Shown here: positions 1-64,000 of the stretch, one piece after another
Layout of the letters: each line of letters starts with the position of its first letter
Position numbering within the stretch: the first letter of the stretch is position 1
DNA from: Bacteroidales bacterium
GTDB lineage: Bacteria > Bacteroidota > Bacteroidia > Bacteroidales > P3
Direction of reading: 5' to 3'
DNA: 64,000 nt
NCBI GenBank assembly: GCA_017451385.1
Contig: JAFSPS010000002.1
Span: 80,175 to 144,174, forward strand
Notes under the pieces: model-generated
Told to the model about the DNA's origin: nothing
The model's database searches: none
The model's input: only the letters and a program-made list of their open reading frames with translations
Translations under genes and position numbers: made by a program

Positions 1-1548
1 ATAGATATGCGAACAGTCTATCCCATCTACGCTGACGCTCTCGCCTCTGTGCACGGGGTTGGGGCTCACGATGGCAGGGGTTCTATCGGCCTCGTCAATG
101 CCCAGAATGTTGACGCAGATGGTGTCTGTCGGCATCCATAGGGTGTGTTCCTCGTTGATGGCTATTTCGGCATAATAGCAGCCTTCCAGCGGGCTGTAGT
201 CTGCATTGTGATAGAAGTCGCTATGAGCGCTCCGAATCAGGTTGCCATTGCGATACCAGCGATAGGCCATGTAGCCGTGCCAGCTGTTGTTGTCGTCATA
301 CGGCAGGTAGTGGTCAAAGGTTATGAGGCGTTCGTCGAAGAGCACCAGCTTGGGTACGGGAGCACCATGTACGAGCAGAAGGTGCAGTATCGTGGTGCTG
401 TCGCAACCGTTGGAGCCAACGTTGTGCTTGGCATAGGTGCCGCTATGTCTGCGCCATAGGTTGTCCCAGAAGAGCGAGTCGCTGGCATTGATGTTTATTT
501 CGCCAGTTAGTCGGTCATTGATGTGCAGGTGTAGTATGTCGGAGCTGTCGCAGCCGTAAATAGTGGTGTCGTAGTGCACGAAGTCGCCATGCTGTGTTAG
601 TTCGCGTCCGAAGAACATGCGCATATCGCCATCGCAGATAGTGTCGTAGATGTGGCGTGTCTTGGTGTCGTGGGTGTTTATGGAGAATGTGCGTTGCGTC
701 ATGCAACCGTTGGCGCCTATGGCATTGAGGCTGTAGTCGCCGCCCTCGGTGATGCAGAGGATGTGCGAGGTCTCGCCGGTTGACCACTCGTAGTCAACAG
801 CACCTGTGGCGGCAATACAGAGTGTGTCGCCCTCACAGAAGGGATGGAGGCCGGCAATGATGACATCAGGCCTCGGCAGTACCAGCAGGTGTAGAGTAAC
901 CATGGAGTCGCAGTTGAGGGAGCTGCTGAAAGTAGCTGTGTGTGTGGTATTCTCGATTAAGGTATCCTCGCCTATAATGTAGCTGTCGCCAGCGCATATC
1001 GCTACTACGGTGTCGGTCCTCATTATTGCGTGGAGGGTGACATCGAAGGCGTGCGTATGTATACAATTGTTGCTGTCTTCTATAGTCAAGGTGTAGGTGC
1101 CGCCAGTGGTTATGGCGATGCTTTCGTTGTTCACGTTATTCACCATAGGGCCATGCCATGTGATGCTGTTGTAGCCGGGGATGAGAGAGGCGGTGAGCGT
1201 GTCGCTGCTGCCCTCGCAAAGCGTTGTGTCGCCAGAGATGAACAGTAGAGGAGTCTGCGAGATGACGATGCGAGCGATATATACCTTTATGCTGTCAGCC
1301 TCGCCGGCAGGTCTTTCGATGGTGTCCACAATAGTGTTAGTGCCGCTTTCGCGCAGGGTCATACCATGCCATGCTATGCTGTCGCCATAACAGATAGTGT
1401 ATTGTTCGCTCACCGTGTCGTATATGTAGCCGCTTGCACTGTCGGCAAGCGCAGGGGCTATCCCGATGGCTGAAAGCAGGCAAATCAGGAAAGGTATCCC
1501 CAGCAGAAAGCTGGAACATTTGGTGCTTTGAGTTTTAGGTGTTGTCAT
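1..1548 (-). CDS. T9SS-exported repetitive surface protein, 3' end beyond window
   Basis: The frame stays open from the ATG at 1548 to the window edge, giving at least 516 residues. The N-terminus is a signal peptide (hydrophobic FLLGIPFLICLLSAIG, likely cleavage after ALA). The body is Cys- and Gly-rich and built of repeated Ig/SprB-like segments: phrases such as ICYGDSIAWHG, LCEGSSDTL, ICAGDSYIIGEDTL and GCDSMVTLHLLV recur with paired cysteines. The last visible residues, IVSPNPVHRGESVSV, look like the beginning of a type A T9SS C-terminal sorting domain, so little of the protein should be missing. Proteins of this kind cross the outer membrane by T9SS and are anchored on the cell surface. 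The ligand is unknown. Confidence 0.8.
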   Translation of the reverse strand, partial: MTTPKTQSTKCSSFLLGIPFLICLLSAIGIAPALADSASGYIYDTVSEQYTICYGDSIAWHGMTLRESGTNTIVDTIERPAGEADSIKVYIARIVISQTPLLFISGDTTLCEGSSDTLTASLIPGYNSITWHGPMVNNVNNESIAITTGGTYTLTIEDSNNCIHTHAFDVTLHAIMRTDTVVAICAGDSYIIGEDTLIENTTHTATFSSSLNCDSMVTLHLLVLPRPDVIIAGLHPFCEGDTLCIAATGAVDYEWSTGETSHILCITEGGDYSLNAIGANGCMTQRTFSINTHDTKTRHIYDTICDGDMRMFFGRELTQHGDFVHYDTTIYGCDSSDILHLHINDRLTGEININASDSLFWDNLWRRHSGTYAKHNVGSNGCDSTTILHLLLVHGAPVPKLVLFDERLITFDHYLPYDDNNSWHGYMAYRWYRNGNLIRSAHSDFYHNADYSPLEGCYYAEIAINEEHTLWMPTDTICVNILGIDEADRTPAIVSPNPVHRGESVSVDGIDCSHIY

Positions 1549-1645
1549 CTCTTTGAGGTGGTTTTAGCACAAAAGTCTTCGTTTGTTATCTTGCGCGAAT
1601 GATGCCTGTTGAGAGGTATGCTGTATTCAAGGGATTTCTATAAAT

Positions 1646-1660
1646 AACTCCGTAGGAGTT
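1646..1660. repeat. small palindrome AACTCC-GTA-GGAGTT
   Basis: A six-base perfect inverted repeat with a 3-base centre lies between two minus-strand genes. The same design recurs at 4981-4995 and in a degenerate form at 25548-25562 and near 17050, each time followed by a run resembling TTGCATA or TTATTTATA. It behaves like a small dispersed REP-type element. Confidence 0.6.
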
Positions 1661-1706
1661 GCATATCAATAGAAACTATTTGATTTCTTAAAATCTTCCC
1701 AATACG

Positions 1707-3695
1707 CTATTCTACAAACCCTGGCATTTTCTTAGGTGTGAATCCTAAGTTAATCTGTTTCACGCCGTCTTTGTCAATTTGTAGAAGCAGAGATTCCATG
1801 GGTTTGAATTTCAGTGTCCACTGCTGAGAGCGACCGTGATGGTTGATGGTGATGTCGCGTGTTGAGCCCTTGTCGGTAAAGGCATAGCAGTAGTCCAGTG
1901 GGTATTGAATTGTCTGCGTCATGGGGTTGGCGACAAAGACATAGTAGGTGTCGCCTTCTTCGCGCACCCAGAAGTCAGGCAGATTGTCGCCTTCGATGAG
2001 CGGCTTGATAGTCTGTTTCACAGCAGTGGCGGTGGGGTCGTTGCTGACATTCTTGAGAGCCATGAGTTCGGCGACGAGGTCGCTGTATTCGGCGTGTTTG
2101 TTGCGTCCGGGCTCTTTAGGTTCGCGAGCCATCACAACGGGTAGTCCTTGTTTTGCCAGTGCCAGGATGCTGCGCAGCGCACCCATCTCCATGTATTCCA
2201 CATCGCTGTAAAGGGCTCTGAAAGAGGCTTCGCCGCAGTGTAATGTGTCGTTGTTGTAAGTGGCCGAGGCAAGGAAATGTTCATTCACCCACAGTGGTTG
2301 CATACCTTTCAGCTGCGAAGGGGTGTTGATGTAGCGCATCTCGTACTTGCCGCCCACCCATTTCATCTGTTCATATACCCAGTCGGGGTAGCGGCGTTCC
2401 ATCCATGAATCCTCCAACGGCATATAGACTGCCATAGTGCTGTAGTTCTTGCCTTTGCGCATATATTGCGACACGATGGACATATATCGGTTGAACTCCG
2501 TCAGTGCCGTTCCGCTGAGGTTGCACAGTTCGCTGGTGCTCAACTGGCAGGTGGTATAGAAGAAGTTACTGGTGTCGCCTACCTTGTTGTATGGGAAACC
2601 GTGCCAAATAATCTGGTTGGTGCCGTTGGCAAAGATGGCGTCGCAAATCAGCTTGAGGTCGGCAATTTGCTCTTTGCCTTGATGAGGGCTGTGTCCGTGT
2701 CCGTTCTTGTAGCGTAGGCCTGTCCATCCGTAGGCACAGGTGAAAGTCTCTGCCGTTACGGCGTCTTTTCCGCCGAGGGCTGCCGCCGAGGCTGTTATCT
2801 TGCTGAAGCTGGGTTCGTAGAGGATGGCTTCCGTTTCAGGTATGTCCACCATTGTGAAGGCAGTCAGCAAGTCGGTGGGTGCGCCACCGCATTGGGCGCG
2901 TGAGAAGGCTCCCATAGCTTTTGCGTTGTCGGCGAAGGGGCCGTAGAACTCTCTCATCACGTAGCCTGAGAGGGTGTGCATATAGTCGTAGTAGATATCG
3001 GCATTGGCGGTGTCATATACAGTCTTGTTTTTTATGTATGGCGTGATGTCGTAGCCATGCTCTGCCTTGAATGTTTTGTCGAATCCGCGAGTCCATAGGT
3101 AGTCGGTCTCCACCTCCCAAGAATCGACGAAGAGTCCTGATTTGCGTCCTTTGTAGGCATCAGCGAGCCCCTTGTTCATGCGTGCCGCGTAGCGTGCGAA
3201 GGCTTCGTGGTCCAAGTGGTTGAGTATGCGTGCCATGCGTGGGTGGTCCCATGTCAGTGGTCGCTCGGCAATCTCTATGGAGTCGAAATAGTTGCGTGTC
3301 TGGTCGCCGTCGGGCAGCTCCACATCGCTGAAAGGCCACATGGTGCCATAGGTGTAGTCGCATCCCAGTCCCAGCGAGTCGGCTACTCTTTTCGCTACCC
3401 TCACCGGCACAGCCCACTCCTCGGAGAGGAAGTCGGTGTGTGCTCTTGCCGAATCGAGAAACATGGGGTAAATCCATGCTATCTCGACTCCGCCGAACTC
3501 ATGCTCTTTGAGCCATATCAGCTGGTTGCGCACGTCGTTGGTGTCTATCTCCTGCGAGAACCACCACCAGCGCGTGTAGGGCTTGTAGTTGGAGTAGAGA
3601 ACATCGTCAGCGGCGGCCTCTTGTTTGTTCTTGCAGCCATTGAACATTGTGCCGAGCAGTACGGCGGTGAGAACGAAAAGTATTGTTTTTTTCAT
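1707..3695 (-). CDS. GH106-like glycoside hydrolase lipoprotein
   Basis: A 662-residue protein with a lipoprotein signal (FVLTAVLLGTMFNGC, modified Cys at about 21), so probably periplasmic or on the outer membrane. Just after the signal comes YTRWWWFSQEIDTNDVRNQL, then LKEHEFGGVEIAWIYP and GLFVDSWEVETDYLWT. These resemble the start of the barrel and the DSWE region of GH106 alpha-L-rhamnosidase-type enzymes. GH106 proteins are usually 900-1100 residues. This one lacks much of the C-terminal beta-sandwich region and may be a short variant or act on another sugar. It is monocistronic. A TATCTTTA sequence upstream of the start is a weak -7 match. Assignment to the clan is fairly sure, the substrate is not. 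Confidence 0.7.
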   Translation of the reverse strand: MKKTILFVLTAVLLGTMFNGCKNKQEAAADDVLYSNYKPYTRWWWFSQEIDTNDVRNQLIWLKEHEFGGVEIAWIYPMFLDSARAHTDFLSEEWAVPVRVAKRVADSLGLGCDYTYGTMWPFSDVELPDGDQTRNYFDSIEIAERPLTWDHPRMARILNHLDHEAFARYAARMNKGLADAYKGRKSGLFVDSWEVETDYLWTRGFDKTFKAEHGYDITPYIKNKTVYDTANADIYYDYMHTLSGYVMREFYGPFADNAKAMGAFSRAQCGGAPTDLLTAFTMVDIPETEAILYEPSFSKITASAAALGGKDAVTAETFTCAYGWTGLRYKNGHGHSPHQGKEQIADLKLICDAIFANGTNQIIWHGFPYNKVGDTSNFFYTTCQLSTSELCNLSGTALTEFNRYMSIVSQYMRKGKNYSTMAVYMPLEDSWMERRYPDWVYEQMKWVGGKYEMRYINTPSQLKGMQPLWVNEHFLASATYNNDTLHCGEASFRALYSDVEYMEMGALRSILALAKQGLPVVMAREPKEPGRNKHAEYSDLVAELMALKNVSNDPTATAVKQTIKPLIEGDNLPDFWVREEGDTYYVFVANPMTQTIQYPLDYCYAFTDKGSTRDITINHHGRSQQWTLKFKPMESLLLQIDKDGVKQINLGFTPKKMPGFVE

Positions 3696-3997
3696 GGTTT
3701 GGTAGTTTTTGTTACATCGATAAAGATACTATGTGGTATGGCATCTATAAAAATACAAAGGTACAAGTATTTTTTTAATATATAGTAAAAAATGGTAGTA
3801 TTTTGAGTGATAGTTGTTTATATTTTTTTTTTTTTCAAATCTGGTGAAGCTATTGTCGTAACTGTCCAAGCCAACATGTGGCAAAAAACAGATGTTTTCT
3901 GACGGACAGCAAATATTAAGAGGCATACTTTTTTTCTTTGAAAAAATATCATTTCAAAATACTAAATGAAAAAATATTTCGTTCTTTCGCTTGTTTT

Positions 3998-4019
3998 TTT
4001 GAAAAAAAATGTATTTTTG
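3998..4019 (+). promoter_or_regulatory. -7 promoter element (TATTTTTG) of the ECF sigma gene
   Basis: TATTTTTG at 4012-4019 matches the Bacteroidota -7 consensus TAnnTTTG, with TTG about 18 bases upstream (3991-3993). The predicted transcript starts near 4026, which rules out the in-frame ATG at 3966 as the normal start. The rest of 3696-4100 is AT-rich and shows no gene. Confidence 0.6.
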
Positions 4020-4100
4020 CATTTCCAAAACAAAACAATAAACGTTCAACCATCAACGCTCATTGCTATAGAGGAACAACTATCAGTTATTAACTCTAAA

Positions 4101-4703
4101 ATGCAGGTTACTATGACCGACAACAGAAGCGAACTCACTGACAATGAGCTAATACGTCGTTATAAGGATGGCGATTACAGTTGTTTCGAGTATTTGATGG
4201 ATAGATATAGGACGAAGGTTTACGGCTACATCTTCTCTGTGGTGAAGGATAAGTCCACCAGCGACGATATATTCCAAGACACTTTTTTCAAGGTCGTAAC
4301 TACCATACAAGGTGGATATTATAGGGACGAAAATAAGTTTATCCACTGGGTGATGCGCATTGCGCACAATCTAATTGTTGACCATTTTCGTCGAAACAAT
4401 AAGATGCCAATGGTGGCAAATAACAATACGCGCGAGGTTGTGGACCAGCTGAAGGTGTTTGATGAGAATGTGGAGCAGGAAATCATGCGTCGCCAGTCGA
4501 GCCGTAACGTGCGCAAGCTTGTCAAGATGCTTCCTGCTGAGCAGCGACGTGTCGTTATCTTGCGTCACTACGGCAAATGCGATTTCAAAGATATAGCGGC
4601 GCGTACGGGAGTGAGCATCAACACGGCCCTCGGTCGTATGCGCTATGCTATCATCAATCTGCGCCGCCTCGCCGAAGAGCATAAGATGACTATAGAGCTG
4701 TAG
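4101..4703 (+). CDS. ECF-type RNA polymerase sigma factor
   Basis: About 200 residues from the ATG at 4101 (an alternative ATG is at 4113). An in-frame ATG at 3966 lies upstream of the likely transcription start and was not chosen. Region 2 is visible as NELIRRYKDGDYSCFEYLMD and DDIFQDTFFKVV with FIHWVMRIAHNLIVDHFRR. Region 4 is LPAEQRRVVILRHYGKCDFK followed by the helix-turn-helix AARTGVSINTALGRMRYAI. No anti-sigma gene adjoins it, which is unusual for regulators of SusC/D-type systems but common for conserved stand-alone Bacteroidota ECF factors. It directs RNA polymerase to a specific promoter set; its target regulon cannot be inferred. Confidence 0.9.
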   Translation: MQVTMTDNRSELTDNELIRRYKDGDYSCFEYLMDRYRTKVYGYIFSVVKDKSTSDDIFQDTFFKVVTTIQGGYYRDENKFIHWVMRIAHNLIVDHFRRNNKMPMVANNNTREVVDQLKVFDENVEQEIMRRQSSRNVRKLVKMLPAEQRRVVILRHYGKCDFKDIAARTGVSINTALGRMRYAIINLRRLAEEHKMTIEL

Positions 4704-4716
4704 TCTGTCGTATCTT

Positions 4717-4922
4717 GGATTTTAGGATTGGAAGATTTTAGGATTGGAAGATTTTAAGATTGGGAGATTTTAAGATTGGAAGATTTTAGGATTGGGAGAT
4801 TTTAGGATTGGAAGATTTTAAGATTGGAAGATTTTAGGATTGGAAGATTTTAGGATTGGGAGATTTTAGGATTGGGAGATTTTAAGATTGGAAGATTTTA
4901 GGATTGGAGGATTTTAGGATTA
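4717..4922. repeat. tandem repeat, 16-base unit (GGAAGATTTTAGGATT type)
   Basis: About twelve imperfect copies of a 16-base unit with variants GGGAGATTTTAAGATT follow the sigma factor gene. The same sequence flavour (AAGAT.TTAAGATT) forms arrays at 16780, 18109, 26453 and 27509. There is no spacer structure and no coding potential. Confidence 0.9.
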
Positions 4923-4980
4923 ATATGCAACCTCTACGAAGTTGAGAGGTTTGAAAATCAGATAGTTTTTATTTATAGGT

Positions 4981-4995
4981 AACTCCTATGGAGTT
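4981..4995. repeat. small palindrome AACTCC-TAT-GGAGTT
   Basis: Second exact copy of the arms seen at 1646-1660, here just upstream of the C69 peptidase promoter. Confidence 0.6.
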
Positions 4996-5037
4996 ATTTA
5001 TAGAAGTCCCTTTGTTTCTATAATCGAACAAATTGTG

Positions 5038-5045
5038 TACTTTTG
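5038..5045 (+). promoter_or_regulatory. -7 promoter element TACTTTTG
   Basis: Matches TAnnTTTG. It sits inside an in-frame GTG-initiated extension and therefore places the true start of the peptidase at 5074. Confidence 0.6.
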
Positions 5046-5073
5046 TAGATTGAAACCAATATTCTACATCAGT

Positions 5074-6837
5074 ATGCAACAGATAGCAAGCAGAAAGGCA
5101 TTTGTGCCCTTAATGTTATTATTTATCTCAATGTGTATATGGCAAGAGGCAGGTGCGTGCACCAATTTTCTCGCCACGCGAGGCGCCACCAAGGACGGCT
5201 CTACCTTCATTACCTATGCCGCTGACTCTCACGGGCTTTATGGCGACCTTGTATTTTATCGTGTGGCCGATCATGCTGTCGGCGAGACTATCACCTTGCG
5301 CGAAGGGAGTAAAGTAATGTGCGAGGTGGCGCAGGTGGGACACACTTTCAATGTTGTGGGCTATATCAATGAACATCAGGTGGCCATAGGTGAGAGTACT
5401 TTTGACGGCCGTCCGGAGTTGGCTGGTGTTGATGGCCTTAACTATGTTACCATGTTTCACCTTGCGCTGCAACGTGCTACTACGGCGCGTGAGGCAATAA
5501 GGATTATGGCAGAGCTCATGGATACCCACGGCTATCGTAGCACTGGCGAGTCGTTCTCCATCTGTGACCCCAACGAAGTGTGGATTATGGAGGTCATCGG
5601 CAAGGGGCGTCCCGAATACGACACCATAAAAGGAAAGGCCGTGCTGAAGAAAGGTTACAAGAATTTCAAAGAGGGAGCCGTGTGGGTGGCGCGCCGCGTG
5701 CCAGAGGGCTATGTTACGGGACATGCCAACCAAGCACGTATCACCACATTCCCGCAGATGCGTAAGGAGAGCTTCCGCAGTATCGACAGCCGCAATATGA
5801 AGTACCTCGTGCGCCCCGAGGTGGAATGTGTCTATTCTGCCGATGTAATCTCTCTGGCGCGTCTGCGCGGCTATTTCGACGGTAAGGATGAGGATTTCAG
5901 CTTCGCCGATGCCTACTGTCCGCTGACATTCGTCGGCATGAGGGGCTGCGACGCACGCGTATATGCCATGTTTGCTGACCTCAAGGAGGGCATCCGCGAG
6001 CAGTATGCAGACTATGCCCTCGGCCGTAATCCGCAGAACAGGCTGCCGCTATGGATAAAGCCCGACCGTAAGATAGATGTGCACGACGTGATGAATATCA
6101 TGCGTAACCATTATGAGAATACGCCACTCGACATGACCCATGACATTGGTGCCGGTCCCTTCGGCAGCCCCTACCGCTGGCGTCCGATGCACTACACTGT
6201 TGATGGCAAGACCTATATGCACGAGCGTCCCATCTCCACGCAACAGACAGGTTTTTGCGCCATAGCACAGTGTCGCGGATGGTTGCCAAACGACATTGGA
6301 GGTATGCTGTGGTTTGGCGTGGACGATACCTACTCCACTGTCTTCTCGCCGCTCTACTGTAATCAGACCGTCATTCCCGAATGTTTCCGTCAAGGCAACG
6401 GCAGCCTTACCGAATATAGCGAGACGGCGGCATTCTGGCTTTTCAACCGTGTAGCCAACTACGCCTACAGCCGCTATGGCGACATGATAAAGGACATCCA
6501 GCAGGCACAGGACGAGTTGGAGACGGGTTTCATAAAAGAGGTGGCAGAACACGACAAACTGTTGCTTAATGCACATCCTGACCAGCGTGCCACGCTCAAT
6601 GACGATTTTGCGACGCGTATGGCCGACCGCATGATGCGGCGGTGGAAGCAACTTGACCAGTTCCTGCTGATGCGCTACATGGATGGCACCGTGCGACGTC
6701 TCAACAACGATGGCTCTCTGGACCGCCACCACTTCGACTTGCCCGGCTATCCCGAGTGGTTCAACCGTAAGATTGTCGATGACCAAGGCGACAAAAACCT
6801 TGAGCACGAAGTAGGCAAGGAACCTACGATTTTTTGA
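5074..6837 (+). CDS. C69 family dipeptidase (Ntn-hydrolase), exported
   Basis: 587 residues from ATG 5074, placed downstream of the -7 element. A signal peptide (FVPLMLLFISMCIW) ends at AGA-CTNF. Family C69 enzymes mature by removal of the leader so that the cysteine (Cys29 here, CTNFLATRGATKDGS) becomes the N-terminal nucleophile. The following motifs YAADSHG, VAIGESTFDGRPEL and GESFSICDPNEVWIMEVIG match the family, as does the size. It likely cleaves dipeptides in the periplasm. It is monocistronic, with a degraded gene downstream. Confidence 0.9.
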   Translation: MQQIASRKAFVPLMLLFISMCIWQEAGACTNFLATRGATKDGSTFITYAADSHGLYGDLVFYRVADHAVGETITLREGSKVMCEVAQVGHTFNVVGYINEHQVAIGESTFDGRPELAGVDGLNYVTMFHLALQRATTAREAIRIMAELMDTHGYRSTGESFSICDPNEVWIMEVIGKGRPEYDTIKGKAVLKKGYKNFKEGAVWVARRVPEGYVTGHANQARITTFPQMRKESFRSIDSRNMKYLVRPEVECVYSADVISLARLRGYFDGKDEDFSFADAYCPLTFVGMRGCDARVYAMFADLKEGIREQYADYALGRNPQNRLPLWIKPDRKIDVHDVMNIMRNHYENTPLDMTHDIGAGPFGSPYRWRPMHYTVDGKTYMHERPISTQQTGFCAIAQCRGWLPNDIGGMLWFGVDDTYSTVFSPLYCNQTVIPECFRQGNGSLTEYSETAAFWLFNRVANYAYSRYGDMIKDIQQAQDELETGFIKEVAEHDKLLLNAHPDQRATLNDDFATRMADRMMRRWKQLDQFLLMRYMDGTVRRLNNDGSLDRHHFDLPGYPEWFNRKIVDDQGDKNLEHEVGKEPTIF

Positions 6838-6871
6838 TAATCCATAATGGTGAGACAGAATAACATAGTAA

Positions 6872-7111
6872 TATGGGGTAGATCTTTCTTTCGCTGTAAG
6901 AAATCCGCTCAAGCAGGGTGATGATGCGACAACCATAACTCGCTATCTCCACCTCTACACTCATAATGGGCTTATGGGCTATGCTTACCAGTTCGGTGAG
7001 AAATGGAGTGGGGCAATATACAAAAGGATAGAAATTATTGACGACCTAACCATTCGTGTTAGCTTCGATGAAAATGATTTCACTATAATAGATTATCAAA
7101 CTGAACATTAG
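6872..7111 (+). pseudogene. 3' remnant of an unidentified gene
   Basis: After an in-frame TAA at 6869 the frame is open for 79 codons to TAG at 7109. It reads YGVDLSFAVRNPLKQGDD... and ends DYQTEH. There is no early ATG and the composition looks coding, so this appears to be the tail of a lost gene. I do not recognise the family. It lies directly next to another broken gene. Confidence 0.45.
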
Positions 7112-7114
7112 TAT

Positions 7115-7675
7115 ATGATATCCTATCATCAAATTCACGTTGAGGATTGCAATATCTTTTATCGTAAGGCTGGTTCACCCGAAAATCCTGCCATTCTACT
7201 TTTGCATGGGTTCCCATCAAGCAGCCATATGTTCCGAGAGTTGATGCCTGAACTGGCAGACTGGTATTAATTGCGTCAGCAGTTTACCTCTGCATATGCC
7301 CTTGATACTATCATCGGGCAATATACCTACGGAACCCCCGAAGGTAGTGTGGGTCCCGATAGTTATTCGCTCGACTACTATTATGTAAACCTGCCTGGGC
7401 GGGCAGAGATGCAGAACGACTTGATTCTGGACTATCGCTCTAATGTCGCCCTTTACGCAGAGTTTCAGAAATATTTACGCGACTATCAGCCGCCCCTGAT
7501 GGCTGTATGGGGAGAGAACGACCCTTCCTTTATCCCTGCTGGAGCAAGAGCGTTTAAACGAGACCTGCCAAACGCGGAGATATGTTTTGTAGCGAGTGGT
7601 CATTTTGCGTTGGAAAGCCATCATACAGAGATTGCTATGATGATGAAGGATTTTTTGAATAGGGCATTGAGGTAG
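7115..7675 (+). pseudogene. alpha/beta hydrolase (haloalkane dehalogenase-like), internally deleted
   Basis: From ATG 7115 the frame gives MISYHQIHVEDCNIFYRKAG and LLLHGFPSSSHMFRELMPEL, the N-terminus and oxyanion region of an alpha/beta hydrolase. It then meets TAA at 7268. Immediately downstream, in the same frame, comes the C-terminal third: NDLILDYRSNVALYAEFQKY, PPLMAVWGENDPSFIPAGA (the acid region) and SGHFALESH (the catalytic His region). Compared with intact ~290-residue relatives, roughly 90 residues including the nucleophile elbow are missing between the two parts. The gene is therefore dead unless the C-terminal piece is translated alone from the TTG at 7271, which would still lack the nucleophile. 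Confidence 0.8.
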
Positions 7676-7893
7676 AGCCTCTTTTTTTTGTGGGGCGATA
7701 GGGCGATATTTTTTTTTATTTTTTTCTTGACTGTCTCACGCTTTGCAGCACCTGACGGTTATATTTGCAGCATGCAGATGTGGCATGATTTGCCATTATG
7801 AATGTTGCAAAATTCATATTGTCAGTTGGTTAAAATGTAAAGCGTGGTCGCCGAAAAACGCATAACGAGTAGGCATCTTAAAACTATACTACT

Positions 7894-8403
7894 ATGAACA
7901 AATATATCGAAGAGTATCTCGAAAAGAAGGCTGCCGAGCGAAGGGCAGAGCAGCAACGGGAGGCGCAAGAAAAGATTATGAAAATGGCGCAGCAATTAAA
8001 GATTGGTGAACGAGAATACAATGAGGACGAGATTGTCGGCACAAGCGAAAGTTATCCTCATTGGGATAGGCAGGAGAAGTGTGCATTTCGCTACAATGTC
8101 GGCGATGTCACGGTAGAGGATTACGAAGCTCTCGCTGCTCTTTTCCCTAAGGAGGAGGTCAAGGTAAAGCCTGCCGAGCGGAGTGGGTGGTACACCTTTG
8201 CAGTGATAATGATTGTCATTGGTGGTTTGGGCGTTTTGAGTGCGTTCGTTGCTGTTGTTGCAGACGACTCCTATCGTAAAGTATGGACACCTTTTTGGAT
8301 TTCGTTAGTCTCATACCTCTTCGTGGTAGGCTTCTTCGGCATCATCATGCTGCTGAGCCAGATAAAGGAGACACTTGACAATATTATGATAAAATCCAAG
8401 TGA
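7894..8403 (+). CDS. small membrane protein, unknown function
   Basis: 169 residues. The first 40 are strongly charged and probably helical or coiled coil (EEYLEKKAAERRAEQQREAQ). Two hydrophobic segments follow at about 108-130 (FAVIMIVIGGLGVLSAFVAV) and 137-160 (PFWISLVSYLFVVGFFGIIM). There is no signal peptide, so the charged N-terminus is probably cytoplasmic. A TATATTTG -7-like element lies at 7760. The lipoprotein gene 41 bases downstream is probably co-transcribed. I do not recognise the family. Confidence 0.65.
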   Translation: MNKYIEEYLEKKAAERRAEQQREAQEKIMKMAQQLKIGEREYNEDEIVGTSESYPHWDRQEKCAFRYNVGDVTVEDYEALAALFPKEEVKVKPAERSGWYTFAVIMIVIGGLGVLSAFVAVVADDSYRKVWTPFWISLVSYLFVVGFFGIIMLLSQIKETLDNIMIKSK

Positions 8404-8444
8404 ATTATAACAGAGCAATTGTATAATCATATAATAAAAGAATT

Positions 8445-9101
8445 ATGAAAAAGAACATCTTACTTTTTTCACTCGTCATCGTATTTGCATTTGTTGGGTG
8501 CAAATCGAAGGAGGATAAGGCTGCCGACCTTATAGGGAAGGAACTTGCCAAGACGCTTTACGATTTCGACAGCTATCAGCCGATAGAGACTACCGTTGTC
8601 GAAGCGAAGAACACGATGTATAATGATAGTGCTTGCTGGGCGCAGGCGAGAAGTTTTTACGCTGCTTGTGCGAAATTGACATCATACACTGATGCTATGA
8701 AAGAGGATTTAGACCACATAGATATCTGGGGTCCGCCGTCATACTATTCAAGCTCTTACTCAGATAGGAAATATTATGAGTACAGAGAAAAGTATAATGA
8801 TGATTTGAGCAAGGCGGAGGCTGCGTTAAGCACTTGTAAGATAAAGGCAAAAGAACTGAAGGCTACGATATTTAGCCTTGACACTACACAGGTTATCGGC
8901 TGGGAGGTGACTCACCATTTCAGATGTAAGACAAGAGGTGGCATGCCTGATATAGGGCATTACCGTTATATTATTGATAAGAAGTTTGAGCGCATCCTGT
9001 TGATAGAGGATTTGGACGACGAGACAGATGGGACGAGATTGTCGTTGGAAAGTGTGAGAGCTGGGCGCTGGGATGACGACGAAGATGACGCTGTATTATA
9101 A
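8445..9101 (+). CDS. hypothetical lipoprotein
   Basis: 218 residues beginning with a lipoprotein signal, SLVIVFAFVGC (Cys19). The mature part is acidic and Lys/Asp/Tyr-rich. It has a segment SYYSSSYSDRKYYEYREKYN and a C-terminal stretch with VTHHFRCKTRGGMPDIGHYR that may form a small beta-rich domain. It ends with the acidic tail WDDDEDDAVL. It follows the membrane protein gene closely and is likely in its operon. Function unknown. Confidence 0.65.
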   Translation: MKKNILLFSLVIVFAFVGCKSKEDKAADLIGKELAKTLYDFDSYQPIETTVVEAKNTMYNDSACWAQARSFYAACAKLTSYTDAMKEDLDHIDIWGPPSYYSSSYSDRKYYEYREKYNDDLSKAEAALSTCKIKAKELKATIFSLDTTQVIGWEVTHHFRCKTRGGMPDIGHYRYIIDKKFERILLIEDLDDETDGTRLSLESVRAGRWDDDEDDAVL

Positions 9102-9123
9102 TTGAAACACCATTTGCTTTTAG

Positions 9124-9229
9124 CGAGTAAGGAGTAGGAAACATCTGTTTCTTTGCCTCTTACTCGCAAAAAAGCGTGGTGATTAGTGACAATCTGCACA
9201 CTAATCGTTTGTTGCATCTTCATGCCACG
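9124..9229. other. two adjacent inverted repeats between convergent genes
   Basis: GCGAGTAAG at about 9125 pairs with CTTACTCGC at about 9162. Next, GCGTGG...CCACGC (9174-9229) encloses GATTAGTG/CACTAATC. Neither hairpin is followed by a long T-run on either strand, so they may be weak terminators or RNA structures at the junction of the converging transcripts. Confidence 0.5.
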
Positions 9230-9233
9230 CTGG

Positions 9234-10589
9234 TTACAACATTCCTGACACAATGACTACGATGAGTGCCAGCGGGACAATGTAGCGGATTAGGAACATA
9301 AGGGCTGGATAGTAGGGGATGCGCAGTGTGCCGTGGTTGGATAGTTCGTCGCGTATGTCGTCTGGTGACATTTCCCAACCGAAGAAGATGCACAGTCCGA
9401 GAGCGCAGAGGGGGAACATGTATGTGCCGCTCAGTAGGTCTGTGAGGTCGAAGAGGTTTCGTCCCATAATAGTGATGTGACCCAGTATGCCGTTGGAGAG
9501 AGATAGGACTACTGCCACGGCGAGAGAGGCAGCGGTACATATTATTGCTGAGAGAGGGCGTCGAATGCCCGAAACTTCGGTTAGCCACACGCAAAGAAAC
9601 TCTAACAACGAGATTGCGCTGGTTAGTGCCGCCATGACGAGTAGCAGGAAGAAAGCAATAGAAACATATTGTCCCACAGCCCCCATGGAATTGAACACTA
9701 CGGGTAGCACCTTAAAGACAAGTCCCGCTCCTTCGGCTGGTTCCATGCCACAAGAGAATACTGCAGGGAAGATGGCTATGCCGGAAAGGATGGCGATAAT
9801 GCTGTCGGAGAGGGTTATCCAGATAGTTGTTTTCAGAAGGTTGTCTTCGTTTGGGATATAGCCACCATAGACAATCATCATGCCTATGCCCACAGAGAGA
9901 GAGAAGAGTGCCTGTCCCAAGGCGGCGAGTACTGCTTCGGCATTTATTTTGCTGAAGTCGGGTAGCAGCAGGTAGGACAGTCCTTTGGCGCTTCCCGGCA
10001 TGGAGAGAGCATAGACGCACAATGCCAGCAGGAGAAGGACGAGGAGCGGCATAAGGATTTTAGATACTGCCTCGATGCCATTACGCACTCCACCCATGAT
10101 GACCGCCATAGCGATGAGCCCGAACACAAGAAGGAATACCAACGGATGCCATGTGCTTGAGGCAAAACTGTTGAAATAGTTTGTGACTGCATCGGTTGTA
10201 GCACCCAGGTGTGTCAGTGTGCCTGTTGCCGCATCAGTTAGATAGCTTGTAGTCCAGCCGGAGATTACCCAGTAGAGAGAAAGCGTTACGAAGGTTACCA
10301 AAACGCCGAAATGACCTACGAAACGCCACCCTTTATGCTGCGGTGCCAGCATGGGGAGAGCTTGAGAGGGAGTGTGGTGTGTGTGGCGACCCATGATGAA
10401 TTCCGCCATCATCATCGTGCCGCCCAGCAGAAAGACGAAGAGGAGGTAGATGAGCAGGAAGGCACCGCCGCCATATTTGCCGCAGATATAGGGGAAACGC
10501 CATACGTTGCCCAAGCCTACGGCAGAGCCTACGGCGGCAAGTATGGCTCCGAGATTGGAAGAAAAGGTATTGTTGTTGGCTGATGTCAT
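9234..10589 (-). CDS. sodium-dependent transporter, NSS/SNF family
   Basis: 451 residues with about eleven to twelve membrane segments. The N-terminus SNLGAILAAVGSAVGLGNVW followed by RFPYICGKYGGGAFLLIYLL is the conserved TM1 unwound region and the Na+/substrate-binding signature of neurotransmitter:sodium symporters. AEFIMGR follows in TM2. Bacterial members import amino acids or amines with Na+. Substrate cannot be assigned. Transcribed alone; a 21-base tandem array lies directly upstream of its start. Confidence 0.93.
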   Translation of the reverse strand: MTSANNNTFSSNLGAILAAVGSAVGLGNVWRFPYICGKYGGGAFLLIYLLFVFLLGGTMMMAEFIMGRHTHHTPSQALPMLAPQHKGWRFVGHFGVLVTFVTLSLYWVISGWTTSYLTDAATGTLTHLGATTDAVTNYFNSFASSTWHPLVFLLVFGLIAMAVIMGGVRNGIEAVSKILMPLLVLLLLALCVYALSMPGSAKGLSYLLLPDFSKINAEAVLAALGQALFSLSVGIGMMIVYGGYIPNEDNLLKTTIWITLSDSIIAILSGIAIFPAVFSCGMEPAEGAGLVFKVLPVVFNSMGAVGQYVSIAFFLLLVMAALTSAISLLEFLCVWLTEVSGIRRPLSAIICTAASLAVAVVLSLSNGILGHITIMGRNLFDLTDLLSGTYMFPLCALGLCIFFGWEMSPDDIRDELSNHGTLRIPYYPALMFLIRYIVPLALIVVIVSGML

Positions 10590-10593
10590 GTTG

Positions 10594-10698
10594 GAATTGT
10601 GAAAAGTGAATTGTGAGTTGTGAAAAGTGAATTGTGAGTTGTGAAAAGTGAATTGTGAGTTGTGAAAAGTGAATTGTGAGTTGTGAAAAGTGAATTGA
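10594..10698. repeat. 21-base tandem repeat, about five copies
   Basis: Near-perfect copies of a 21-base unit built from GTGAATTGTGA and GTTGTGAAAA lie immediately upstream of the transporter start codon. A related single fragment, GTGAATTGTGAAAAG, occurs near 12350. The array may include or displace the transporter promoter. Confidence 0.9.
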
Positions 10699-10795
10699 CA
10701 AATGCTTGGTCTATTGTGGTAGATTGTGGATAGAAATCTCTTTTATCGTTATTATTCGTGTTCGAAATTATGAATGATAAGACGTTTGTGGTGGG

Positions 10796-11269
10796 TTATC
10801 TCATTTGGCGTTCCATGTCGCGGCGGGAGTCTTTTTCCTTTATGCTGTCGCGTTTGTCATAGAACTTCTTGCCTTTAGCGAGAGAGATGAGCAGTTTGGC
10901 GTAGCCTCGCGAATCGACATAGAGCATGACGGGGATGATGGCGTTGCCGCGTTCCTTCATGCGGTTCTGTAGTTTGCGCAGTTCGCGACGGGTGAGTAGC
11001 AGTTTGCGGTCGCGCTTGGCAGGGTGATTCAGGTAGGAGCCGAAACGGTACTCGGATATGTGCATCTCGCGCACAAATAGCTCGTTGCCGATGAAGACGC
11101 AGTAAGCATCGGCCAGATTGGCTCGTCCGTCGCGTATAGACTTAATCTCTGTACCAGTAAGCACGAGACCGGCGTTATAGTCGTCGAGTAGGAAGTATTC
11201 GTAGGTGGCACGCTTGTTGCGTATCTCTATCTGGTTTTTCTCTTTAGTAGTTGTTGTTTTCTTTGCCAT
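10796..11269 (-). CDS. smpB: SsrA-binding protein SmpB
   Basis: 157 residues, the normal SmpB size. The core reads IRNKRATYEYFLLDDYNAGL, LTGTEIKSIRDGRANLADAY and REMHISEYRFGSYLNHPAKR, with the C-terminal basic tail GKKFYDKRDSIKEKDSRRDM. SmpB carries tmRNA to stalled ribosomes for trans-translation. The gene lies 63 bases downstream of the dihydrouridine synthase gene on the same strand and may share its transcript. Confidence 0.97.
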   Translation of the reverse strand: MAKKTTTTKEKNQIEIRNKRATYEYFLLDDYNAGLVLTGTEIKSIRDGRANLADAYCVFIGNELFVREMHISEYRFGSYLNHPAKRDRKLLLTRRELRKLQNRMKERGNAIIPVMLYVDSRGYAKLLISLAKGKKFYDKRDSIKEKDSRRDMERQMR

Positions 11270-11332
11270 TTTAGGAATAGTGGAATGTTAACGTGATTCG
11301 CAAATTGTCAAAGGCTGTTTTACATTGCGGTG

Positions 11333-12307
11333 CTAACAATCTGCATAGAATTGCTTGATATCATCAAAGATTGGAATAATCTTGTCTAAACTATCTACCG
11401 TGACGAGCGGTATGCGGAACTGCTTGAAGTCGCGTAGGTTGCGGAAGTAGCCTCCATAGTGTTTACGCATCTCGAAGATGGCGCTATGCTCGCCTTTGAA
11501 CTCCACTTCCGCCATCAGATGACGAAGGCATACTTCTACGCGTTCTGTCACGGGGACGAGGCGTTCCTCTTCGCCGCGTAAAGCGCGTTGTGTCTGTTCG
11601 AAAATCCATGGGTTGCCTATGGCGGCGCGTCCTATCAGTATGCCGTCAACGCCGTAGCGTTTGTGTGCCGCAACGGCTTCTGCTGCCGTAGTGATGTCGC
11701 CGTTGCCGAAGATAGGAATGTGCATCCGTGGGTTTTCTTTTACCGCGCCAATGAGCGTCCAGTCGGCTGTGCCGCGGTACATCTGTGCCTTGGTGCGCCC
11801 ATGTATTGCCAGTGCTGCTACGCCGACATCTTGCAGCCTCTCGGCGAGTTCCACGATGGGCTTGCTGCTCTCGTCGTAGCCTAGCCGTGTCTTGACGGTG
11901 ACGGGCAGTGTGGCGCGACGCACGAGACTCGCTGTGATGGCCACGAGGCGGTCGGGCTCGCGCAGCATGCCGCTGCCGGCTCCTTTGCCAGCCACCTTGC
12001 GCACGGGGCAACCCCAGTTGATGTCGATAAAATCGGGATGTCGCTGTTCTACTATCTCAAGGCATTGTAGCAGTTCTTCTTCGTTGCTGCCGAAAATCTG
12101 GATGCCGAGAGGGCGTTGTCCCTCGTCGAAGAGCATCTTGCGCAGGCTCTTCTCGGCATCGCGGTTCAGTGCCTCGCTGGCAATAAATTCAGTAACCACT
12201 ACATCGGCACCGAATTGCTTGCACACTGAGCGGTACGGCATGTCGGTGACGTCGTCCATAGGAGAAAGGCCTATGATGCATTTTTTTTGTGGCAGAAACG
12301 ATTTCAT
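11333..12307 (-). CDS. dus: tRNA-dihydrouridine synthase (DusB-like)
   Basis: 324 residues, an FMN TIM barrel. GLSPMDDVTDMPYRSVCKQ starts the barrel, IDINWGCPVRKVAGKGAGSG contains the catalytic Cys loop, and VKTRLGYDESS, LAIHGRTKAQMYRG and IFGNGDITT bind FMN and tRNA. It reduces uridines in tRNA D-loops. A TACTTTTG -7 element at 12327-12320 places the transcript start only a few bases before the ATG, so the mRNA is nearly leaderless. The exact Dus subfamily and target base are not certain. Confidence 0.95.
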   Translation of the reverse strand: MKSFLPQKKCIIGLSPMDDVTDMPYRSVCKQFGADVVVTEFIASEALNRDAEKSLRKMLFDEGQRPLGIQIFGSNEEELLQCLEIVEQRHPDFIDINWGCPVRKVAGKGAGSGMLREPDRLVAITASLVRRATLPVTVKTRLGYDESSKPIVELAERLQDVGVAALAIHGRTKAQMYRGTADWTLIGAVKENPRMHIPIFGNGDITTAAEAVAAHKRYGVDGILIGRAAIGNPWIFEQTQRALRGEEERLVPVTERVEVCLRHLMAEVEFKGEHSAIFEMRKHYGGYFRNLRDFKQFRIPLVTVDSLDKIIPIFDDIKQFYADC

Positions 12308-12497
12308 TTATTAAATTTGCAAAAGTACTGTTTTTTGTGAATTGTCTGTTGTGAATTGTGAAAAGATGGGTTTGAAATGTTGTGTAGGATGTTGTTTAGT
12401 AGATTATTAGTTTTTTTGTGGAGGGGCTATATTCCAAAGTGGATGAAAGAGAAAAGCAATTAAAAACAATATATAAAACAAAAAAAAACACGAAGAG

Positions 12498-12971
12498 ATG
12501 ACGACTGAAAAAGAGCTAAGCATACGCTATAATGAATATCCGTCGGTTGAGTCGTTGCCGGATGCCGACCGCCGCCTGATGGAGGCCGCCATAAGAGCAA
12601 CAGCTGCAGCCTATGCGCCGTATTCGCATTTCAGCGTTGGAGCTGCTGCCATGCTTGACGATGGCACCATAGTTACTGGCAGCAATCAGGAGAATGTGGC
12701 TTATCCGTCGGGGTTGTGTGCCGAGCGTACTGCTCTATTTGCTGCTGGAGCACAGCATCCAGACCGTGCTGTGACGGCACTTGCCATTGTGGCGCGTACG
12801 CCAGAGGGCAACCTCGTCGAGGCTTCGCCATGCGGCGCCTGTCGCCAGGTGATGGCAGAGACGCAGAAGCGCGGTGGCATGCCGTTGCGTGTGCTGATGT
12901 ACATTGGTGGCGGTGGCATACGCGAGGTGGAGGGTACAGATGCCTTGCTACCTTTCTCGTTCTCATTCTGA
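12498..12971 (+). CDS. cdd: cytidine deaminase
   Basis: 157 residues with the homotetrameric cytidine deaminase signature. AAAYAPYSHFSVGAAAML is the substrate-binding region, NVAYPSGLCAERTALF supplies the first zinc cysteine and the catalytic glutamate (CAE), and ASPCGACRQVM supplies the other two zinc cysteines. It hydrolyses cytidine/deoxycytidine to uridine for pyrimidine salvage. The gene stands alone, with a large hairpin downstream. Confidence 0.96.
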   Translation: MTTEKELSIRYNEYPSVESLPDADRRLMEAAIRATAAAYAPYSHFSVGAAAMLDDGTIVTGSNQENVAYPSGLCAERTALFAAGAQHPDRAVTALAIVARTPEGNLVEASPCGACRQVMAETQKRGGMPLRVLMYIGGGGIREVEGTDALLPFSFSF

Positions 12972-12994
12972 CGCAGCGTCATGTATGCGTTCTA

Positions 12995-13033
12995 CCAGTG
13001 GTCAACCACCAGTTAACCGGTGGTTGACCACTG
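12995..13033. repeat. 15-bp inverted repeat built of ACCnnnGGTT-type units
   Basis: CAGTGGTCAACCACC at 12996-13010 pairs perfectly with GGTGGTTGACCACTG at 13019-13033 around the loop AGTTAACC. It follows cdd and could terminate transcription, but no T-run follows. The same motif forms an array at 30181-30230, so it is probably a dispersed element. Confidence 0.75.
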
Positions 13034-13137
13034 AGAAAAAAAGCAAAGCAACCTGTTGGGATAAAACCAACGAGAGCTATTTACGTCTCATTTCGCAATG
13101 CAAAAATGGCGATTAGTGGTTGTTCGTACTAATTTTT

Positions 13138-13169
13138 TTTGTCAATGTTGTGAAATATCAGTACTTTTG
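13138..13169 (+). promoter_or_regulatory. promoter TTTG-n20-TACTTTTG
   Basis: TTTG at 13138-13141 and TACTTTTG at 13162-13169, spaced by exactly 20 bases, match both halves of the Bacteroidota promoter. The predicted start near 13176 leaves a 5' leader of about 95 bases before the gene at 13270. Confidence 0.75.
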
Positions 13170-13269
13170 CAACGTCATAATAGTGTGTGCCACTTAAAGC
13201 GTGATGGTCATTTTCTTAACCATAATGTTGTGGTACGATGTTATGCTAATAGATGAAAAACGATAGACT

Positions 13270-13905
13270 ATGAAGAAATTATATATAATGCTGTGCGTCA
13301 TGGCTCTTGGTGTTTCCGTTGCCAACGCACAGGAATATGAGGCACCTGTAGAGTTGTGGGACTGCGAGCAGGTGGATGGCAGCAACTATCACGGCTATTC
13401 GTTCAACGAGCGATGGGAAGTGGATTTCCGTGTGGAGAATCAGGATGGTCGCTACACCCTTACGGCTGAAGATATAGTGCTTGCCGAGGGTTTGATACAG
13501 AAATATATAGCCTACCTCAACCGTGAGCATGAGAACCAAGGCGGCATGTGTCCCGTCATTGATGAGCACATGACCAAGTACCGCCGTCAGTATGTGGGTT
13601 TTACTGATGTCGATGGTTTTCGCATAGCGTGGGTTAACTTTTTGTGGGACGACAACCTCACCGACGAGCAGCTGGCACAGGATGTGCTTCTCACCACGGG
13701 TGGCTGCGGTCATTTCTGGCATGTGAAAATCAATCTCGACACCGAGAAAATCTATGGCCTTGAGGTTAATGGCTACGGGGAGACATCCTATCTGCCACGA
13801 GCCAAGAAGCGCGCACCGCGCATCAGCCGCCCCAAACATAGCGGCGACCCGCAGCGCATACGCAAGACGGGTATTATCCATAGCGACGAAGAGAAGCTCT
13901 TTTAG
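13270..13905 (+). CDS. secreted protein of unknown function
   Basis: 211 residues with a clear signal peptide (LYIMLCVMALGVSVANA, cleavage before QEYEA). The mature part is acidic up to about 180 and contains one Cys pair region (GGMCPVIDEHMTKYRRQY, then GGCGHFW with conserved-looking Cys/His). It ends in a very basic tail, PRAKKRAPRISRPKHSGD. The GHFWHVKINLDTEKIYGL stretch looks like an edge strand of a small beta domain. The gene is first in a run with GtrA (15 bases away), the M14 peptidase and GT2, all on one strand. No known family recognised. Confidence 0.7.
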   Translation: MKKLYIMLCVMALGVSVANAQEYEAPVELWDCEQVDGSNYHGYSFNERWEVDFRVENQDGRYTLTAEDIVLAEGLIQKYIAYLNREHENQGGMCPVIDEHMTKYRRQYVGFTDVDGFRIAWVNFLWDDNLTDEQLAQDVLLTTGGCGHFWHVKINLDTEKIYGLEVNGYGETSYLPRAKKRAPRISRPKHSGDPQRIRKTGIIHSDEEKLF

Positions 13906-13920
13906 CACGGTCGTTTAGTC

Positions 13921-14373
13921 ATGTTAGAGTCTCTGCGTAACTTTGTCGTCAGACTATTGCACAACGACACGATACTCAAATTCTTGAAATTCGGTATCGT
14001 TGGTGCGTCGGGCATGGTTGTCGATTATGGTGTGCTGATTCTTTGCCGTGAGGTGCTGGGCATGGGCAATATTGTTGCAAACACCATCAGTTTCACTGCC
14101 GCCGCCTCGTCTAACTATTTCCTCAATCGTCGCTGGACCTTCCGCAGCACCGAGGAGCAGGTGAGCGTGGAGTATGCCAAGTTTTTCGCCGTCTCGCTCG
14201 TAGGTCTCGGCATCAGCAACCTTACGCTGTGGCTTTTGGGCATGGCAATGCCGGCATGGAATGACGACTGGCGTTTCTATATCCTAAAATTTGTTGCCAT
14301 AGTGGTGACGACACTGTGGAACTTCACAGGCAATATGCTGTTCACTTTCAGGCAGACGGTCTCCAAGCAATGA
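13921..14373 (+). CDS. GtrA-like membrane protein
   Basis: 150 residues with four membrane helices, the GtrA (PF04138) layout. ILKFLKFGIVGASGMVVDYG opens the first helix, FTAAASSNYFLNRRWTFRS ends the second, and KFVAIVVTTLWNFTGNMLFT forms the fourth. GtrA proteins are thought to move or hold lipid-linked sugars during surface polysaccharide glycosylation, typically beside a GT2 glycosyltransferase, as here (15610). Its TGA overlaps the ATG of the next gene, so the two are translationally coupled. Confidence 0.9.
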   Translation: MLESLRNFVVRLLHNDTILKFLKFGIVGASGMVVDYGVLILCREVLGMGNIVANTISFTAAASSNYFLNRRWTFRSTEEQVSVEYAKFFAVSLVGLGISNLTLWLLGMAMPAWNDDWRFYILKFVAIVVTTLWNFTGNMLFTFRQTVSKQ

Positions 14374-15572
14374 GGGGCTCATCGTCATCATACCACCTGT
14401 GTCGCAGCTCCCTACGTCTTGCTGTGTCTCTTTTCTTGTCAGTATTTCTCTATGTCTCCGCTGTCGAGGGACAGACGGTGCAGGATGACAATAGCGGCAC
14501 AATGCTTATGGCTACGCATACAGACTCTATGGCATCATGGCAACGCTATCCTACCTATGAGGTCTATACGGCTATGATGCAGCACTATGCGTCGCACTAT
14601 AGTCAGCTCTGCCACCTCGACACTATGGGCTATTCGTTCAATGGCCGCTTGTTGCTCTCGCTGGTGATTGAGACTGCAGCGCCCAAGCGCACGATGATGT
14701 ATAGCGGAGTTATTCATGGCGATGAGCCGTTGAGCTATGTCCTCCTGCTCCACCTTGCCGACACCCTCCTCAGCAGTTACGGCACCGACAGCCAGATTAC
14801 CGGCTTGCTGGACAGCGTGGCGGTCGTCATCATGCCTGTCACCAATCCCGATGGTCTCTACCGCCGAGGCAACAATAGCGTAGCTAATGGGCTGCGCACC
14901 AATGCCAACGGCATAGACCTCAATCGTAATTTTCCCGACCCTTTCGGCTATGGCCTCGGTGCGGATATACAGGTGGAAAATCAGGCGTTTATCAATTATG
15001 CGGATAGTATGCGTTTCAGCCATTCTGCTGCGCTGCATAGTGGCGATGAGGTACTCAACTACCCGTGGGACAGTTTCACCTCATCGCAACGTTATGTAGA
15101 GCAGTGGCAGTGGTGGCAGCAGGTCTGTCAGCGTTTCGTGGCCACGGTGCATAGGCACGACAGCCAGCGGCTGTGCACGGTGCGCAACAGCGGCTATGTG
15201 GCGGGTGGCGACTGGTATGTGATTCACAACGGACGTCAGGACTATATGAACTACTATCACGGAGTTTACGAGATGACAATGGAGCTTTCTTTTGTCAAGC
15301 AGGTGGCGTCCAGCCATATACCTATCTATTGGAACGCTTATGCAGAAGCTCTCATCGGCTATATTGCCGAGGTGCCGCCGACGGCATCGCCGGCAGCTAT
15401 CTATGCCTTGCAGCGTGCCGCCGACTCAATCAAAGTCTATCCCAACCCGACACGGGGTGCCGTCACTGTGCGCTGTGGCGGCAGTGTCGAGTATTTTGAT
15501 TTGAGCCATTGTCCAACAGGGGTGAACGTCGTCAAAGCCTTCGGACGTAATATAAAGGTTGTCAAATATTAG
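14370..15572 (+). CDS. M14 zinc carboxypeptidase with T9SS sorting domain
   Basis: 400 residues from ATG 14370, which overlaps the GtrA stop as ATGA. This start places the hydrophobic signal LRLAVSLFLSVFLYVSAVEG at the N-terminus. The M14 catalytic set is present: HGDE (His116, Glu119) for zinc, NPDGLYRR and DLNRNFPDPF for substrate binding, SAALHSGDEVLNYPWD for the third zinc ligand, and MTMELSF for the general-base Glu. The tail VYPNPTRGAVTV...VVKAFGRNIKVVKY is a type A T9SS sorting domain, so the enzyme should be exported and anchored on the cell surface. It trims C-terminal residues or peptidoglycan peptides. Embedded among glycan genes. Confidence 0.9.
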   Translation: MRGSSSSYHLCRSSLRLAVSLFLSVFLYVSAVEGQTVQDDNSGTMLMATHTDSMASWQRYPTYEVYTAMMQHYASHYSQLCHLDTMGYSFNGRLLLSLVIETAAPKRTMMYSGVIHGDEPLSYVLLLHLADTLLSSYGTDSQITGLLDSVAVVIMPVTNPDGLYRRGNNSVANGLRTNANGIDLNRNFPDPFGYGLGADIQVENQAFINYADSMRFSHSAALHSGDEVLNYPWDSFTSSQRYVEQWQWWQQVCQRFVATVHRHDSQRLCTVRNSGYVAGGDWYVIHNGRQDYMNYYHGVYEMTMELSFVKQVASSHIPIYWNAYAEALIGYIAEVPPTASPAAIYALQRAADSIKVYPNPTRGAVTVRCGGSVEYFDLSHCPTGVNVVKAFGRNIKVVKY

Positions 15573-15609
15573 CAAATGAAGAGATTGTAAATAGCACGAA
15601 GACATAAAG

Positions 15610-16779
15610 ATGCCATTCTTTGACCATATCTCTGTCGCTTTGCCAGTCCTTGCCGAGTATGACAACCTCCCGAGTCTGTTGGAGTGTCTGCGTCGGCAGA
15701 CATTCAGGAACTTCTCGCTCTATGTGTGTGTCAATCAACCGCAGGAGTGGTGGCAGATGCCTGTCAGCGACTGGCGGCGGCAGGCTTGCGACGACAATCG
15801 GCGTACGCTGTGCTACCTCTCTGCTGTGAACGATATGAGTGTGACGGTCATTGACTGTAGCAGCCTTTCTGTCGCTTGGGTGGGCAAGCGGCGTGGGGTA
15901 GGGTGGGCACGCAAGGTGCTTGCCGATAGCATCGTGCAGTCTGCCTCTAGTAATGAGGTGATAGTAAGTCTTGATGCTGACACCTCGTTTGGCGACAGTT
16001 ACCTTGAATCTGTCCTCAATATGTTCAACGCCCATCCGCGGTGCTCTGCTCTCGCCGTGCCCTATTATCATCCACTTTCGAGCAACGCCGACATAGACCG
16101 TGCCATGCTACGCTATGAGTGCTATATGCGGCATTACCTTCTCCATCTGCTACGCATTGCCAGTCCTTATGCTTTCACGGCTCTCGGTTCAGCGATGGCT
16201 TTCACTGGCGAGGCATATAAGAGGGTTGGAGGCTATACTCCATTGCAAGGTGGTGAGGATTTCTATCTCATGCAGAAATTTGCTAAGACGGGAGTTGTGA
16301 TGTTGCCATATACGGACGAGCTGTGCGTATATCCGTCTGGGCGTGTGTCGCAGCGTGTGCCTTTCGGCACAGGTCCTGCCATAGCCCTACCGCTGACGGA
16401 AATAGAAGAACGCTACCCGTTCTATGCCGCCCGTTCGTTTGACGATGTGCGTGCCACATACACCCTCTTTCCTGTCCTCTATGCTGCCGACATCGAAACC
16501 CCCATGAGTGCTTTCCTCCGTCAGCAGCTTGCTACCGACGACCTCTGGCAGTCCCTTCGCAAGAACTTCAAGCGGCAGGACTTGTTTGTTCGTGCCTGCG
16601 CCGAGCGCGTCGATGGGCTGCGCATCCTGCAGTACCTCAAGAGCCGTCCCCATCCCGATGAGTCACTAATAGCGGACGGTCATGCGATAGATTTTGCCGC
16701 TGGTGCCATTCCTAATCTCAATGCCGTCAGAAACAGCCTATTTAGTCAAGAGATGGAAGCCCGCCAAGCGTTGTGGTGA
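15610..16779 (+). CDS. family 2 glycosyltransferase
   Basis: 389 residues, GT-A fold. It opens with ISVALPVLAEYDNLPSLLEC, the nucleotide-sugar entry. SLDADTSFGDSYLESVLNMF holds the D-x-D metal site. GSAMAFTGEAYKRVGGYTPL and GGEDFYLMQKFAKTG, with the ED acceptor pair, complete the GT2 pattern. No membrane helices are evident. The gene is 37 bases after the M14 gene on the same strand and pairs naturally with the GtrA gene upstream, suggesting transfer of a sugar to a lipid carrier or an envelope glycan. Donor unknown. Confidence 0.88.
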   Translation: MPFFDHISVALPVLAEYDNLPSLLECLRRQTFRNFSLYVCVNQPQEWWQMPVSDWRRQACDDNRRTLCYLSAVNDMSVTVIDCSSLSVAWVGKRRGVGWARKVLADSIVQSASSNEVIVSLDADTSFGDSYLESVLNMFNAHPRCSALAVPYYHPLSSNADIDRAMLRYECYMRHYLLHLLRIASPYAFTALGSAMAFTGEAYKRVGGYTPLQGGEDFYLMQKFAKTGVVMLPYTDELCVYPSGRVSQRVPFGTGPAIALPLTEIEERYPFYAARSFDDVRATYTLFPVLYAADIETPMSAFLRQQLATDDLWQSLRKNFKRQDLFVRACAERVDGLRILQYLKSRPHPDESLIADGHAIDFAAGAIPNLNAVRNSLFSQEMEARQALW

Positions 16780-16986
16780 GATTAAGATTGGAGAGAGAAT
16801 AAGATTTCAAGATTTTAAGACGTTAAGATATTAAGATTTCAAGAGTATAAGATATTAAGATTGGAGAGAGAGTAAGATATCAAGATATTAAGATTGGAGA
16901 GAGAGTAAGATATCAAGATATTAAGATTGGAGAGAGAGTAAGATATCAAGATATTAAGATTGGAGAGAGAGTAAGATGTTAAGATA
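16780..16986. repeat. tandem repeat, 33-base unit
   Basis: Three and a half near-identical 33-base units (TAAGATATCAAGATATTAAG followed by ATTGGAGAGAGAG) preceded by degenerate copies. Same AAGAT/TTAAGATT family as 4717, 18109, 26453 and 27509. Bases 16987-17146 hold a degenerate ACCGATGGAGTT palindrome remnant near 17052 and AT-rich sequence leading to the next gene. Confidence 0.9.
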
Positions 16987-17146
16987 TATTTTTCGGTATG
17001 AAGGGTTATTTACTTATTTGCTTGACGAATTATTTTGAATTTTAACGTGTTACCGATGGAGTTATATAAAAGACCCTCGTAGAATACATCGGCACTCTTT
17101 TGTCTTGAATGTGAAATAAATTAATTATAATAATATAAAAAAAAAT

Positions 17147-18064
17147 ATGAAACGAGTATTGACATTCATGTCTATCGTCATTTTACTGGTTGCTTGTAGC
17201 AACAGAGAAAATGATTTGCGAGAACGCGCATTGTTTTTGTGCTCTTATATTCCAGACCATGAGCTGAAAGAACAGTCGAAAGAATACATGACTGAGGACT
17301 TCTATTCCGTGCTTGACACAGTCTTCAACCGTCTGCCCGAATTTGAGGCGATGGATCATGAGTGGTTGTATTATTTCGTAACGGGCAATGGCGGTAGTAT
17401 TGCAGACTATGAGGTGAAAAGCGTGGAAATCATCGACAAGACACATGCTGTGGCCACCATCATCGTAAGACAGAAATGGGAGGATGGCTCGTTTGACGAA
17501 CAGACAGATGTCGAAGAACATCAACTCATGATGGAGAAAGTAAATGGAGTCTGGCTAATGTCGGACTTCGATGGGCACAAGGATGATTGCCGTCGTCACA
17601 TCGCCATTAATCGTAGGGAGCAAGCTGTAAGACGGGCTATCAGTGATTATTTGGTGAAGGAGATTGGCTGGCAGTACGCGAAGGGCGACATCTGTGTGCC
17701 CACACTTATGATGGTGCATGAGGACGATGAGATCATTTTAGGTGACTTCTGGGTGTTCTGGTATCGGCAGGTGGGCGACACGCTGAAATGTGTCTCGGGC
17801 GGTAGCCATCCGGGCAGGATGACGATGAAGAAGGAGGGTAATCAGTGGATTGTAGCATCGTTTGAACAGGCCACCGATGGTGCAGGCAGCGAGGAGAGCT
17901 GTCGCAATCTCTTTGGAAGTTATTATGATGTGTATGAGTCCATCCATTCTAATGAGCATATTCGCGAGGATGTCCGCAAAAGCCAACTCCGTTACTATAT
18001 AAGTGAACATGGGCTGAACGTAAAGTTCTATCAGGACAATGGCTGGCCCGCCGAGGAGCTGTGA
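17147..18064 (+). CDS. hypothetical lipoprotein
   Basis: 305 residues with a lipobox VILLVAC (Cys17). The mature protein is rich in charged residues and appears to have two similar alpha/beta halves (about 30-155 and 165-290). The first contains EVKSVEIIDKTHAVATIIVR and the second DFWVFWYRQVGDTLKCVSGG with MKKEGNQWIVASFEQATDG. Both halves read like NTF2/DUF4878-type folds with a strand-loop-strand VNGVWLM or NQWIVA signature, but this is tentative. Flanked on both sides by tandem-repeat DNA, so it is monocistronic. Confidence 0.65.
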   Translation: MKRVLTFMSIVILLVACSNRENDLRERALFLCSYIPDHELKEQSKEYMTEDFYSVLDTVFNRLPEFEAMDHEWLYYFVTGNGGSIADYEVKSVEIIDKTHAVATIIVRQKWEDGSFDEQTDVEEHQLMMEKVNGVWLMSDFDGHKDDCRRHIAINRREQAVRRAISDYLVKEIGWQYAKGDICVPTLMMVHEDDEIILGDFWVFWYRQVGDTLKCVSGGSHPGRMTMKKEGNQWIVASFEQATDGAGSEESCRNLFGSYYDVYESIHSNEHIREDVRKSQLRYYISEHGLNVKFYQDNGWPAEEL

Positions 18065-18108
18065 AAAACAGATTAGGTGTTTGGTGGGATATTTAGATTG
18101 GTAGGAGA

Positions 18109-18175
18109 TTTGGATTCTAAGATATTAAGATTTTAAGATATTAAGATTTTAAGATGTTAAGATTGGAGAGATATT
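18109..18175. repeat. short array of AAGATATTAAGATTTT units
   Basis: Four to five imperfect copies related to the 16780 array. The remaining 18176-18441 holds no gene; a TAATTTTG -7-like element at 18342-18349 may serve the wbp operon. Confidence 0.75.
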
Positions 18176-18441
18176 TATATGGAGTTTTTCTTGATATGGT
18201 TTGAGAATGTTAATGATTAGATGCTATCAAAGGGAAGGTTAGAATGGTCCTATGTTTGAAACATAGTGGATTGAGCCAGTTTCATCTTGTCGTAAAGTGC
18301 ATATAGTGCGGAAAAAATCCCCTATATAAAAAAACAATTGATAATTTTGCTAAGAAGAATAATAAGGATTGCCATTCGTTAAGTAACTAATAGATAGGTG
18401 TATATATTTAGATAAAACAAAAGCAACTACTTCATAGTATC

Positions 18442-19425
18442 ATGCCGTCCAAAAACTTTGCCCTCATAGGAGCTGCAGGCTACATTGCTCCACGCCATAT
18501 CAATGCTATTGCCGAGACGGGCAATCAGCTTGTGGTTGCCTACGACAAGTTTGATAGTGTGGGCCGTCTTGACAGCTCGTTCCCTGATTGTTTCTTTTTT
18601 ACAGAGCATGAGAGGTTCGACCGTTTCTGTTCGCGACAGATGCAGACCGAAAGCCCGCTACACTATCTCTCCATCTGCACACCCAACTATACTCACGATG
18701 CTTTTATCCGCTACGGGCTGCGCCTCGGCACCGACGTAATCTGCGAAAAGCCCCTCGTGCTCAACCCCTACAATATCGACAACCTCCTCGACATTGAACG
18801 TGCCACAGGCCACAAGGCCTACACCATACTACAGCTGCGGTTGCATGATAGCATAGTGGCACTGAAGAAAAAGATTGATGCAGGTCCGAAGGACAAGAAG
18901 TATGATGTCAATCTCACCTATATCACCTCGCGAGGCAAGTGGTATTATGCCTCGTGGAAAGGCGACGAGCATAAAAGCGGTGGCATTGCTACCAACATAG
19001 GCGTTCATTTCTACGATATGTTGCAGTGGGTCTTTGGCGCAGTGCAGCAGAACGTGGTCCACGTGATGAGCTTTGACCGTGTAGCAGGCTTTCTCGAACT
19101 GGAGCGTGCACGCGTACGCTATTTCCTGAGCATCAATGCTGACTGCCTTCCTGCCGATGCTGTTCGTGGTGAGAAGCGCACCTATCGTACAATCAATATT
19201 GACGGTGAGGAGTTTGAATTTAGTAACGGATTCACGGAACTTCATACTAAGAGCTACCAAAACATCCTCGACGGCAAAGGCTTCCGCATCAGCGAGGCAC
19301 GTGCCTGCATACAGATAGTGAGTGATATACGCAATGCTACACCCATAGGACTGCATGGCGACTATCACCCTCTCGCACGTTTGCCTCTTGCCCCTCATCC
19401 TTTTGGGTGGGATGTATGCCGTTAG
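18442..19425 (+). CDS. wbpB: UDP-GlcNAc-uronate 3-dehydrogenase WbpB/WlbA
   Basis: 327 residues, Gfo/Idh/MocA fold. FALIGAAGYIAPRHINAIAE is the NAD-binding start in the form specific to WbpB/WlbA. LSICTPNYTHDAFIRYGLRL, DVICEKPLVLNPYNIDNLLD and ILQLRLHDSIVALKKKI match the same subfamily. The EKP lysine is the conserved catalytic-site residue. In Pseudomonas and Bordetella this enzyme oxidises C3 of UDP-N-acetylglucosaminuronate with tightly bound NAD+. It opens a four-gene cassette that supplies every following step, which strongly supports the assignment. Confidence 0.93.
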   Translation: MPSKNFALIGAAGYIAPRHINAIAETGNQLVVAYDKFDSVGRLDSSFPDCFFFTEHERFDRFCSRQMQTESPLHYLSICTPNYTHDAFIRYGLRLGTDVICEKPLVLNPYNIDNLLDIERATGHKAYTILQLRLHDSIVALKKKIDAGPKDKKYDVNLTYITSRGKWYYASWKGDEHKSGGIATNIGVHFYDMLQWVFGAVQQNVVHVMSFDRVAGFLELERARVRYFLSINADCLPADAVRGEKRTYRTINIDGEEFEFSNGFTELHTKSYQNILDGKGFRISEARACIQIVSDIRNATPIGLHGDYHPLARLPLAPHPFGWDVCR

Positions 19426-19486
19426 ACATCATTTCAATAACTATTCTGTGTGAGCTTCTGCTGAACAAATATGAAAACGACATTAC

Positions 19487-20758
19487 ATGGATAGCAAAAT
19501 AAAAATATGTGTCATAGGATTGGGCTATGTGGGGTTGCCTCTGGCGAGGCTCTTCTCCACACAGTTTCCCACCATAGGATTCGACATAGACCAGCAACGC
19601 GTCGATGAAGTCATGCACGGTCACGACAGTACCAGCGAAGTCTCCGACGGACTGTTGCAAGAGGCCCTGACGCGTCATGGACTGCGATGCACAACTAATA
19701 TCGAAGAGATTAGAGATTGCAATTTCTATGTTGTCGCTGTGCCAACTCCTGTGCGCAACGACCATACGCCGGACATCTCCATCATCTTGAATGCCAGCGA
19801 GACAATAGGCAGGGTCATAGCTCGTGGCGACATAGTGGTGTATGAGAGTACCGTCTATCCGGGCATGACCGAGGACGAGTGCATACCCGTCATAGAGCGT
19901 GTCAGCGGTCTGACCTATAACGTTGATTTCTATGCTGGCTACAGTCCCGAGCGCATTAACCCCGGCGACAAAGAGCACACCGTAGATAAAATAATAAAAG
20001 TAACCTCCGGCAGCACTCCCGAGGTGGCAGAGATAGTGGACCGCATCTATAACACTGTGCTCACAAATGGTACTTTTAAGGCATCGAGTATCCGTGTGGC
20101 AGAGGCTGCCAAGATAATAGAGAATACGCAGCGCGACATCAACATAGCCTTCATGAACGAGCTGGCGCGAATATTTAATGCCATGGGCATAGACACCCAC
20201 GATGTTATTGAAGCTGCTGCCACCAAGTGGAACTTCATCAAGTTAAGTCCCGGTCTTGTAGGTGGTCATTGCATCTCTGTTGACCCCTACTATCTCATTC
20301 ACAACGCACAGTCGCACGGCGTTTTCCCGCGTCTGATGCGCAATGCTCGCTTCCTCAACGACAGCATGGGCGAGTATGTGGCTGACGAGGTCATTCGCCT
20401 AATGAACAAGAAAGGCATCCTTGTGCGCGATGCACGTGTCCTCATTCTCGGCGTCACCTTCAAGGAAGACTGTCCCGACATTCGTAACACGCAGGTCAAA
20501 GAGCTGTACAAACACCTCTCTGAGTTCATCAATGACATCACCATCTACGACCCCTATGCCAATGCCGACATCGTTATGTCCGAGTACAATATCGGTATCG
20601 TGAATACCTTGCCTCAGCAGCACTACGATGTTGTCATCCTCGCTGTGGCCCATAGTGTCTTTCTCACGCTTGACATCACTTCGATGCTCAACGAAAATAG
20701 CGTAGTATATGATGTGAAGGGTGTCCTGCCGCGCGATATCATTGATGCTCGTTTGTAA
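19487..20758 (+). CDS. wbpA: UDP-N-acetylglucosamine 6-dehydrogenase WbpA
   Basis: 423 residues of the UDP-glucose/GDP-mannose dehydrogenase family. The Rossmann start is KICVIGLGYVGLPLARLF, the central region STVYPGMTEDECIPVIE and YSPERINPGDKEHTVDKI, and the catalytic cysteine Cys262 sits in GLVGGHCISVDPYYL. The C-terminal domain has LGVTFKEDCPDIRNTQ. It belongs to the WbpA/WbpO group that oxidises UDP-GlcNAc (or GalNAc) twice to the uronic acid with NAD+. Encoded 61 bases after wbpB in the same operon; first enzyme of the pathway. Confidence 0.93.
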   Translation: MDSKIKICVIGLGYVGLPLARLFSTQFPTIGFDIDQQRVDEVMHGHDSTSEVSDGLLQEALTRHGLRCTTNIEEIRDCNFYVVAVPTPVRNDHTPDISIILNASETIGRVIARGDIVVYESTVYPGMTEDECIPVIERVSGLTYNVDFYAGYSPERINPGDKEHTVDKIIKVTSGSTPEVAEIVDRIYNTVLTNGTFKASSIRVAEAAKIIENTQRDINIAFMNELARIFNAMGIDTHDVIEAAATKWNFIKLSPGLVGGHCISVDPYYLIHNAQSHGVFPRLMRNARFLNDSMGEYVADEVIRLMNKKGILVRDARVLILGVTFKEDCPDIRNTQVKELYKHLSEFINDITIYDPYANADIVMSEYNIGIVNTLPQQHYDVVILAVAHSVFLTLDITSMLNENSVVYDVKGVLPRDIIDARL

Positions 20759-20848
20759 GGGGCGCTGCCACTCTATATCTAATACCCCTCAGACCGTTCA
20801 CATATCTTTCCATCGCGCGATGGGCATCATAAGCAAAAACTAAGAGTC

Positions 20849-21373
20849 ATGTTTCAAGTACATCCTTCAAGTTATATTGACGACAATGTTACTATCGGTG
20901 ATGGCACCAAGATATGGCATTTCTGCCATGTCCAAAGCGGTGCCGTGATTGGCAAGAACTGCTCGCTGGGGCAGAATGTCAACATTGGCAATAATGTTAG
21001 GATTGGCAATGGCGTGCGCATACAGAACAACGTCTCTGTCTATGAGGGTGTTGAGTTGGAGGACAATGTCTTCTGTGGTCCTTCGTGCGTTTTCACCAAT
21101 GTCCTCATCCCCCGTGCCCATTTCCCTGTCCACGGCCGCTACGAACGTACGCTCGTCAAGGAAGGTGCCTCGCTGGGCGCCAACTGCACTATAGTATGTG
21201 GTCACACTATCGGACGCGGTGCTATGATTGCCGCAGGTGCTGTGGTGACCAAGGATGTGCCGGACTTTGCTATCATGGCTGGTGTCCCCGCCCGCTGCAT
21301 CGGCTTCGTCAACGAGCGTGGCGAGAAAGTCAACAAGGGTGATGCTTCCAGCAACGGAAAGGCCGACCGCTAA
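20849..21373 (+). CDS. wbpD: hexapeptide N-acetyltransferase WbpD
   Basis: 174 residues, a left-handed beta helix of hexapeptide repeats: VTIGDGTKIWHFCHVQSGAV, then IGKNCSLGQNVNIGNNVRIG and IGRGAMIAAGAVVTKDVPDF. KIWHFCHV and CVFTNVLIPRA are typical of WbpD, which acetylates the C3 amino group of UDP-2-acetamido-3-amino-2,3-dideoxyglucuronate using acetyl-CoA. It functions as a trimer. Placed between the dehydrogenases and the aminotransferase in the cassette. Confidence 0.92.
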   Translation: MFQVHPSSYIDDNVTIGDGTKIWHFCHVQSGAVIGKNCSLGQNVNIGNNVRIGNGVRIQNNVSVYEGVELEDNVFCGPSCVFTNVLIPRAHFPVHGRYERTLVKEGASLGANCTIVCGHTIGRGAMIAAGAVVTKDVPDFAIMAGVPARCIGFVNERGEKVNKGDASSNGKADR

Positions 21374-21397
21374 TAATGATAAGCCAATCAACAGAAA

Positions 21398-22525
21398 ATG
21401 CAATTTCGAGACCTCGTCAAGCAATATAACGCTCTGCAATCGCAGATAAATCAAGCCATACACGATGTTGTCGCAGGTGGACAGTACATCATGGGGCAAC
21501 AAGTTGCGGAGCTTGAGAGACTGCTCTCTGCCTATGTGGGAACAAAGCACTGCATCACTTGTGCCAATGGCACCGATGCTCTCACTCTTGCACTCAAAGC
21601 GTGGGGTATCGGGAAGGGCGACGCCGTCTTTGTGCCAGATTTCACGTTCTTCTCCTCCGCCGAAGTCGTGGCACTTGAAGGGGCCACACCCGTCTTTGTT
21701 GATGTTGATACGGCTACGTTCAATATCGACCCTCAGAGCCTTGAGGACTGCATCCGTCGCGTCAAGGAAGAGGGTGCGATGGTGCCCCGCGTCATTGTTG
21801 CCGTCGATCTCTTTGGCCTGCCTGCCAACTACGGTGCCCTGCGGGATGTGGCAGACCGCTATGGCCTGCTGATTCTCGAAGACGGTGCACAGGGCTTTGG
21901 TGGCAGCATCGACGACAGGCGTGCGTGCTCCTTTGGCGACATCAGCACTACATCCTTTTTCCCTGCCAAACCGTTGGGGTGCTACGGAGATGGCGGTGCT
22001 GTCTTCACCGACAACGACGAGTGGGCTGCCGCTATTGCCTCCTTACGCCTACATGGTAAGGGAGTGGATAAATACGACAATGTGCGCATCGGTCTCAACT
22101 CGCGCCTCGACACGTTGCAGGCTGCGGTGTTGCAAGTCAAGTTGCAATCTTTTGACCGTGAGTTGGAGCAGGTGAACACTGCTGCCCACGAGTACTCGCG
22201 TCAGCTGTCGTCACATGTCGTGACACCGATGACGCCCAATGGCTATCGCTCCAGCTGGGCACAGTACACCATCCAGTTATCCGATATGTCTTGTCGCAAC
22301 GCATTACAGCGGGCACTACGCAATGCAGGCATCCCCTCCATGGTGTATTACCCCAAACCCATGCATGCACAGACGGCCTTTCGGTCGTTGAGCCAATCCG
22401 CCGACTATTCACGCTATGCTGCCACTCGTCTCTGCGACACGGTACTATCTCTGCCTATGCATCCCTACATTGAGCTGTCAGAGATAGACCAAGTGTGCCG
22501 CGCAGTCATCGACAATCTCGTATGA
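21398..22525 (+). CDS. wbpE: PLP aminotransferase WbpE (PorR-like)
   Basis: 375 residues, DegT/DnrJ/EryC1/StrS family. CANGTDALTLALKAWGIGKG binds the cofactor phosphate, ILEDGAQGFGG carries the Asp contacting the pyridine nitrogen, and Lys191 in TTSFFPAKPLGCYGDGG forms the Schiff base. It aminates the 3-keto sugar made by WbpB, with glutamate as donor. The Porphyromonas homologue PorR is needed to make the anionic LPS that anchors T9SS cargo, which is relevant because T9SS proteins are encoded here too. Last gene of the cassette. Confidence 0.93.
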   Translation: MQFRDLVKQYNALQSQINQAIHDVVAGGQYIMGQQVAELERLLSAYVGTKHCITCANGTDALTLALKAWGIGKGDAVFVPDFTFFSSAEVVALEGATPVFVDVDTATFNIDPQSLEDCIRRVKEEGAMVPRVIVAVDLFGLPANYGALRDVADRYGLLILEDGAQGFGGSIDDRRACSFGDISTTSFFPAKPLGCYGDGGAVFTDNDEWAAAIASLRLHGKGVDKYDNVRIGLNSRLDTLQAAVLQVKLQSFDRELEQVNTAAHEYSRQLSSHVVTPMTPNGYRSSWAQYTIQLSDMSCRNALQRALRNAGIPSMVYYPKPMHAQTAFRSLSQSADYSRYAATRLCDTVLSLPMHPYIELSEIDQVCRAVIDNLV

Positions 22526-22556
22526 CGCTCCTCATTGAGCGTCACGCCATAGAAAC

Positions 22557-22595
22557 AAAGGAAGTCCCGACACATGAGGCGACGGGACTTCCTTT
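22557..22595. terminator. bidirectional terminator between convergent genes
   Basis: AAAGGAAGTCCCG (22557-22569) pairs with CGGGACTTCCTTT (22583-22595), a 13-bp stem with A and T flanks suited to both strands. It separates wbpE (+) from the lipoprotein gene at 22625 (-). Confidence 0.85.
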
Positions 22596-22624
22596 CGTGT
22601 TTATTATCGCTTATTGAAACTATC

Positions 22625-23533
22625 CTATTCTATATCGCGCACGAGGCGGGTGGGGATGCCGAGGAAACGCTGGCACTCACCGTTGGGATAGATGGACCAT
22701 GCGCCGTTCTTGTCGTCGATGCCTGTGTGGAAGACTACGGCGTAGATATATTCCGTGGAGGCTTTGTTGGCTTTGACGGACCAGTACATGCCGATGCGCT
22801 CTTGCACGCCGATGGCTTTGACGGTTCTATAGCCTGTGGCAGGGAGGAATACGGCGCCTGCTTCTTGCAGTGCTGGCCATGTCTCTGTGTTGTAGTTGTT
22901 CACGTTATAGGTTGCTTCGGGGGTGAAAGGGATGTCCTTTCTGTTCCAGTTGTCGGGTAGCAGGAGAATGCCGTAGTGTCCGCAAACATGTGCTATGCTG
23001 CGTAGTTTGTGGGCGTTGGGGCGCTCGTCGAGCAGGTATTTCCATTCTTGTGCTGTCATGGTGCGCCAGAGTCCGGCTTTATTGCCGCCATTGCTGATGG
23101 CGTTGTAAACGCCCCAGTCGGCATTGGCGTAGTCGCCAATAAGGTCCACGGTGTGCGTGCCGCCGATGAGGTACAGGTCAGCCTCTGCCAGTATGCTGTA
23201 GGGCATATAGGCTGTTGCGCCGCTCTCTGCCCATCCGCTGGTGCCCCAAGCGAAGTTGTCTATCCATCCATCGTAGGTGGCGCTGATGTTCTCGTTGTCG
23301 GCACCCGAATAGTCGTATTGCTCGGTGGCGAAGCGCCATGTGTTGGTAGAGGCCTGATATTGCAGGACCCCTTGTGAGAAGTGTATCTGCTTGCCTTCGC
23401 CAATGGAGAAGACGCCCTGCAGAACGCCTTGTGTCATGGTGTTGTCGATGGTGTCGGTGTTTTCTTTGCCACAGCCTGCCACCATGCCGGTAATGACGCA
23501 AAGCATTAGTAACGAAAAGGTAAGTTTCTTCAT
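22625..23533 (-). CDS. Bacteroidota lipoprotein, FISUMP/SUMF-like repeat family
   Basis: 302 residues. Lipoprotein signal LLMLCVITGMVAGC (Cys21). The mature region begins VFSIGEGKQIHFSQGVLQYQ and contains NTWRFATEQYDYSGADNENI, GWIDNFAWGTSGW, GLWRTMTAQEWKYLLDERPN and FLPATGYR. This is a recurrent Bacteroidales family often seen in many copies and resembling the Fibrobacter major paralogous or sulfatase-modifying-factor fold. The W-rich conserved motifs suggest a surface-binding role, but no activity is established. A TATCTTTG -7 element lies at 23567-23560. Confidence 0.7.
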   Translation of the reverse strand: MKKLTFSLLMLCVITGMVAGCGKENTDTIDNTMTQGVLQGVFSIGEGKQIHFSQGVLQYQASTNTWRFATEQYDYSGADNENISATYDGWIDNFAWGTSGWAESGATAYMPYSILAEADLYLIGGTHTVDLIGDYANADWGVYNAISNGGNKAGLWRTMTAQEWKYLLDERPNAHKLRSIAHVCGHYGILLLPDNWNRKDIPFTPEATYNVNNYNTETWPALQEAGAVFLPATGYRTVKAIGVQERIGMYWSVKANKASTEYIYAVVFHTGIDDKNGAWSIYPNGECQRFLGIPTRLVRDIE

Positions 23534-23722
23534 GTTATTGTGGTGTTAAAATATTCCTGCAAAGATACAGTTTTTCTGTATTAGTCGGCGTAGTATTTGT
23601 GCTTTTAGTGCAGATTAGATGCTTTTTGCTGAAGAGGTGTTTGTAGAGACATTCGGTATATTCGACGTGAAACTCTTGCGGTTGATGGACTGAACGTCAG
23701 GAGAGATGGAGGGCCATCATTC

Positions 23723-25498
23723 TCATCCCAGCACGGCGTGCATCTCGTCGTCGCTGTCGTACATCATGCGGCGGAAGGGGTTGGCATCGTCTTTTTCGCG
23801 CGTGATGCGCACTTGGTTGTCCACGTGGCGGCATATCTCGTCATAGCGTTGTAAGGTTTTCTGCCATAGTTGCTCGTCGATGGTTTTCTTGCCGGAGAGG
23901 TCGCAGAGCAGGCGGTAGGCGTGCTGGCGTTTCTGCTTAGGGTAGTCAAATTCAAATAGCCATATTATCTGGTCGCGTATATGGTATGAATCAAGGTCTT
24001 CGCTGTTTTCTATGCCATGTAGTGTTTTGTCGAGGCTACATTGCGGCACTAACAGTCCGCCGAGGTTCATCCAACGGGTCTCACGCTGACCGGCGAGGTC
24101 GGCACTCGGGAGGTTGCGGCCGTCGGCCGTCAGCACGTTGCCGATGTAGTAGTAGAGCATCTGTTCGTAGGCGGCATAGGCTTGAGCGGCTTTGAGGATG
24201 ACCACTTTACGGCGGCCATGTTCCATGGCGTTGGCGGTGATTTCTATCTTTTCGCCCTGCTGTGGGCTGCGCAGGTAGGCCTGCTCGGTCCAGTGGCGTA
24301 GCAGCTCGCGGGCGCAGACAATCTCTTCTACGGTGTCGGGAGCCAGCGGGTCGAACTCTATTCTGTTGAGTTTTAGGGTGCGTTTGTCGCGTTCGGCAAA
24401 CTTCTTCTCATTGCGCCGCAGGGCATACATGTTGTACAACCACCAGTAGGCAGGCATAACCTCGAGTTGGTTCTTGGCGGCGTTGTTGTTGATGAGGGAG
24501 AAAGGGAGTGTGATGTTCAGCTCGTTGGGGTAGTCTCCTTTGGCTACGAGGCAGTAGGAGGCGAAATAGGAGGGGTGCTTGAAGCTGGTGCATAGTCCTG
24601 CCCAGAAGCCGCGTCCGGCACGCAGCTCGCCGTCGGCGGTGCGACCATTGTGGTTGGACCCTATGGTGGCGCCGGCGGCAATGTTGCTTTGTCCCATGAT
24701 GGTGGCGGCTATGAGGAAGGAGTTGTTGTGATGCTGTTCGTGGGCTGGGAAGATGAAGCTGTTGCCCACCTCGCAACGTGCTATGGTGCTGTTGTCGCCA
24801 ATGATGCTGTCGTTGATGCGTGCGCAGTCTTCTATGTGTACGTTCTCGCCTGTCAGTGTGTTGCGCATCACGCAGCCACGCACCACATGGTTGTGGTAGC
24901 CTATCACGCTGTTCTCGATAGCAATGGCCTCGCTTACTACCGAGTCGCCGAGTATTGTGGTGTTGCTTATGCGTTGGCAGTTGGTTATGGTGCCATGGGC
25001 TCTAAAATATCCTGCGCTGACGGTTTTTTCTAATTGTTGCAGCAGCCGAGGACATCCACGCATTTTAGCCATCAGGTAGAGTTGGGCGAGACTTGATTCT
25101 GCATCGAATATTACACGTCGTCCACCGTTTTCGTTCATCACGTCGGCATAGAGGGGCGTGGTAGCCGTGGCTGTCATCTGTCCGATGTTGTAGAGTGTGC
25201 CCCATATAGTATATCCTGAGAGCATACGGACATGATGCACTGCACTGCCTTCGGTGATACGGCAGTTGCGTATGCGGCTGTCGTATATGCCTTCGGTGAG
25301 CATGAGGTCGCCGCCGTGTAGTTTTCCTTTCTCGAAACGACCCAGTTCTACCTCGCCTTCAAAATGGTTTCGCCATATAAGGTCGGCAGAGAAGTTATTA
25401 TATACAAAGATATTGTTCCAATCTTCAGCCGTATTGCCTTGGGCTTCAAGTTGTGCTATATGCTCAGGGGTGAGGTGCATAAAGTCTTTAGGGGTCAT
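23723..25498 (-). CDS. DUF4954 family protein (beta-helix)
   Basis: 591 residues. It contains stretches with hexapeptide periodicity (DSRIRNCRITEGSAVHHVRM, HNHVVRGCVMRNTLTGENVH, STIARCEVGNSFIF) that predict a left-handed beta helix like sugar nucleotidyl- or acyltransferases. A helical C-terminal third follows with RWMNLGGLLVPQCSLDK and FEFDYPKQKRQHAYRLLCDL. This is the conserved Bacteroidota family DUF4954. Function unknown; a sugar-nucleotide role is a guess from the fold. No signal peptide, so cytoplasmic. Confidence 0.85.
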   Translation of the reverse strand: MTPKDFMHLTPEHIAQLEAQGNTAEDWNNIFVYNNFSADLIWRNHFEGEVELGRFEKGKLHGGDLMLTEGIYDSRIRNCRITEGSAVHHVRMLSGYTIWGTLYNIGQMTATATTPLYADVMNENGGRRVIFDAESSLAQLYLMAKMRGCPRLLQQLEKTVSAGYFRAHGTITNCQRISNTTILGDSVVSEAIAIENSVIGYHNHVVRGCVMRNTLTGENVHIEDCARINDSIIGDNSTIARCEVGNSFIFPAHEQHHNNSFLIAATIMGQSNIAAGATIGSNHNGRTADGELRAGRGFWAGLCTSFKHPSYFASYCLVAKGDYPNELNITLPFSLINNNAAKNQLEVMPAYWWLYNMYALRRNEKKFAERDKRTLKLNRIEFDPLAPDTVEEIVCARELLRHWTEQAYLRSPQQGEKIEITANAMEHGRRKVVILKAAQAYAAYEQMLYYYIGNVLTADGRNLPSADLAGQRETRWMNLGGLLVPQCSLDKTLHGIENSEDLDSYHIRDQIIWLFEFDYPKQKRQHAYRLLCDLSGKKTIDEQLWQKTLQRYDEICRHVDNQVRITREKDDANPFRRMMYDSDDEMHAVLG

Positions 25499-25547
25499 GG
25501 GTGTAGTATGTGTTTGTTATTGGATGACGGTGTGGATTTCAATAATA

Positions 25548-25562
25548 ACTCTGTGGGGGTTG
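25548..25562. repeat. degenerate AACTCC..GGAGTT palindrome
   Basis: AACTCTGTGGGGGTT followed by GCATAC matches the 1646 element with two changes. It lies between DUF4954 and the rhodanese gene. Confidence 0.45.
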
Positions 25563-25603
25563 CATACAAATTCATTTTTTAGAGGTCGGTTGTTCTGAAT
25601 GTT

Positions 25604-26008
25604 TTATTTGGTAACGACTGCGCCGCCCTCTTTCTGCCATGCAGCGATTCCACCGTCGAGGTCAACGACCTTGTAGCCTTTCTCTATAAGGCGGTCGCCA
25701 GCCATCTTGCTGCGTCGTCCGCCGCGGCAATATACGGCGATGATTTTCGTCTTGTCGAGTTTGGCACGTTGCAGGTTGTCGTCGAAGGTCTTGCCCCACA
25801 TCACGTTGATGGCACCTTCGATGTGTCCTTCGGCAAACTCCTGCGGTGTTCGCACATCGACGAGAATCACGTTCTTGTTTTTGATGGTGTCGGCAAAGGA
25901 AGCCACCTCCAGCGAAGGAAAGGCATGTGCTTTTTTGCTACCTATAATCTGCGCTGTGGCTGCGGTGCTGATGACGACGAGGAGGAGCAGAGCAAAAATG
26001 TATTTCAT
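25604..26008 (-). CDS. exported single-domain rhodanese
   Basis: 134 residues: signal peptide (IFALLLLVVISTAATAQ) and one rhodanese domain. VILVDVRTPQEFAEGHIEGA is the conserved CH2A/B region, and the active loop is AVYCRGGRRS with Cys94. The CRGGRRS loop is the typical sulfur-transfer form. Being periplasmic, it may handle sulfane sulfur or repair thiols outside the cytoplasm. A full promoter lies upstream (26073-26043). Confidence 0.88.
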   Translation of the reverse strand: MKYIFALLLLVVISTAATAQIIGSKKAHAFPSLEVASFADTIKNKNVILVDVRTPQEFAEGHIEGAINVMWGKTFDDNLQRAKLDKTKIIAVYCRGGRRSKMAGDRLIEKGYKVVDLDGGIAAWQKEGGAVVTK

Positions 26009-26042
26009 GGACTTGGTGTTTTGTGGTATCGTTATAATGATG

Positions 26043-26073
26043 CAAAAATACGTATTTTGTGCGTAACGACAAA
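26043..26073 (-). promoter_or_regulatory. promoter TTTG-n19-TATTTTTG
   Basis: Minus-strand TTTG at 26073-26070 and TATTTTTG at 26050-26043 with 19 bases between, both halves perfect. Drives the rhodanese gene with a leader of about 30 bases. Confidence 0.75.
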
Positions 26074-26137
26074 ATGCGAGCGGGAATGGCGAAGCATGTG
26101 CCGCTCCCGCTCGCTGTAGGGGAATGATGAAGGAGTT

Positions 26138-26431
26138 TTATTTATATCTCTCTTTGTATTTGTCAATCTGCACACGCATGGCGTCGATACAGGTGGAGAC
26201 AGCCTGCTCGAAGGTGCCTGCTTGCTGGCTGTTGAAGAGCGTCTGGCCTGGCAGGGCGAGAGAGATTTCGGCAACCTTGTTGTTGGGACTTTCGGGGCTT
26301 TCCACCTTCAGCGTTACTTCGCAGCGTGTGGCGTTATCTACAAGGCGGTCAAGTTTCGAGACCTTGTCGTTGATGAATTTCTCCAAGTCAGCTGATGCGC
26401 TGAACTTTGCTGCATTGATGATGATGTTCAT
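26138..26431 (-). CDS. hpf: ribosome hibernation factor HPF/RaiA (short form)
   Basis: 97 residues, the short HPF type. INAAKFSASADLEKFINDKV and VSKLDRLVDNATRCEVTLKV give the beta-alpha-beta start. AEISLALPGQTLFNSQQAGT and FEQAVSTCIDAMRVQIDKYK complete the fold. It binds in the 30S A/P-site groove in stationary phase. In many Bacteroidales hpf directly follows xerC. Here the two are separated by 1.3 kb of repeats plus an IS200-like element, so it must now have its own promoter or be read through. Confidence 0.93.
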   Translation of the reverse strand: MNIIINAAKFSASADLEKFINDKVSKLDRLVDNATRCEVTLKVESPESPNNKVAEISLALPGQTLFNSQQAGTFEQAVSTCIDAMRVQIDKYKERYK

Positions 26432-26452
26432 GGTATTTAGATTTTTAAGGTT

Positions 26453-26800
26453 TTTTTTAGATGATTAAGATGGTGAGATTAGAAAGATGATTAAGATGTT
26501 AAGATTGTGAGATTAGAAAGATGATTAAGATGTTAAGATTATAAGATATTGAGATGATTAAGATTAGTATGATGTTAAGATTATAAGATTAGAAAGATGT
26601 TAAGATGTTAGGATTATAAGATTAGAAAGATGTTGAGATGTTAGGATTATAAGATTAGTAAGATGTTGAGATGATAAAGATTATAAGATTAGAAAGATGT
26701 TGAGATGTTGAGATTATAAGATTAGAAAGATGTTGAGGTGTTAAGATTATAAGATTAGAAAGATGTTAAGATGATTAAGTTTGTGAGATTATGGGTATGA
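26453..26800. repeat. long AT-rich tandem array (GATTAGAAAGATGTTAAGAT type)
   Basis: Roughly ten imperfect units of 30-36 bases combining AGATTAGAAAGATG, TTAAGATG and TTAAGATTATA. The same units recur on the other side of the transposase gene (27509-27705). No coding potential. Confidence 0.9.
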
Positions 26801-26814
26801 TATTTGTTGGTTGA

Positions 26815-26912
26815 TTCATTCAGGGATGCCCTGTAGGGGCATGAATCCAACAGCCCAGAGCGACGCTCTGGGTAAAATACCGTTGTAAAACATGCGCCCT
26901 GCAAGGGCAAAA
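26815..26912. repeat. cluster of three GC-rich REP-like palindromes, left of transposase
   Basis: ATGCCCtgtaGGGGCAT, CCCAGAGCgacGCTCTGGG and GCCCTgcaAGGGC occur in sequence between the AT-rich array and the stop codon of the transposase. Matching motifs lie on its other side, the pattern expected of REP sequences served by an IS200-like Y1 enzyme. Confidence 0.8.
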
Positions 26913-26914
26913 GC

Positions 26915-27370
26915 TTAATCCGCCCATACATACTGCTCATCAAATTCAATGTTGTATAACTTTAAATACTGTAGGTATTCGTCGTGAAACGACATCTTCT
27001 TGTGGTGTTCTCTTTGATTATTCACATACGCCACCGTCTTGTCAAATAACGATTGACTAACAGAAAAGGCTGCATAACCGCCTTGCCAAGCGAACATTTT
27101 GTATCGGTCATCTATGGTCTTAATCCATCGGCTGCTGTTGCGCTTGACTTCTTCGACGAGATGTGCTACATTTTCATTTCGAGACAATGTACATAAAATG
27201 TGAACATGGTCTCCGATACCCCCGACACGAATGGTCTGGCACCCTGTAGTATTAATCAGCTGGCCAATATAACTGTGCATACGTGCCAGATGCTCGTCAG
27301 CAATGTGCGGACTTGTGTTTTTCACATGGAAGATGATATGCAGGTATATTTTACTAAGTGACTGTGCCAT
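26915..27370 (-). mobile_element. tnpA: IS200/IS605-type Y1 transposase (REP-associated)
   Basis: 151 residues, complete. SKIYLHIIFHVKNTSPHIAD is the conserved start, GGIGDHVHILCTLSRN holds the HUH metal motif (His55, His57), and KTVAYVNNQREHHKKMSF holds the catalytic tyrosine (about Tyr115). Y1 enzymes cut and paste single-stranded DNA at small hairpins. REP-like palindromes flank it on both sides, and no TnpB partner is present, so it fits a domesticated REP-associated enzyme or a bare IS200. It lies between xerC and hpf, which are neighbours in many relatives. Confidence 0.92.
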
Positions 27371-27389
27371 GGTTTCGTTTTTTTTGCTT

Positions 27390-27475
27390 TTGCCCTTTCA
27401 GGGCGTTTTTTTTAGCTACTCTAAGTCCCCAGGGCGTTGCCCTGGGCTGATGGCTTGACGGACTTTCAGCCCGTC
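27390..27475. repeat. GC-rich REP-like palindromes, right of transposase
   Basis: GCCCTttcAGGGC, CCCAGGGCgttGCCCTGGG and a looser GACGGactttcagcCCGTC mirror the set on the left flank. 27476-27508 shows nothing else. Confidence 0.8.
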
Positions 27476-27508
27476 TTCATGCAACACATGTCATAGGATT
27501 GGATGATG

Positions 27509-27705
27509 GTGGGATGATTTGGATTATAAGATGATTAAGATGTTAAGATTATGAGATTAGTAAGATGATTAAGATGTTAAGATTATAAGATATTGAGATG
27601 ATTAAGATTAGTATGATGTTAAGATTATGAGATTAGTATGATGATTAAGATGTTAGGATTATAAGATTAGTAAGATTTTTAGATGTTGGGATTATGGATA
27701 TAAGG
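27509..27705. repeat. AT-rich tandem array, second block
   Basis: Continues the unit type of 26453-26800 (GATTAAGATGTTAAGATTAT and TGAGATTAGTAAGATG). The transposase and its palindromes appear to sit inside what was one array. Confidence 0.88.
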
Positions 27706-27711
27706 AGATGA

Positions 27712-28611
27712 TTATTCTTTGGCGGTTGCTCTGGGGTGAGCATGTTTGTAGTTCTCTTTCAGGTGTTCGCGTGTGACGTGGGTGTATATCTCTGTGGCGT
27801 TGAGGTTGCTATGGCCGAGCAGTTCTTTGATGGCGTCGATGTTGCCGCCTTGGTTGAGGATATGTGTGGCGAAGGTGTGGCGGAAGATGTGCGGGCTTAT
27901 CCTGTCGGCGTTGCTCAGTGAAGGCATGTAGCGTTTGACGATGGCGTACACTTTGTCGGCGTTGACGGCTTTGCCGTTATCCGACACCAGCAGGTGGTCG
28001 TCCTCGCAGGCTATCTGCTCTCGCAGCGTCAGGTAGTCGTTGATGCTTTTCATTAGCTCGTCCTCTATGGGGATGACGCGTTCCTTGTTGCGCTTGCCTA
28101 TGACGCGAAGGCATCGTGCCGAATGGTCCACCGACTGCAGCGTGAGTCCTGCAGCCTCGCTGCGGCGCATGCCGGTCTCGTAGAGGAGTCGCAACAGCAG
28201 TCGGTCGCGCTGCCCGTTGAAGTCGTCGGCAAAGAGTCCGGCATCGTATATGTGCTCCACCTCGTTCTCTTTGAAGAAAATGGGCAGTGGCTTTGGCGTT
28301 CGCGGCACCACCACGCGTGCCATGATGTCAATGGCTATCCATTGCTGTTGCAGCATGTACTTGCTCCATCCCCGCAGGGCACTTATCATCTTCTTGATTG
28401 TCGTGGCTTTGGCACCCTCCTCCATACGTATGGCTTGCCATTCGCGCGGCTCGCGCATGGTGATGTCCTCGATGGTGTCGATGCCGAGGGTGTGCAGGTG
28501 AGTGGCAAACTCCTGCAGCTCGTGGCTATAGACTTCCAGCGAGAGTGGCGAGAGTCGCTTCTCGTGTTCGACGTAGTCGAGGTAGCGTTTTATGGATTCG
28601 CTGATGAGCAA
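27712..28611 (-). CDS. xerC: tyrosine recombinase XerC
   Basis: 299 residues. SAM-like N-domain (SIKRYLDYVEHEKRLSPLSL...), then the catalytic domain with Arg149 in ETGMRRSE, Lys173 in VIGKRNKERVIP, His241 and Arg244 in HIFRHTFATH, His267 in LLGHSNLNATEIYTH and Tyr276. Length and residues are those of chromosomal XerC/D, which resolves chromosome dimers at dif. It is not a phage-type integrase. In related genomes the order xerC-hpf is typical; here the pair is interrupted. Confidence 0.9.
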   Translation of the reverse strand: MLISESIKRYLDYVEHEKRLSPLSLEVYSHELQEFATHLHTLGIDTIEDITMREPREWQAIRMEEGAKATTIKKMISALRGWSKYMLQQQWIAIDIMARVVVPRTPKPLPIFFKENEVEHIYDAGLFADDFNGQRDRLLLRLLYETGMRRSEAAGLTLQSVDHSARCLRVIGKRNKERVIPIEDELMKSINDYLTLREQIACEDDHLLVSDNGKAVNADKVYAIVKRYMPSLSNADRISPHIFRHTFATHILNQGGNIDAIKELLGHSNLNATEIYTHVTREHLKENYKHAHPRATAKE

Positions 28612-28825
28612 GGCTTGTAAGGTATGGGTTGCTGTTTCTGTATTGGTCGTTTTCCTTTTGTTGGTCTTTTCGTAGAACAGTGTATTGGGTAGGTTCTCTT
28701 TTTCAATGCGAAGATAAGAATAGTTGCGGATATTTCAAAATTTTATTGATAAACGGTTGTTTTTTATGCCTTTTTGTGGCTTCATTTGTTGTGCAGACAT
28801 GCCGTCAAGAGGACGTGGGCAATAG

Positions 28826-28936
28826 TCCGGACAGGATGATTTTAATGTGGCGGCGTGGAGTCTTGGGGGTAGCACTTCGGAGGACAACTGCCAGATGCTG
28901 TGCCGCATACACAACCGCGCCAAAGGCAACCGCTGA
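28826..28936 (+). pseudogene. C-terminal remnant of an HNH endonuclease
   Basis: After an in-frame TAG the frame reads ...AAWSLGGSTSEDNCQMLC and RIHNRAKGNR then TGA. Those are the last ~30 residues of HNH nucleases (W.LGG.T..DNCQMLC..HN..KGNR). No intact upstream part exists. The rest of 28612-28954 has no gene; a TATCTTCG on the minus strand near 28718 could be the xerC -7. Confidence 0.6.
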
Positions 28937-28954
28937 TGGGGCGAAGAGATGAAA

Positions 28955-29000
28955 AAGCTTAGTATCATCGTGGATATATCGGTGATACTAAGCTTTTTTT
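28955..29000 (-). terminator. terminator downstream of manC
   Basis: AAGCTTAGTATCA (28955-28967) pairs with TGATACTAAGCTT (28983-28995), a 13-bp stem, with T-runs on both strands (TTTTT on plus, TTTTTC on minus). It ends the minus-strand manC transcript. Confidence 0.85.
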
Positions 29001-29018
29001 GTCGTTTCTTCTATTGCA

Positions 29019-30089
29019 TCATAGGTGTTCTACCCATTCTTTGATGTGTTGTTCATCGTTCATGCGGCATACGAGGAGTGCGCCGTTGCGCAGCACCACG
29101 AGGCAGTCGTCCATGCCTTGCACGATGGCCTGTATGCCATTCTCGATGTTCACCACGTTGCGGTGGCTGTCCACCAGCAGGGCGTCGCCGCTGACGGCAT
29201 TGTCGTTGTCGTCGTGGTGCGAGTGGGTGTAGAGCGAGCCGTAGGTGCCTATGTCGCTCCATCCGAAGTCGGCAGGGATGGTGTAGCGCACGGGGGCATG
29301 CTCCATAATGCCATAGTCGATAGATATGTTCTGGCATCTGGCGAAGTTGTCGTTGATGAACTGCTGCTCGTCGTTGGTGCCGAAGAGATGGCTGCCGCTG
29401 TCGAAAAGTGTCACGAGGTCTGGCATCTGCTGGCGGAAGGCGTTGAGGATACCCTGCTGCGTCCAGATGAAGATGCCGGAGTTCCAGAAGAAGTTGCCTG
29501 CGGCAAGGAAGTGCTCGGCGGTGGTGAGGTCGGGTTTTTCCTTGAAACTTGTCATAGGCACCACTTCGTCCGCCGACTCTTTCAGGACAGAGGGTGCTAC
29601 CTCTATGTAGCCGTAGCCTGTCTCGGGGCGCGAGGGGCGTATGCCTATGGTCAGCAGGGCATCGCTGTGGGCTGGTTGCTCTACGAAGGAGCATCCGGCA
29701 TTTATCACGCGTTGAAATTCTGCCTCGTTGGTAACCAGATGGTCGGAAGGCGAGACTACCACCGTGGCGTCGGCGCATTGCGCCATGATGTGGTAGGTGG
29801 CGTAGGCTATGCAGGGGGCTGTGTTGCGCCGCATGGGCTCGCAAAGCACCTGATGGGCTTTCAGTTCAGGCAGATGTTGCAGCACCAGTTCTTTGTAGGC
29901 GGCATTGGTGACCACGACAAAATTCTCGGCAGGCACTACGGGCAGGAAACGCTCGAAGGTGGCGCGGATAAAGCTCTTGCCGGTGCCCAGCACGTCGAGA
30001 AACTGTTTGGGCATATTGTTTTTGCTCAACGGCCAGAAACGGCTGCCTACACCGCCAGCCATGATAATGCAGTATCTTGGGTTCGTCAT
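29019..30089 (-). CDS. manC: mannose-1-phosphate guanylyltransferase
   Basis: 356 residues from ATG 30089. A longer in-frame ATG at 30170 lies upstream of the TATATTTG -7 element (30127-30120) and was rejected. IIMAGGVGSRFWPLSKNNMP and KQFLDVLG form the nucleotidyltransferase signature; VVSPSDHLV and FKEKPDLTTAEHFLAAGNFF with NSGIFIW are the sugar-phosphate contacts; PADFGWSDIGTYGSLY closes the domain. Makes GDP-mannose from GTP and Man-1-P for fucosylated or mannosylated envelope glycans. The short form lacks the phosphomannose isomerase domain. Confidence 0.93.
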   Translation of the reverse strand: MTNPRYCIIMAGGVGSRFWPLSKNNMPKQFLDVLGTGKSFIRATFERFLPVVPAENFVVVTNAAYKELVLQHLPELKAHQVLCEPMRRNTAPCIAYATYHIMAQCADATVVVSPSDHLVTNEAEFQRVINAGCSFVEQPAHSDALLTIGIRPSRPETGYGYIEVAPSVLKESADEVVPMTSFKEKPDLTTAEHFLAAGNFFWNSGIFIWTQQGILNAFRQQMPDLVTLFDSGSHLFGTNDEQQFINDNFARCQNISIDYGIMEHAPVRYTIPADFGWSDIGTYGSLYTHSHHDDNDNAVSGDALLVDSHRNVVNIENGIQAIVQGMDDCLVVLRNGALLVCRMNDEQHIKEWVEHL

Positions 30090-30180
30090 TGCGTTCTTTT
30101 TTTCTTTTTTTTGTAATTGCAAATATACGTTTTTTTTGAATAGTGGGTGGGTGTCGGTTATACTTTGCATAGCCTGCCTA

Positions 30181-30230
30181 TTAACCAGTGGTTAACCAAC
30201 GGTTAATTAGTGGTTGACCGCTGGTTGATA
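30181..30230. repeat. array of four ACCnnnGGTT palindromic units
   Basis: ACCAGTGGTT-A-ACCAACGGTT-AA-TTAGTGGTT-G-ACCGCTGGTT: ten-base near-palindromes spaced by one or two bases. Same family as the hairpin at 12995-13033. Both lie between genes near a TGCAGATTGT or GCAAAAATGG context. Confidence 0.7.
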
Positions 30231-30380
30231 CTTTGCAAGAAACGTGCAGATTGTTTTTTTGTGACTAATATATAATGCGGTTATCACATTGTCACGATAC
30301 GCAGTCAGCTCTTGGCTATTCAGTGCTTGTTTAGCAATAAGATGATATGAAAAACGTTATTTTAGTGTTAAATATGACGA

Positions 30381-31781
30381 ATGATGACTACCAGTAGTGA
30401 GACAAAAAGAGGATTAACGGCTCTCGTAGTGTGGGCCGCCATGTTGCTGAGTGTTGTGGTCTTAATGCTTGCGAGTGGTTGCAGCAAGGAGTCCGACTAT
30501 TTGCATGATGCTGAGGCTCAGCCGCTGACCTTTTCATCGGACACGGTGATGTTCGACACCGTCTTTGTCGCTATGGGTACTACGACGCATCATTTCATGG
30601 TGTATAATCGAGGCAGTAAGCCTGTGAAGATTGCGTCGGTGACGATGCAGCAGGGTGCTGCATCGCGCTTTCGTCTCAACGTGGATGGCGACAGCTCGAG
30701 GGTGGTGCGCAACGTGACGTTGGCGGCAGGCGACAGCCTTTTCGTCTTCATCCAGGCCCTGATAGACCCTACTGACGAGGCCTCGCCCTTCCTCGTCACC
30801 GATGCTGTTGTCTTCGATGTGGAAGGCTGCGCCACGCAGCAGCTGCTTGTCACGGCATACGGTCGCAACGCTGTCTATCATCTGCCCACCGACACATTGA
30901 TGAAGGGTACGCTCGACCGCTATGGTAACCCGTACGCCTACAGCATCATAGACTGCGACAACTGGGACCATACGCTGCCGCACGTCATTGTTGGCTATGC
31001 CGTGGTCTATGACGATACGCTCCACCTCAAGGCAGGCGACGAGCTCTATTTTGCCAACGATGCAGTGCTGTGGGTATTCAACGAGGCGTCGCTGCGCGTC
31101 AGCGGCAATGAGGAGCATCCGGTGCTGTTCACCTCGGTGCGCCACGACGGATGGTATGGTACGCTCCCCGGGCAGTGGGGGCATATATGGCTTGGTGGCA
31201 TCAGCGGTGGCACCTGTCGTCCGTGCGTCATAAGCCATGCTGTCATAGAGAACGCCTACTACGGCATCATCGCCGACAGCAACGCCTACGGCTATCCGAC
31301 GCTATACATAGACCATTGCGAGATATGCCACCATAAGGTGGCGGGCTTGCAGCTCGACGACGCATGGGTGGTGGGGTCGCGTCTGCTGCTCTACGACTGC
31401 GGAGGTGCCACTATCTATGTGCCTTTTGGCGGTCGCTACACATTTGACCATATCACCTCTGCCAACTACTGGCGTCTGGACCACCGCACCACGCCCAGCG
31501 TCATCCTGCGCAACTGGTACGAGAGTGTGGATGGCGTGGTGCCGCGCAATCTCGTGGAAGCTACCTTCACCAACAGCATCATCTATGGCAACCGCAGCGA
31601 AGGCGAGCTGCTGCTGGACGGCATTGACGGGGCACGCTTCGAGGTGAATATGGCTAACAGCGTGGTGCGCGGCAAACTGTGGTATGATGTGGACCCACGT
31701 TTTGTTGATATCGAGGCCAACGACTACCACCTCAGCGACGATTCGCCCGCCCAAGGACTTGGATACTATGCAGAAGAATAG
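30381..31781 (+). CDS. lipoprotein with right-handed beta-helix
   Basis: 466 residues; lipobox LMLASGC near residue 34. Mature start TFSSDTVMFDTVFVAMGTTT and an Ig-like domain with YNRGSKPVKIASVTM follow. The second half shows repeated beta-helix rungs (AVIENAYYGIIADSNAYGYP, LYIDHCEICHHKVAGLQLDD, LVEATFTNSIIYGNRSEGEL) ending LSDDSPAQGLG. This is a conserved Bacteroidales lipoprotein type. The fold suggests carbohydrate binding, but no catalytic residues can be named. Confidence 0.75.
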   Translation: MMTTSSETKRGLTALVVWAAMLLSVVVLMLASGCSKESDYLHDAEAQPLTFSSDTVMFDTVFVAMGTTTHHFMVYNRGSKPVKIASVTMQQGAASRFRLNVDGDSSRVVRNVTLAAGDSLFVFIQALIDPTDEASPFLVTDAVVFDVEGCATQQLLVTAYGRNAVYHLPTDTLMKGTLDRYGNPYAYSIIDCDNWDHTLPHVIVGYAVVYDDTLHLKAGDELYFANDAVLWVFNEASLRVSGNEEHPVLFTSVRHDGWYGTLPGQWGHIWLGGISGGTCRPCVISHAVIENAYYGIIADSNAYGYPTLYIDHCEICHHKVAGLQLDDAWVVGSRLLLYDCGGATIYVPFGGRYTFDHITSANYWRLDHRTTPSVILRNWYESVDGVVPRNLVEATFTNSIIYGNRSEGELLLDGIDGARFEVNMANSVVRGKLWYDVDPRFVDIEANDYHLSDDSPAQGLGYYAEE

Positions 31782-31930
31782 AAGGTGATAAAATATGGGG
31801 ACTTGGGAGACAGTGAGGAAACGAATAATGGAATAATACATTGGTTTTTGCCCAATAAGGAAGAGTTGCGCAAAATGGTTATGGATATTTTGAGATGATT
31901 ATTAGGTTACTTTAGTATATATATTGCTAT

Positions 31931-32518
31931 ATGTTTGAATATATCTCAGGGAGACTTGACAGTCTGACAGCCACGCAGGCAGTGATAGACTGTGGTGGTG
32001 TGGGCTACCTGCTCGAGGTGAGCATCACCACCTACGACAAAATACAGCATTATCGCGATTCGGGCGAGGCGGTGCGCCTGTTGGTGCATGAGGTGATACG
32101 CGAGGATGTGCACCAGCTCTATGGCTTTGCCGATGAGGGCGAGCGGTCGCTCTTCCGCCTGCTGATAGGTGTGAGCGGCGTGGGTGCCAACACGGCGCGC
32201 CTGATGCTCTCAACGCTTACTGCCGTAGAACTTGCCAATGCCATAGCTTCGCAGGATGAGGCTACCATCAAGAGGATAAAAGGCATCGGTGCCAAGACGG
32301 CGCAGCGCATAGTGCTCGAGCTGCACGACAAGGTGAAGGTCCTCGGTGCTGTGGCCAGCGGACAATCGCCGACAGGCAGCAGCGCATCCAAAGAGGAAGC
32401 CCTCGCCGCTATGACCATGCTCGGCTTCGCCAAAGCACAGGTGGAGAAAGTCCTCGCCACCCTCGACAGCCGTCTGACGGCAGAGGAACTAATCAAAGAG
32501 GCATTGAAAAAGCTGTGA
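31931..32518 (+). CDS. ruvA: Holliday junction branch migration protein RuvA
   Basis: 195 residues. N-terminal OB domain MFEYISGRLDSLTATQAVID and VGYLLEVS. The HhH pair reads LLIGVSGVGANTARLMLS and IKRIKGIGAKTAQRIVLELH. The C-terminal RuvB-contact domain is EEALAAMTMLGFAKAQVEKV. RuvA tetramers hold the four-way junction for RuvB. Monocistronic; two hairpins follow the stop codon. Confidence 0.97.
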   Translation: MFEYISGRLDSLTATQAVIDCGGVGYLLEVSITTYDKIQHYRDSGEAVRLLVHEVIREDVHQLYGFADEGERSLFRLLIGVSGVGANTARLMLSTLTAVELANAIASQDEATIKRIKGIGAKTAQRIVLELHDKVKVLGAVASGQSPTGSSASKEEALAAMTMLGFAKAQVEKVLATLDSRLTAEELIKEALKKL

Positions 32519-32528
32519 CAAATTAGCT

Positions 32529-32603
32529 TCTGCATCGTCAGATGCAGAGCGAACAGGAAGATGTGCTGCCGACTGGAAAAATTTCAGTCGGCAGCGATTT
32601 TTT
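32529..32603. terminator. two hairpins, the second a bidirectional terminator, after ruvA
   Basis: TCTGCATC/GATGCAGA (32529-32548) is followed by GCTGCCGACTG (32565-32575) paired with CAGTCGGCAGC (32585-32595), then GATTTTTT. The second stem overlaps the stop codon (32586-32584) of the minus-strand gene fragment described next, so it was probably the shared terminator of ruvA and that gene. Confidence 0.8.
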
Positions 32604-32672
32604 GGTAGGCTATGCGCTCGTCGCCGTTGGCGAGGTGGATGATGCCGCAGCGGGTGAAGGCGTACTTCTCAA
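32584..32672 (-). pseudogene. 3' terminal fragment of the esterase-GNAT gene
   Basis: On the minus strand this reads EKYAFTRCGIIHLANGDERI then AYQKIAAD and stop. The first 21 codons are identical, base for base, to the end of the intact gene at 39465-40667, which finishes AYQKMRFF instead. The upstream 370-odd codons are absent. It marks the original 3' end of that gene, separated from its body by the inserted caspase operon. Confidence 0.85.
32609..32672. repeat. 64-bp direct repeat, left copy
   Basis: Identical at all 64 positions to 39490-39553 and in the same orientation. The two copies bracket a 6.8-kb block of different base composition. Possible attachment-site-like or recombination junction. 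Confidence 0.95.
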
Positions 32673-32746
32673 GCAATATAATGCAGGAATATATAATTTC
32701 TCCGTTTACCCATAGAGTCCTGATTGTTGATACCGAGTGGCGAATG

Positions 32747-32762
32747 TTTTGTTTAAACAAAA
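32747..32762. promoter_or_regulatory. 16-bp perfect palindrome TTTTGTTTAAACAAAA
   Basis: Lies about 95 bases upstream of the -7 element of the caspase operon leader, inside the inserted block. Candidate regulator-binding site; nothing else is visible between 32673 and 32857. Confidence 0.4.
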
Positions 32763-32857
32763 GGTTACCCCATTAACCAAATTTTAGTGAGATTGGGTAT
32801 TTTCATATCTTTTTATCTAAATCTTATCCTACAAGGTATTAGTATTAAAAAAAAATG

Positions 32858-32865
32858 TATCTTTG
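32858..32865 (+). promoter_or_regulatory. -7 element TATCTTTG of the caspase operon
   Basis: Perfect TAnnTTTG match preceded by an A-run. The upstream TTTG half is poor. Predicted start near 32872. Confidence 0.55.
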
Positions 32866-32871
32866 CACTTT

Positions 32872-33115
32872 GAAAACCGACGAGAGTTAGGTCGGAATGT
32901 GCAAAAAGCATTTGTATAGGTCTGCATATTAAAATCGCCAAATTTTATCCTAAGGACTTTAATACTGATGCCTTTTATTCATGCCTTTATGTAGTGGCAT
33001 AATGCCATTCCATATTGGAAGCATAGGATAAGGTTCAGATTAGTTTTGCTTAGGAAAGGCGTTTGGCGATGCCTAATATGCGTAGAACTAACAACGCGAG
33101 TTCTATGCTTTTTTT
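32872..33115 (+). ncRNA. structured leader or small RNA ending in an intrinsic terminator
   Basis: About 240 bases between the promoter and the first operon gene can fold into several hairpins: CCGAC/GTCGG at the 5' end, TTATCCTA paired with TAGGATAA about 75 bases on, ATGCC/GGCAT and TTCC/GGAA within that, and GGC/GCC. The final stem GCGTAGAACT (33080-33089) and AGTTCTATGC (33099-33108) is followed by seven Ts (33109-33115). The terminator stands before the operon, so it is either an attenuator/riboswitch or a separate small RNA. No known aptamer recognised. Confidence 0.5.
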
Positions 33116-33162
33116 ATTATTGCTTACCGCTGAGAACTCAGGTAGGTAAAAAAATATTATAT

Positions 33163-33696
33163 ATGAAAAGAAAAGTTTTGTTGTTGTCGTTGCTGATGTT
33201 GGCAAATATTGTCTGTATGGCATCGTGCAATGTGTTTGGACGTAGAACTCCGCAGAAAAACATTCAGCAGGATTCCGCTGTGTATGCTATATTGGGGCGG
33301 ACAATGTCGGACATATTGTTTAACCCAAGTAGCGTTGTCTGTTATTCATTAAAAGGGGTTGAGAATGTTGAACAGGATATGGTACAAGTAGAACCTCATT
33401 GGGTACGTGATAGTGTACTTGGCATCCTTTCACCTCAGTTGTATGGAGTGCTTCAGTTTGCATTGATCTCGAATATAGAGAACTATAAAGATGACTCTAT
33501 AAAAGTGAAATCGCCGTATTGTCCAGTAATAGAGTTTGAATTTCGTCAAAAGAAAAAAAATGTACATATACTTATTTCAATGTCTGATTTTTCATGGACA
33601 ATAATGTATGATGACAAACGTCAGATACATTACAACTATCAGGACAGGCAGTTAATAAACCGTTTGTGCGAATTTTTTCTAACCAATACAAAATAA
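33163..33696 (+). CDS. small lipoprotein heading the caspase operon
   Basis: 177 residues from ATG 33163. An in-frame TTG at 33046 lies inside the leader terminator and was rejected. Lipobox in LSLLMLANIVCMASC, so exported and lipidated. The mature part contains GRTMSDILFNPSSVVCYSLK and MVQVEPHWVRDSVLGILSPQ, then a Lys-rich strand pair (FEFRQKKKNVHILISMSDFS) and ends in a short helix. No family recognised. Twelve bases separate it from the caspase-like gene. Codons are AT-richer than in the flanking housekeeping genes. Confidence 0.7.
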   Translation: MKRKVLLLSLLMLANIVCMASCNVFGRRTPQKNIQQDSAVYAILGRTMSDILFNPSSVVCYSLKGVENVEQDMVQVEPHWVRDSVLGILSPQLYGVLQFALISNIENYKDDSIKVKSPYCPVIEFEFRQKKKNVHILISMSDFSWTIMYDDKRQIHYNYQDRQLINRLCEFFLTNTK

Positions 33697-33708
33697 CATA
33701 TTAATAAG

Positions 33709-34836
33709 ATGAAAAAGAACATATTGTTGCTTGCAGCTTTTATGATGACGGTCTGTAGCTCGATGGCGCAGACACTTCATGTGATAAACTTTTGTAACAC
33801 TTTACATCCTGAAATCGGAACGGTTGTTGATTACGAACGTACAAATAGAGAATCAGGGCTTATTGCATCGTTTATTGGTTATAACATAAGTTATTATAAT
33901 GGAGTAGGCGAGGCTTGCTCCAAAGAAAACTTGATGACAACCATAAACTCTTTAGGATGTGGCAAGGATGATATTATTTTGTTTTACTATTCAGGGCACG
34001 GGACGCGTTCTATAAATGACAAGAGCGAATACCCCCAAATGTGTCTAAAATATGAGGGTTATCAACAAGATAAGTTCGTCCCCGTACACACTGTTGTTGA
34101 AATGCTTAAGGGCAAAGGAGCTCGCCTTACAATTGTGCTAACAGATTGTTGCAATAAGGCACTCCCTGGTATATCAACCAAAAGTCTAATGGAGAATGAT
34201 GGTAAAGCCGTTGTTGCAGACGAAAGGATAGAAAAAAATTATCGAAAACTATTTCTTGAAAATAAAGGTCTTATTGTGTCTACAAGCAGTAAGGCAGGTC
34301 AGTACTCTCACGGATGGGAAGAGTTAGGTGGAGCGTTTTCTATAATGTTCTTCGAATCGGCGCTTTACTCTGCATGCAAGGGCGTTATCCCTGCTACTTG
34401 GGAAGCAATTATGGCGAGCGTCGCTACTTCTATTGAGGGTCAAACACCTTTTTACGAGCTTAAACTACAGAACGTCGTTGAAGCGACAGACCAAGTAACA
34501 TCCAATGCAACGACCTCACACACTCAACAAAACGTAACGGCAGTTGATGCATCTTTTGCTGATGATTTGTCAACATTATTGGATGATTCTCAAAGTATAG
34601 AGTGGCGTACACGACAGGCAGAACGTCTTAATGCTAAATACTTTGCAGAAGATGCTAAGGTGGCGACCGTCGGACGTAATGGGAAGACTATCATAGATTT
34701 TGAGACATCACTTGAGTTCTTGCACCGAATGGCGACAACAAGGCTTATTAAGCAAGTCCTTGTTTTGACGGAGCAAAAAGATGCTACGGGTAAAAGGAAC
34801 TATATAAAAGTACAAGAAATAAGAAAAACTAAATAA
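33709..34836 (+). CDS. exported caspase-family (C14-like) cysteine peptidase
   Basis: 375 residues. Signal peptide LLLAAFMMTVCSSMA, cleaved before QTLHV. The caspase p20-like core is about 22-255: the strand LHVINFCNTL, then DDIILFYYSGHGTRS with the catalytic His97, and RLTIVLTDCCNKALPG with the catalytic Cys147 or Cys148 after a strand, the standard His/Cys dyad geometry. A C-terminal domain (about 285-375, SLEFLHRMATTRLIKQVLVL) looks NTF2-like. Being secreted, it should act in the periplasm or on the surface, unlike the cytoplasmic caspases of phage-defence systems. Cleavage specificity and target unknown. Neighbours are six other exported proteins in the same operon. Confidence 0.88.
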   Translation: MKKNILLLAAFMMTVCSSMAQTLHVINFCNTLHPEIGTVVDYERTNRESGLIASFIGYNISYYNGVGEACSKENLMTTINSLGCGKDDIILFYYSGHGTRSINDKSEYPQMCLKYEGYQQDKFVPVHTVVEMLKGKGARLTIVLTDCCNKALPGISTKSLMENDGKAVVADERIEKNYRKLFLENKGLIVSTSSKAGQYSHGWEELGGAFSIMFFESALYSACKGVIPATWEAIMASVATSIEGQTPFYELKLQNVVEATDQVTSNATTSHTQQNVTAVDASFADDLSTLLDDSQSIEWRTRQAERLNAKYFAEDAKVATVGRNGKTIIDFETSLEFLHRMATTRLIKQVLVLTEQKDATGKRNYIKVQEIRKTK

Positions 34837-34838
34837 CT

Positions 34839-35510
34839 ATGAAGAATTATTTTATCACAATCACGCTATGTCTGTTTGTTTTTCTGACAGCTAATGCCCA
34901 AAATGTAAACTTGGTCAACGATCTTGGTCTTTTAGATCAGTCAGAGCTTGATGCCGTTACGGAACGGATTATACAGAAGGTTGATGATTTCCAAGTGGCG
35001 GTGCAAGACCTTGCGCGCATTGGCAATATGTCGGGTTCTGCAAAGCAGGAACTCAGCGCACAGACAATAAAGCTGTTTATTGGAGATGGGAAACCTTATC
35101 ATGTCAAAGATATATATGGCAGAGATACCATCCATTCTGCTGTTACTATGAGTACTATAAGTAGTAAATACAAGGGACGTAGAACGCGTCAGCCTATGGT
35201 GTCGTATCTTCAGATGCTAGTAAAAAGAAGTATGGATAGGACATATAGATACAAAAAAGTCATCATAGAGGCTGCTGATGCTGTTCGAGTGGACAATCTG
35301 TCTAAAATAGGCGATGGACGATATATTGCCACAGCTCATATTCTACAGCATTTTGTAGGTTTTCGTGGTGACGGTATGAAAATGTATGAGGATTATACTG
35401 CTAAGACGATAACAATATACATTAACCGTTTTGAACAGACTACCCCTGATGGCGAGATAAAATACTGGGATATTAAACTTGGCGATATAGATTGCAATGA
35501 TATATGGTAA
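34839..35510 (+). CDS. exported NTF2-like protein of the caspase operon
   Basis: 223 residues. Signal peptide TITLCLFVFLTANAQ. After a helical stretch (DQSELDAVTERIIQKVDDFQ) comes a curved-sheet-like region with FIGDGKPYHVKDIYGRDTIH, QPMVSYLQMLVKRSMD and DGRYIATAHILQHFVGFRGD. This order loosely echoes the C-terminal domain of the caspase protein before it. It may be a partner or regulator. Starts two bases after the caspase stop; its own stop overlaps the next start. Function unknown. Confidence 0.7.
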   Translation: MKNYFITITLCLFVFLTANAQNVNLVNDLGLLDQSELDAVTERIIQKVDDFQVAVQDLARIGNMSGSAKQELSAQTIKLFIGDGKPYHVKDIYGRDTIHSAVTMSTISSKYKGRRTRQPMVSYLQMLVKRSMDRTYRYKKVIIEAADAVRVDNLSKIGDGRYIATAHILQHFVGFRGDGMKMYEDYTAKTITIYINRFEQTTPDGEIKYWDIKLGDIDCNDIW

Positions 35511-36310
35511 AATATAAGTTGTTCCTTTGTTTTGCGGTCATGGCGTTGACTGCCCATGTTTTTGCTCAGACATGGGGTAGTAATGCCGAGCTGAATATGT
35601 TGGAAGGCTATTATGTCAAAAGCCTTAACGAATTTATGCACCGCTTTAATGCAGATGAGATTCCACCATTTATCAAAGAGGAAATGGGGACAGATATTCG
35701 AAGGAAATGCATTCTTGCATTATTCGATTTTGACCAGTTATCGAGTGCGGAAAGCGAAATGGCTAAGCGTATTATGAAGTTTGACTCGGTAGTTTGTGCT
35801 AGTAATTCATTGTTGAGTATCGATAAGCAAGGTCTATATGCTGAAGCTCGTTGTGCATTCAGATACAAAAAACAAGAAATTGAACTCAGCTTGGTACTTG
35901 TCTATGAGAAGATGAGAGATGGTTATTATAAATGGGCTTTAGCCGGTGCCAATGGCTTGACGGAAGCAGGTTTAATCGACACAATACGCCGAGGGTATAT
36001 CAATCCTGTCCAGCATGAACTGCATTTTTCAGAGCTTGAAGGAGCATTTCCTCACATGAGTGTTTTTTACGGGCGAAACCGCGTAGTGGACCAATTATCA
36101 TTTGTTGCGGGGCTTGCCGAAAGTGGGATGTTACAGTTGATAGGCTGCCAATCGGTTACATATTGGTTCACACAGATTCCGGGATATGTTTTTTCTGTGT
36201 CGCTTCATCCGCGACTTGGAGGGAATGCAGGCTGGCTGATTCACGATTTAATGGAAATACCAGACAAAGACAAAACTTTATTTATTGATAATTTAAAAGG
36301 TGTGATATGA
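35504..36310 (+). CDS. exported protein of the caspase operon, unknown
   Basis: 268 residues. Signal peptide FLCFAVMALTAHVFAQ. The middle (ECIL-like FDFDQLSSAESEMAKRIMKF, then LYAEARCAFRYKKQEIELSL) suggests an alpha/beta domain. The C-terminal part has INPVQHELHFSELEGAFPHM and QIPGYVFSVSLHPRLGGNAG WLI-type strands. Start overlaps the previous stop by seven bases, and its stop overlaps the next ATG (ATGA), so three consecutive proteins are translationally coupled and probably needed in fixed ratio. No family recognised. Confidence 0.65.
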   Translation: MVKYKLFLCFAVMALTAHVFAQTWGSNAELNMLEGYYVKSLNEFMHRFNADEIPPFIKEEMGTDIRRKCILALFDFDQLSSAESEMAKRIMKFDSVVCASNSLLSIDKQGLYAEARCAFRYKKQEIELSLVLVYEKMRDGYYKWALAGANGLTEAGLIDTIRRGYINPVQHELHFSELEGAFPHMSVFYGRNRVVDQLSFVAGLAESGMLQLIGCQSVTYWFTQIPGYVFSVSLHPRLGGNAGWLIHDLMEIPDKDKTLFIDNLKGVI

Positions 36311-37764
36311 AAAAGATTAGTTTTCTATTCTTCATGGTGTTCTCCTATGTTGCCATGGCAGATAACGTTGTGTCATTAAACGAGGCGAGAGGGATAGCGG
36401 ATGCCTATTATGGCGCATTTCAAAGAATAGCTCGATTGCCGGACGGCGAGGAGGTACTCCGAAACAGTCAGAAACTTTTTAAGGCTATAGGTGTAGATGA
36501 TAACGGCAATGAGATTGGCGGTGAATTCAATGTCCCAAACGATATTGGAATAATCTTTGGGACGGATAATGGATTAGACAATATAACAATCCGCCATTAC
36601 GTGAATAAGATACGAGAATTTTCTAGGAGAGATAATCTTGTTTTTTCTTATGATATACAATCATCCAGATATTTGTATTCTCCGCATATGAATGGAGATA
36701 AACGTATCCCGGATTATGCTTTGGTGATAGTAAAAAAAACATTATCAGCATCGACTATTAGTCCAAAGGTAATATGGGATACTATGTTTATCAATGCAAC
36801 TACAAAGTCCATAATCCTTGTAAAAAATGGATACAGAAAAATGTCTCTGTTAAGTGAGCGCGAATTGCTGAAAGTAGCAGATATGATGTACGATGAAGAA
36901 AGATACGAGGAGGCATACCAGATGTATGGTGAGGTTTTGCGTAGGGATCCAAAATCCAATGTGTCTTATAAGCTTGGTGTTATGACTTTCAAGGGGGAGG
37001 GGTGCAAACAGTATTCGAGAAAGGTAAGAGATTACCTTGTGGAGTTTTATTGGCAGAAGACAATAGATGGACGTGCTCAATTGGAGCGACATAATATTAT
37101 GTTGTACGATATGGGAATACCCTCATTTAGTGGATATGAAAGTAACCCATTCCCTTCAAATAGACTTCTTGCATATAATCACAACAAGAAAAGATTTGGC
37201 TATATTTCTGCACAAGGGGAGATGGTGATAAAACAGCAGTATATGGCTGCATATCCTTTCTTTTCAAATGGGACGGCTATTGTTAAAACAGAGAAATCAG
37301 AATGGATGCAGATTGACACTAACGGACGTGCCTTGGAGTTGTATGATAATGTTTCAAGGGTTGAACATGAATATAAGTATTTAAGCGATTGGGGGCGACA
37401 ATTGGTTGTCAGAAAAAATGGATTAGTTGGTGTAATTAATAGAGAAACGGGGAATTTGGATGTGCCGATGATTTATAAAAGAATGTGGTGGCTTGATAAT
37501 TATATAAAACCATTCTTTGTTGTAGAATGGCAAGATGGAAAGGTGGGCGTATTGTCATTCAATGGGAATGAAATAGTTCCAATAAAACATAGTATAATGC
37601 TCTTGATTGAAAATGATGATAAAACCACTCTTCTACGAGAAACAGTAAAACTGTTGTGTGATTATGATAAAGCTACATATCAAAAATTATATGAGAGATA
37701 TGGTAAAAAAATCCCAGACGCTGAATTGAAAAAAATCGGACAACTATATATTATCAACCTTTAA
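36307..37764 (+). CDS. exported TPR-like and WG-repeat protein
   Basis: 485 residues. Signal peptide ISFLFFMVFSYVAMA. The N-domain has RIADAYYGAF-like helices. About 180-250 is Sel1/TPR-like (YDEERYEEAYQMYGEVLRRD then SYKLGVMTFKGEGC). From about 285 there are WG/KWG beta repeats: YNHNKKRFGYISAQGEMVIK, VVRKNGLVGVINRETGNLDV, VEWQDGKVGVLSFNGNEIVP. WG-repeat proteins often accompany exported enzymes as binding scaffolds. The gene overlaps the preceding stop (ATGA) and ends 11 bases before the barrel genes. Confidence 0.75.
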   Translation: MKKISFLFFMVFSYVAMADNVVSLNEARGIADAYYGAFQRIARLPDGEEVLRNSQKLFKAIGVDDNGNEIGGEFNVPNDIGIIFGTDNGLDNITIRHYVNKIREFSRRDNLVFSYDIQSSRYLYSPHMNGDKRIPDYALVIVKKTLSASTISPKVIWDTMFINATTKSIILVKNGYRKMSLLSERELLKVADMMYDEERYEEAYQMYGEVLRRDPKSNVSYKLGVMTFKGEGCKQYSRKVRDYLVEFYWQKTIDGRAQLERHNIMLYDMGIPSFSGYESNPFPSNRLLAYNHNKKRFGYISAQGEMVIKQQYMAAYPFFSNGTAIVKTEKSEWMQIDTNGRALELYDNVSRVEHEYKYLSDWGRQLVVRKNGLVGVINRETGNLDVPMIYKRMWWLDNYIKPFFVVEWQDGKVGVLSFNGNEIVPIKHSIMLLIENDDKTTLLRETVKLLCDYDKATYQKLYERYGKKIPDAELKKIGQLYIINL

Positions 37765-37775
37765 TACATAACACA

Positions 37776-38528
37776 ATGAAAAAAAACATTTTGTTAATTA
37801 TAATGCTCTGCATTTCGTTTGCATCGTTTTCGCAGATCAAACACGATGTTTGGTTCGGACATTTCAAGGTGCGTAGTAATTCTTTGACGTTGCCTTATGG
37901 ATTGGGGTGTCTGTGGAATAACGGTGTTATTCATAGTCATCAAGGGTATAGATGGTTACGGATTATGCCAGAGTTTGATATACATGTTCCGATATGGAAG
38001 CTACTTGACAATAACGAAAAAACAAGTACAAAAGGTCCATATTGGTGGCGTTGCCTCTTGTTTGGTGATTATAGTCATAACTACAATTTTTCGTTGGGCT
38101 ATACGCTATCGTGGCGTTCATTCGATATTCCCGTTGGTGCTCGTTTAGGAGTAAACTATGAGTGGCGTGGGCTATGTGTCACTGAAGGAAGATTGATGGG
38201 CGAACATCGAACGTCAGGAGTGATACCAAGTGTTAATTTAACATGGAATGTTTTGGGATTAGATTTCGAGCGAGAAGAGCAATGGAACATTATAGCCGAG
38301 ATAGGTACTTCGTACGTTAAGATACTCACATATAATGACCCTATTCAATTGGGGAGAACAGCTGTAAATGATGGTTGGAGGGGTTTGGTATCATTGGGCG
38401 TATGTGCAAATAAAGCTATGATGTTGTTTGCGATTCGTTACGAATGGGATAATTATAATTATTTCAATGTAACAGACACACGTACAAGGCTCAATAATCT
38501 GGTTTTGTCATTCACTTCGTATTTTTAA
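37776..38528 (+). CDS. outer-membrane beta-barrel protein, paralogue A
   Basis: 250 residues. Signal peptide LLIIMLCISFASFSQ. The rest alternates aromatic and polar residues as in an OM barrel and ends in a terminal aromatic (LVLSFTSYF). Shared landmarks with the next gene: VRSNSLTLP, FDIHVPIWKLLD, LFGDYSHNYNFSLGYT, ITSGVIPSVNL-type, IGTSYVKILTYNDP and RYEWDNYNYFNVTDTRTRLN. The pair therefore arose by duplication and has diverged. Possible surface exit or anchor for the operon's proteins. Confidence 0.75.
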   Translation: MKKNILLIIMLCISFASFSQIKHDVWFGHFKVRSNSLTLPYGLGCLWNNGVIHSHQGYRWLRIMPEFDIHVPIWKLLDNNEKTSTKGPYWWRCLLFGDYSHNYNFSLGYTLSWRSFDIPVGARLGVNYEWRGLCVTEGRLMGEHRTSGVIPSVNLTWNVLGLDFEREEQWNIIAEIGTSYVKILTYNDPIQLGRTAVNDGWRGLVSLGVCANKAMMLFAIRYEWDNYNYFNVTDTRTRLNNLVLSFTSYF

Positions 38529-38563
38529 TCTCCACAAAGAAAAAACAAGGTTATTTATTGAGT

Positions 38564-39448
38564 ATGAAAAGATATTTTTTCTTAGTTATTATCCTTTGCA
38601 TTATTACGCACTCGGCATTAGGTCAGGAACAACGCCGTGTTTGGTCATTGCGGTTGAATGTGCGAACCAATTCGTTGCTTATTCCTGTATGTTATCGTAT
38701 CGTCTTCGATTCAAAACTATACGAGAAATTTTCAGCAAGGATGTTGGAATACTTGAATTCAAAAGCAGAGCAAGAGAAGAACAGCAGGATAGAACGGCAT
38801 GAAAGAACGAATGATGAAACTTCAGTGATAGGGTTGCTTCTAATTCCATATATATTTCCGCCCAATCTTGAGTATGATATCCATACTCCTAATTGGGAGC
38901 TATATGACCATCAAGATATGATTGAGACAGGGAAACCGTATATATGGCGTAATTTGTTGTTCGGAGATTATTCTCACAATTATAATTATGCGATAGGAGC
39001 TACTTTTTCATTGCATCCTCGTCATTTTCCATTAAGTTTCAGCCTTGGCGCAAATTGGGAGTCAAGAGCCTTGTATATAACAGATGGTGAAATGTCGGGC
39101 AAGCATCGTTCAGCTGGATTTGTTCCACACTTTTTTTTAAGTTATCATTTTGTTGATAATGATAACGTGAGTAGAGATTGTTGGGACTTTACATGCAATA
39201 TTGGTACATCATTTGTTCATATACTTGAATATGATGGTCCATTGGAGGGTGGAAAAGATAATTTGAGTGATGGCTTGCGTGGTCAAGTGGGAGTGAGCCT
39301 ACAGCATGGTTTTGAGGTCTATTCGATAAGATACGAATGGGATTTCTACAACTATTTTAATATTCCAGATATAACAACGCGGATGAATAGCCTTGTTTTT
39401 TCATATTGTTTGAATTTCGGTGCCGCTCACAACCGTTTGTTGCAATAA
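38564..39448 (+). CDS. outer-membrane beta-barrel protein, paralogue B
   Basis: 294 residues from ATG 38564 (a TTG six bases earlier is less likely). Signal peptide FFLVIILCIITHSALGQ. Same barrel plan as the preceding gene, with VRTNSLLIPVCYRI, YDIHTPNWELYDH, LFGDYSHNYNYAIGATF, IGTSFVHILEYDGPLEG and RYEWDFYNYFNIPDITTRMN. It also has an extra charged loop at about 60-90 (NSKAEQEKNSRIERHERTND). Last gene of the inserted block; the 64-bp repeat begins 42 bases after its stop. Confidence 0.75.
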   Translation: MKRYFFLVIILCIITHSALGQEQRRVWSLRLNVRTNSLLIPVCYRIVFDSKLYEKFSARMLEYLNSKAEQEKNSRIERHERTNDETSVIGLLLIPYIFPPNLEYDIHTPNWELYDHQDMIETGKPYIWRNLLFGDYSHNYNYAIGATFSLHPRHFPLSFSLGANWESRALYITDGEMSGKHRSAGFVPHFFLSYHFVDNDNVSRDCWDFTCNIGTSFVHILEYDGPLEGGKDNLSDGLRGQVGVSLQHGFEVYSIRYEWDFYNYFNIPDITTRMNSLVFSYCLNFGAAHNRLLQ

Positions 39449-39464
39449 GGTTGTCCCCCAAAAA

Positions 39465-40667
39465 TCAAAAGAACCTCATCTTCTGATACGCTATGCGCTC
39501 GTCGCCGTTGGCGAGGTGGATGATGCCGCAGCGGGTGAAGGCGTACTTCTCAAAGAGATGCTGCATGATGAGGTTGTCGCGGTGGGTGTCTATGCGTAGG
39601 TTGGGGTCTATGGAGAGGGCGAAGTCTGTAACGGTCTTGAAGATGCCGTGTGCTGAGGCTCGGCTGCCTATGCGGTGTAGTGCGTGGTAGGGCATGGTGT
39701 CGTCAGCCCACTGTCCGTCGATGACGGCGTAGGTGGGTTCTGGCGAAGGCAGGAGTGCGAAATAGGCCGATAAGAGCCCGTCGTCATCAATGGCAACATA
39801 CCCTATGCCTTCGGCGATGTCATTTTCTATGAGCTGCTGCGAGGGGTAGCCGTTCACCCATTGCTGATTATTGCCGTTGGCACGCATGATGGCGCGCGCT
39901 TCTTCGATAATAGCCATAATGGCCTCAATGTCGGAAGGGGTGGCATGGCGAATGTGGTAGTTGTGTTGTCGGGTGTGTTGTCTTGCCAGCTGGTTGACGC
40001 ACCATGCGAAGGCCTCTGCCGTACGGCGTGCGTTGTCATCGAAGTGTCCGCCGCGATTCCATCGCAAGGTGCAGTGGCTGATGCCCAGATGCTGGCATAG
40101 CTGTCGGTACTCGTTGCGCACGCGGTTGCCAATCTGTGCTATGGATTTGTTCTTGCTATGCTCTTCGCGTTGTCCGAGGCTCAGATATATGTAGCGTGCT
40201 GCGGTTGGGTGTTCAGAAGAGAATGAAGGCCAGTCGCGTATCCATAGCGAGGGAGATGCTGCCGCCACGGCATCGATGTTCAGACCGCACTTGGCTGCCC
40301 AGAGGGCGAAAAGTCCGCCCAGCGAGTAGCCGCCAATCACGGTGGGCAACACGCCGTAGTGTGCATATAGATAGGGGAGTAGTTGTTGTGCGATATAGGC
40401 GTATGAGGCTTCTGCGGCCTGTCCGATGAGAGGGTCGTGCGATATGGCGGGGTCTTGCCACGGCGTGAGGTCGCGGTTCCAGTCGTCCACTTCAAAAGCC
40501 ACGAGGCAAACGGGTTCCGTCGCAGTATTTGCAATAAAAGCAGCTTCGTCGGCTATGCTGCGCTGCTCATGTCTGCCCAAGGGTTGCAATAGCAGGTAGC
40601 GTGGGGCATTGCCGCAGAAGATGTGGCACTGCCGTCCGGCGATGTTCTCGAGGGGAGCCGTACCCAT
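39465..40667 (-). CDS. fusion: alpha/beta-hydrolase esterase + GNAT acetyltransferase
   Basis: 400 residues. Residues 1-235 form an esterase-like alpha/beta hydrolase with the nucleophile elbow VIGGYSLGGLFALWAA (Ser115) and a C-terminal His region RGGHFDDNARRTAEAF. From about 237 a GNAT domain begins (YHIRHATPSDIEAIMAIIEE) with AYFALLPSPEPTYAVIDGQW and a final RIDTHRDNLIMQHLFEKYAF strand-helix. The two activities are normally separate genes. The last 21 codons coincide with the right 64-bp repeat, and the stop lies beyond it in sequence unlike the left copy, so insertion of the caspase block re-created the 3' end. It directly follows the calycin-like gene. Confidence 0.88.
   Translation of the reverse strand: MGTAPLENIAGRQCHIFCGNAPRYLLLQPLGRHEQRSIADEAAFIANTATEPVCLVAFEVDDWNRDLTPWQDPAISHDPLIGQAAEASYAYIAQQLLPYLYAHYGVLPTVIGGYSLGGLFALWAAKCGLNIDAVAAASPSLWIRDWPSFSSEHPTAARYIYLSLGQREEHSKNKSIAQIGNRVRNEYRQLCQHLGISHCTLRWNRGGHFDDNARRTAEAFAWCVNQLARQHTRQHNYHIRHATPSDIEAIMAIIEEARAIMRANGNNQQWVNGYPSQQLIENDIAEGIGYVAIDDDGLLSAYFALLPSPEPTYAVIDGQWADDTMPYHALHRIGSRASAHGIFKTVTDFALSIDPNLRIDTHRDNLIMQHLFEKYAFTRCGIIHLANGDERIAYQKMRFF
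39490..39553. repeat. 64-bp direct repeat, right copy
   Basis: Identical to 32609-32672; lies inside the esterase-GNAT coding region near its 3' end. Confidence 0.95.
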
Positions 40668-41075
40668 CTATTTCTTTACTTTTTTGCCTTTGTAAATCAC
40701 CTTCTTGCCAGCCATCATACATTCGAAAAGGCATGTCTCGCCGGCGTAGCCTTGGCTGTCGCTGATGGTAAATTTGGTCCATTTCTTGCTACTTGTGGAG
40801 GGGACAATGCCATCGCCGCTAAGGTATATGTTGTTGTGGTCATTATCTTTGCGGCTTACCGATATGTCGTTGAAATAGACATCGACGCGCACGGGCATGA
40901 GGCGAGAGAATTTCACTTGGCGGACAAAGAGCGTTGCCTTGTCACCGTTGACGGTCAGCTGTGCCTCGATATTTTTCTGCAAGTAGCTGCCTACGGACAT
41001 GGTGCCGTGGTAGGTCTGTGCCATAGCAGCGGTAGTTCCTATCACTAATAGTAGTGCTATGAGGATATGTTTCAT
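40668..41075 (-). CDS. exported calycin-like protein
   Basis: 135 residues from ATG 41075. A longer ATG at 41102 overlaps the TATCTTTG -7 element (41107-41100) and was rejected. Signal peptide LIALLLVIGTTAAMAQ. The mature part is an all-beta, small barrel-like domain (YHGTMSVGSYLQKNIEAQLT then GDKATLFVRQVKFSRLMPVR) of the Bacteroidota calycin-like type, ending in a basic VIYKGKKVKK tail. Its stop codon touches the start codon of the esterase-GNAT gene, so the two form an operon. Ligand unknown. Confidence 0.7.
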   Translation of the reverse strand: MKHILIALLLVIGTTAAMAQTYHGTMSVGSYLQKNIEAQLTVNGDKATLFVRQVKFSRLMPVRVDVYFNDISVSRKDNDHNNIYLSGDGIVPSTSSKKWTKFTISDSQGYAGETCLFECMMAGKKVIYKGKKVKK

Positions 41076-41155
41076 GTAGGTGTTTTTAGATTTGGAAAGC
41101 AAAGATACGTTTTTTTTCTAATAGGCAGTATGATGAATTGCGAGAATAAAAAAAA

Positions 41156-41183
41156 CGAGGTATGCCATTTTTGGCGTACCTCG
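41156..41183 (-). terminator. terminator of cysK
   Basis: CGAGGTATGCC (41156-41166) and GGCGTACCTCG (41173-41183) form an 11-bp stem with one G-T. On the minus strand it is followed by a run of seven Ts. Confidence 0.85.
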
Positions 41184-41210
41184 CTTTTCATTGTCTTAAG
41201 GATTGGCAGA

Positions 41211-42158
41211 TTATAGTGGGTAGTCTTCGAAGGCGTAGAGTACTGTGGAGAGGTAGCGTTCGCCGGTGTCTGGGAGGAGGACTACAACGCGTTTGCCTTT
41301 GTTCTCTGGGCGTTTGGCCACTTCTATGGCAGCATAGAGTGCTGCGCCTGCCGAGATGCCGACGAGGAGGCCTTCCTGTTGTGCCACCTCACGGCCGGTG
41401 CGTATGGCATCATCGTTCTCCACATCAAACACTTCGTCAATCAGGTCGGCAGAGTAGGTCTTGGGGACAAAGCCGGCACCGATGCCCTGTATCTTGTGTG
41501 AACCGCTGGGGCCGCCGTTGAGTACGGGGGACGATTTGGGCTCTACGGCGATGACCTTTACCGATGGTTTCTGTTCTTTGAGGTAGCGTGCCACGCCGGA
41601 CACAGTGCCGCCGGTGCCGACGCCAGCCACGAAGATATCTACCTCGCCATCGGTCTGCTTCCATATCTCGGGACCTGTGGTGGCGTAGTGCTTGGCGGGG
41701 TTGGCGGGGTTCTCGAACTGTTGGAGGATGATGCTGCCGGGGATGGAGTCACGCAGCTCTTCGGCGGCACGTATGGCACCCTTCATGCCTTCGGCACCCG
41801 GGGTGAGGCGCACCTCGGCGCCATAGGCTTTGACGAGGTTGCGACGCTCAATGCTCATCGTCTCGGGCATGGTAAGAATCAGTTTGTAGCCTTTCACGGC
41901 GCTTACGAGTGCCAGTCCTACGCCGGTGTTGCCGCTCGTGGGCTCTATGATGGTGGCACCGGGCTTCAGCAGACCGCGCTGCTCGGCGTCTTCAATCATG
42001 GCGAGGGCTATGCGGTCCTTTACGCTGCCGCCGGGGTTGAAGAATTCCACTTTGGCAATAACGGGAGTGGCAACACCTTTGATGGCCGAATACTTGCTGA
42101 GTTCAAGGAGCGGCGTGTTACCTACGAGGTCTGTGAGTTTTGTAGCAATCTGTTTCAT
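41211..42158 (-). CDS. cysK: cysteine synthase A
   Basis: 315 residues, normal length. [14 protein letters not shown], then [15 protein letters not shown] with the PLP lysine Lys47. [11 protein letters not shown] is the substrate loop, [20 protein letters not shown] binds the PLP phosphate, and [13 protein letters not shown] contacts the pyridine nitrogen. Condenses O-acetylserine with sulfide to form cysteine. Transcript from the TACCTTTG -7 element at 42217-42210. Two 18-bp palindromes upstream suggest repressor or activator control. Confidence 0.96.
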
Positions 42159-42209
42159 AATGCTTTGTGTTTGTCTTGTTATTGTTTGTTTTATTGTTTA
42201 TCAATGATG

Positions 42210-42217
42210 CAAAGGTA
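42210..42217 (-). promoter_or_regulatory. -7 element TACCTTTG of cysK
   Basis: Perfect TAnnTTTG match on the minus strand; start near 42204, about 45 bases before the cysK ATG. Confidence 0.65.
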
Positions 42218-42239
42218 GTATCATTCACGATACCCTGCA

Positions 42240-42280
42240 ATACCGCATATATGGCATTTTGCATACCATAAATATGGTAT
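42240..42280. promoter_or_regulatory. tandem 18-bp palindromes upstream of cysK
   Basis: ATACCATA-AA-TATGGTAT at 42263-42280 is a perfect inverted repeat. ATACCGCATATATGGCAT at 42240-42257 is a near copy, 23 bases centre to centre. They lie at about -35 to -75 relative to the cysK start, the usual place for operator dimers. Confidence 0.55.
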
Positions 42281-42370
42281 TTTGAGTTGAAGTTATTGAG
42301 AGATAATGATATAGGTGGTTTTTGGTGCCCTGTATGTGGATAACAATGCAAACAAGGGTCTGACATATCG

Positions 42371-43015
42371 TCAGATATAGAACTCTGCCGAGTCCACCCA
42401 TCCGGCGCGGAGGGCATAGCGCATCACCTCGTGGGCGGTATTGACGCCGAGTTTGCGGAAGATGTTTTTGCGATGTGTGGTAATGGTGTGGATGCTTGAG
42501 CAACGTTCTGCGGCAATCTCTTTGGTTGTCTTGCCTTGTGCTATGGCTTTGGCAATCTCTATTTCTGTCGTTGTCAGGTGTGACGGTGTGTCGTCGTTCT
42601 GGTGAGAGATGAGTATCTCGGTGGCTCGTGGAGAGAGATAGCGTCTGCCGTTGGTTGCTGCTGCTACGGCTTCAGCAATTTCCTGAAGCGAGCTGTCCTT
42701 GAATACTATGCTGAATGCCTGCGAGCCATATACCATGCGGCGCAGCATGGCATCGGTGAGTTCATCGCCAAGAAGTATCCAGCGGCTCTCGGCATAACGC
42801 TCGCTGACGATGAGCAGATTCTCGTCGTCGTCGAAATCGAAGAGGGCAAAGTCGATAATCACCACGCTGCGTGGGGCGGCTTTGAGTGCCTCAACGAGTG
42901 CCGCCTTGCAGTGTGCCTCGCAGAGCGAACCATCGTCACGCCCCGCCAGCATACTGCGCAGCGCATACGCCGTCAGTTCTTGATTGTCAGCCAGTATAAT
43001 ATTGGTTAAAGGCAT
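42371..43015 (-). CDS. LuxR/NarL-type response regulator, orphan
   Basis: 214 residues from ATG 43015. A longer ATG at 43126 is upstream of the TACCTTTG -7 element (43043-43036). The receiver-like domain starts LTNIILADNQELTAYALRSM. SVVIIDFALFDFDDDE provides the strand-3 Asp, but the flanking sequence is divergent from classic receivers. The DNA-binding domain has LTTTEIEIAKAIAQGKTTKE and SSIHTITTHRKNIFRKLGVN, the LuxR helix-turn-helix. No kinase gene adjoins it. It is next to cysK and could in principle regulate it; that is only proximity. Confidence 0.88.
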   Translation of the reverse strand: MPLTNIILADNQELTAYALRSMLAGRDDGSLCEAHCKAALVEALKAAPRSVVIIDFALFDFDDDENLLIVSERYAESRWILLGDELTDAMLRRMVYGSQAFSIVFKDSSLQEIAEAVAAATNGRRYLSPRATEILISHQNDDTPSHLTTTEIEIAKAIAQGKTTKEIAAERCSSIHTITTHRKNIFRKLGVNTAHEVMRYALRAGWVDSAEFYI

Positions 43016-43139
43016 AATGCTTTTGTATGACAATGCAAAGGTATGTTTTTTTCTGGAATTGTCGGGACCATTTCGCAATTCCAAATCAGCGAGGCAATTA
43101 CAGGGAAGGCAATGGAATAATCGCAATTCGATAGGGATT

Positions 43140-43250
43140 GAGAGGAAACTACATATTTTATAAAGATAAAATGCGAGATTTTTACATCAATTTATGAAAA
43201 TTGTGAGAAAACTACATGTTTTGCAAGAAAAAAATTGTGAGATTTTCACA
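43140..43250. repeat. two ~47-base imperfect direct repeats upstream of an ATPase gene
   Basis: GAGAGGAAACTACATATTTT... at 43140-43186 and GTGAGAAAACTACATGTTTT... at 43203-43250, about 63 bases apart, each ending in GAGATTTTTACA or GAGATTTTCACA. They end just before the TAATTTTG -7 element (43258-43265) of the next gene, so could be operators. Confidence 0.65.
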
Positions 43251-43285
43251 AAAATAGTAATTTTGCCATCTGAAAAAAGGATAAT

Positions 43286-44629
43286 ATGGAAGGTATAATT
43301 TTCAAAAGGAAGATATATGAGCGGATGCTCCACTGGAAGCAGACAAAGGATGGCTCCACGGCACTTTTGATAAAGGGTGCACGTCGTGTTGGCAAATCGA
43401 CAATAGCCGAAGAGTTTGCCAGGCAGGAATACGACTCGTATATTGTGGTAAACTTCGATAATGCACGTAAATCGGTGTGGGATGCGGTGCATAATATTGC
43501 TGATTTGGACAATTTCTTCATCCAGTTGCAACTAATTTATAATGTAAAACTTGTGGAGCGCAAGTCGGTGATTATTTTTGACGAGATACAGAAGGCTTCC
43601 GCTGTACGCCAAGCGATAAAATATCTCGTCCAAGACCACCGCTATGATTATATTGAAACGGGGTCGCTCTTATCCATCAAAAAGAATATCAAAGATATTA
43701 CGATACCGAGCGAAGAGACACGCATCACAATGTATCCTATGGATTATGAGGAATTTCGCTGGGCATTAGGAGACAGTGTTACACTTCCGTTGCTTCAAGA
43801 GAGTTTTAATAATCGTAGGTCGCTGGGCGATGGTGTGTGTCGTAAGTTAATGCGTGATTTCCGTCTATACATGATTGTTGGCGGTATGCCACAGGCGGTG
43901 AATACATATATACAAAGCAATAACTTATCGGATGTAGATCAAACGAAAAGAGAGATAATAGAACTTTATACTGAGGATTTTCGCAAAATAGACCCAAGTG
44001 GGAAGGTTTCGAGACTTTTCCGTGCCATCCCATCCGAATTGTCGAAAAACGCATCACGCTATCAAGTGAGCAGTGTACTCGGAAGAGTGGCAGAGACTAC
44101 TGATATGGATACATTGTTGGCGGACATGGAAGACAGTTTGTGTGTCAATATGGCTTATCATGCCAATAGTCCGTCGGTAGGTATGGCTATGCACAAAAAC
44201 AAAGATTGTTACAAGATGTTTGTGGCCGACACGGGACTATTTGTTACTCTGGCATTTTGGGATAAAGAAGTTACGGAGAATTCTTTATACCATCATTTGC
44301 TATCCGATAAATTGAGTGCCAATTTGGGATATGTATATGAAAATGTTGTGGCTCAGATGTTGAAAGCGCAAGGCGACGAACTTTTCTATTACACATGGCC
44401 TACCCCAAGTGGCAAACACAATTATGAGGTGGACTTCATACTTTCTCGCAATAATAAGTTGTGTCCCATTGAGGTTAAATCGTCAGGATACAAGACCCAC
44501 ACTTCGCTGGACGAGTTTTGTAATAAGTATTCGTCGGAAATTTTGTGGCGTTATCTTGTATATACTAAAGATTTGAAGAAAGACCAAAACACGCTCCTCG
44601 TGCCTGTCTTTATGGTGCCTTTTCTATGA
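43286..44629 (+). CDS. AAA_14/DUF4143 family ATPase
   Basis: 447 residues. Walker A LLIKGARRVGKSTIAEEF (31-39), Walker B VIIFDEIQKASAVRQAIKYL (Asp99-Glu100), the YIETGSLLSI strand and MYPMDYEEFRWAL typical of AAA_14. The C-terminal DUF4143 part contains VADTGLFVTLAFWDK, GYVYENVVAQMLKAQG and EVDFILSRNNKLCPIEVKSS, which has the D..E.K layout of PD-(D/E)XK nuclease-like folds. Function of this widespread family is not settled; genomes carry variable copy numbers. AT-richer than neighbours and with its own repeat-bearing promoter, consistent with independent acquisition. Confidence 0.88.
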   Translation: MEGIIFKRKIYERMLHWKQTKDGSTALLIKGARRVGKSTIAEEFARQEYDSYIVVNFDNARKSVWDAVHNIADLDNFFIQLQLIYNVKLVERKSVIIFDEIQKASAVRQAIKYLVQDHRYDYIETGSLLSIKKNIKDITIPSEETRITMYPMDYEEFRWALGDSVTLPLLQESFNNRRSLGDGVCRKLMRDFRLYMIVGGMPQAVNTYIQSNNLSDVDQTKREIIELYTEDFRKIDPSGKVSRLFRAIPSELSKNASRYQVSSVLGRVAETTDMDTLLADMEDSLCVNMAYHANSPSVGMAMHKNKDCYKMFVADTGLFVTLAFWDKEVTENSLYHHLLSDKLSANLGYVYENVVAQMLKAQGDELFYYTWPTPSGKHNYEVDFILSRNNKLCPIEVKSSGYKTHTSLDEFCNKYSSEILWRYLVYTKDLKKDQNTLLVPVFMVPFL

Positions 44630-44648
44630 TGGTTATACGTGTATTGGG

Positions 44649-44948
44649 CTACAACGCTATGAAATTCTGATATAGGGCGTTGAGAAATAAAATAAACAGA
44701 TTGGCGTACAGCAGTAGGTGCCAGTGGTGGGTGGAGCGTTTGCGACGTAGGAGCATTATGATTATTGCGACAAACGAAACTGCCCATGCTGCCAACGGAG
44801 GGAAACGCATCAACGCTCCTATCGTGTCGCCTTGCAACAGTAGTAGCACGCCTCGCTGACAGCCGCACATGGGGCAACTCACCCCCAAGAGTTGCTTATA
44901 GTAGCAAGGCATAAGGTGTTCTGACAGCCACGCAATAACGGATGTCAT
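44649..44948 (-). CDS. DUF2752 membrane protein
   Basis: 99 residues. LLGVSCPMCGCQRGVLLLLQ is the DUF2752 signature (CP.CG..R), followed by GDTIGALMRFPPLAAWA and two hydrophobic segments (VSFVAIIIMLL and HLLLYANLFILFLNALY). Converges with the AAA_14 gene, 19 bases apart. In Bacteroidota it commonly neighbours a small CCC/DUF4190-type membrane gene, as here (62 bases upstream). Function unknown. Confidence 0.85.
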   Translation of the reverse strand: MTSVIAWLSEHLMPCYYKQLLGVSCPMCGCQRGVLLLLQGDTIGALMRFPPLAAWAVSFVAIIIMLLRRKRSTHHWHLLLYANLFILFLNALYQNFIAL

Positions 44949-45010
44949 CGTAAATGCAATAGAAAAGGGCTGACGGCTGTCAGCCCTTAGGCAATGTTAG
45001 ACATGGAGGA

Positions 45011-45337
45011 TTAGAGCCCTGCGTATTGGCTGAGGAGTTCTAATAAGGCAAATGAACCGGCGCCGCCGATGATGAGTGCCACGAGGCTCCACATCACTGC
45101 TATGCCGCCCAAGATGATGCCGATGATGGAGGTGATGCGGCCTGCCTTAATCATTCCCTCTCCAGTGTAGAGGTCGGGGTGCTCGTTGTAGGTTCGCTGT
45201 GCCTTGTTGCCAAGGATGAGTCCGATGATGCCGAGGATGAGTCCCACATAGAGGCATCCAAAGACGAGCGACGAAATGCCCAGCACCATGCTGGCTACAG
45301 CATTGGGTGCGTTCTGTTTGGTAGTTTGTTCTGCCAT
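45011..45337 (-). CDS. small DUF4190-like membrane protein
   Basis: 108 residues with two to three membrane helices: APNAVASMVLGISSLVFGCL with YVGLILGIIGLILGNKAQR, and IKAGRITSIIGIILGGIAVM. The ASMVLGI..L...LYVG.ILGIIGLILG..A pattern is the DUF4190/CCC-motif type. It precedes and is likely co-transcribed with the DUF2752 gene. Function unknown. Confidence 0.8.
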   Translation of the reverse strand: MAEQTTKQNAPNAVASMVLGISSLVFGCLYVGLILGIIGLILGNKAQRTYNEHPDLYTGEGMIKAGRITSIIGIILGGIAVMWSLVALIIGGAGSFALLELLSQYAGL

Positions 45338-45466
45338 GATTTTGTTGTTTTTGGGTTAATAATTGTGGTTTGTTGTTTTCGAATGCAAAAGTAGTCTGTC
45401 TCGTCTGTTCCGCCAAATCCACTCTGACCCATTTGAAACGCCTCGTTGCAGATGCCGAAAAAACGT

Positions 45467-45474
45467 TACCTTTG
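45467..45474 (+). promoter_or_regulatory. -7 element TACCTTTG
   Basis: Perfect match, with TTG 18 bases upstream (45446-45448). Places the transcript start near 45480 and the start codon of the next gene at 45500. Confidence 0.65.
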
Positions 45475-45499
45475 CAAGGTAATTCTAAATATTGTTGTG

Positions 45500-46201
45500 A
45501 TGAAGAGATTTTATATTGTGCTGTTAGCGTGTGCTATGACGCTGTGCGCCTGCTCTACTCGTGGTGGCGACTCGGTGGAGAACGAACCGCTTGCTACGGG
45601 CGATTTGCTTTTTGTCTCGTTGCCGTTGGATTATGGTCTGTCGCTCACTCCCGACAGTGTGGAGGCAATGATGCAGGCGGTGCGCGACAGTGGCGGTGCC
45701 ACGCAGTGCATCCATGTGGCAATGCTTGAGGTGGCAGGCGATAGCATGTTCATCATCGACGCTACCGCACGTCGCGGTGTGGCACGTTATCCGTTGGAGG
45801 ACTTCCTATCCGACTTCACGCTCAATGGCGGCACATTGCCCGTCTTGCAGGTCATGCGCCTTGACGATGATGCTGACGGAGCGCACTTTGTCGCCAATGC
45901 AAAAGGGTACATTGGCCGTTCCTATGATTTTGATTTTCGTCTCGACAACGAGGCGCAGTATTGCAGCGAATTAGTCCGCAACGCATACGTCACCGCTGCT
46001 GGCGACACCTTGTTCGCCCTTGGCGTTATGGATTTCGGCGAGGGGCGTGGACAGTTGTCTCGTTATTGGCAGGACCTCGCCGCCGTGCTGCATTGTACGA
46101 TACCGCAGGCCGGCTGCGGCATACTGCCCTATGACATACTCAAAGACCCGCGTCTGCGCAAGGTCTGTGTCGCCGATACGGTGTGGGCTGCCAAGCGGTA
46201 G
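45500..46201 (+). CDS. YiiX/permuted papain-like (NlpC/P60 clan) lipoprotein
   Basis: 233 residues from ATG 45500 (an ATG at 45446 precedes the promoter). Lipobox LCAC (Cys18). The circularly permuted papain-like order is visible: LATGDLLFVSLPLD, then CIHVAMLEVAGDSMFIIDAT with the catalytic His, then GRSYDFDFRLDNEAQYCSEL with the catalytic Cys in YCSELV. YiiX-type enzymes hydrolyse amide bonds in peptidoglycan or lipids at the envelope. Convergent with GT90, four bases apart. Confidence 0.85.
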   Translation: MKRFYIVLLACAMTLCACSTRGGDSVENEPLATGDLLFVSLPLDYGLSLTPDSVEAMMQAVRDSGGATQCIHVAMLEVAGDSMFIIDATARRGVARYPLEDFLSDFTLNGGTLPVLQVMRLDDDADGAHFVANAKGYIGRSYDFDFRLDNEAQYCSELVRNAYVTAAGDTLFALGVMDFGEGRGQLSRYWQDLAAVLHCTIPQAGCGILPYDILKDPRLRKVCVADTVWAAKR

Positions 46202-46205
46202 CCGC

Positions 46206-47195
46206 CTATCGGCAGAGTTCGAAATATTTCTGCATTACAAGTTGCTGGATATAGCGTTCGCGACGGTTGTCGCGGAACTGGCTGACCCATCTATGGGCGT
46301 TTTCCACTATCTGGCGCGCCTCGTTGAGGTGAGTGCTGTAGTAGTCCATCTTCTCAATCAAGTCGGCGAAATCGTCGCGAATCTCTACGTAGTGTACGCC
46401 GGGTTGCAGGCGTCCTTCCATGAACCATGTCTCGCAGGTGGGGCGTGGCATGACGGCCAGCGAGTTGCTTGACATGACCCATTTCAGGTTGCTCGCCACG
46501 TCATTGCCTTCGAGGCACATGATGAAACGGTAGTGCAGATGGTCGTAGAGGCTTATGCGCGGCACGGTGGCGTTGCCGTCAGGATTGGTGGCCATGATGC
46601 CGCCCTTTGCAAGCGTGTTGCCGGCATTGACGCGCGGATGGTTGCCATACATGGCGACGAAGAGTTTACGATTCTCGCGGGTGCCTATCTGTCCGCGGTA
46701 TATGGCGCGGTCCTCCTTGTCGGCGATGTCAATATGGTCGTTGACATAGATATAGTGACGGTTTGCATCAAGCTTGAGCAGTACCGAATTGCTGTTGTCG
46801 CCAAGGCTTCGGCTCTTCACAATCGTAGGGCTGTCGGGGATGTCACGCACATCGCCGAAAAGGTACTGCCACCGCAGGTCGGGGTCGAAATAGCACAGGG
46901 TGTGGCGGGCATCGAAGAAATAGGTACTGCCGTTGCCACGCTTGCGCAGGTCGCCAATGCGAGAGGGAGAGCCGGTAAGAGGATATGTGGTGTTTTCTTG
47001 CAGCTTGCAGTAGTAGTTGACACGGTCGTTGATGTAGTCTTCATTGTAGTGCTGCAGGCCATACTCCAAGTCGTGTGGCAGTTGCCATCGTCGTAGTGCG
47101 TTAGGTATCAAGCTGCTGGCACCTTCGCGCAGATAATAAATCCAGTTTGGAGTCTTGCCGCTATGTAGCAGATAGTGTAACGATGTGTATGCCAT
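46206..47195 (-). CDS. GT90 (CAP10-like) glycosyltransferase
   Basis: 329 residues. RAIYRGQIGTRENRKLFVAM and the strongly conserved block MCLEGNDVASNLKWVMSSNS followed by LAVMPRPTCETWFMEGRL with PGVHYVEIRDDFADL mark family GT90, which adds xylose, glucose or similar residues to LPS core, capsule or O-linked glycans. No signal or membrane segment. The gene begins 16 bases after the TerC stop, so it is in the same operon and would fall under the same riboswitch. Confidence 0.9.
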   Translation of the reverse strand: MAYTSLHYLLHSGKTPNWIYYLREGASSLIPNALRRWQLPHDLEYGLQHYNEDYINDRVNYYCKLQENTTYPLTGSPSRIGDLRKRGNGSTYFFDARHTLCYFDPDLRWQYLFGDVRDIPDSPTIVKSRSLGDNSNSVLLKLDANRHYIYVNDHIDIADKEDRAIYRGQIGTRENRKLFVAMYGNHPRVNAGNTLAKGGIMATNPDGNATVPRISLYDHLHYRFIMCLEGNDVASNLKWVMSSNSLAVMPRPTCETWFMEGRLQPGVHYVEIRDDFADLIEKMDYYSTHLNEARQIVENAHRWVSQFRDNRRERYIQQLVMQKYFELCR

Positions 47196-47211
47196 TGCTG
47201 CGGAAGGTTAT

Positions 47212-48258
47212 TTATTGGGCTTTCTTTTTTTGCGGTATGAGTAGCGAGAGAATGATGGAGCCAAAGAGTATGCCGAGGATGGCGAAGAGAGATGTCATGG
47301 TGGAAATCTCCAGATGCAGAAACTCGTGGCCTATCATCTTTACGCCGATGAAGCAGAGGAGGAGGCCAAGGCCATATTTGAGGAGCCAGAAGCGGTCGGC
47401 GATGTCGCTGATGAGGAAGAATAGAGAGCGCAGCCCCATGATGGCGAAGATGTTGGAGAAAAAGACGATGTAGGCATCCGTGGTTACGGAGAAGACGGCG
47501 GGAATGCTATCCACAGCGAAGATTACATCGGAGAACTCAATGATGAGGAGCACGAGGAAGAGGGGGGTGATGTAGCGTTTGCCGTCGATATGTGTGAAGA
47601 AGTTGTGACCTTCGCCAGTAGGAGAGACGCGGAAATGGCGGCTGGCGAAACGCACGATGGGGTGGTTGGCGGTGTCGATGGTATCGTCATCTTTCTTGAA
47701 GAACATCTTGGCGCCGCTGTAGATAAGGATAGCGCCGAAGATGGCGAGGACCCACGAGAACTGTCCGATGAGAGCGCCAAGGGCAAAGATGAAGATGAAG
47801 CGCATCACTATGGCTCCCAGCACGCCCCAGAAGAGCACACGATGATAGTACTTGCGGTCTATGCCGAAGCTGGCAAAAATCATTATCATCACGAAGATGT
47901 TATCCATAGAGAGTGCTTTCTCAAGGAAGTAGCCTGCCAGATACTGCTCGGTGACCTCGTGGCGGTAGATGTCGAGAGCCGTCGCATAGTCCATGCCCTG
48001 CGGTATCAGTCTCTCCAGCCCGTTGCGTTGGGCGTACTCTCGCAGTTCGTCCATATTGGTTATGCCATGCACCCACTCGGCGTGGAAATAGAGCACCAGA
48101 GAGAAGAGCAGGGCTATGCTAATCCAGACGATAGTCCAGATGGCGGCTTCCTTGACATGGATGACATGGTCTTTCTTGTGAAATACTCCAAGGTCGAGGA
48201 CCAGCATCAGGATGATGACAGCCATGAATCCGGCAAAGAAAATATATTGAGTAAACAT
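47212..48258 (-). CDS. TerC/Alx family membrane protein (Mn2+ export-type)
   Basis: 348 residues, nine or so helices. Paired acidic motifs VLDLGVFHKKDH, KALSMDNIFVMIMIF and IEFSDVIFAVDSIPAVF (D-x-I/D-x-V types) are the metal-handling signatures of TerC/Alx. Alx-type members protect against manganese and alkaline stress. An apparent yybP-ykoY riboswitch sits in its 5' leader, in agreement. The protein has a long cytoplasmic insertion at about 70-115. GT90 follows in the same transcript. Confidence 0.93.
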   Translation of the reverse strand: MFTQYIFFAGFMAVIILMLVLDLGVFHKKDHVIHVKEAAIWTIVWISIALLFSLVLYFHAEWVHGITNMDELREYAQRNGLERLIPQGMDYATALDIYRHEVTEQYLAGYFLEKALSMDNIFVMIMIFASFGIDRKYYHRVLFWGVLGAIVMRFIFIFALGALIGQFSWVLAIFGAILIYSGAKMFFKKDDDTIDTANHPIVRFASRHFRVSPTGEGHNFFTHIDGKRYITPLFLVLLIIEFSDVIFAVDSIPAVFSVTTDAYIVFFSNIFAIMGLRSLFFLISDIADRFWLLKYGLGLLLCFIGVKMIGHEFLHLEISTMTSLFAILGILFGSIILSLLIPQKKKAQ

Positions 48259-48372
48259 TGTTAGAATGTGTGATTATTTGTTGTTGTATAAGTGTTGATT
48301 AGTTATCTCTCTATGTATAATATGTTATGTTGAAACTCGATGGGAGTATTTTTCATCCTGTCAAATAATTAA

Positions 48373-48411
48373 ACCCATAGAAACGCATGCTAAGGCATGG
48401 AATCTATGAGT
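48373..48411 (-). promoter_or_regulatory. expression-platform hairpin of the TerC riboswitch
   Basis: On the minus strand ACTCATAGA pairs with TCTATGGGT, enclosing CATGC/GCATG, and is followed by the T-rich TTTAATTATTT. It overlaps the last aptamer bases by a few positions, as expected of a terminator or anti-terminator switch. Confidence 0.55.
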
Positions 48412-48508
48412 CTCATTGCTAGCGAGGTATGCCAAGTCCCCTCTTGAGGAACCAGTGATCTGTTGACATATCTCACGACCTGTGTCGCCAATTACTCCCT
48501 CAAAGTTT
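48408..48508 (-). promoter_or_regulatory. yybP-ykoY (Mn2+) riboswitch aptamer
   Basis: On the minus strand, from a start near 48508: GAGGGAGTAATTGGC (48501-48487) matches the yybP-ykoY 5' signature, ATGTCAACA (48469-48461) the conserved GTCAACA, and TAGCAATGAGACTC (48421-48408) the 3' AGCAAGACC-type consensus with small changes. Spacing and order agree with the class. A TATTTTTG -7 element at 48522-48515 lies directly upstream. It precedes a TerC/Alx gene, one of the known partners. Spurious 83-codon frame in this region rejected. Confidence 0.72.
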
Positions 48509-48514
48509 GCGTGG

Positions 48515-48522
48515 CAAAAATA
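48515..48522 (-). promoter_or_regulatory. -7 element TATTTTTG of the riboswitch-terC-GT90 operon
   Basis: Perfect TAnnTTTG match on the minus strand, six to seven bases before the expected transcript start. Confidence 0.65.
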
Positions 48523-48595
48523 CATATTTTTTTTGAATATGGGAGAAATATTTTGTTTCCGAGATAATATTAAGCATTTGTCATGTCCCATGTTT

Positions 48596-50620
48596 TCAGA
48601 ATTTCCATACAAGTTGAGCTTTCAATAGTTGGCGGTGGTTGGCATCTATCGCCTCCTGTTGCGAGCCTATTGTCTCGCGGTCGTTGTAGGCAATGATGCT
48701 ATATTTTGCTGTGATGAGCAGCTGGGGTGTTATTGCGTAGCGCGCTATGAGGTAGGCGTGGAAGCCTTTGCCGTAGAGTGAGGCTGTTGTGGATAGATAG
48801 GCGAGGTCGCTCTCGGTGGCGTAGAGGCGCGTGTTGTAGTCGGTGGCATGGAAGAGCTGACCGCGCAGCGTGATAGTCAGCGGGAAGGATGAGGCGGAGT
48901 AGCGAAAGTCTTGATAGATGGCGAAGCCTGCTTGAGGTTTGTCGTAGCTGTCGTCATAGAGACATAGAGAGGCGTGAGTGCGTAGCATCCATCTGTCGTC
49001 CTCGTAGCGGAAGTCGGCGGTGAGTTGCTGTCGCAATGTTGGCATGACGAGGTATTCATGTCCTTCGCCGCTGTGGTTGCGGTTGGACTGGCGGTGGAAG
49101 TAGGTGATCGTGAGTGTTGTGTGCTCCGACATAGGGCGTGCGAGGGCAACACGGTAGCTTACGGCGCGCGAAGGGGCATAGATTTGGTAGTGCAGGGTGG
49201 AGAAGCGGAAGGCATCAACTTCGGCGGTGGCGTTGATGTTGAGGGGTAGCACGATCTCGTAGGCAAGGCGTATGCCTTGCTCGCCGCCTATAGTGCTACT
49301 ACGTGCTATGGGCGAGCAGTGTAGGTTGTGGTAGTCAGCATCATAGTGGCGTATGGTAAGTCCTATCTGATGGGTGGGAGCGAGTGAGAGAGAGGCCCCG
49401 GCTATGCCTGCCAGTGCACCATTGCTGCTGATGCTGCCTTCGCCGTAGATGAGCAGGCGGTGAATGACGAGACGTGCGTCGATGCCGGCATTGAGAATGC
49501 TCCTGCCTGTGAAGGCGTGGTAGTTGTACTTATACGAGTGCGGGATGATGCTGTCAGACAGCACGGTGTGGCATACCGTTGCGCCGAGGTCTATCTTGCC
49601 TGTCGTGTAGCGCAGGTGTGCTCCGTAGAGCTGTTCGCGCAGACGGTCTTTGTTGTTAATCTCCGTAGTGCTGCGGTGTAGGCTGTTGTTTGTTATGGAG
49701 TGTATGATGCCGTCTTGGTCTGCTGTGGCATCGCGCAGTACGTTGGAATAGAATGAGGATAGTTCGATATGACGAGAGAGTGCCAGCGTTGTTGCAATGC
49801 CACGCATATATCCGTACTCTACGAAAGGTGATGCTGCTACGATGCCGCGTGCGTAGCGGCTGATGTCGGCTTGCAGGGTAAAATGCGATGCAAAGCCGCT
49901 CCATAGCGTAAGTCCTTGCCCGAACTGCAAGTTGTACTGTCCGACGATGCCACGTCGCAGGATGCCAATGTTGCTCACCATCAGATGTCCGCCGTAGAAG
50001 TCGGCTCCTTGAGGCTGGCTTTTGGCGAACAGGGCTTCGCCGGCATCCTTGTCAGCAGAGAGTGTCAGGTCCACTTTGTCGCCATAATGGTATTTGTAGA
50101 GCGCGTAGAGATGCAGTGGGCTGCCTTCGTAGATGCCGTTTGTATAGCCTGCGGCACGCTCAAGGGTAGCATCGGCACCGACTACAACTTTGTGGCGGCC
50201 TTTGGTCAGCAGTTGTCGCCGTGTCAAGGGCTCGGCGGGTTTGTAGGGCTCTATGGTGATGATAGGTCTGAGCATATCGACTGTTTGTCGGTCAAAGCGG
50301 TTGAGTAGGTAGAGTTCGTTGATGGAGAACAACTGTCCGTGCTGTTCAATATAGGCTTTGATAATGTTCCAACGCAGAGCACCTACGAAAGGTAGGTGGG
50401 CGAGGATGTCGCTTGTAGTATCGTTGATGTTGATAGGATTGTCGGATAGGTCCTCGTAGAGCTCGGCAATCTCGTTGATGTCTATCTCATTGTCGCCTTC
50501 TTCCTGCATGAGGTCTATCCACTGCTGCCATGCCGCAGGCATCTCCTGAGCCATAGATGCTATTACTGGTGATAGCAAGATGACCATGCAAAGTAATATA
50601 TGGCGTAGGCTGGTGGGCAT
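48596..50620 (-). CDS. HHH-domain outer-membrane beta-barrel protein
   Basis: 674 residues. Signal peptide LLCMVILLSPVIASMAQ. Residues 40-130 form a ComEA-like helix-hairpin-helix region: NPININDTTSDILAHLPFVG then IKAYIEQHGQLFSINELYLL. The rest is a long beta-barrel with alternating aromatic strands, ending with an aromatic (KAQLVWKF). A conserved Bacteroidota family sometimes noted in T9SS/outer-membrane neighbourhoods. Role unknown; the HHH part could bind a periplasmic partner. It lies 145 bases after the PorV-like gene, probably one transcript. Confidence 0.8.
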   Translation of the reverse strand: MPTSLRHILLCMVILLSPVIASMAQEMPAAWQQWIDLMQEEGDNEIDINEIAELYEDLSDNPININDTTSDILAHLPFVGALRWNIIKAYIEQHGQLFSINELYLLNRFDRQTVDMLRPIITIEPYKPAEPLTRRQLLTKGRHKVVVGADATLERAAGYTNGIYEGSPLHLYALYKYHYGDKVDLTLSADKDAGEALFAKSQPQGADFYGGHLMVSNIGILRRGIVGQYNLQFGQGLTLWSGFASHFTLQADISRYARGIVAASPFVEYGYMRGIATTLALSRHIELSSFYSNVLRDATADQDGIIHSITNNSLHRSTTEINNKDRLREQLYGAHLRYTTGKIDLGATVCHTVLSDSIIPHSYKYNYHAFTGRSILNAGIDARLVIHRLLIYGEGSISSNGALAGIAGASLSLAPTHQIGLTIRHYDADYHNLHCSPIARSSTIGGEQGIRLAYEIVLPLNINATAEVDAFRFSTLHYQIYAPSRAVSYRVALARPMSEHTTLTITYFHRQSNRNHSGEGHEYLVMPTLRQQLTADFRYEDDRWMLRTHASLCLYDDSYDKPQAGFAIYQDFRYSASSFPLTITLRGQLFHATDYNTRLYATESDLAYLSTTASLYGKGFHAYLIARYAITPQLLITAKYSIIAYNDRETIGSQQEAIDANHRQLLKAQLVWKF

Positions 50621-50765
50621 GGGTTGTTCAATTAAATAGTAATCTGTTATCAGATAATGGTAGAGAGAAAGATAATAAGGTTAAGGTCAGGATGTATTCT
50701 TTCTTTGCTACTTTTTTATTTGCTTAATCTTATTGTAATGGCATGATGGTGGCTGTCTTGTTCTG

Positions 50766-51605
50766 TTAGAGTTCCACGCATGCACCTATCATGGGCGTAG
50801 GACCGAGAAGGTGGTGGAGGTCTATGGCGAGGTCGATATGGTAGTGGGTGTGTTGATAGGCGATGCCGAAGGTGTAGGAGAACGGGTTGGTGGCGAGTCC
50901 GAGGCGTGCCGCAAAGTGGTCGAAGCATAGGTATTCGACGCCAGCGCGAAGATTTGTCGCCTGCTGGTGCTCCAGCTCTATGGTGGTAGTCCATTGTGGC
51001 GATGGATGGTGGGCAATGCCGACGTTGAGGGCAAATGGCATGGCCTGTCGGCTGTGTGATGTAGTGATGTTGCCGCTGTGCATGATGGCTGTTGGGTTGG
51101 CGAGGTGCAGACCTGCCGTCCAGCGTTTGCCTATATGTGCGTGGAGGGATGCGGTGAAAGAGAGTGCACGGATAGGCGTATAGCGACCGTCGGCGACACC
51201 GGAGTAGAGATAGTCGAGAGTGACACCTGCCGACAGCCACGAGAACAGCTGCTGGGCATAGCCTGCCGAGAGGCGTTGCTCGTTGTAGGTGGCGTTGCCG
51301 TAGTGGTGGTAGGTGGCGATGGCAGTTCCTGATGCTGTCAGCGGCGTGGCGACACCGACCCATTTATGCCCCATGCCGGCGAGCATGTAGTCTTGTCGGT
51401 AGGATAGGCTGATGGTTACGTTGTGGCGTGTTGCCGCTGAGGAGATGTTGTGGAGAGCTGATGAGGCGTCGTCAAGGGCTGAGAAACAGCCACCCATGGC
51501 GGCGGCACGCAGGCTCATAGGTGGCAGTTGGAATTGCGCAAATACTATAAAAGCGTGTGTCAGCAACAGTAGCAGCACTATTGTTTGCCGACACACGCTC
51601 CTCAT
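50766..51605 (-). CDS. PorV/PorQ-like outer-membrane protein
   Basis: 279 residues. Signal peptide VLLLLLTHAFIVFAQ. The mature N-terminus FQLPPMSLRAAAMGGCFSAL DDASSAL resembles the GARS.GMGG.FVAL.DD.SA.F.NPAGL start of the PorV/PorQ/UPF0164 barrel family, which includes T9SS shuttle proteins. The rest is barrel-like and ends IGACVEL. Starts 18 bases after the phosphohexomutase stop, so in the same operon as pgm and the HHH barrel. Confidence 0.72.
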   Translation of the reverse strand: MRSVCRQTIVLLLLLTHAFIVFAQFQLPPMSLRAAAMGGCFSALDDASSALHNISSAATRHNVTISLSYRQDYMLAGMGHKWVGVATPLTASGTAIATYHHYGNATYNEQRLSAGYAQQLFSWLSAGVTLDYLYSGVADGRYTPIRALSFTASLHAHIGKRWTAGLHLANPTAIMHSGNITTSHSRQAMPFALNVGIAHHPSPQWTTTIELEHQQATNLRAGVEYLCFDHFAARLGLATNPFSYTFGIAYQHTHYHIDLAIDLHHLLGPTPMIGACVEL

Positions 51606-51623
51606 AGTAGGTGTCTAAAAATA

Positions 51624-53369
51624 TTATAGATTAAGCGATTGCTTTATTTGGTCTATCTTGTTGTCAAGGGCTTTGTTGACGGCGTCGAAGTTGGCCTTGT
51701 CGTTCAGTTCGCCCTTCACGCCGAAATAGAATTTGATTTTAGGCTCGGTGCCTGATGGGCGCACGGTCACCTTGTTGCCGTCGGCGGTGAAGAACTGCAG
51801 GACGTTGCTTGTCGGCAGGTCGAGGTGCTCTTTGACACCTGTCAGCATGTCTGTACTCTCGTGCAGTTGGTAGTCTTTGATACATACCACCTTTGAGCCG
51901 TTGATTTCCATAGGTGGGTTGGCACGAAAATCGCGCATCATCTGTTGGATTTCTTCAGCACCGCTCTTGCCTTTGCGTACCACGCTCAGCAGTCCCTCTT
52001 TGTAGAATCCATATTCGCGGTAGATGTCCACCAGCACGTCGAAGAACGTCTTGCCTTGTTCGGCGGCCCATGCCGCTATCTCGGCAATCATGGAGCATGC
52101 CGAGACGGCATCCTTGTCGCGCACGAAGTCGCCAATCATATAGCCGTAGCTCTCTTCGCCGCCGCCGATGTATGTGCCTTTGCCTTCCATCTCGCGTATT
52201 TTGGAGCCAATCCATTTGAAGCCCGTGAGGGTGTCGAACACCTGTATGCCAGCCTTCTTGGCAATATCGGCAGGCAACTCGCTGGTGACGATGGTCTTGA
52301 TGATATACTCGTTGCCTTTCAGCATGCCTTTGGCCTGCCACTGCTTGACGAGATAGTAGATGATGACGGACAGTGTCTGGTTGCCGTTGAGCAGCATCCA
52401 TTCGCCATCAGGGCGTTTGACGGCTACGCCTACGCGGTCGGCATCGGGGTCGCTGGCGAAGACGATGTCGGCATCAATCTTCATGGCGAGGTCCACAGCC
52501 ATCTTCATGGCGGCGTGTTCCTCGGGGTTGGGCGATGGGGTGGTGGGGAAGTTGCCGTCGGGCACTGCCTGCTCCTCCACTACGTTGACATTGGTGAAGC
52601 CGAGTTTCTTGAGCATACGGGGAATGAGGGTGATGCCTGTGCCGTGTAGGGGTGTATAGACAATCTTCACATCGTGGTTGCGACGGATGATGTCGGGATT
52701 GATGGCGTTCTGTTCCACACGGTCGAGGTATATGCTGTCCACGTTCTCGCCGATAATCTCTATCTCATCGTCGTGGCCTGACATAAGGACGTCTTTGACA
52801 TCTTTTATTTTCAACACTTCGTCGATGACGCTGGTGTCGTGTGGCGGTGTCAGCTGGCATCCGTCGTTCCAGTAGGCTTTGTAGCCGTTGTACTCTTTGG
52901 GGTTGTGCGAGGCTGTGAGCATCACGCCGGTCTGGCATCCGAGATGACGCACGGCAAAGGAGAGCTCTGGCGTGGGGCGCATGCCGTCAAACAGATATAC
53001 GTGGAAGCCATTGGCTGCCAGCACATGAGCCGTTATCTCGGCAAATTCGCGGCTGTGGTTGCGGCTGTCGTGGGAGATGGCGGCTTTGGGCTTGGCAATG
53101 TCGGAGAAGCATTTTTTCACATAGTTTGCCAGTCCTTGTGTAGCCATAGCCACGGTGTATTTGTTCATACGATTGGTACCTACGCCCATGATGCCTCGTA
53201 GTCCGCCGGTTCCAAATTCGAGTGTACGATAGAAACTCTCGTTCAGTTCGTTGGGATTACTCATCATGTCGCGGATAGCCTGCTTGGTGGCCTCATCGTA
53301 GCTACCATCGAGCCATGCCTGCGCATTGCTCTTTGCGCTGGCATCAATATTAAGTTCGTTAAGGGTCAT
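51624..53369 (-). CDS. pgm: phosphoglucomutase/phosphomannomutase
   Basis: 581 residues, alpha-D-phosphohexomutase family of the long PgcA type. EFGTGGLRGIMGVGTNRMN, then the phosphoserine loop TGVMLTASHNPKEYNGYKAY, the metal loop FASDPDADRVGVAV, the sugar loop GGEESYGYMIGDFVRDKDAV and the phosphate loop VRPSGTEPKIKFYFGV. Interconverts hexose 1- and 6-phosphates, feeding glycogen and, with manC, GDP-mannose. TACCTTTG -7 element at 53405-53398. First gene of an operon with two outer-membrane protein genes. Confidence 0.95.
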   Translation of the reverse strand: MTLNELNIDASAKSNAQAWLDGSYDEATKQAIRDMMSNPNELNESFYRTLEFGTGGLRGIMGVGTNRMNKYTVAMATQGLANYVKKCFSDIAKPKAAISHDSRNHSREFAEITAHVLAANGFHVYLFDGMRPTPELSFAVRHLGCQTGVMLTASHNPKEYNGYKAYWNDGCQLTPPHDTSVIDEVLKIKDVKDVLMSGHDDEIEIIGENVDSIYLDRVEQNAINPDIIRRNHDVKIVYTPLHGTGITLIPRMLKKLGFTNVNVVEEQAVPDGNFPTTPSPNPEEHAAMKMAVDLAMKIDADIVFASDPDADRVGVAVKRPDGEWMLLNGNQTLSVIIYYLVKQWQAKGMLKGNEYIIKTIVTSELPADIAKKAGIQVFDTLTGFKWIGSKIREMEGKGTYIGGGEESYGYMIGDFVRDKDAVSACSMIAEIAAWAAEQGKTFFDVLVDIYREYGFYKEGLLSVVRKGKSGAEEIQQMMRDFRANPPMEINGSKVVCIKDYQLHESTDMLTGVKEHLDLPTSNVLQFFTADGNKVTVRPSGTEPKIKFYFGVKGELNDKANFDAVNKALDNKIDQIKQSLNL

Positions 53370-53581
53370 ATCTATAATTATTAGTTATTCAATTTTGCAA
53401 AGGTACTTCTTTTGATAGAATTATGCAAATTATAAAAAAAACGATTTCTTGTAATCATAGTTTGGTATATTAATAAAACATGGTATATTTGCAATGCGTA
53501 TCCCTTCATATTACTATTTCAATCAAAAAAAGACAGAGGGAAAGGGTCAATCTCTTGTTTGAACATCATGAGATGCCTCAA

Positions 53582-53628
53582 AAACGACGAACGGGTGTCA
53601 TTAATTGGATGACACCCGTTCGTCGTTT
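53582..53628. terminator. strong terminator after rpsT
   Basis: AAACGACGAACGGGTGTCA (53582-53600) pairs perfectly with TGACACCCGTTCGTCGTTT (53610-53628), a 19-bp stem. On the minus strand it ends the rpsT transcript. Confidence 0.9.
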
Positions 53629-53647
53629 CTCTCAATATCTATTTAGA

Positions 53648-53899
53648 TTACATAGCGTTCACCTGACGCATGATTTTCGATTTGAGGTTTGCAGCCTTGT
53701 TCTTGTGGATGACAGAACGTTTGGCGAGCTTGTCGATGATAGAAACCATCTTGGGCAGTTTCTCGGTGGCAACGGCTTTGTCCTCAAGGGCGCGGAAGTC
53801 GCGAAGTGCGTTGCGCATAGTCTTGGCGTAGTAACGGTTTTCTATTCTTTTCTTCTCAGAAGAACGGATTCTTTTTTTTGCTGAGTTGTGATGTGCCAT
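53648..53899 (-). CDS. rpsT: 30S ribosomal protein S20
   Basis: 83 residues from ATG 53899. An upstream in-frame ATG at 53989 lies inside the tRNA gene and was rejected. MAHHNSAKKRIRSSEKKRIE and NRYYAKTMRNALRDFRAL, then IIDKLAKRSVIHKNKAANLK are the full S20 helical hairpin. Binds 16S rRNA. The tRNA-Glu gene lies 30 bases upstream on the same strand, so the two share a transcript. Confidence 0.97.
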   Translation of the reverse strand: MAHHNSAKKRIRSSEKKRIENRYYAKTMRNALRDFRALEDKAVATEKLPKMVSIIDKLAKRSVIHKNKAANLKSKIMRQVNAM

Positions 53900-53929
53900 A
53901 ATGTTTAATAATCTTTCTATTTTATTTTG

Positions 53930-54004
53930 TACTCCGGGCGGGATTCGAACCCGCGATTTTGAGAATGAAAATCTCACGTCCTGGGCCAACTAGACGACCG
54001 GAGC
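53930..54004 (-). tRNA. tRNA-Glu (anticodon TTC)
   Basis: Read on the minus strand: acceptor GCTCCGG/CCGGAGT with a terminal G-T pair, D-arm GTC..TAGTTGG..GAC, anticodon stem TGAGA/TCTCA with loop TTTTCAT (anticodon TTC), T-arm GCGGGTTCGAATCCCGC, discriminator A. CCA is not encoded, as usual in this phylum. About 75 bases. Transcribed toward rpsT. Confidence 0.96.
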
Positions 54005-54112
54005 ATGGACTTAAATTGTAGCTTTTGGTCTTCAAAAAAGCGGTGCAAAGGTACGAACTTTTTTGAGACTGGCAAATTTTTTTCACTGCCTGTTGTGAAA
54101 ATAGTTGTTTTT

Positions 54113-54787
54113 TTAGTCCACATCTTGTTGAAACTTAAAGCCTAAGCGTTTTCCTGTGGCGAGGCTTTTTTTATCGAAATTGCTACGAATTTCGCCAACC
54201 GTAACAACTTTGACTTCGTCAAAAGGAGGTGTGAGGAGGTCGAAGTTGGTGGTGTATTCGAATGCCGATTCAACGATGCTTTGTACAGACTCATTGGTAA
54301 TCAGAGAAGTATGGAAGTTGTTGTATAGCATCCCCAGTTCGCGTTTGCCTTCTATAAAGTAGTGTTTTTCAGCATTGACAAATATGCGTCCGATGAGATA
54401 GCCAAGGTCGTTGTCGCGCTGATAGGCGAAAGAGTCGGCAAGGAAGTTGTATATCTGTATGACGCCGCAGTAGGAGCGTTGCGGATTCTCACGGATATAG
54501 GCCGACTTCATGACATCGTGGTTGCGAGAGAACTCAAAGACGTTGGTGTGCATCAGGAAGAGGAGCACATCGCCGCCGAACTGGACTTCAAACTCGAGGT
54601 CGCCACGGTCTTCGTAAGAGAATTTCACGTTGCTACCGCTGGCGCGCCGTTCTTGTTGTAGGAGGTTTATCAGTTCGTGGGTGGTATGGCGGAAGAGTTC
54701 GAATGTCTCTTTGGTAGAGTCATAGACATTCTGTTTGAAAGTGCTTTTCTCGAAAATGAGTTTTTTCAGGTTCTCGTTAAGTTCCAT
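54113..54787 (-). CDS. conserved Bacteroidota cytoplasmic protein, unknown
   Basis: 224 residues, no signal or membrane segment. N-terminal helices (NLKKLIFEKSTFKQNVYDST and FRHTTHELINLLQQERRASG) are followed by a beta-rich core, FSYEDRGDLEFEVQFGGDVL LF, and NPQRSYCGVIQIYNFLADSF, FVNAEKHYFIEGKRELGMLY. The sequence looks well conserved and ordered, but I cannot assign a family or function. Divergent from the protease gene at 54956. Confidence 0.7.
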   Translation of the reverse strand: MELNENLKKLIFEKSTFKQNVYDSTKETFELFRHTTHELINLLQQERRASGSNVKFSYEDRGDLEFEVQFGGDVLLFLMHTNVFEFSRNHDVMKSAYIRENPQRSYCGVIQIYNFLADSFAYQRDNDLGYLIGRIFVNAEKHYFIEGKRELGMLYNNFHTSLITNESVQSIVESAFEYTTNFDLLTPPFDEVKVVTVGEIRSNFDKKSLATGKRLGFKFQQDVD

Positions 54788-54927
54788 GATAATATATTGT
54801 TGTGTTTGCTATTCGTTGTTATGGTGCGGCATCGTGTGGGTGTGTTGTCGTCGATGCCTTTTTTGAGGCGGCAAAACGATAAAAATCTGCCGTTTGTCAA
54901 AAAATAACGATAATTGCTTTTTTTTCG

Positions 54928-54935
54928 TACTTTTG
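54928..54935 (+). promoter_or_regulatory. -7 element TACTTTTG of the S41 protease gene
   Basis: Perfect TAnnTTTG match. It lies inside a TTG-initiated extension of the protease frame, so the start must be downstream (GTG 54956). Confidence 0.6.
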
Positions 54936-54955
54936 CAGTCCAAATAAATATCGTT

Positions 54956-56572
54956 GTGGAAGGGAAAGAAAATAGGTATTACTCGTTGCGAGTGCTGTTT
55001 CTAACATTGGTTCTGGGCATCCTTATGGGATTGTTCTTCTCGCCTCGTATGGTAAAGCTGTTCCAGACGCGCCGTGCGGCAAACGAGATGGGAGAAAAGG
55101 TGCGCAACGTTATGGAACTGGTTGCCAGTGAGTATGTTGATGAGATAGACAATGACAGCATGACGTTAAAGGTTACTAATGCAATCATGTCAAGTCTCGA
55201 CCCTCATAGCCGCTATATTGGAGCCGAGGAGTTGCAACGAGAGCTTGCCGACATACGTGGCAACTTTGAAGGTATCGGTGCTATGTTGCGTAGTGACAAT
55301 GATACCGTCAGTGTGGCGCAGACCCTTGGCAACAGCCCTGCCTATCGTGCCGGATTGCGTACAGGAGACCGTATCATTACGGTAGATGGCGACACGGTGT
55401 CGGGTTGCGGTATGGCATTGGAGGAAGTGATAAAGCGCATCCGCGGTCCGCATGGCGTGCCGGTCACGCTGGGCATCATGCACTATGGCAGCAAGACGCT
55501 GACATCAGTAGAGGTGAAGCGCGATGTGATAACGACTAATAGCGTGGTATATAGTGGCATGGTAGATTCGCGTACGGGATATATCCGTCTCACACGTTTC
55601 AGCGAGACATCGTATGACGAGGTCCGCAGTGCATTGAGAAGTATGGAGGGGAAGGGTATGCGGCGTGTGGTGCTTGATTTGCGCAACAACGGCGGTGGTC
55701 TGCTTGAGGCTGCTATACTGATAGCCAACGAGTTCCTCGGTCGTGGCGACCTCATAGTATATACGCAGGGAGCGCATCAAAGGCGGAATGACGTGCGTGC
55801 CGACGGGCGAGGCGGTTTCCAAGATGTGGAGCTTGTGGTGATGATTGACGAGATGTCGGCAAGTGCCAGCGAGGTGGTGTCGGGGGCTGTTCAGGACAAC
55901 GACCGTGGTATCATCGTAGGGCGACGCAGCTTCGGCAAAGGACTGGTACAGCGGCAGTTTGACTTGTCCGACGGTTCGGCGGTGTGGCTCACTGTTGCAC
56001 GCTACTATACGCCGTCGGGACGCTGCATACAACGCCCCTATGACAAAGGGACTGACGAATACTATTCGGAATATCTGGAACGCATACTCACGGAGAGCAT
56101 GTCGGACTCGCTGCTGGTGAAAAATACAGACACTACGCCTTACTATACGGTTAAGGGGAGGAAGGTGTTTGGCGGTGGCGGTATCTACCCTGACCATCTG
56201 CTGCCCTACTATCGCGACAGCTTGTTGGCGTATTACAACCAGCTGGCAAACCACCGTGTCATCGACCGACTGGCTTTCCGCCTTGTGGCAACGGAGGGGC
56301 GTAAGCTCGCGCAGAAGTATAAGACAGCGGAAGAGTTTATTGCACAATACACTGTAGATAGTGCTCTGCATCAGCGCATAATAGACGAGGGTGAGAAAGC
56401 TGGTGTGAAACGTAACGATGCCAGCATAGCCAAGTATGGGCGGCATATAGATACGTTGCTCAAGGCCTATATGGCGGAATATCTGTTTGATGTCGAAGCT
56501 TTCTATATGGCCTATGCGAGCATCGACACCGACTTGCAGGCTACACTGAAATATATGGATGGCAAGCGGTGA
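54956..56572 (+). CDS. S41 family C-terminal processing peptidase
   Basis: 538 residues from GTG 54956; there is no ATG between the promoter and the membrane anchor. One N-terminal helix LRVLFLTLVLGILMGLFF anchors it facing the periplasm. SSLDPHSRYIGAEELQR and GNFEGIGAML are the family start, then a PDZ domain with SPAYRAGLRTGDRIITVDGD. The catalytic part has VVLDLRNNGGGLL, the Ser in IDEMSASASEVVSGAVQDND and the Lys in RSFGKGLVQ. Cleaves C-terminal regions of envelope proteins. The TlpA-like gene follows 67 bases later. Confidence 0.93.
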   Translation: MEGKENRYYSLRVLFLTLVLGILMGLFFSPRMVKLFQTRRAANEMGEKVRNVMELVASEYVDEIDNDSMTLKVTNAIMSSLDPHSRYIGAEELQRELADIRGNFEGIGAMLRSDNDTVSVAQTLGNSPAYRAGLRTGDRIITVDGDTVSGCGMALEEVIKRIRGPHGVPVTLGIMHYGSKTLTSVEVKRDVITTNSVVYSGMVDSRTGYIRLTRFSETSYDEVRSALRSMEGKGMRRVVLDLRNNGGGLLEAAILIANEFLGRGDLIVYTQGAHQRRNDVRADGRGGFQDVELVVMIDEMSASASEVVSGAVQDNDRGIIVGRRSFGKGLVQRQFDLSDGSAVWLTVARYYTPSGRCIQRPYDKGTDEYYSEYLERILTESMSDSLLVKNTDTTPYYTVKGRKVFGGGGIYPDHLLPYYRDSLLAYYNQLANHRVIDRLAFRLVATEGRKLAQKYKTAEEFIAQYTVDSALHQRIIDEGEKAGVKRNDASIAKYGRHIDTLLKAYMAEYLFDVEAFYMAYASIDTDLQATLKYMDGKR

Positions 56573-56639
56573 TGGAGAAAAATCAGTAGTTTGAGACATA
56601 GAAACGCATAATATATCCAAGATAAAAAAGGAAAAAGAG

Positions 56640-57674
56640 ATGAAACAGTTCATTTTGCTGATATTGGCGATGTTCGCCGTTGTAGTAGCTGAGGCACAGA
56701 CAGCCACGTTGAGTGGTACCTTTGTCGGTCTGCCAGAGGGTACGCGCCTGATACTTAACGATGTGCAAGGCAACAAGATAATTCCTTCCGATTCGTTGGT
56801 GGTGCCTGATAACGGAAAGTACTCTTTCACCGTGTCGGCCCCCCAACCGCGTTTTGTTATCTTGACAATATCAAATATGGCAGGTCTTTCGTTGCACGTC
56901 TTCCTCATGCCGAATGAGCGTGTTGTGATGGATATGCGTACTACGCCGATAACCAATCATGTGCGTATAACCAATACGGAGGGGTCGCGAAATATGGAGT
57001 TGTATCGTCGATTCAATAACCTCATTCCTGTTGGTCAGGATGATGCGGCACAATGGACGCTCAAACAAAACGTGTCAGACCTCATCAAGGAATATCAGGA
57101 CTGCCTGATGTCTGCTTTTTTGGTGACGTTCTTCGAGGATGATTTTGCAGAATACGGATGGGTGTATAAGATGGTTAGCGATGCGCTCAGCAGCCGCTAC
57201 CCTGATAATAGTTTTGTACGCTATGTCAACGAAAAACTTCGCACAGCGGTGGTGCCGGGGATGGAAGCTCCTGAGGTGGCTCTGCCTGACATCAATGGCA
57301 AGGAGCGCAAATTGAGCGACTTGCGAGGCAAAATAGTGCTGCTGGATTTCTGGGCCTCGTGGTGTGGCCCCTGTCGCAAGGAGAACCCCAACGTGGTGAA
57401 GATATACAACAAGTTTCATGCACAGGGCTTCGAGGTGTTCAGTGTGTCGTTGGATAATAGCAAAGACCGCTGGACCAAGGCTATAGCCGATGATGGTCTT
57501 CTGTGGGAGAATCATGTCAGCGACCTCAAGGGATGGTCGTCGGCGGGGGCTCGTCCCTATGGTGTCTCATCCATCCCTGCCACGGTGCTGATAGACCGCG
57601 ACGGCAAGGTGGTGGCGCGCAATTTGCGCGGTGCCGACCTTGAAGCCAAGGTGCGCGAGCTGATTTCGAAATAG
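56640..57674 (+). CDS. TlpA-like thiol-disulfide oxidoreductase (DUF4369 + thioredoxin)
   Basis: 344 residues. Signal peptide LILAMFAVVVAEAQ. N-terminal beta-rich DUF4369-like domain to about 110 (TATLSGTFVGLPEGTRLILN and DSLVVPDNGKYSFTV). A helical linker follows, then a thioredoxin/AhpC-TSA domain: APEVALPDINGKERKLSDLR, LLDFWASWCGPCRKENP with Cys242/Cys245, SVSLDNSKDRWTKAI and VSSIPATVLIDRDGKV with the cis-Pro. Reduces or exchanges disulfides in the periplasm. Common Bacteroidota architecture. Confidence 0.92.
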   Translation: MKQFILLILAMFAVVVAEAQTATLSGTFVGLPEGTRLILNDVQGNKIIPSDSLVVPDNGKYSFTVSAPQPRFVILTISNMAGLSLHVFLMPNERVVMDMRTTPITNHVRITNTEGSRNMELYRRFNNLIPVGQDDAAQWTLKQNVSDLIKEYQDCLMSAFLVTFFEDDFAEYGWVYKMVSDALSSRYPDNSFVRYVNEKLRTAVVPGMEAPEVALPDINGKERKLSDLRGKIVLLDFWASWCGPCRKENPNVVKIYNKFHAQGFEVFSVSLDNSKDRWTKAIADDGLLWENHVSDLKGWSSAGARPYGVSSIPATVLIDRDGKVVARNLRGADLEAKVRELISK

Positions 57675-57690
57675 GATTTGTCATACAAGT

Positions 57691-57722
57691 GTTCAAATGG
57701 CATTTGAATGTTGTTTGAACAA
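57691..57722. promoter_or_regulatory. palindromes upstream of mrp
   Basis: TTCAAATG-G-CATTTGAA (57692-57708) and TTGTTTGAACAA (57711-57722) lie back to back between the TlpA-like stop and mrp. Outer GTTCAAA/TTTGAAC can also pair. No T-run, so more likely operator-like than a terminator. Confidence 0.4.
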
Positions 57723-57777
57723 TGCTTAAATAAGTCTTATAATAAGGAACATAAAACAACCTTCAATAACTAACACG

Positions 57778-58851
57778 ATGATTACACAGACTCAGATAGA
57801 GATGGCGTTGAATCATGTCAACGACCCCGACCTCGGGCAGAGCCTTATCCAACTTGGGATGATAGAGAATATTGCTATCGACGGGCTGAAGGTCTCGTTC
57901 GACTTGGTACTTACCACGCCGGCATGCCCCATGAAGAGCCAGATGCGCGATGCTTGCATTGACGCTATACACAATTATGTTGACCGCAATGCCGAGGTCA
58001 GCATCAACCTTACGTCGCGGCCTATTGACACGCAGGCTGCCGACGAGGAGAACGGCTTGAAAGAGGTGAAGAATATCATCCTTGTTGCTTCGGGCAAGGG
58101 CGGCGTAGGCAAGAGCACTGTGGCGGTGAACCTTGCGGTATCGTTGGCCAAGACGGGTGCTCGTGTGGGCTTGGTGGATGCCGACGTGTATGGACCATCG
58201 GTGCCTATCATGTTTGACGTCACCAAGCAGGACATCTATGGCGAGGAGCATAACGGCAAGACGTATATGGTGCCTGTTGAGAAATATGGCGTCAAGCTGA
58301 TGTCCGTGGGCTTCATGGTGGAGCCAGAGAAGGCCCTCGTATGGCGTGGCCCTATGGCGAGCAATGCACTGAAGCAGATAGTGAACGACACATGGTGGGG
58401 CGAGATAGACTACCTTGTTGTCGATATGCCTCCGGGAACGGGCGACATACAGCTTACTATGGCACAGGCCATCCCCGTCACGGGTGCTATCATCGTCAGC
58501 ACGCCGCAGCAGGTGGCGTTGGCTGATGTGGTGCGCGGCGTTCAGATGTTCCGTAATGAGCAGATAGACATTCCGGTGCTGGGCTTTGTGGAGAATATGG
58601 CCTATTTCACGCCTGCCGAGTTGCCTGACAACAAGTATTACATCTTCGGCAAGGGCGGCTGCCGTCGTCTGTCGGAGCAGATGGGGATACCATTGCTGGG
58701 AGAGATTCCGCTGGTGCAGAGCATTGCCGAGAGTGGCGACAACGGTAAGCCGGTGTCGCTATGGAATGGCACTCCGTCGGCGGAGAGCGACGCCTTCATG
58801 ACGGTGGCGGAAAACACAATAGCCGAAGTTAGCCGTTTGACACGAGAATAA
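57778..58851 (+). CDS. mrp: Mrp/NBP35-family Fe-S carrier ATPase
   Basis: 357 residues. N-terminal MIP18/DUF59 domain (VNDPDLGQSLIQLGMIENIA; FDLVLTTPACPMKSQMRDAC). Deviant Walker A ILVASGKGGVGKSTVAVNLA (about 105-114), GLVDADVYGPSVPIM, and DYLVVDMPPGTGDIQLT. No CXXC pair is obvious near the C-terminus. Delivers iron-sulfur clusters to apoproteins. Encoded 20 bases before an Nfu-type protein, which supports the Fe-S role. Confidence 0.93.
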   Translation: MITQTQIEMALNHVNDPDLGQSLIQLGMIENIAIDGLKVSFDLVLTTPACPMKSQMRDACIDAIHNYVDRNAEVSINLTSRPIDTQAADEENGLKEVKNIILVASGKGGVGKSTVAVNLAVSLAKTGARVGLVDADVYGPSVPIMFDVTKQDIYGEEHNGKTYMVPVEKYGVKLMSVGFMVEPEKALVWRGPMASNALKQIVNDTWWGEIDYLVVDMPPGTGDIQLTMAQAIPVTGAIIVSTPQQVALADVVRGVQMFRNEQIDIPVLGFVENMAYFTPAELPDNKYYIFGKGGCRRLSEQMGIPLLGEIPLVQSIAESGDNGKPVSLWNGTPSAESDAFMTVAENTIAEVSRLTRE

Positions 58852-58871
58852 CCCCAAAATATATTTGCAAT

Positions 58872-59117
58872 ATGACCGACGAAGAGAAGGTAATAGTAGA
58901 ACAAAAGGTTATCAAGGCACTCGACCAGGTGCGTCCCTACCTGCAGCAGGATGGGGGCGACGTGGAGTATGTGGATATGACCAACGAGGGCGTTGTCATG
59001 GTGCGTTTGCAGGGCCATTGCGGCTCATGCCCCCATGCTCTCGCCACGCTGAAGAACGGTATCGAGACAGCCGTAAAGAAGGTTATCCCTGAGGTGAAAT
59101 GCGTTGAACGCGTATGA
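58872..59117 (+). CDS. NifU C-terminal-domain (Nfu) Fe-S scaffold
   Basis: 81 residues, a single Nfu domain. VIKALDQVRPYLQQDGGDVE, VRLQGHCGSCPHALATLKNG with the cluster-binding CxxC (CGSC), and ETAVKKVIPEVKCVERV. Two such monomers bridge a [4Fe-4S] cluster and pass it on, here presumably to or from the Mrp protein encoded just upstream. The stop overlaps the next ATG (ATGA), coupling it to the adenosyltransferase. Confidence 0.93.
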   Translation: MTDEEKVIVEQKVIKALDQVRPYLQQDGGDVEYVDMTNEGVVMVRLQGHCGSCPHALATLKNGIETAVKKVIPEVKCVERV

Positions 59118-59662
59118 TATACACCAGAGGTGGCGACAGCGGCACGACTACACTGATAGGAGGTAGGCGTGTCAGGAAGGACAATTTGCGCATCGAGGCT
59201 TGTGGTACGGTTGACGAGTTGAACGCGTATATAGGCCTGCTGGTGGAGTATGCAACGCCCATAGACGGCAATATCGGACAAGAGCTAAAAGAGCAGCAAG
59301 GGACGTTGTTTGTCCTGCAAGGGGTGCTTGCAACGGACGATACGGTCGATGTGACAGAGAAGGTTGCCATGCTTGGAGCGCAATCGCAACTGTTGGAGCA
59401 ACGTATTGACGACATGACGCTATCCCTGCCGGAGCTGAATACCTTTGTCAGGCCTGGAGGGTCTATGGCGTCAGCCCAATGCCATGTGGTGCGAACCGTA
59501 TGCCGACGTGCCGAGCGGCGTATCGTGGCACTCCATCTTGATACCGATTGCTATAAGCCGCTATACGCTTATGTAAACAGGTTGTCGGACTACCTCTTCG
59601 TGCTATCGCGCTTTTTTTTGTATCGCGAGGGTCTCTCAGATGATTGTATTACACCTTGTTAG
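59114..59662 (+). CDS. pduO: PduO-type ATP:cob(I)alamin adenosyltransferase
   Basis: 182 residues. IYTRGGDSGTTTLIGGRRVR KDNLRIEACGTVDELNAYIG is the ATP-binding N-terminus, and FVRPGGSMASAQCHVVRTVC followed by RRAERRIVAL is the conserved Arg-rich helix of the PduO/MMAB family. Makes coenzyme B12 from corrinoid and ATP for enzymes such as methylmalonyl-CoA mutase. Overlaps the Nfu gene by four bases, so it is part of the mrp-nfu operon. Confidence 0.93.
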   Translation: MIYTRGGDSGTTTLIGGRRVRKDNLRIEACGTVDELNAYIGLLVEYATPIDGNIGQELKEQQGTLFVLQGVLATDDTVDVTEKVAMLGAQSQLLEQRIDDMTLSLPELNTFVRPGGSMASAQCHVVRTVCRRAERRIVALHLDTDCYKPLYAYVNRLSDYLFVLSRFFLYREGLSDDCITPC

Positions 59663-59680
59663 TAAAAAATACAAGATATA

Positions 59681-59712
59681 ATTTGCATATTAGCTAAAAA
59701 GGAGTATTTTTG
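59681..59712 (+). promoter_or_regulatory. promoter TTTG-n20-TATTTTTG
   Basis: TTTG at 59681-59684 and TATTTTTG at 59705-59712 with 20 bases between; both halves perfect. Start near 59719. Confidence 0.8.
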
Positions 59713-59736
59713 CAAAAATTTCAAAAAGATAATATA

Positions 59737-59958
59737 ATGTATTGGACACTTGAATTAGCATCAAAATTGGAGGACGCACCTTGGCCAGCAACCAAGGAAG
59801 AGCTTATAGATTATGCTCAGCGGACGGGTGCTCCAATGGAGGTTATAGAGAACCTTCAGGAGCTTGAGGACGAAGGGGAGGCCTATGAAGCCATTGAGGA
59901 CGTATGGCCCGACTATCCCACGAAGGATGACTTCTTCTTCCAAGAGGACGAATATTGA
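59737..59958 (+). CDS. DUF2795 family protein
   Basis: 73 residues from ATG 59737; an in-frame TTG at 59710 lies within the promoter. YWTLELASKLEDAPWPATKE and NLQELEDEGEAYEAIEDVWP then DYPTKDDFFFQEDEY match the short conserved Bacteroidota DUF2795 protein almost throughout. Acidic, cytoplasmic, probably alpha-helical. Highly conserved across the order but without known role. Terminator 21 bases downstream. Confidence 0.88.
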   Translation: MYWTLELASKLEDAPWPATKEELIDYAQRTGAPMEVIENLQELEDEGEAYEAIEDVWPDYPTKDDFFFQEDEY

Positions 59959-59978
59959 TTTTATAGTAAAAACTGATG

Positions 59979-60012
59979 AGAGGCAAATAGTTATGGCTAT
60001 TTGCCTCTTTTG
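59979..60012 (+). terminator. terminator after the DUF2795 gene
   Basis: AGAGGCAAATAG (59979-59990) pairs with CTATTTGCCTCT (59997-60008), followed by TTTTG. Confidence 0.88.
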
Positions 60013-60144
60013 TTTTGTCTTGTAGCTGAGCAAATGACGGGGACAGCATGAGGGTTGTTGGCTCTAAAGTGTAGAAAGATAAGTGGGGTATGAGTTTTTT
60101 GTGATGATATGACACATTTTTTTAGGTGGTATCAAAAAATTGTA

Positions 60145-60152
60145 TATCTTTG
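60145..60152 (+). promoter_or_regulatory. -7 element TATCTTTG
   Basis: Perfect TAnnTTTG match; start near 60159, some 385 bases ahead of the AAA+ ATPase gene. Confidence 0.6.
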
Positions 60153-60158
60153 CTAAAT

Positions 60159-60375
60159 CTTGAAAGGAGTAAAGTCTCCCATAATTCTTTTCTAACCAGT
60201 TAAGCGTCATAGGCATAGTCTTGGTGTGTGTTGCTGTCTTCGGTCGTTGCGACAGAAGCTGATGGGTTGGGGTAACTAAGATGTGCAAAATCTGCCCGAA
60301 GAGGGTGTGGAATCTTCTGCGGAGGAAGGTCTCGGCCTGAATCTCGTTCTTTCTTAACGGTTTTCTTGATGTGTG
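60159..60375 (+). ncRNA. structured long leader or small RNA before the AAA+ ATPase gene
   Basis: The transcript folds well by eye. GGAG/CTCC forms a 5' hairpin. A long-range stem AACC-A-GTTAAG (60194-60204) with CTTAACGGTT (60353-60362) encloses hairpins CTTGGT/ACTAAG with CTGTC/GACAG inside, AGAT/ATCT, CCC/GGG, CTTC/GAAG and GGTC/GGCC. No open frame of note. A further ACACT/AGTGT hairpin occurs near 60450. No clear terminator at its end, so it may be a 5' leader. Not matched to a known family. Confidence 0.45.
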
Positions 60376-60544
60376 TGACAATAAAATATTCAAATTATGA
60401 AAAAATAACCAATATATTGATGGCGAGTATTGCGGTATTTAAGACCGGAAACACTTGTCAGTGTCATTGCAAAGTGTGGGGGCGCAGCCATACGTTGGTG
60501 ACCAGCAGAAAAAAAACGGAATAATCACTAAAAAACTATAAGCT

Positions 60545-62194
60545 ATGAAAAAGACAAATAACAGAAAGCCCCAGATGTCGCTCTTGGATGCTGTGGAAAC
60601 AGTAGCTATTAAGGCTAACGATAGCCAGTTAAGTAAGGAATTTATGGCCAGTGTGAAGAAAGAGGTGAAGTTTTTGGCCAAAAGCTTCGATATAACGGAT
60701 TTGCAGGCGTGCCTGTTCTGTGTGTGCGTGGAGGTGGGCCCTTCGGATGTGGACTATATGGACCTTGCCCGTTATCTGGATACAAGTAAGATAGCGGCGA
60801 TGAAGTATGTGGCGGATATGGAGGCTCTTGTCCGTCGTCGCTTGTTGGGTAGGGACCACAATACGAATGATGATAGTTTCTGCGTCAGACCTACGGTGCT
60901 TCGCATGCTCATGCACAACGAGGTCTATGAGTTGCCGGACCTTGAGGGTTTGGATGTGGTACATTTCTTTGACGAGGTCAACGTGCTGTTCGAAAATCTC
61001 TGTGAGGAGAATATAACTATTGGCGAGTTGAAAACGGAGTTGGCAGACTTGATGATGAAGAATTCGCAGCTTGACTTTGTGCGCCAGTTGAAGGCGTACG
61101 GATTGGGTGAGAACGACGAGCTTTTCGTTGTCTATTTCTGTGCTGCCATAGTGTGTGATGATACCTTTCAGCTGCGCGTAAGACTGCTGAAAAGGCTTGT
61201 GGAGAACAAATCGGAATGGAGTTATATCATTGCGTCGTTGCGCAACAATAATCATTCTTTGCTGACGAGTGGCATATTGGAGTTTGCCTGTGAGGATGGC
61301 ATGGAGAACAACGAGTTGTTGCAGCTGTCGAATGATGCTCGCAGAGCGTTGCTGTCGGGGATTCTTCCCGTAGAGCCAACGAGGATTGCATCGGATATTA
61401 TTGAATGCAAGAAGGTGACGGAGAAGCACTTGTTCTATTCTGACGAATTGCAGCGCAAGATAGACGATTTATGTTCTGTTTTGTCGCCAGAAAGGTATAG
61501 ACAGGTGTGTCAGCGCATGAAGGACAAGGGATTCCATAGCGGTGTGACGTGCATCTTGTACGGTGGTCCCGGTACGGGCAAGACGGAGACGGTCTATCAG
61601 TTGGCGCACCGCACGGGGCGCGATATCATGCTTGTGGATATTCCGAGCATCAGGAGCAAGTGGGTGGGGGAGACGGAGAAGAATATAAAAGATATCTTCG
61701 TGCGCTACCGCAGCTATGCCAAAGATGCCAAAGAGATGCCCATCCTGCTGTTCAACGAGGCCGATGCCATCTTCGGTAATCGTCTCACCGACGTGAGCAA
61801 GGCGGTAGATAAGATGGAGAATGCGATGCAGAATATCATCCTGCAAGAGATGGAGGCTTTTGACGGCATACTGATTGCTACCACCAACTTGCAGCAAAAC
61901 CTTGACGCGGCATTTGAGCGTCGTTTCCTCTTCAAAATAAAGTTTGAGAAGCCTGTCCCTGCGGCACGTATGTCAATATGGCACGAGATGATTCCCGAAC
62001 TGAACGACGAGGTGGTGCGCATCCTCGCATCGAAATATGATTTCAGCGGCGGCCAGATAGAGAACGTGGCGCGGCACTACAATATTGACAGCATCCTGCA
62101 TGGTGCGCCTAACGATGTGCTTGCCACACTCACGGCACACTGCAATGACGAGCGTCTTGACAACGGCATGAGGCACAAAAAGGTTGGTTTTTAG
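60545..62194 (+). CDS. AAA+ ATPase with variant Walker B
   Basis: 549 residues. The N-terminal 300 residues are helical (FDITDLQACLFCVCVEVGPS, DLARYLDTSKIAAMKYVADM) with a winged-helix flavour. A classic AAA+ module follows: Walker A CILYGGPGTGKTETVY (340-347), pore-region SKWVGETEKNIKDIF, ILLFNEADAIFGNR in place of the usual DE (Asn404-Glu405), then IATTNLQQNLDAAFERRFLF with the sensor and Arg finger. Related ATPases are found in Bacteroidota as single genes. Substrate unknown. It stands alone behind a long structured leader. Confidence 0.88.
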   Translation: MKKTNNRKPQMSLLDAVETVAIKANDSQLSKEFMASVKKEVKFLAKSFDITDLQACLFCVCVEVGPSDVDYMDLARYLDTSKIAAMKYVADMEALVRRRLLGRDHNTNDDSFCVRPTVLRMLMHNEVYELPDLEGLDVVHFFDEVNVLFENLCEENITIGELKTELADLMMKNSQLDFVRQLKAYGLGENDELFVVYFCAAIVCDDTFQLRVRLLKRLVENKSEWSYIIASLRNNNHSLLTSGILEFACEDGMENNELLQLSNDARRALLSGILPVEPTRIASDIIECKKVTEKHLFYSDELQRKIDDLCSVLSPERYRQVCQRMKDKGFHSGVTCILYGGPGTGKTETVYQLAHRTGRDIMLVDIPSIRSKWVGETEKNIKDIFVRYRSYAKDAKEMPILLFNEADAIFGNRLTDVSKAVDKMENAMQNIILQEMEAFDGILIATTNLQQNLDAAFERRFLFKIKFEKPVPAARMSIWHEMIPELNDEVVRILASKYDFSGGQIENVARHYNIDSILHGAPNDVLATLTAHCNDERLDNGMRHKKVGF

Positions 62195-62325
62195 TGTTTT
62201 TTAGTGTTTTGTTGTTCGATATTCGTGACGTTGTCGGCAGGGCGATCTTCGGGTCGCCCTATTTTTTTGAGATGCAGTCTTGTTGTTGTCGTTGTTGCAA
62301 TTCTTCGTAGCTCATTTTTTTTTAT

Positions 62326-62333
62326 TACCTTTG
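62326..62333 (+). promoter_or_regulatory. -7 element TACCTTTG
   Basis: Perfect match; start near 62340, leader about 15 bases before the DUF2520 gene. Confidence 0.65.
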
Positions 62334-62354
62334 CCGTCGTTTTAAGACAGAGCA

Positions 62355-63128
62355 ATGAACAAAATGGATATTCGCCCTTGTATCTCTTTCATCGGTGCTG
62401 GCAATGTGGCATGGCATCTGGCGTCACGTTATCACGAGGCGGGATGTAGAGTGATGCAGGTGTGGTCACGCCAAAGGGCGCATGCAGGTGAACTGGCGGA
62501 ACGTGTGGGGGCAGAGGCTGTAGTATCGCTGAAGGAGCTTGTTACTGCCGATGTGATAGTCGTTGCCGTAAGAGATGACGCTATCGGCGAAGTGGTAAGA
62601 CAGATAGATTTTGGTGATGCGCTCGTGGTGCATACCGCAGGGAGTGTGGATGCCGACGTGCTAAGCGGCGTTAGCAGCCGCTACGGCGTGCTGTGGCCAG
62701 TGCAGTCGTTGGTGCGAGGGCAAAGGTGTGGCGACATCCCGTTTGTCGTGGAGGGTGTGGATGAGCCTACGGCTGCCGCTATTGAGCAGATGGCACGCAT
62801 AATCTCCTCGCATGTCTATCGTCTTGACGGTCGGCAGCGGCGACGGGCGCACTTCGCTGCCACGCTGGTATCCAATTTCGGCAATGCCATCAATGCTCTT
62901 GCCGAGGAATATATGGTGCGTGGAGGGGCGGATTTCGCCTTGTTGCGGCCGCTGATAGAAACCACTGCTGGCAAGGTTGCTGGCGGTGGGCTGTGGGACA
63001 AGCAGACAGGGGCGGCAGCACGCCACGATGAGCATACCATGGCGGCACACCGTGAGCTGCTCGCCGGCGACGACGAGCTGCTGCAGCTCTACGACCTGAT
63101 GACGAAAATAATTGAGAAACGATGCTGA
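62355..63128 (+). CDS. DUF2520/Rossmann-like oxidoreductase
   Basis: 257 residues (ATG 62364 is also possible). CISFIGAGNVAWHLASRYHE is a dinucleotide-binding start, ADVIVVAVRDDAIGEVV and VVHTAGSVDADVLSG follow. The C-terminal DUF2520 helical domain contains HFAATLVSNFGNAINALAEE and LRPLIETTAGKVAGGGLW. The layout resembles F420-/NADP-dependent oxidoreductases or pyrroline carboxylate reductase. Substrate not known. Overlaps tatD by seven bases; conserved pair-type arrangement. Confidence 0.88.
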   Translation: MNKMDIRPCISFIGAGNVAWHLASRYHEAGCRVMQVWSRQRAHAGELAERVGAEAVVSLKELVTADVIVVAVRDDAIGEVVRQIDFGDALVVHTAGSVDADVLSGVSSRYGVLWPVQSLVRGQRCGDIPFVVEGVDEPTAAAIEQMARIISSHVYRLDGRQRRRAHFAATLVSNFGNAINALAEEYMVRGGADFALLRPLIETTAGKVAGGGLWDKQTGAAARHDEHTMAAHRELLAGDDELLQLYDLMTKIIEKRC

Positions 63129-63892
63129 TAGACACACACACTCATATTTACTGCGAAGAGTTTGACGACGACCGCGATGCCGTTGTGCAGCGTGCCGTAG
63201 ATGCTGGTGTTGCCCTCATGCTCCTGCCCGCCATAGACAGCCAGACCACCGAGCGGCAGCAGCAGCTGGTAGATAGTTATCCGGCGTTGTTCCGCCAGAT
63301 GTCTGGCCTACATCCTACGTCGGTCAATGACGATTACGAGCGCGAGCTGCGGCTGGTGGAACGGCAGATGGACGAGGCTGCTGACAGATATATTGCCGTG
63401 GGAGAGATAGGTCTCGACCTCTATTGGGACACCACCTACTACGACCAACAACGTGATGCATTGATGCGCCAGATGCGATTGGCAGAGCGATGTGGCAAGC
63501 CCGTATCGCTTCACATTCGCAATGCCTATGCCGAGTTCTTCGAGGTAGCGAAGGAGCTCAATCGAGCGACCTTTCGAGGCGTGATGCACTGCTTCAGCGG
63601 CATCCTCGATGATGCGCTGCGTGCTGTGGAGATGGGTTTATATATTGGCATAGGCGGAGTGCTGACCTATAAGAAATCAGCCCTGCCGGATATAGTGCGC
63701 CGCGTGCCGCTCAACCGCATAGTCCTTGAGACCGATGCTCCTTACCTCGCCCCCGTCCCCATGCGTGGCCGTCGCAACGAAAGCAGCTACATAGCGTATG
63801 TGGCACAACATCTTGCGCAGATACTTGAAGAGCCTGTGGACGTCATAGCCGAGGCAACCACCGAGAACGCTAAGACGCTGTTCGCATTATAG
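63122..63892 (+). CDS. tatD: TatD family metal-dependent hydrolase
   Basis: 256 residues. LIDTHTHIYCEEFDDDRDAV provides the first His-x-His, VGEIGLDLYWDTTYYDQQRD the bridging Glu, PVSLHIRNAYAEFFEVAKEL and GVMHCFSGILDDALRAVEMG the other His ligands, and ILETDAPYLAPVPMRGRRNE the final Asp. TatD enzymes are 3'-5' DNases (and D-aminoacyl-tRNA/tRNA-type hydrolases in some members). Translationally coupled to the DUF2520 gene. Confidence 0.94.
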   Translation: MLIDTHTHIYCEEFDDDRDAVVQRAVDAGVALMLLPAIDSQTTERQQQLVDSYPALFRQMSGLHPTSVNDDYERELRLVERQMDEAADRYIAVGEIGLDLYWDTTYYDQQRDALMRQMRLAERCGKPVSLHIRNAYAEFFEVAKELNRATFRGVMHCFSGILDDALRAVEMGLYIGIGGVLTYKKSALPDIVRRVPLNRIVLETDAPYLAPVPMRGRRNESSYIAYVAQHLAQILEEPVDVIAEATTENAKTLFAL

Positions 63893-63913
63893 CGTTAGGA
63901 AGGAGAGAGGGCG

Positions 63914-63936
63914 GTAGTGTCCCAAAAAGTGTGTAA
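63914..63936. mobile_element. possible insertion-sequence terminus at window edge
   Basis: GTAGTGTCCCAAAAAGTGTG followed by TAAAG resembles the terminal inverted repeat of IS256-type elements. No transposase is inside the window, and the remaining bases to 64000 have no gene. Only a suggestion. Confidence 0.3.
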
Positions 63937-64000
63937 AGAGATATTGCAAAGATAGTAATTTTTGGGGAATATCAGTGCTGTTTTGCAGGCTGGCGTAGCC

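Follow-up and report, generated by a model that had tools for sequence, protein, structure and literature searches.

The window, the whole 64,000-nucleotide stretch of Bacteroidales DNA considered here, holds a block of seven genes (g1–g7) that lies between two copies of one and the same gene end. This arrangement raises the question of how such a block came to be inserted beside its neighbor, and of what it brought along.

The direct repeat and the edges of the insert

The two copies, 32609–32672 and 39490–39553, are identical at 64/64 bases in the same orientation and, as originally predicted, enclose all seven genes. The similarity extends to 76 bases with four mismatches (32597–32672 versus 39478–39553), and these 76 bases, used as a query against their own genome, match two sites, both at this locus. 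The features of the two edges are:

31931–32518, plus strand: ruvA, the left neighbor (RuvA domains in Pfam)
32564–32596, no strand assigned: terminator hairpin common to ruvA and the original esterase-GNAT end (hairpin with a T run on the plus strand)
32597–32608, minus strand: outer part of the left copy, differing from the right copy at four AYQK third codon positions (alignment)
32609–32672, minus strand: left 64-base repeat, the esterase-GNAT gene's original 3' end, now displaced (sequence identity)
32673–32819, no strand assigned: left insert edge without an assigned feature (homology with the leader of genome G104 begins near 32800)
39465–39489, minus strand: new esterase-GNAT 3' end from the insert, with AYQK in other codons, MRFF and a stop (sequence)
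39490–39553, minus strand: right 64-base repeat within the intact esterase-GNAT gene (sequence identity)
39465–40667, minus strand: esterase-GNAT gene of 400 aa, the right neighbor (Esterase domain in Pfam; the "GNAT" in its name comes from an earlier reader, and no GNAT model matches it)

The right copy lies within the intact gene, whose product has the C-terminus AYQKMRFF. The left copy reads in frame as EKYAFTRCGIIHLANGDERIAYQKIAAD up to a stop codon (32584–32586), which falls inside the hairpin 32564–32596—this bears out the claims that the copy is the gene's old 3' end and that the terminator remained beside it. Each of the four mismatches flanking the 64 bases is a silent change at the third position of one of the AYQK codons, and the probability of AYQK arising by chance is ~3e-6. 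Since AYQK is kept in four other codons, the insert brought with it the 3' terminus of a homologous gene, and the prediction that the block was inserted near the esterase-GNAT 3' end and created a new one, AYQK in other codons followed by MRFF, holds. At the right end of the block no terminator-like site was found. The perfect identity fits the further claim of a recent event, but no date can be derived from it.

Elsewhere in the 64-kb window, exact direct repeats of at least 30 bases either have their copies within ~170 bases of each other or sit next to an IS200-like gene (26518/27562), and no second one spans an operon. The block is headed by a leader RNA (see below), and when the flanks of 40 loci led by this RNA were searched, a comparable repeat was present at one, the window locus alone; the scar is a one-off among them. 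A search for repeats at 12 other loci of the caspase operon (with locus L111 left out) gave two repeats in G024, one of 28 bases with low complexity and one of 24, and one of 34 bases in G004. The last of these was considered as an insertion scar and rejected as a dispersed repeat, having 14 matches in its own genome.

Among the genus genomes searched, no close locus was found for the esterase-GNAT DNA (120 genomes, own included) or for ruvA (119 genomes), and no genome with an empty site. The nearest ruvA, that of G078 (77 %), has a rubrerythrin-like gene behind it where an esterase-GNAT gene would be expected, and this genome has no esterase-GNAT match at all. The leader RNA was found at none of 40 GNAT-gene loci of relatives. 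At 37 of these there is no in-frame stop within 120 bases past the aligned region, which makes their ends unsuitable for comparison; the remaining three have AYQK once and AYQW twice.

Probable foreign origin of the operon

The GC content of the block is 0.382, versus ~0.536 on both flanks, and its GC3 is 0.34–0.39, versus 0.62–0.70 in six flank genes and 0.46 in a seventh. The closest relatives of g4 are found in RUG11504 (69 %) and G192 (66 %, another family), the best in the genus reaching 56 %. The low GC, and relatives of the operon that are closer outside the genus than inside, argue for acquisition of the block. Its genes are:

33163–33696, plus strand: g1, predicted lipoprotein without a Pfam family (operon-head homologues in G024, G104, G102, G192 and others)
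33709–34836, plus strand: g2, caspase-fold peptidase (Peptidase_C14 in Pfam), predicted from its N-terminus to be exported
34839–35510, plus strand: g3, predicted exported protein, family unassigned (syntenic homologues)
35504–36310, plus strand: g4, predicted exported protein, the tracer of the operon in relatives (homologue searches)
36307–37764, plus strand: g5, WG-repeat-like protein (weak WG_beta_rep match, below cut-off)
37776–38528, plus strand: g6, family unassigned, paralogue of g7 (35 % identity)
38564–39448, plus strand: g7, paralogue of g6 (35 % identity)

The g2 protein matches Peptidase_C14 at 40.1 bits (cut-off 21.4), and scores 34.9 bits against the NCBIfam model of the EACC1-associated conflict caspase, NF047832, below its cut-off of 140; the single match in a defense database, a weak one, is likewise to the caspase. 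As had been predicted for recombinases, Pfam and NCBIfam searches of the seven genes revealed no recombinase, integrase, transposase, mobilization or replication gene. Viral contigs contain no relatives of the caspase, the esterase-GNAT protein or g4, and plasmids none of g4.

Possible routes of insertion

Prophage e14 in icd typifies elements that insert at the 3' end of a gene, restore that end with silent differences and leave a direct repeat. The window block is like e14 and similar elements in these respects; it differs from them in that no integrase, phage or mobilization gene was found in it, in its size of only 6.9 kb and in its single occurrence. The original prediction had pointed to such an integrative element with site-specific recombination. 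An element of this kind targeting the esterase-GNAT 3' end, with the recombinase supplied in trans or its own integrase gene lost, would explain the direct repeats at both ends, the site at a gene 3' end and the end restored with silent differences. Furthermore, six matches to tyrosine recombinases occur in the genome, one of them ~4 kb to the left of the block; this gene, at 27712–28611, is best matched by XerC/XerD models, below their cut-offs, and was considered and set aside as the agent of insertion. Against this explanation stand the failure to find recombinase, mobilization or replication genes in the block, the little sequence that lies outside the operon and the RNA (~150 bp at the left end, ~40 bp at the right), the absence of the RNA from 40 GNAT-gene loci of relatives, and the absence of a comparable repeat from the 39 other RNA-led loci with searched flanks. 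The end repeats (64/64) and the restored gene end of that prediction stand; an own recombinase was not found among g1–g7, and in the flanks searched the repeat is confined to one of 40 RNA-led loci. We regard a site-specific element as rather unlikely.

Our preference is instead for homology-driven insertion: with modest confidence, we hold that a horizontally acquired, RNA-led seven-gene operon entered at the esterase-GNAT 3' end in this manner. The sequence itself shows the final codons of a homologous gene in the insert, beside g7, and two copies of a 64-base stretch of the target. A donor piece would have recombined via the homology of the gene ends, either as a ligated circle through a single crossover or, if linear, through unequal joining to a pair of sister chromosomes. 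This would leave the terminator and the former gene end beside ruvA and give the intact gene the donor's end, with no recombinase of the insert's own being required. In two published studies, incoming DNA needs homology at one of its ends only, and a circularized piece can integrate by one crossover (PMC3240628, PMC3784515). Such homology-facilitated illegitimate recombination or circle crossover was demonstrated there with E. coli and S. pneumoniae, which lie outside the bacterial group considered here. Neither a donor nor an empty site was seen in the genomes searched, which counts against homology-driven insertion. The contrast of no differences in 64 bases beside four in 12 needs a conversion tract, or both copies being recipient DNA; the core of an attachment site explains it equally well.

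Three further explanations concern the repeat itself. If the 64 bases were copied to the ruvA side by duplication or gene conversion at a time when the operon already lay beside the esterase-GNAT gene, the perfect identity and its abrupt ends would follow. The left copy has a natural end, a stop and a terminator half-stem in register, which is unexpected of a copied fragment and makes such copying very improbable. The assembly is a draft, in 54 contigs and with contamination of 4 %, and a 64-base repeat may exceed a small k-mer, so that strains with and without the block might have been joined at their common 64 bases. This artifact seems quite improbable given the four distinct flanks within one 144-kb contig and the junction 32672/32673, which needs a molecule linking the gene end to the block that neither an empty strain nor a repeat-free strain has. 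Finally, two independent end-joins 64 bases apart, in effect a long target-site duplication with an unspecified mechanism of transposition, would leave exactly one identical 64-base stretch. The recurrence of AYQK in four other codons at the insert edge is not expected from them and the block ends lack an inverted repeat of at least 16 bases, and we consider them extremely improbable. The transposase and the terminal inverted repeats (at least 16 bases) by which a transposon or insertion sequence would be recognized were found neither among g1–g7 nor at the block ends, respectively. Under the favored homology-driven insertion, the scar illustrates how an acquired operon can become established at the end of a host gene without destroying that gene and, it seems, without bringing its own recombinase.

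The leader RNA

In importance, the scar is outweighed by the RNA that heads the operon, with the following parts:

32820–32846, plus strand: upstream promoter element, AATCTTATCC..AAGGTATTAGTAT (two conserved leader-RNA segments are nearly its reverse complement)
32858–32865, plus strand: TATCTTTG, which we take to be a Bacteroides-type -7 element (conserved upstream of RNA copies)
32877–33119, plus strand: structured leader RNA of ~240 nt (start placed from the promoter)
32924–32931, plus strand: 5' arm of the P1 helix (pairs with 33074–33081)
33020–33028, plus strand: inner segment AGCATAGGA, predicted to be able to pair with the terminator 3' arm (RNAalifold consensus)
33080–33116, plus strand: leader-end terminator hairpin with a T run (sequence, folds)

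The fold has a z of -5.3. A P1 helix of 7–10 bp is kept in 44/45 copies, with a mean pairing run of 8.0 versus 3.7 after swapping the arms, and covariation is evident from 54 cells changed on both sides versus 12.6 in shuffles, a value reached by 0/500 of these. In the genus alignment, 99.6 % of the terminator cells are paired, and terminator and inner segment hardly vary. Judging from the sequences, the terminator 3' arm (located in 41/45 genus copies and 10/12 others) could also pair with the inner segment and with the RNA 5' end. The genus copies thus possess the predicted features of an attenuator, namely a terminator and mutually exclusive pairing upstream of a gene, which suggests that the alternative pairings would switch readthrough into the caspase operon on or off, depending on the partner chosen by the terminator 3' arm. 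We infer that the leader RNA is probably regulatory. The three-way competition is confined to genus copies: nine located copies from outside the genus lack the local terminator 5' arm (local runs of 3–4 bp).

Leader-RNA DNA is matched in 51/120 genus genomes (nearly full length in 45), and the RNA model in 33/393 genomes of the order. An ORF of at least 90 aa begins within 150 nt downstream on the same strand for 38 of 46 copies. Two observations count against the proposed role of the RNA: the other eight copies have no such ORF nearby, and of 14 loci of the caspase operon examined, nine are without the RNA and one has a weak match. Rfam searches of the window leader (E up to 5) and of 20 genus loci and 19 further loci (E up to 0.5) yielded no family for the RNA; the few matches (microRNA models, tRNA, malK-III, DUF805b) are all outside it. 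A full-text search of the literature did not find the RNA either, although it could be among the unnamed candidates of PMC2864571 and PMC8040213.

Several structured RNAs invite comparison. JUMPstart/ops, EAR and riboswitch-type RNAs are structured 5' leaders of long, often acquired operons and come with a terminator; the window RNA is like them in position and terminator, and differs in sequence and architecture. The 6S RNA is a long hairpin with conserved segments that mirror a promoter region. The leader RNA likewise combines a long hairpin with promoter-mirroring segments, but, unlike 6S RNA (including 6S-Flavo, RF01685), it has up to five model matches per genome, stands ahead of operons and lacks an Rfam match. 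A direct search with RF01685 gave no match in control genomes and is hence uninformative on the leader RNA. Because two of its conserved segments are the reverse complement of the upstream promoter element, the RNA may act back on its own promoter or on the activator thereof.

We tentatively propose, as a possibility still open to considerable doubt, an undescribed Bacteroidales class of ~240-nt leader RNAs that mirrors its own promoter and acts as a common on/off module of exchangeable, GC-poor conflict-type operons, the 64-base scar being a snapshot of module capture. The weight of this proposal is reduced by the copies from outside the genus, in which no local terminator arm was seen. If true, acquired conflict-type clusters across a bacterial order would share this RNA as their control device, and it would offer a handle for finding them and asking which signal activates them. 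The operons behind the RNA, mostly GC-poor, encode caspase, tubulin-like, kinase, PP2C, vWA, dynamin-like and radical SAM proteins. NTP-dependent conflict systems comprise caspases, vWA, HSP70, tubulin and GTPases according to PMC7159879, whose main text contains neither "leader" nor "attenuat". Several RNA-led operons encode proteins of these kinds, whereas the window operon has the caspase alone.

The repeat and the two gene ends

The seven-gene caspase operon (g1-g7, the caspase being g2) between ruvA and the esterase-GNAT gene is bracketed by a direct repeat whose copies, at 32609-32672 and 39490-39553, agree at 64/64 bases in the same orientation, bearing out the original prediction of a perfect 64-bp repeat. 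A 76-base form (32597-32672 versus 39478-39553), 95 % identical between the copies, occurs at only these two places in a search of the own genome. On the minus strand both copies translate to EKYAFTRCGIIHLANGDERIAYQK, the left copy terminating in IAAD-stop and the right in MRFF-stop. The four mismatches beside the 64 bases fall at the third position of each AYQK codon (GCC TAC CAA AAA versus GCG TAT CAG AAG). All are silent, and in random sequence of the same base composition as the insert's end AYQK has a chance of ~3e-6; the insert thus brought along the end of a homologous gene.

The hairpin serving ruvA (32564-32596) stays with the left copy and overlaps its stop codon. At the right end, the stop codons of g7 and of the esterase-GNAT gene are 16 bases apart, and the terminator scan lists no terminator-like site between them, which marks the left end as the original one and the right end as newly made. 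This agrees with the prediction that the left copy is the old gene end with its own stop and the ruvA terminator, as the overlap of hairpin and stop indicates, and that an end was re-created at the right copy, where AYQK is kept in other codons and followed by MRFF instead of IAAD.

We propose that the block entered by homology-driven insertion, which would account for the homologous end and require no enzyme of the insert's own. The route may have been a circle with a single crossover, one-end homology with illegitimate joining, or interchromatid integration. According to PMC3240628, linear DNA entering E. coli can be closed into a circle by ligation and then integrate via a single crossover, and one-end homology with illegitimate joining at the other end also happens, rarely; PMC3784515 describes interchromatid integration yielding duplications in S. 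pneumoniae. The differences between the copies jump abruptly from 0/64 to 4/12, which fits a conversion tract, fits both 64-base copies being recipient DNA, and fits an attachment core as well. As predicted, neither Pfam nor NCBIfam identifies a recombinase among the seven block proteins; the own genome has six tyrosine recombinase matches, and one of these lies ~4 kb left of the block, matching the XerC and XerD models best, below their cut-offs. Homology-driven capture of an RNA-led operon is the best reading, and the originally predicted finding is real and mostly well interpreted.

The caspase operon as a probably acquired unit

The window comes from a draft assembly of 2.57 Mb, made up of 54 contigs with 94.5 % completeness and 4 % contamination. 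The GC content of the block is 0.382, against ~0.536 in the 3 kb on each side, and the GC3 of g1-g7 is 0.34-0.39 versus 0.62-0.70 in six neighboring genes. A seventh neighbor, the ATPase gene at 43286, has a GC3 of 0.46; a 61 % homolog of this GC-poorer gene (43286-44629) adjoins the caspase operon in genome G542 (locus L101). The g4 gene is present in 9/190 genomes of the family, own included, and 79/393 of the order. Its closest relatives are at 69 % in the MAG RUG11504 and 66 % in G192, from another family, and the best identity inside the genus is 56 %. The order g1-g2-g3-g4-g5 is conserved in genomes G024, G104, G102 and G192. The four named relatives of the operon belong to MAGs of Bacteroidia or Bacteroidales, two of which have a stated source, deer rumen and omasum. 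Taken together, these data mark the operon out as a unit that can be exchanged.

A structured leader RNA

The operon is preceded by two features:

32877-33119, + strand, structured leader RNA; family also at loci L098, L065, L067 and L181-L220
32820-32846, promoter upstream element near-mirroring the RNA; counterparts in most of 45 RNA copies

The promoter-to-g1 region is structured (minimum energy -82.9 versus -59.2 in shuffles, z -5.3), and a hairpin with a T run closes the 3' end of the leader. The leader is 81 % identical to that of G104 over 216 bases, against 65-70 % in those DNA matches of the genes that span at least 100 bases. It has no match in Rfam 15, and supplements of earlier surveys may list it unnamed. 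The leader RNA is the more novel part of the finding.

As a DNA query it matches in 51/120 genus genomes, own included; a single match spans at least 200/258 query bases in 45 of the 51, the other six being partial or short. The own genome has four such places and a fifth, weak one. A further 40 regions, a subset of the listed places, were taken for analysis. The search model R1, run over 54 sources, gave 48 matches: 45 copies, a weak one from a different genus (L100) and two antisense to true copies, the latter two being left out of the counts. At L188 two RNA copies (1901-2096 and 2827-3024) diverge, ~730 bases apart.

The helix P1 (32924-32931 with 33074-33081) is a 7-10 bp Watson-Crick helix in 44/45 copies, L195 keeping only 3 bp, and the 45 copies show 33 different sequences for it; its mean run is 8.0 versus 3.7 with arms swapped between copies, a control in which kinship between copies remains. 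Across inner P1, P2, the apical stem and the terminator (33080-33116), 97.3 % of cells in a sequence alignment are paired. Both-side changes number 54 cells, 52 of them in P2, versus 12.6 in shuffles (0/500 reach 54) and 4-16 in slid versions; the count of further pair types is not above shuffles (440/500 as high).

Three motifs each occur in 44/45 genus copies: AAGCAT close to the 5' end, GCATAG within the inner segment (33020-33028 in the window) and CTATGCT at the 3' end. Outside the genus the 3' arm, located in 9/11 copies, is CCCACGCU or similar. It pairs with the inner segment over 6-9 bp in 8/9 (4 bp in L225), shuffled inner windows reaching at least 6 bp in 95/1020, and with the 5' region over 5-8 bp in 9/9, L223 and L230 using a stretch other than AAGCG. 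What tells against a proposed pairing switch in the leader is that the terminator lacks its local 5' arm in non-genus copies (local runs of 3-4 bp in 9/9). Three-way pairing competition is therefore seen in genus copies only; elsewhere the T run comes after a helix formed with either the inner segment or the 5' end. In the window's leader, the fold with the inner pairing forced lies ~9 kcal/mol above the optimum.

The upstream consensus, GAACCTTATC-N-AAGGCATCAGTAT, corresponds to two conserved segments of the RNA, reverse-complemented and with their order inverted. Allowing up to 3 mismatches, mirroring of the 12-base segment is seen in 29/45 copies versus 25/900 simple shuffles and of the 15-base segment in 18/45 versus 0/900; several copies are entirely without the element.

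Spread of the RNA and of the scar

The search model R2 matches 33/393 genomes of the order and 17/206 genera, own genus included; P1 (7-10 bp) is kept in 12/12 inspected loci, of which one belongs to the genus and 11 to other families. A same-strand ORF of at least 90 aa begins within 150 nt after the RNA in 38/46 copies and is absent in 8/46. The 3 kb downstream of the RNA have a lower GC than the upstream side in 37/40 loci, 22 of them by at least 0.08, and L185, L206 and L219 show the opposite; this comparison omits six copies that have short flanks or form a double locus. Ten sampled downstream proteins comprise tubulin-like (one sub-cut-off), PP2C, kinase, vWA, dynamin-like, metallophosphatase and radical SAM proteins and one without a match; the window's caspase scores above its Pfam cut-off. 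From these protein families, and from PMC7159879, we infer that RNA-led operons may act in biological conflict. Among 14 caspase-operon loci (the window, L063-L068, L097-L102 and L111) the RNA is found in four, window included, weakly in one and not in nine. Leader RNA and caspase operon are separable.

Only 1/40 RNA-led loci, the window's own, is bracketed by at least 30 exact bases; the next-longest repeats, of 29 and 26 bases, are low-complexity. The flanks searched were ~3 kb on the upstream side of each RNA and mostly 9-10 kb on its downstream side, so that ends of long operons were missed; in these flanks the scar is not general. No leader RNA lies inside 40 GNAT-gene loci. No empty site turned up in relatives: the 120 genus genomes hold no close relative of the esterase-GNAT DNA (best non-self match 79 % over 121 bases). 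The nearest ruvA, at 77 % DNA identity in G078, is followed by a gene that has a hairpin of its own and is rubrerythrin-like as judged from its sequence; G078 shows no match to esterase-GNAT.

Other repeats were seen. In L068 a dispersed intergenic repeat, with 14 matches in genome G004, flanks that genome's caspase operon at 5696 and 13496, the best-scoring pair among the 14. In the window, a 67-base exact direct repeat (26518/27562) and others surround an IS200-like transposase gene (26915-27370) within 26473-27562, and direct repeats at 10597-10740 and 16849-16980, spaced successively by 21 and 33 bases, are tandem-array-like.
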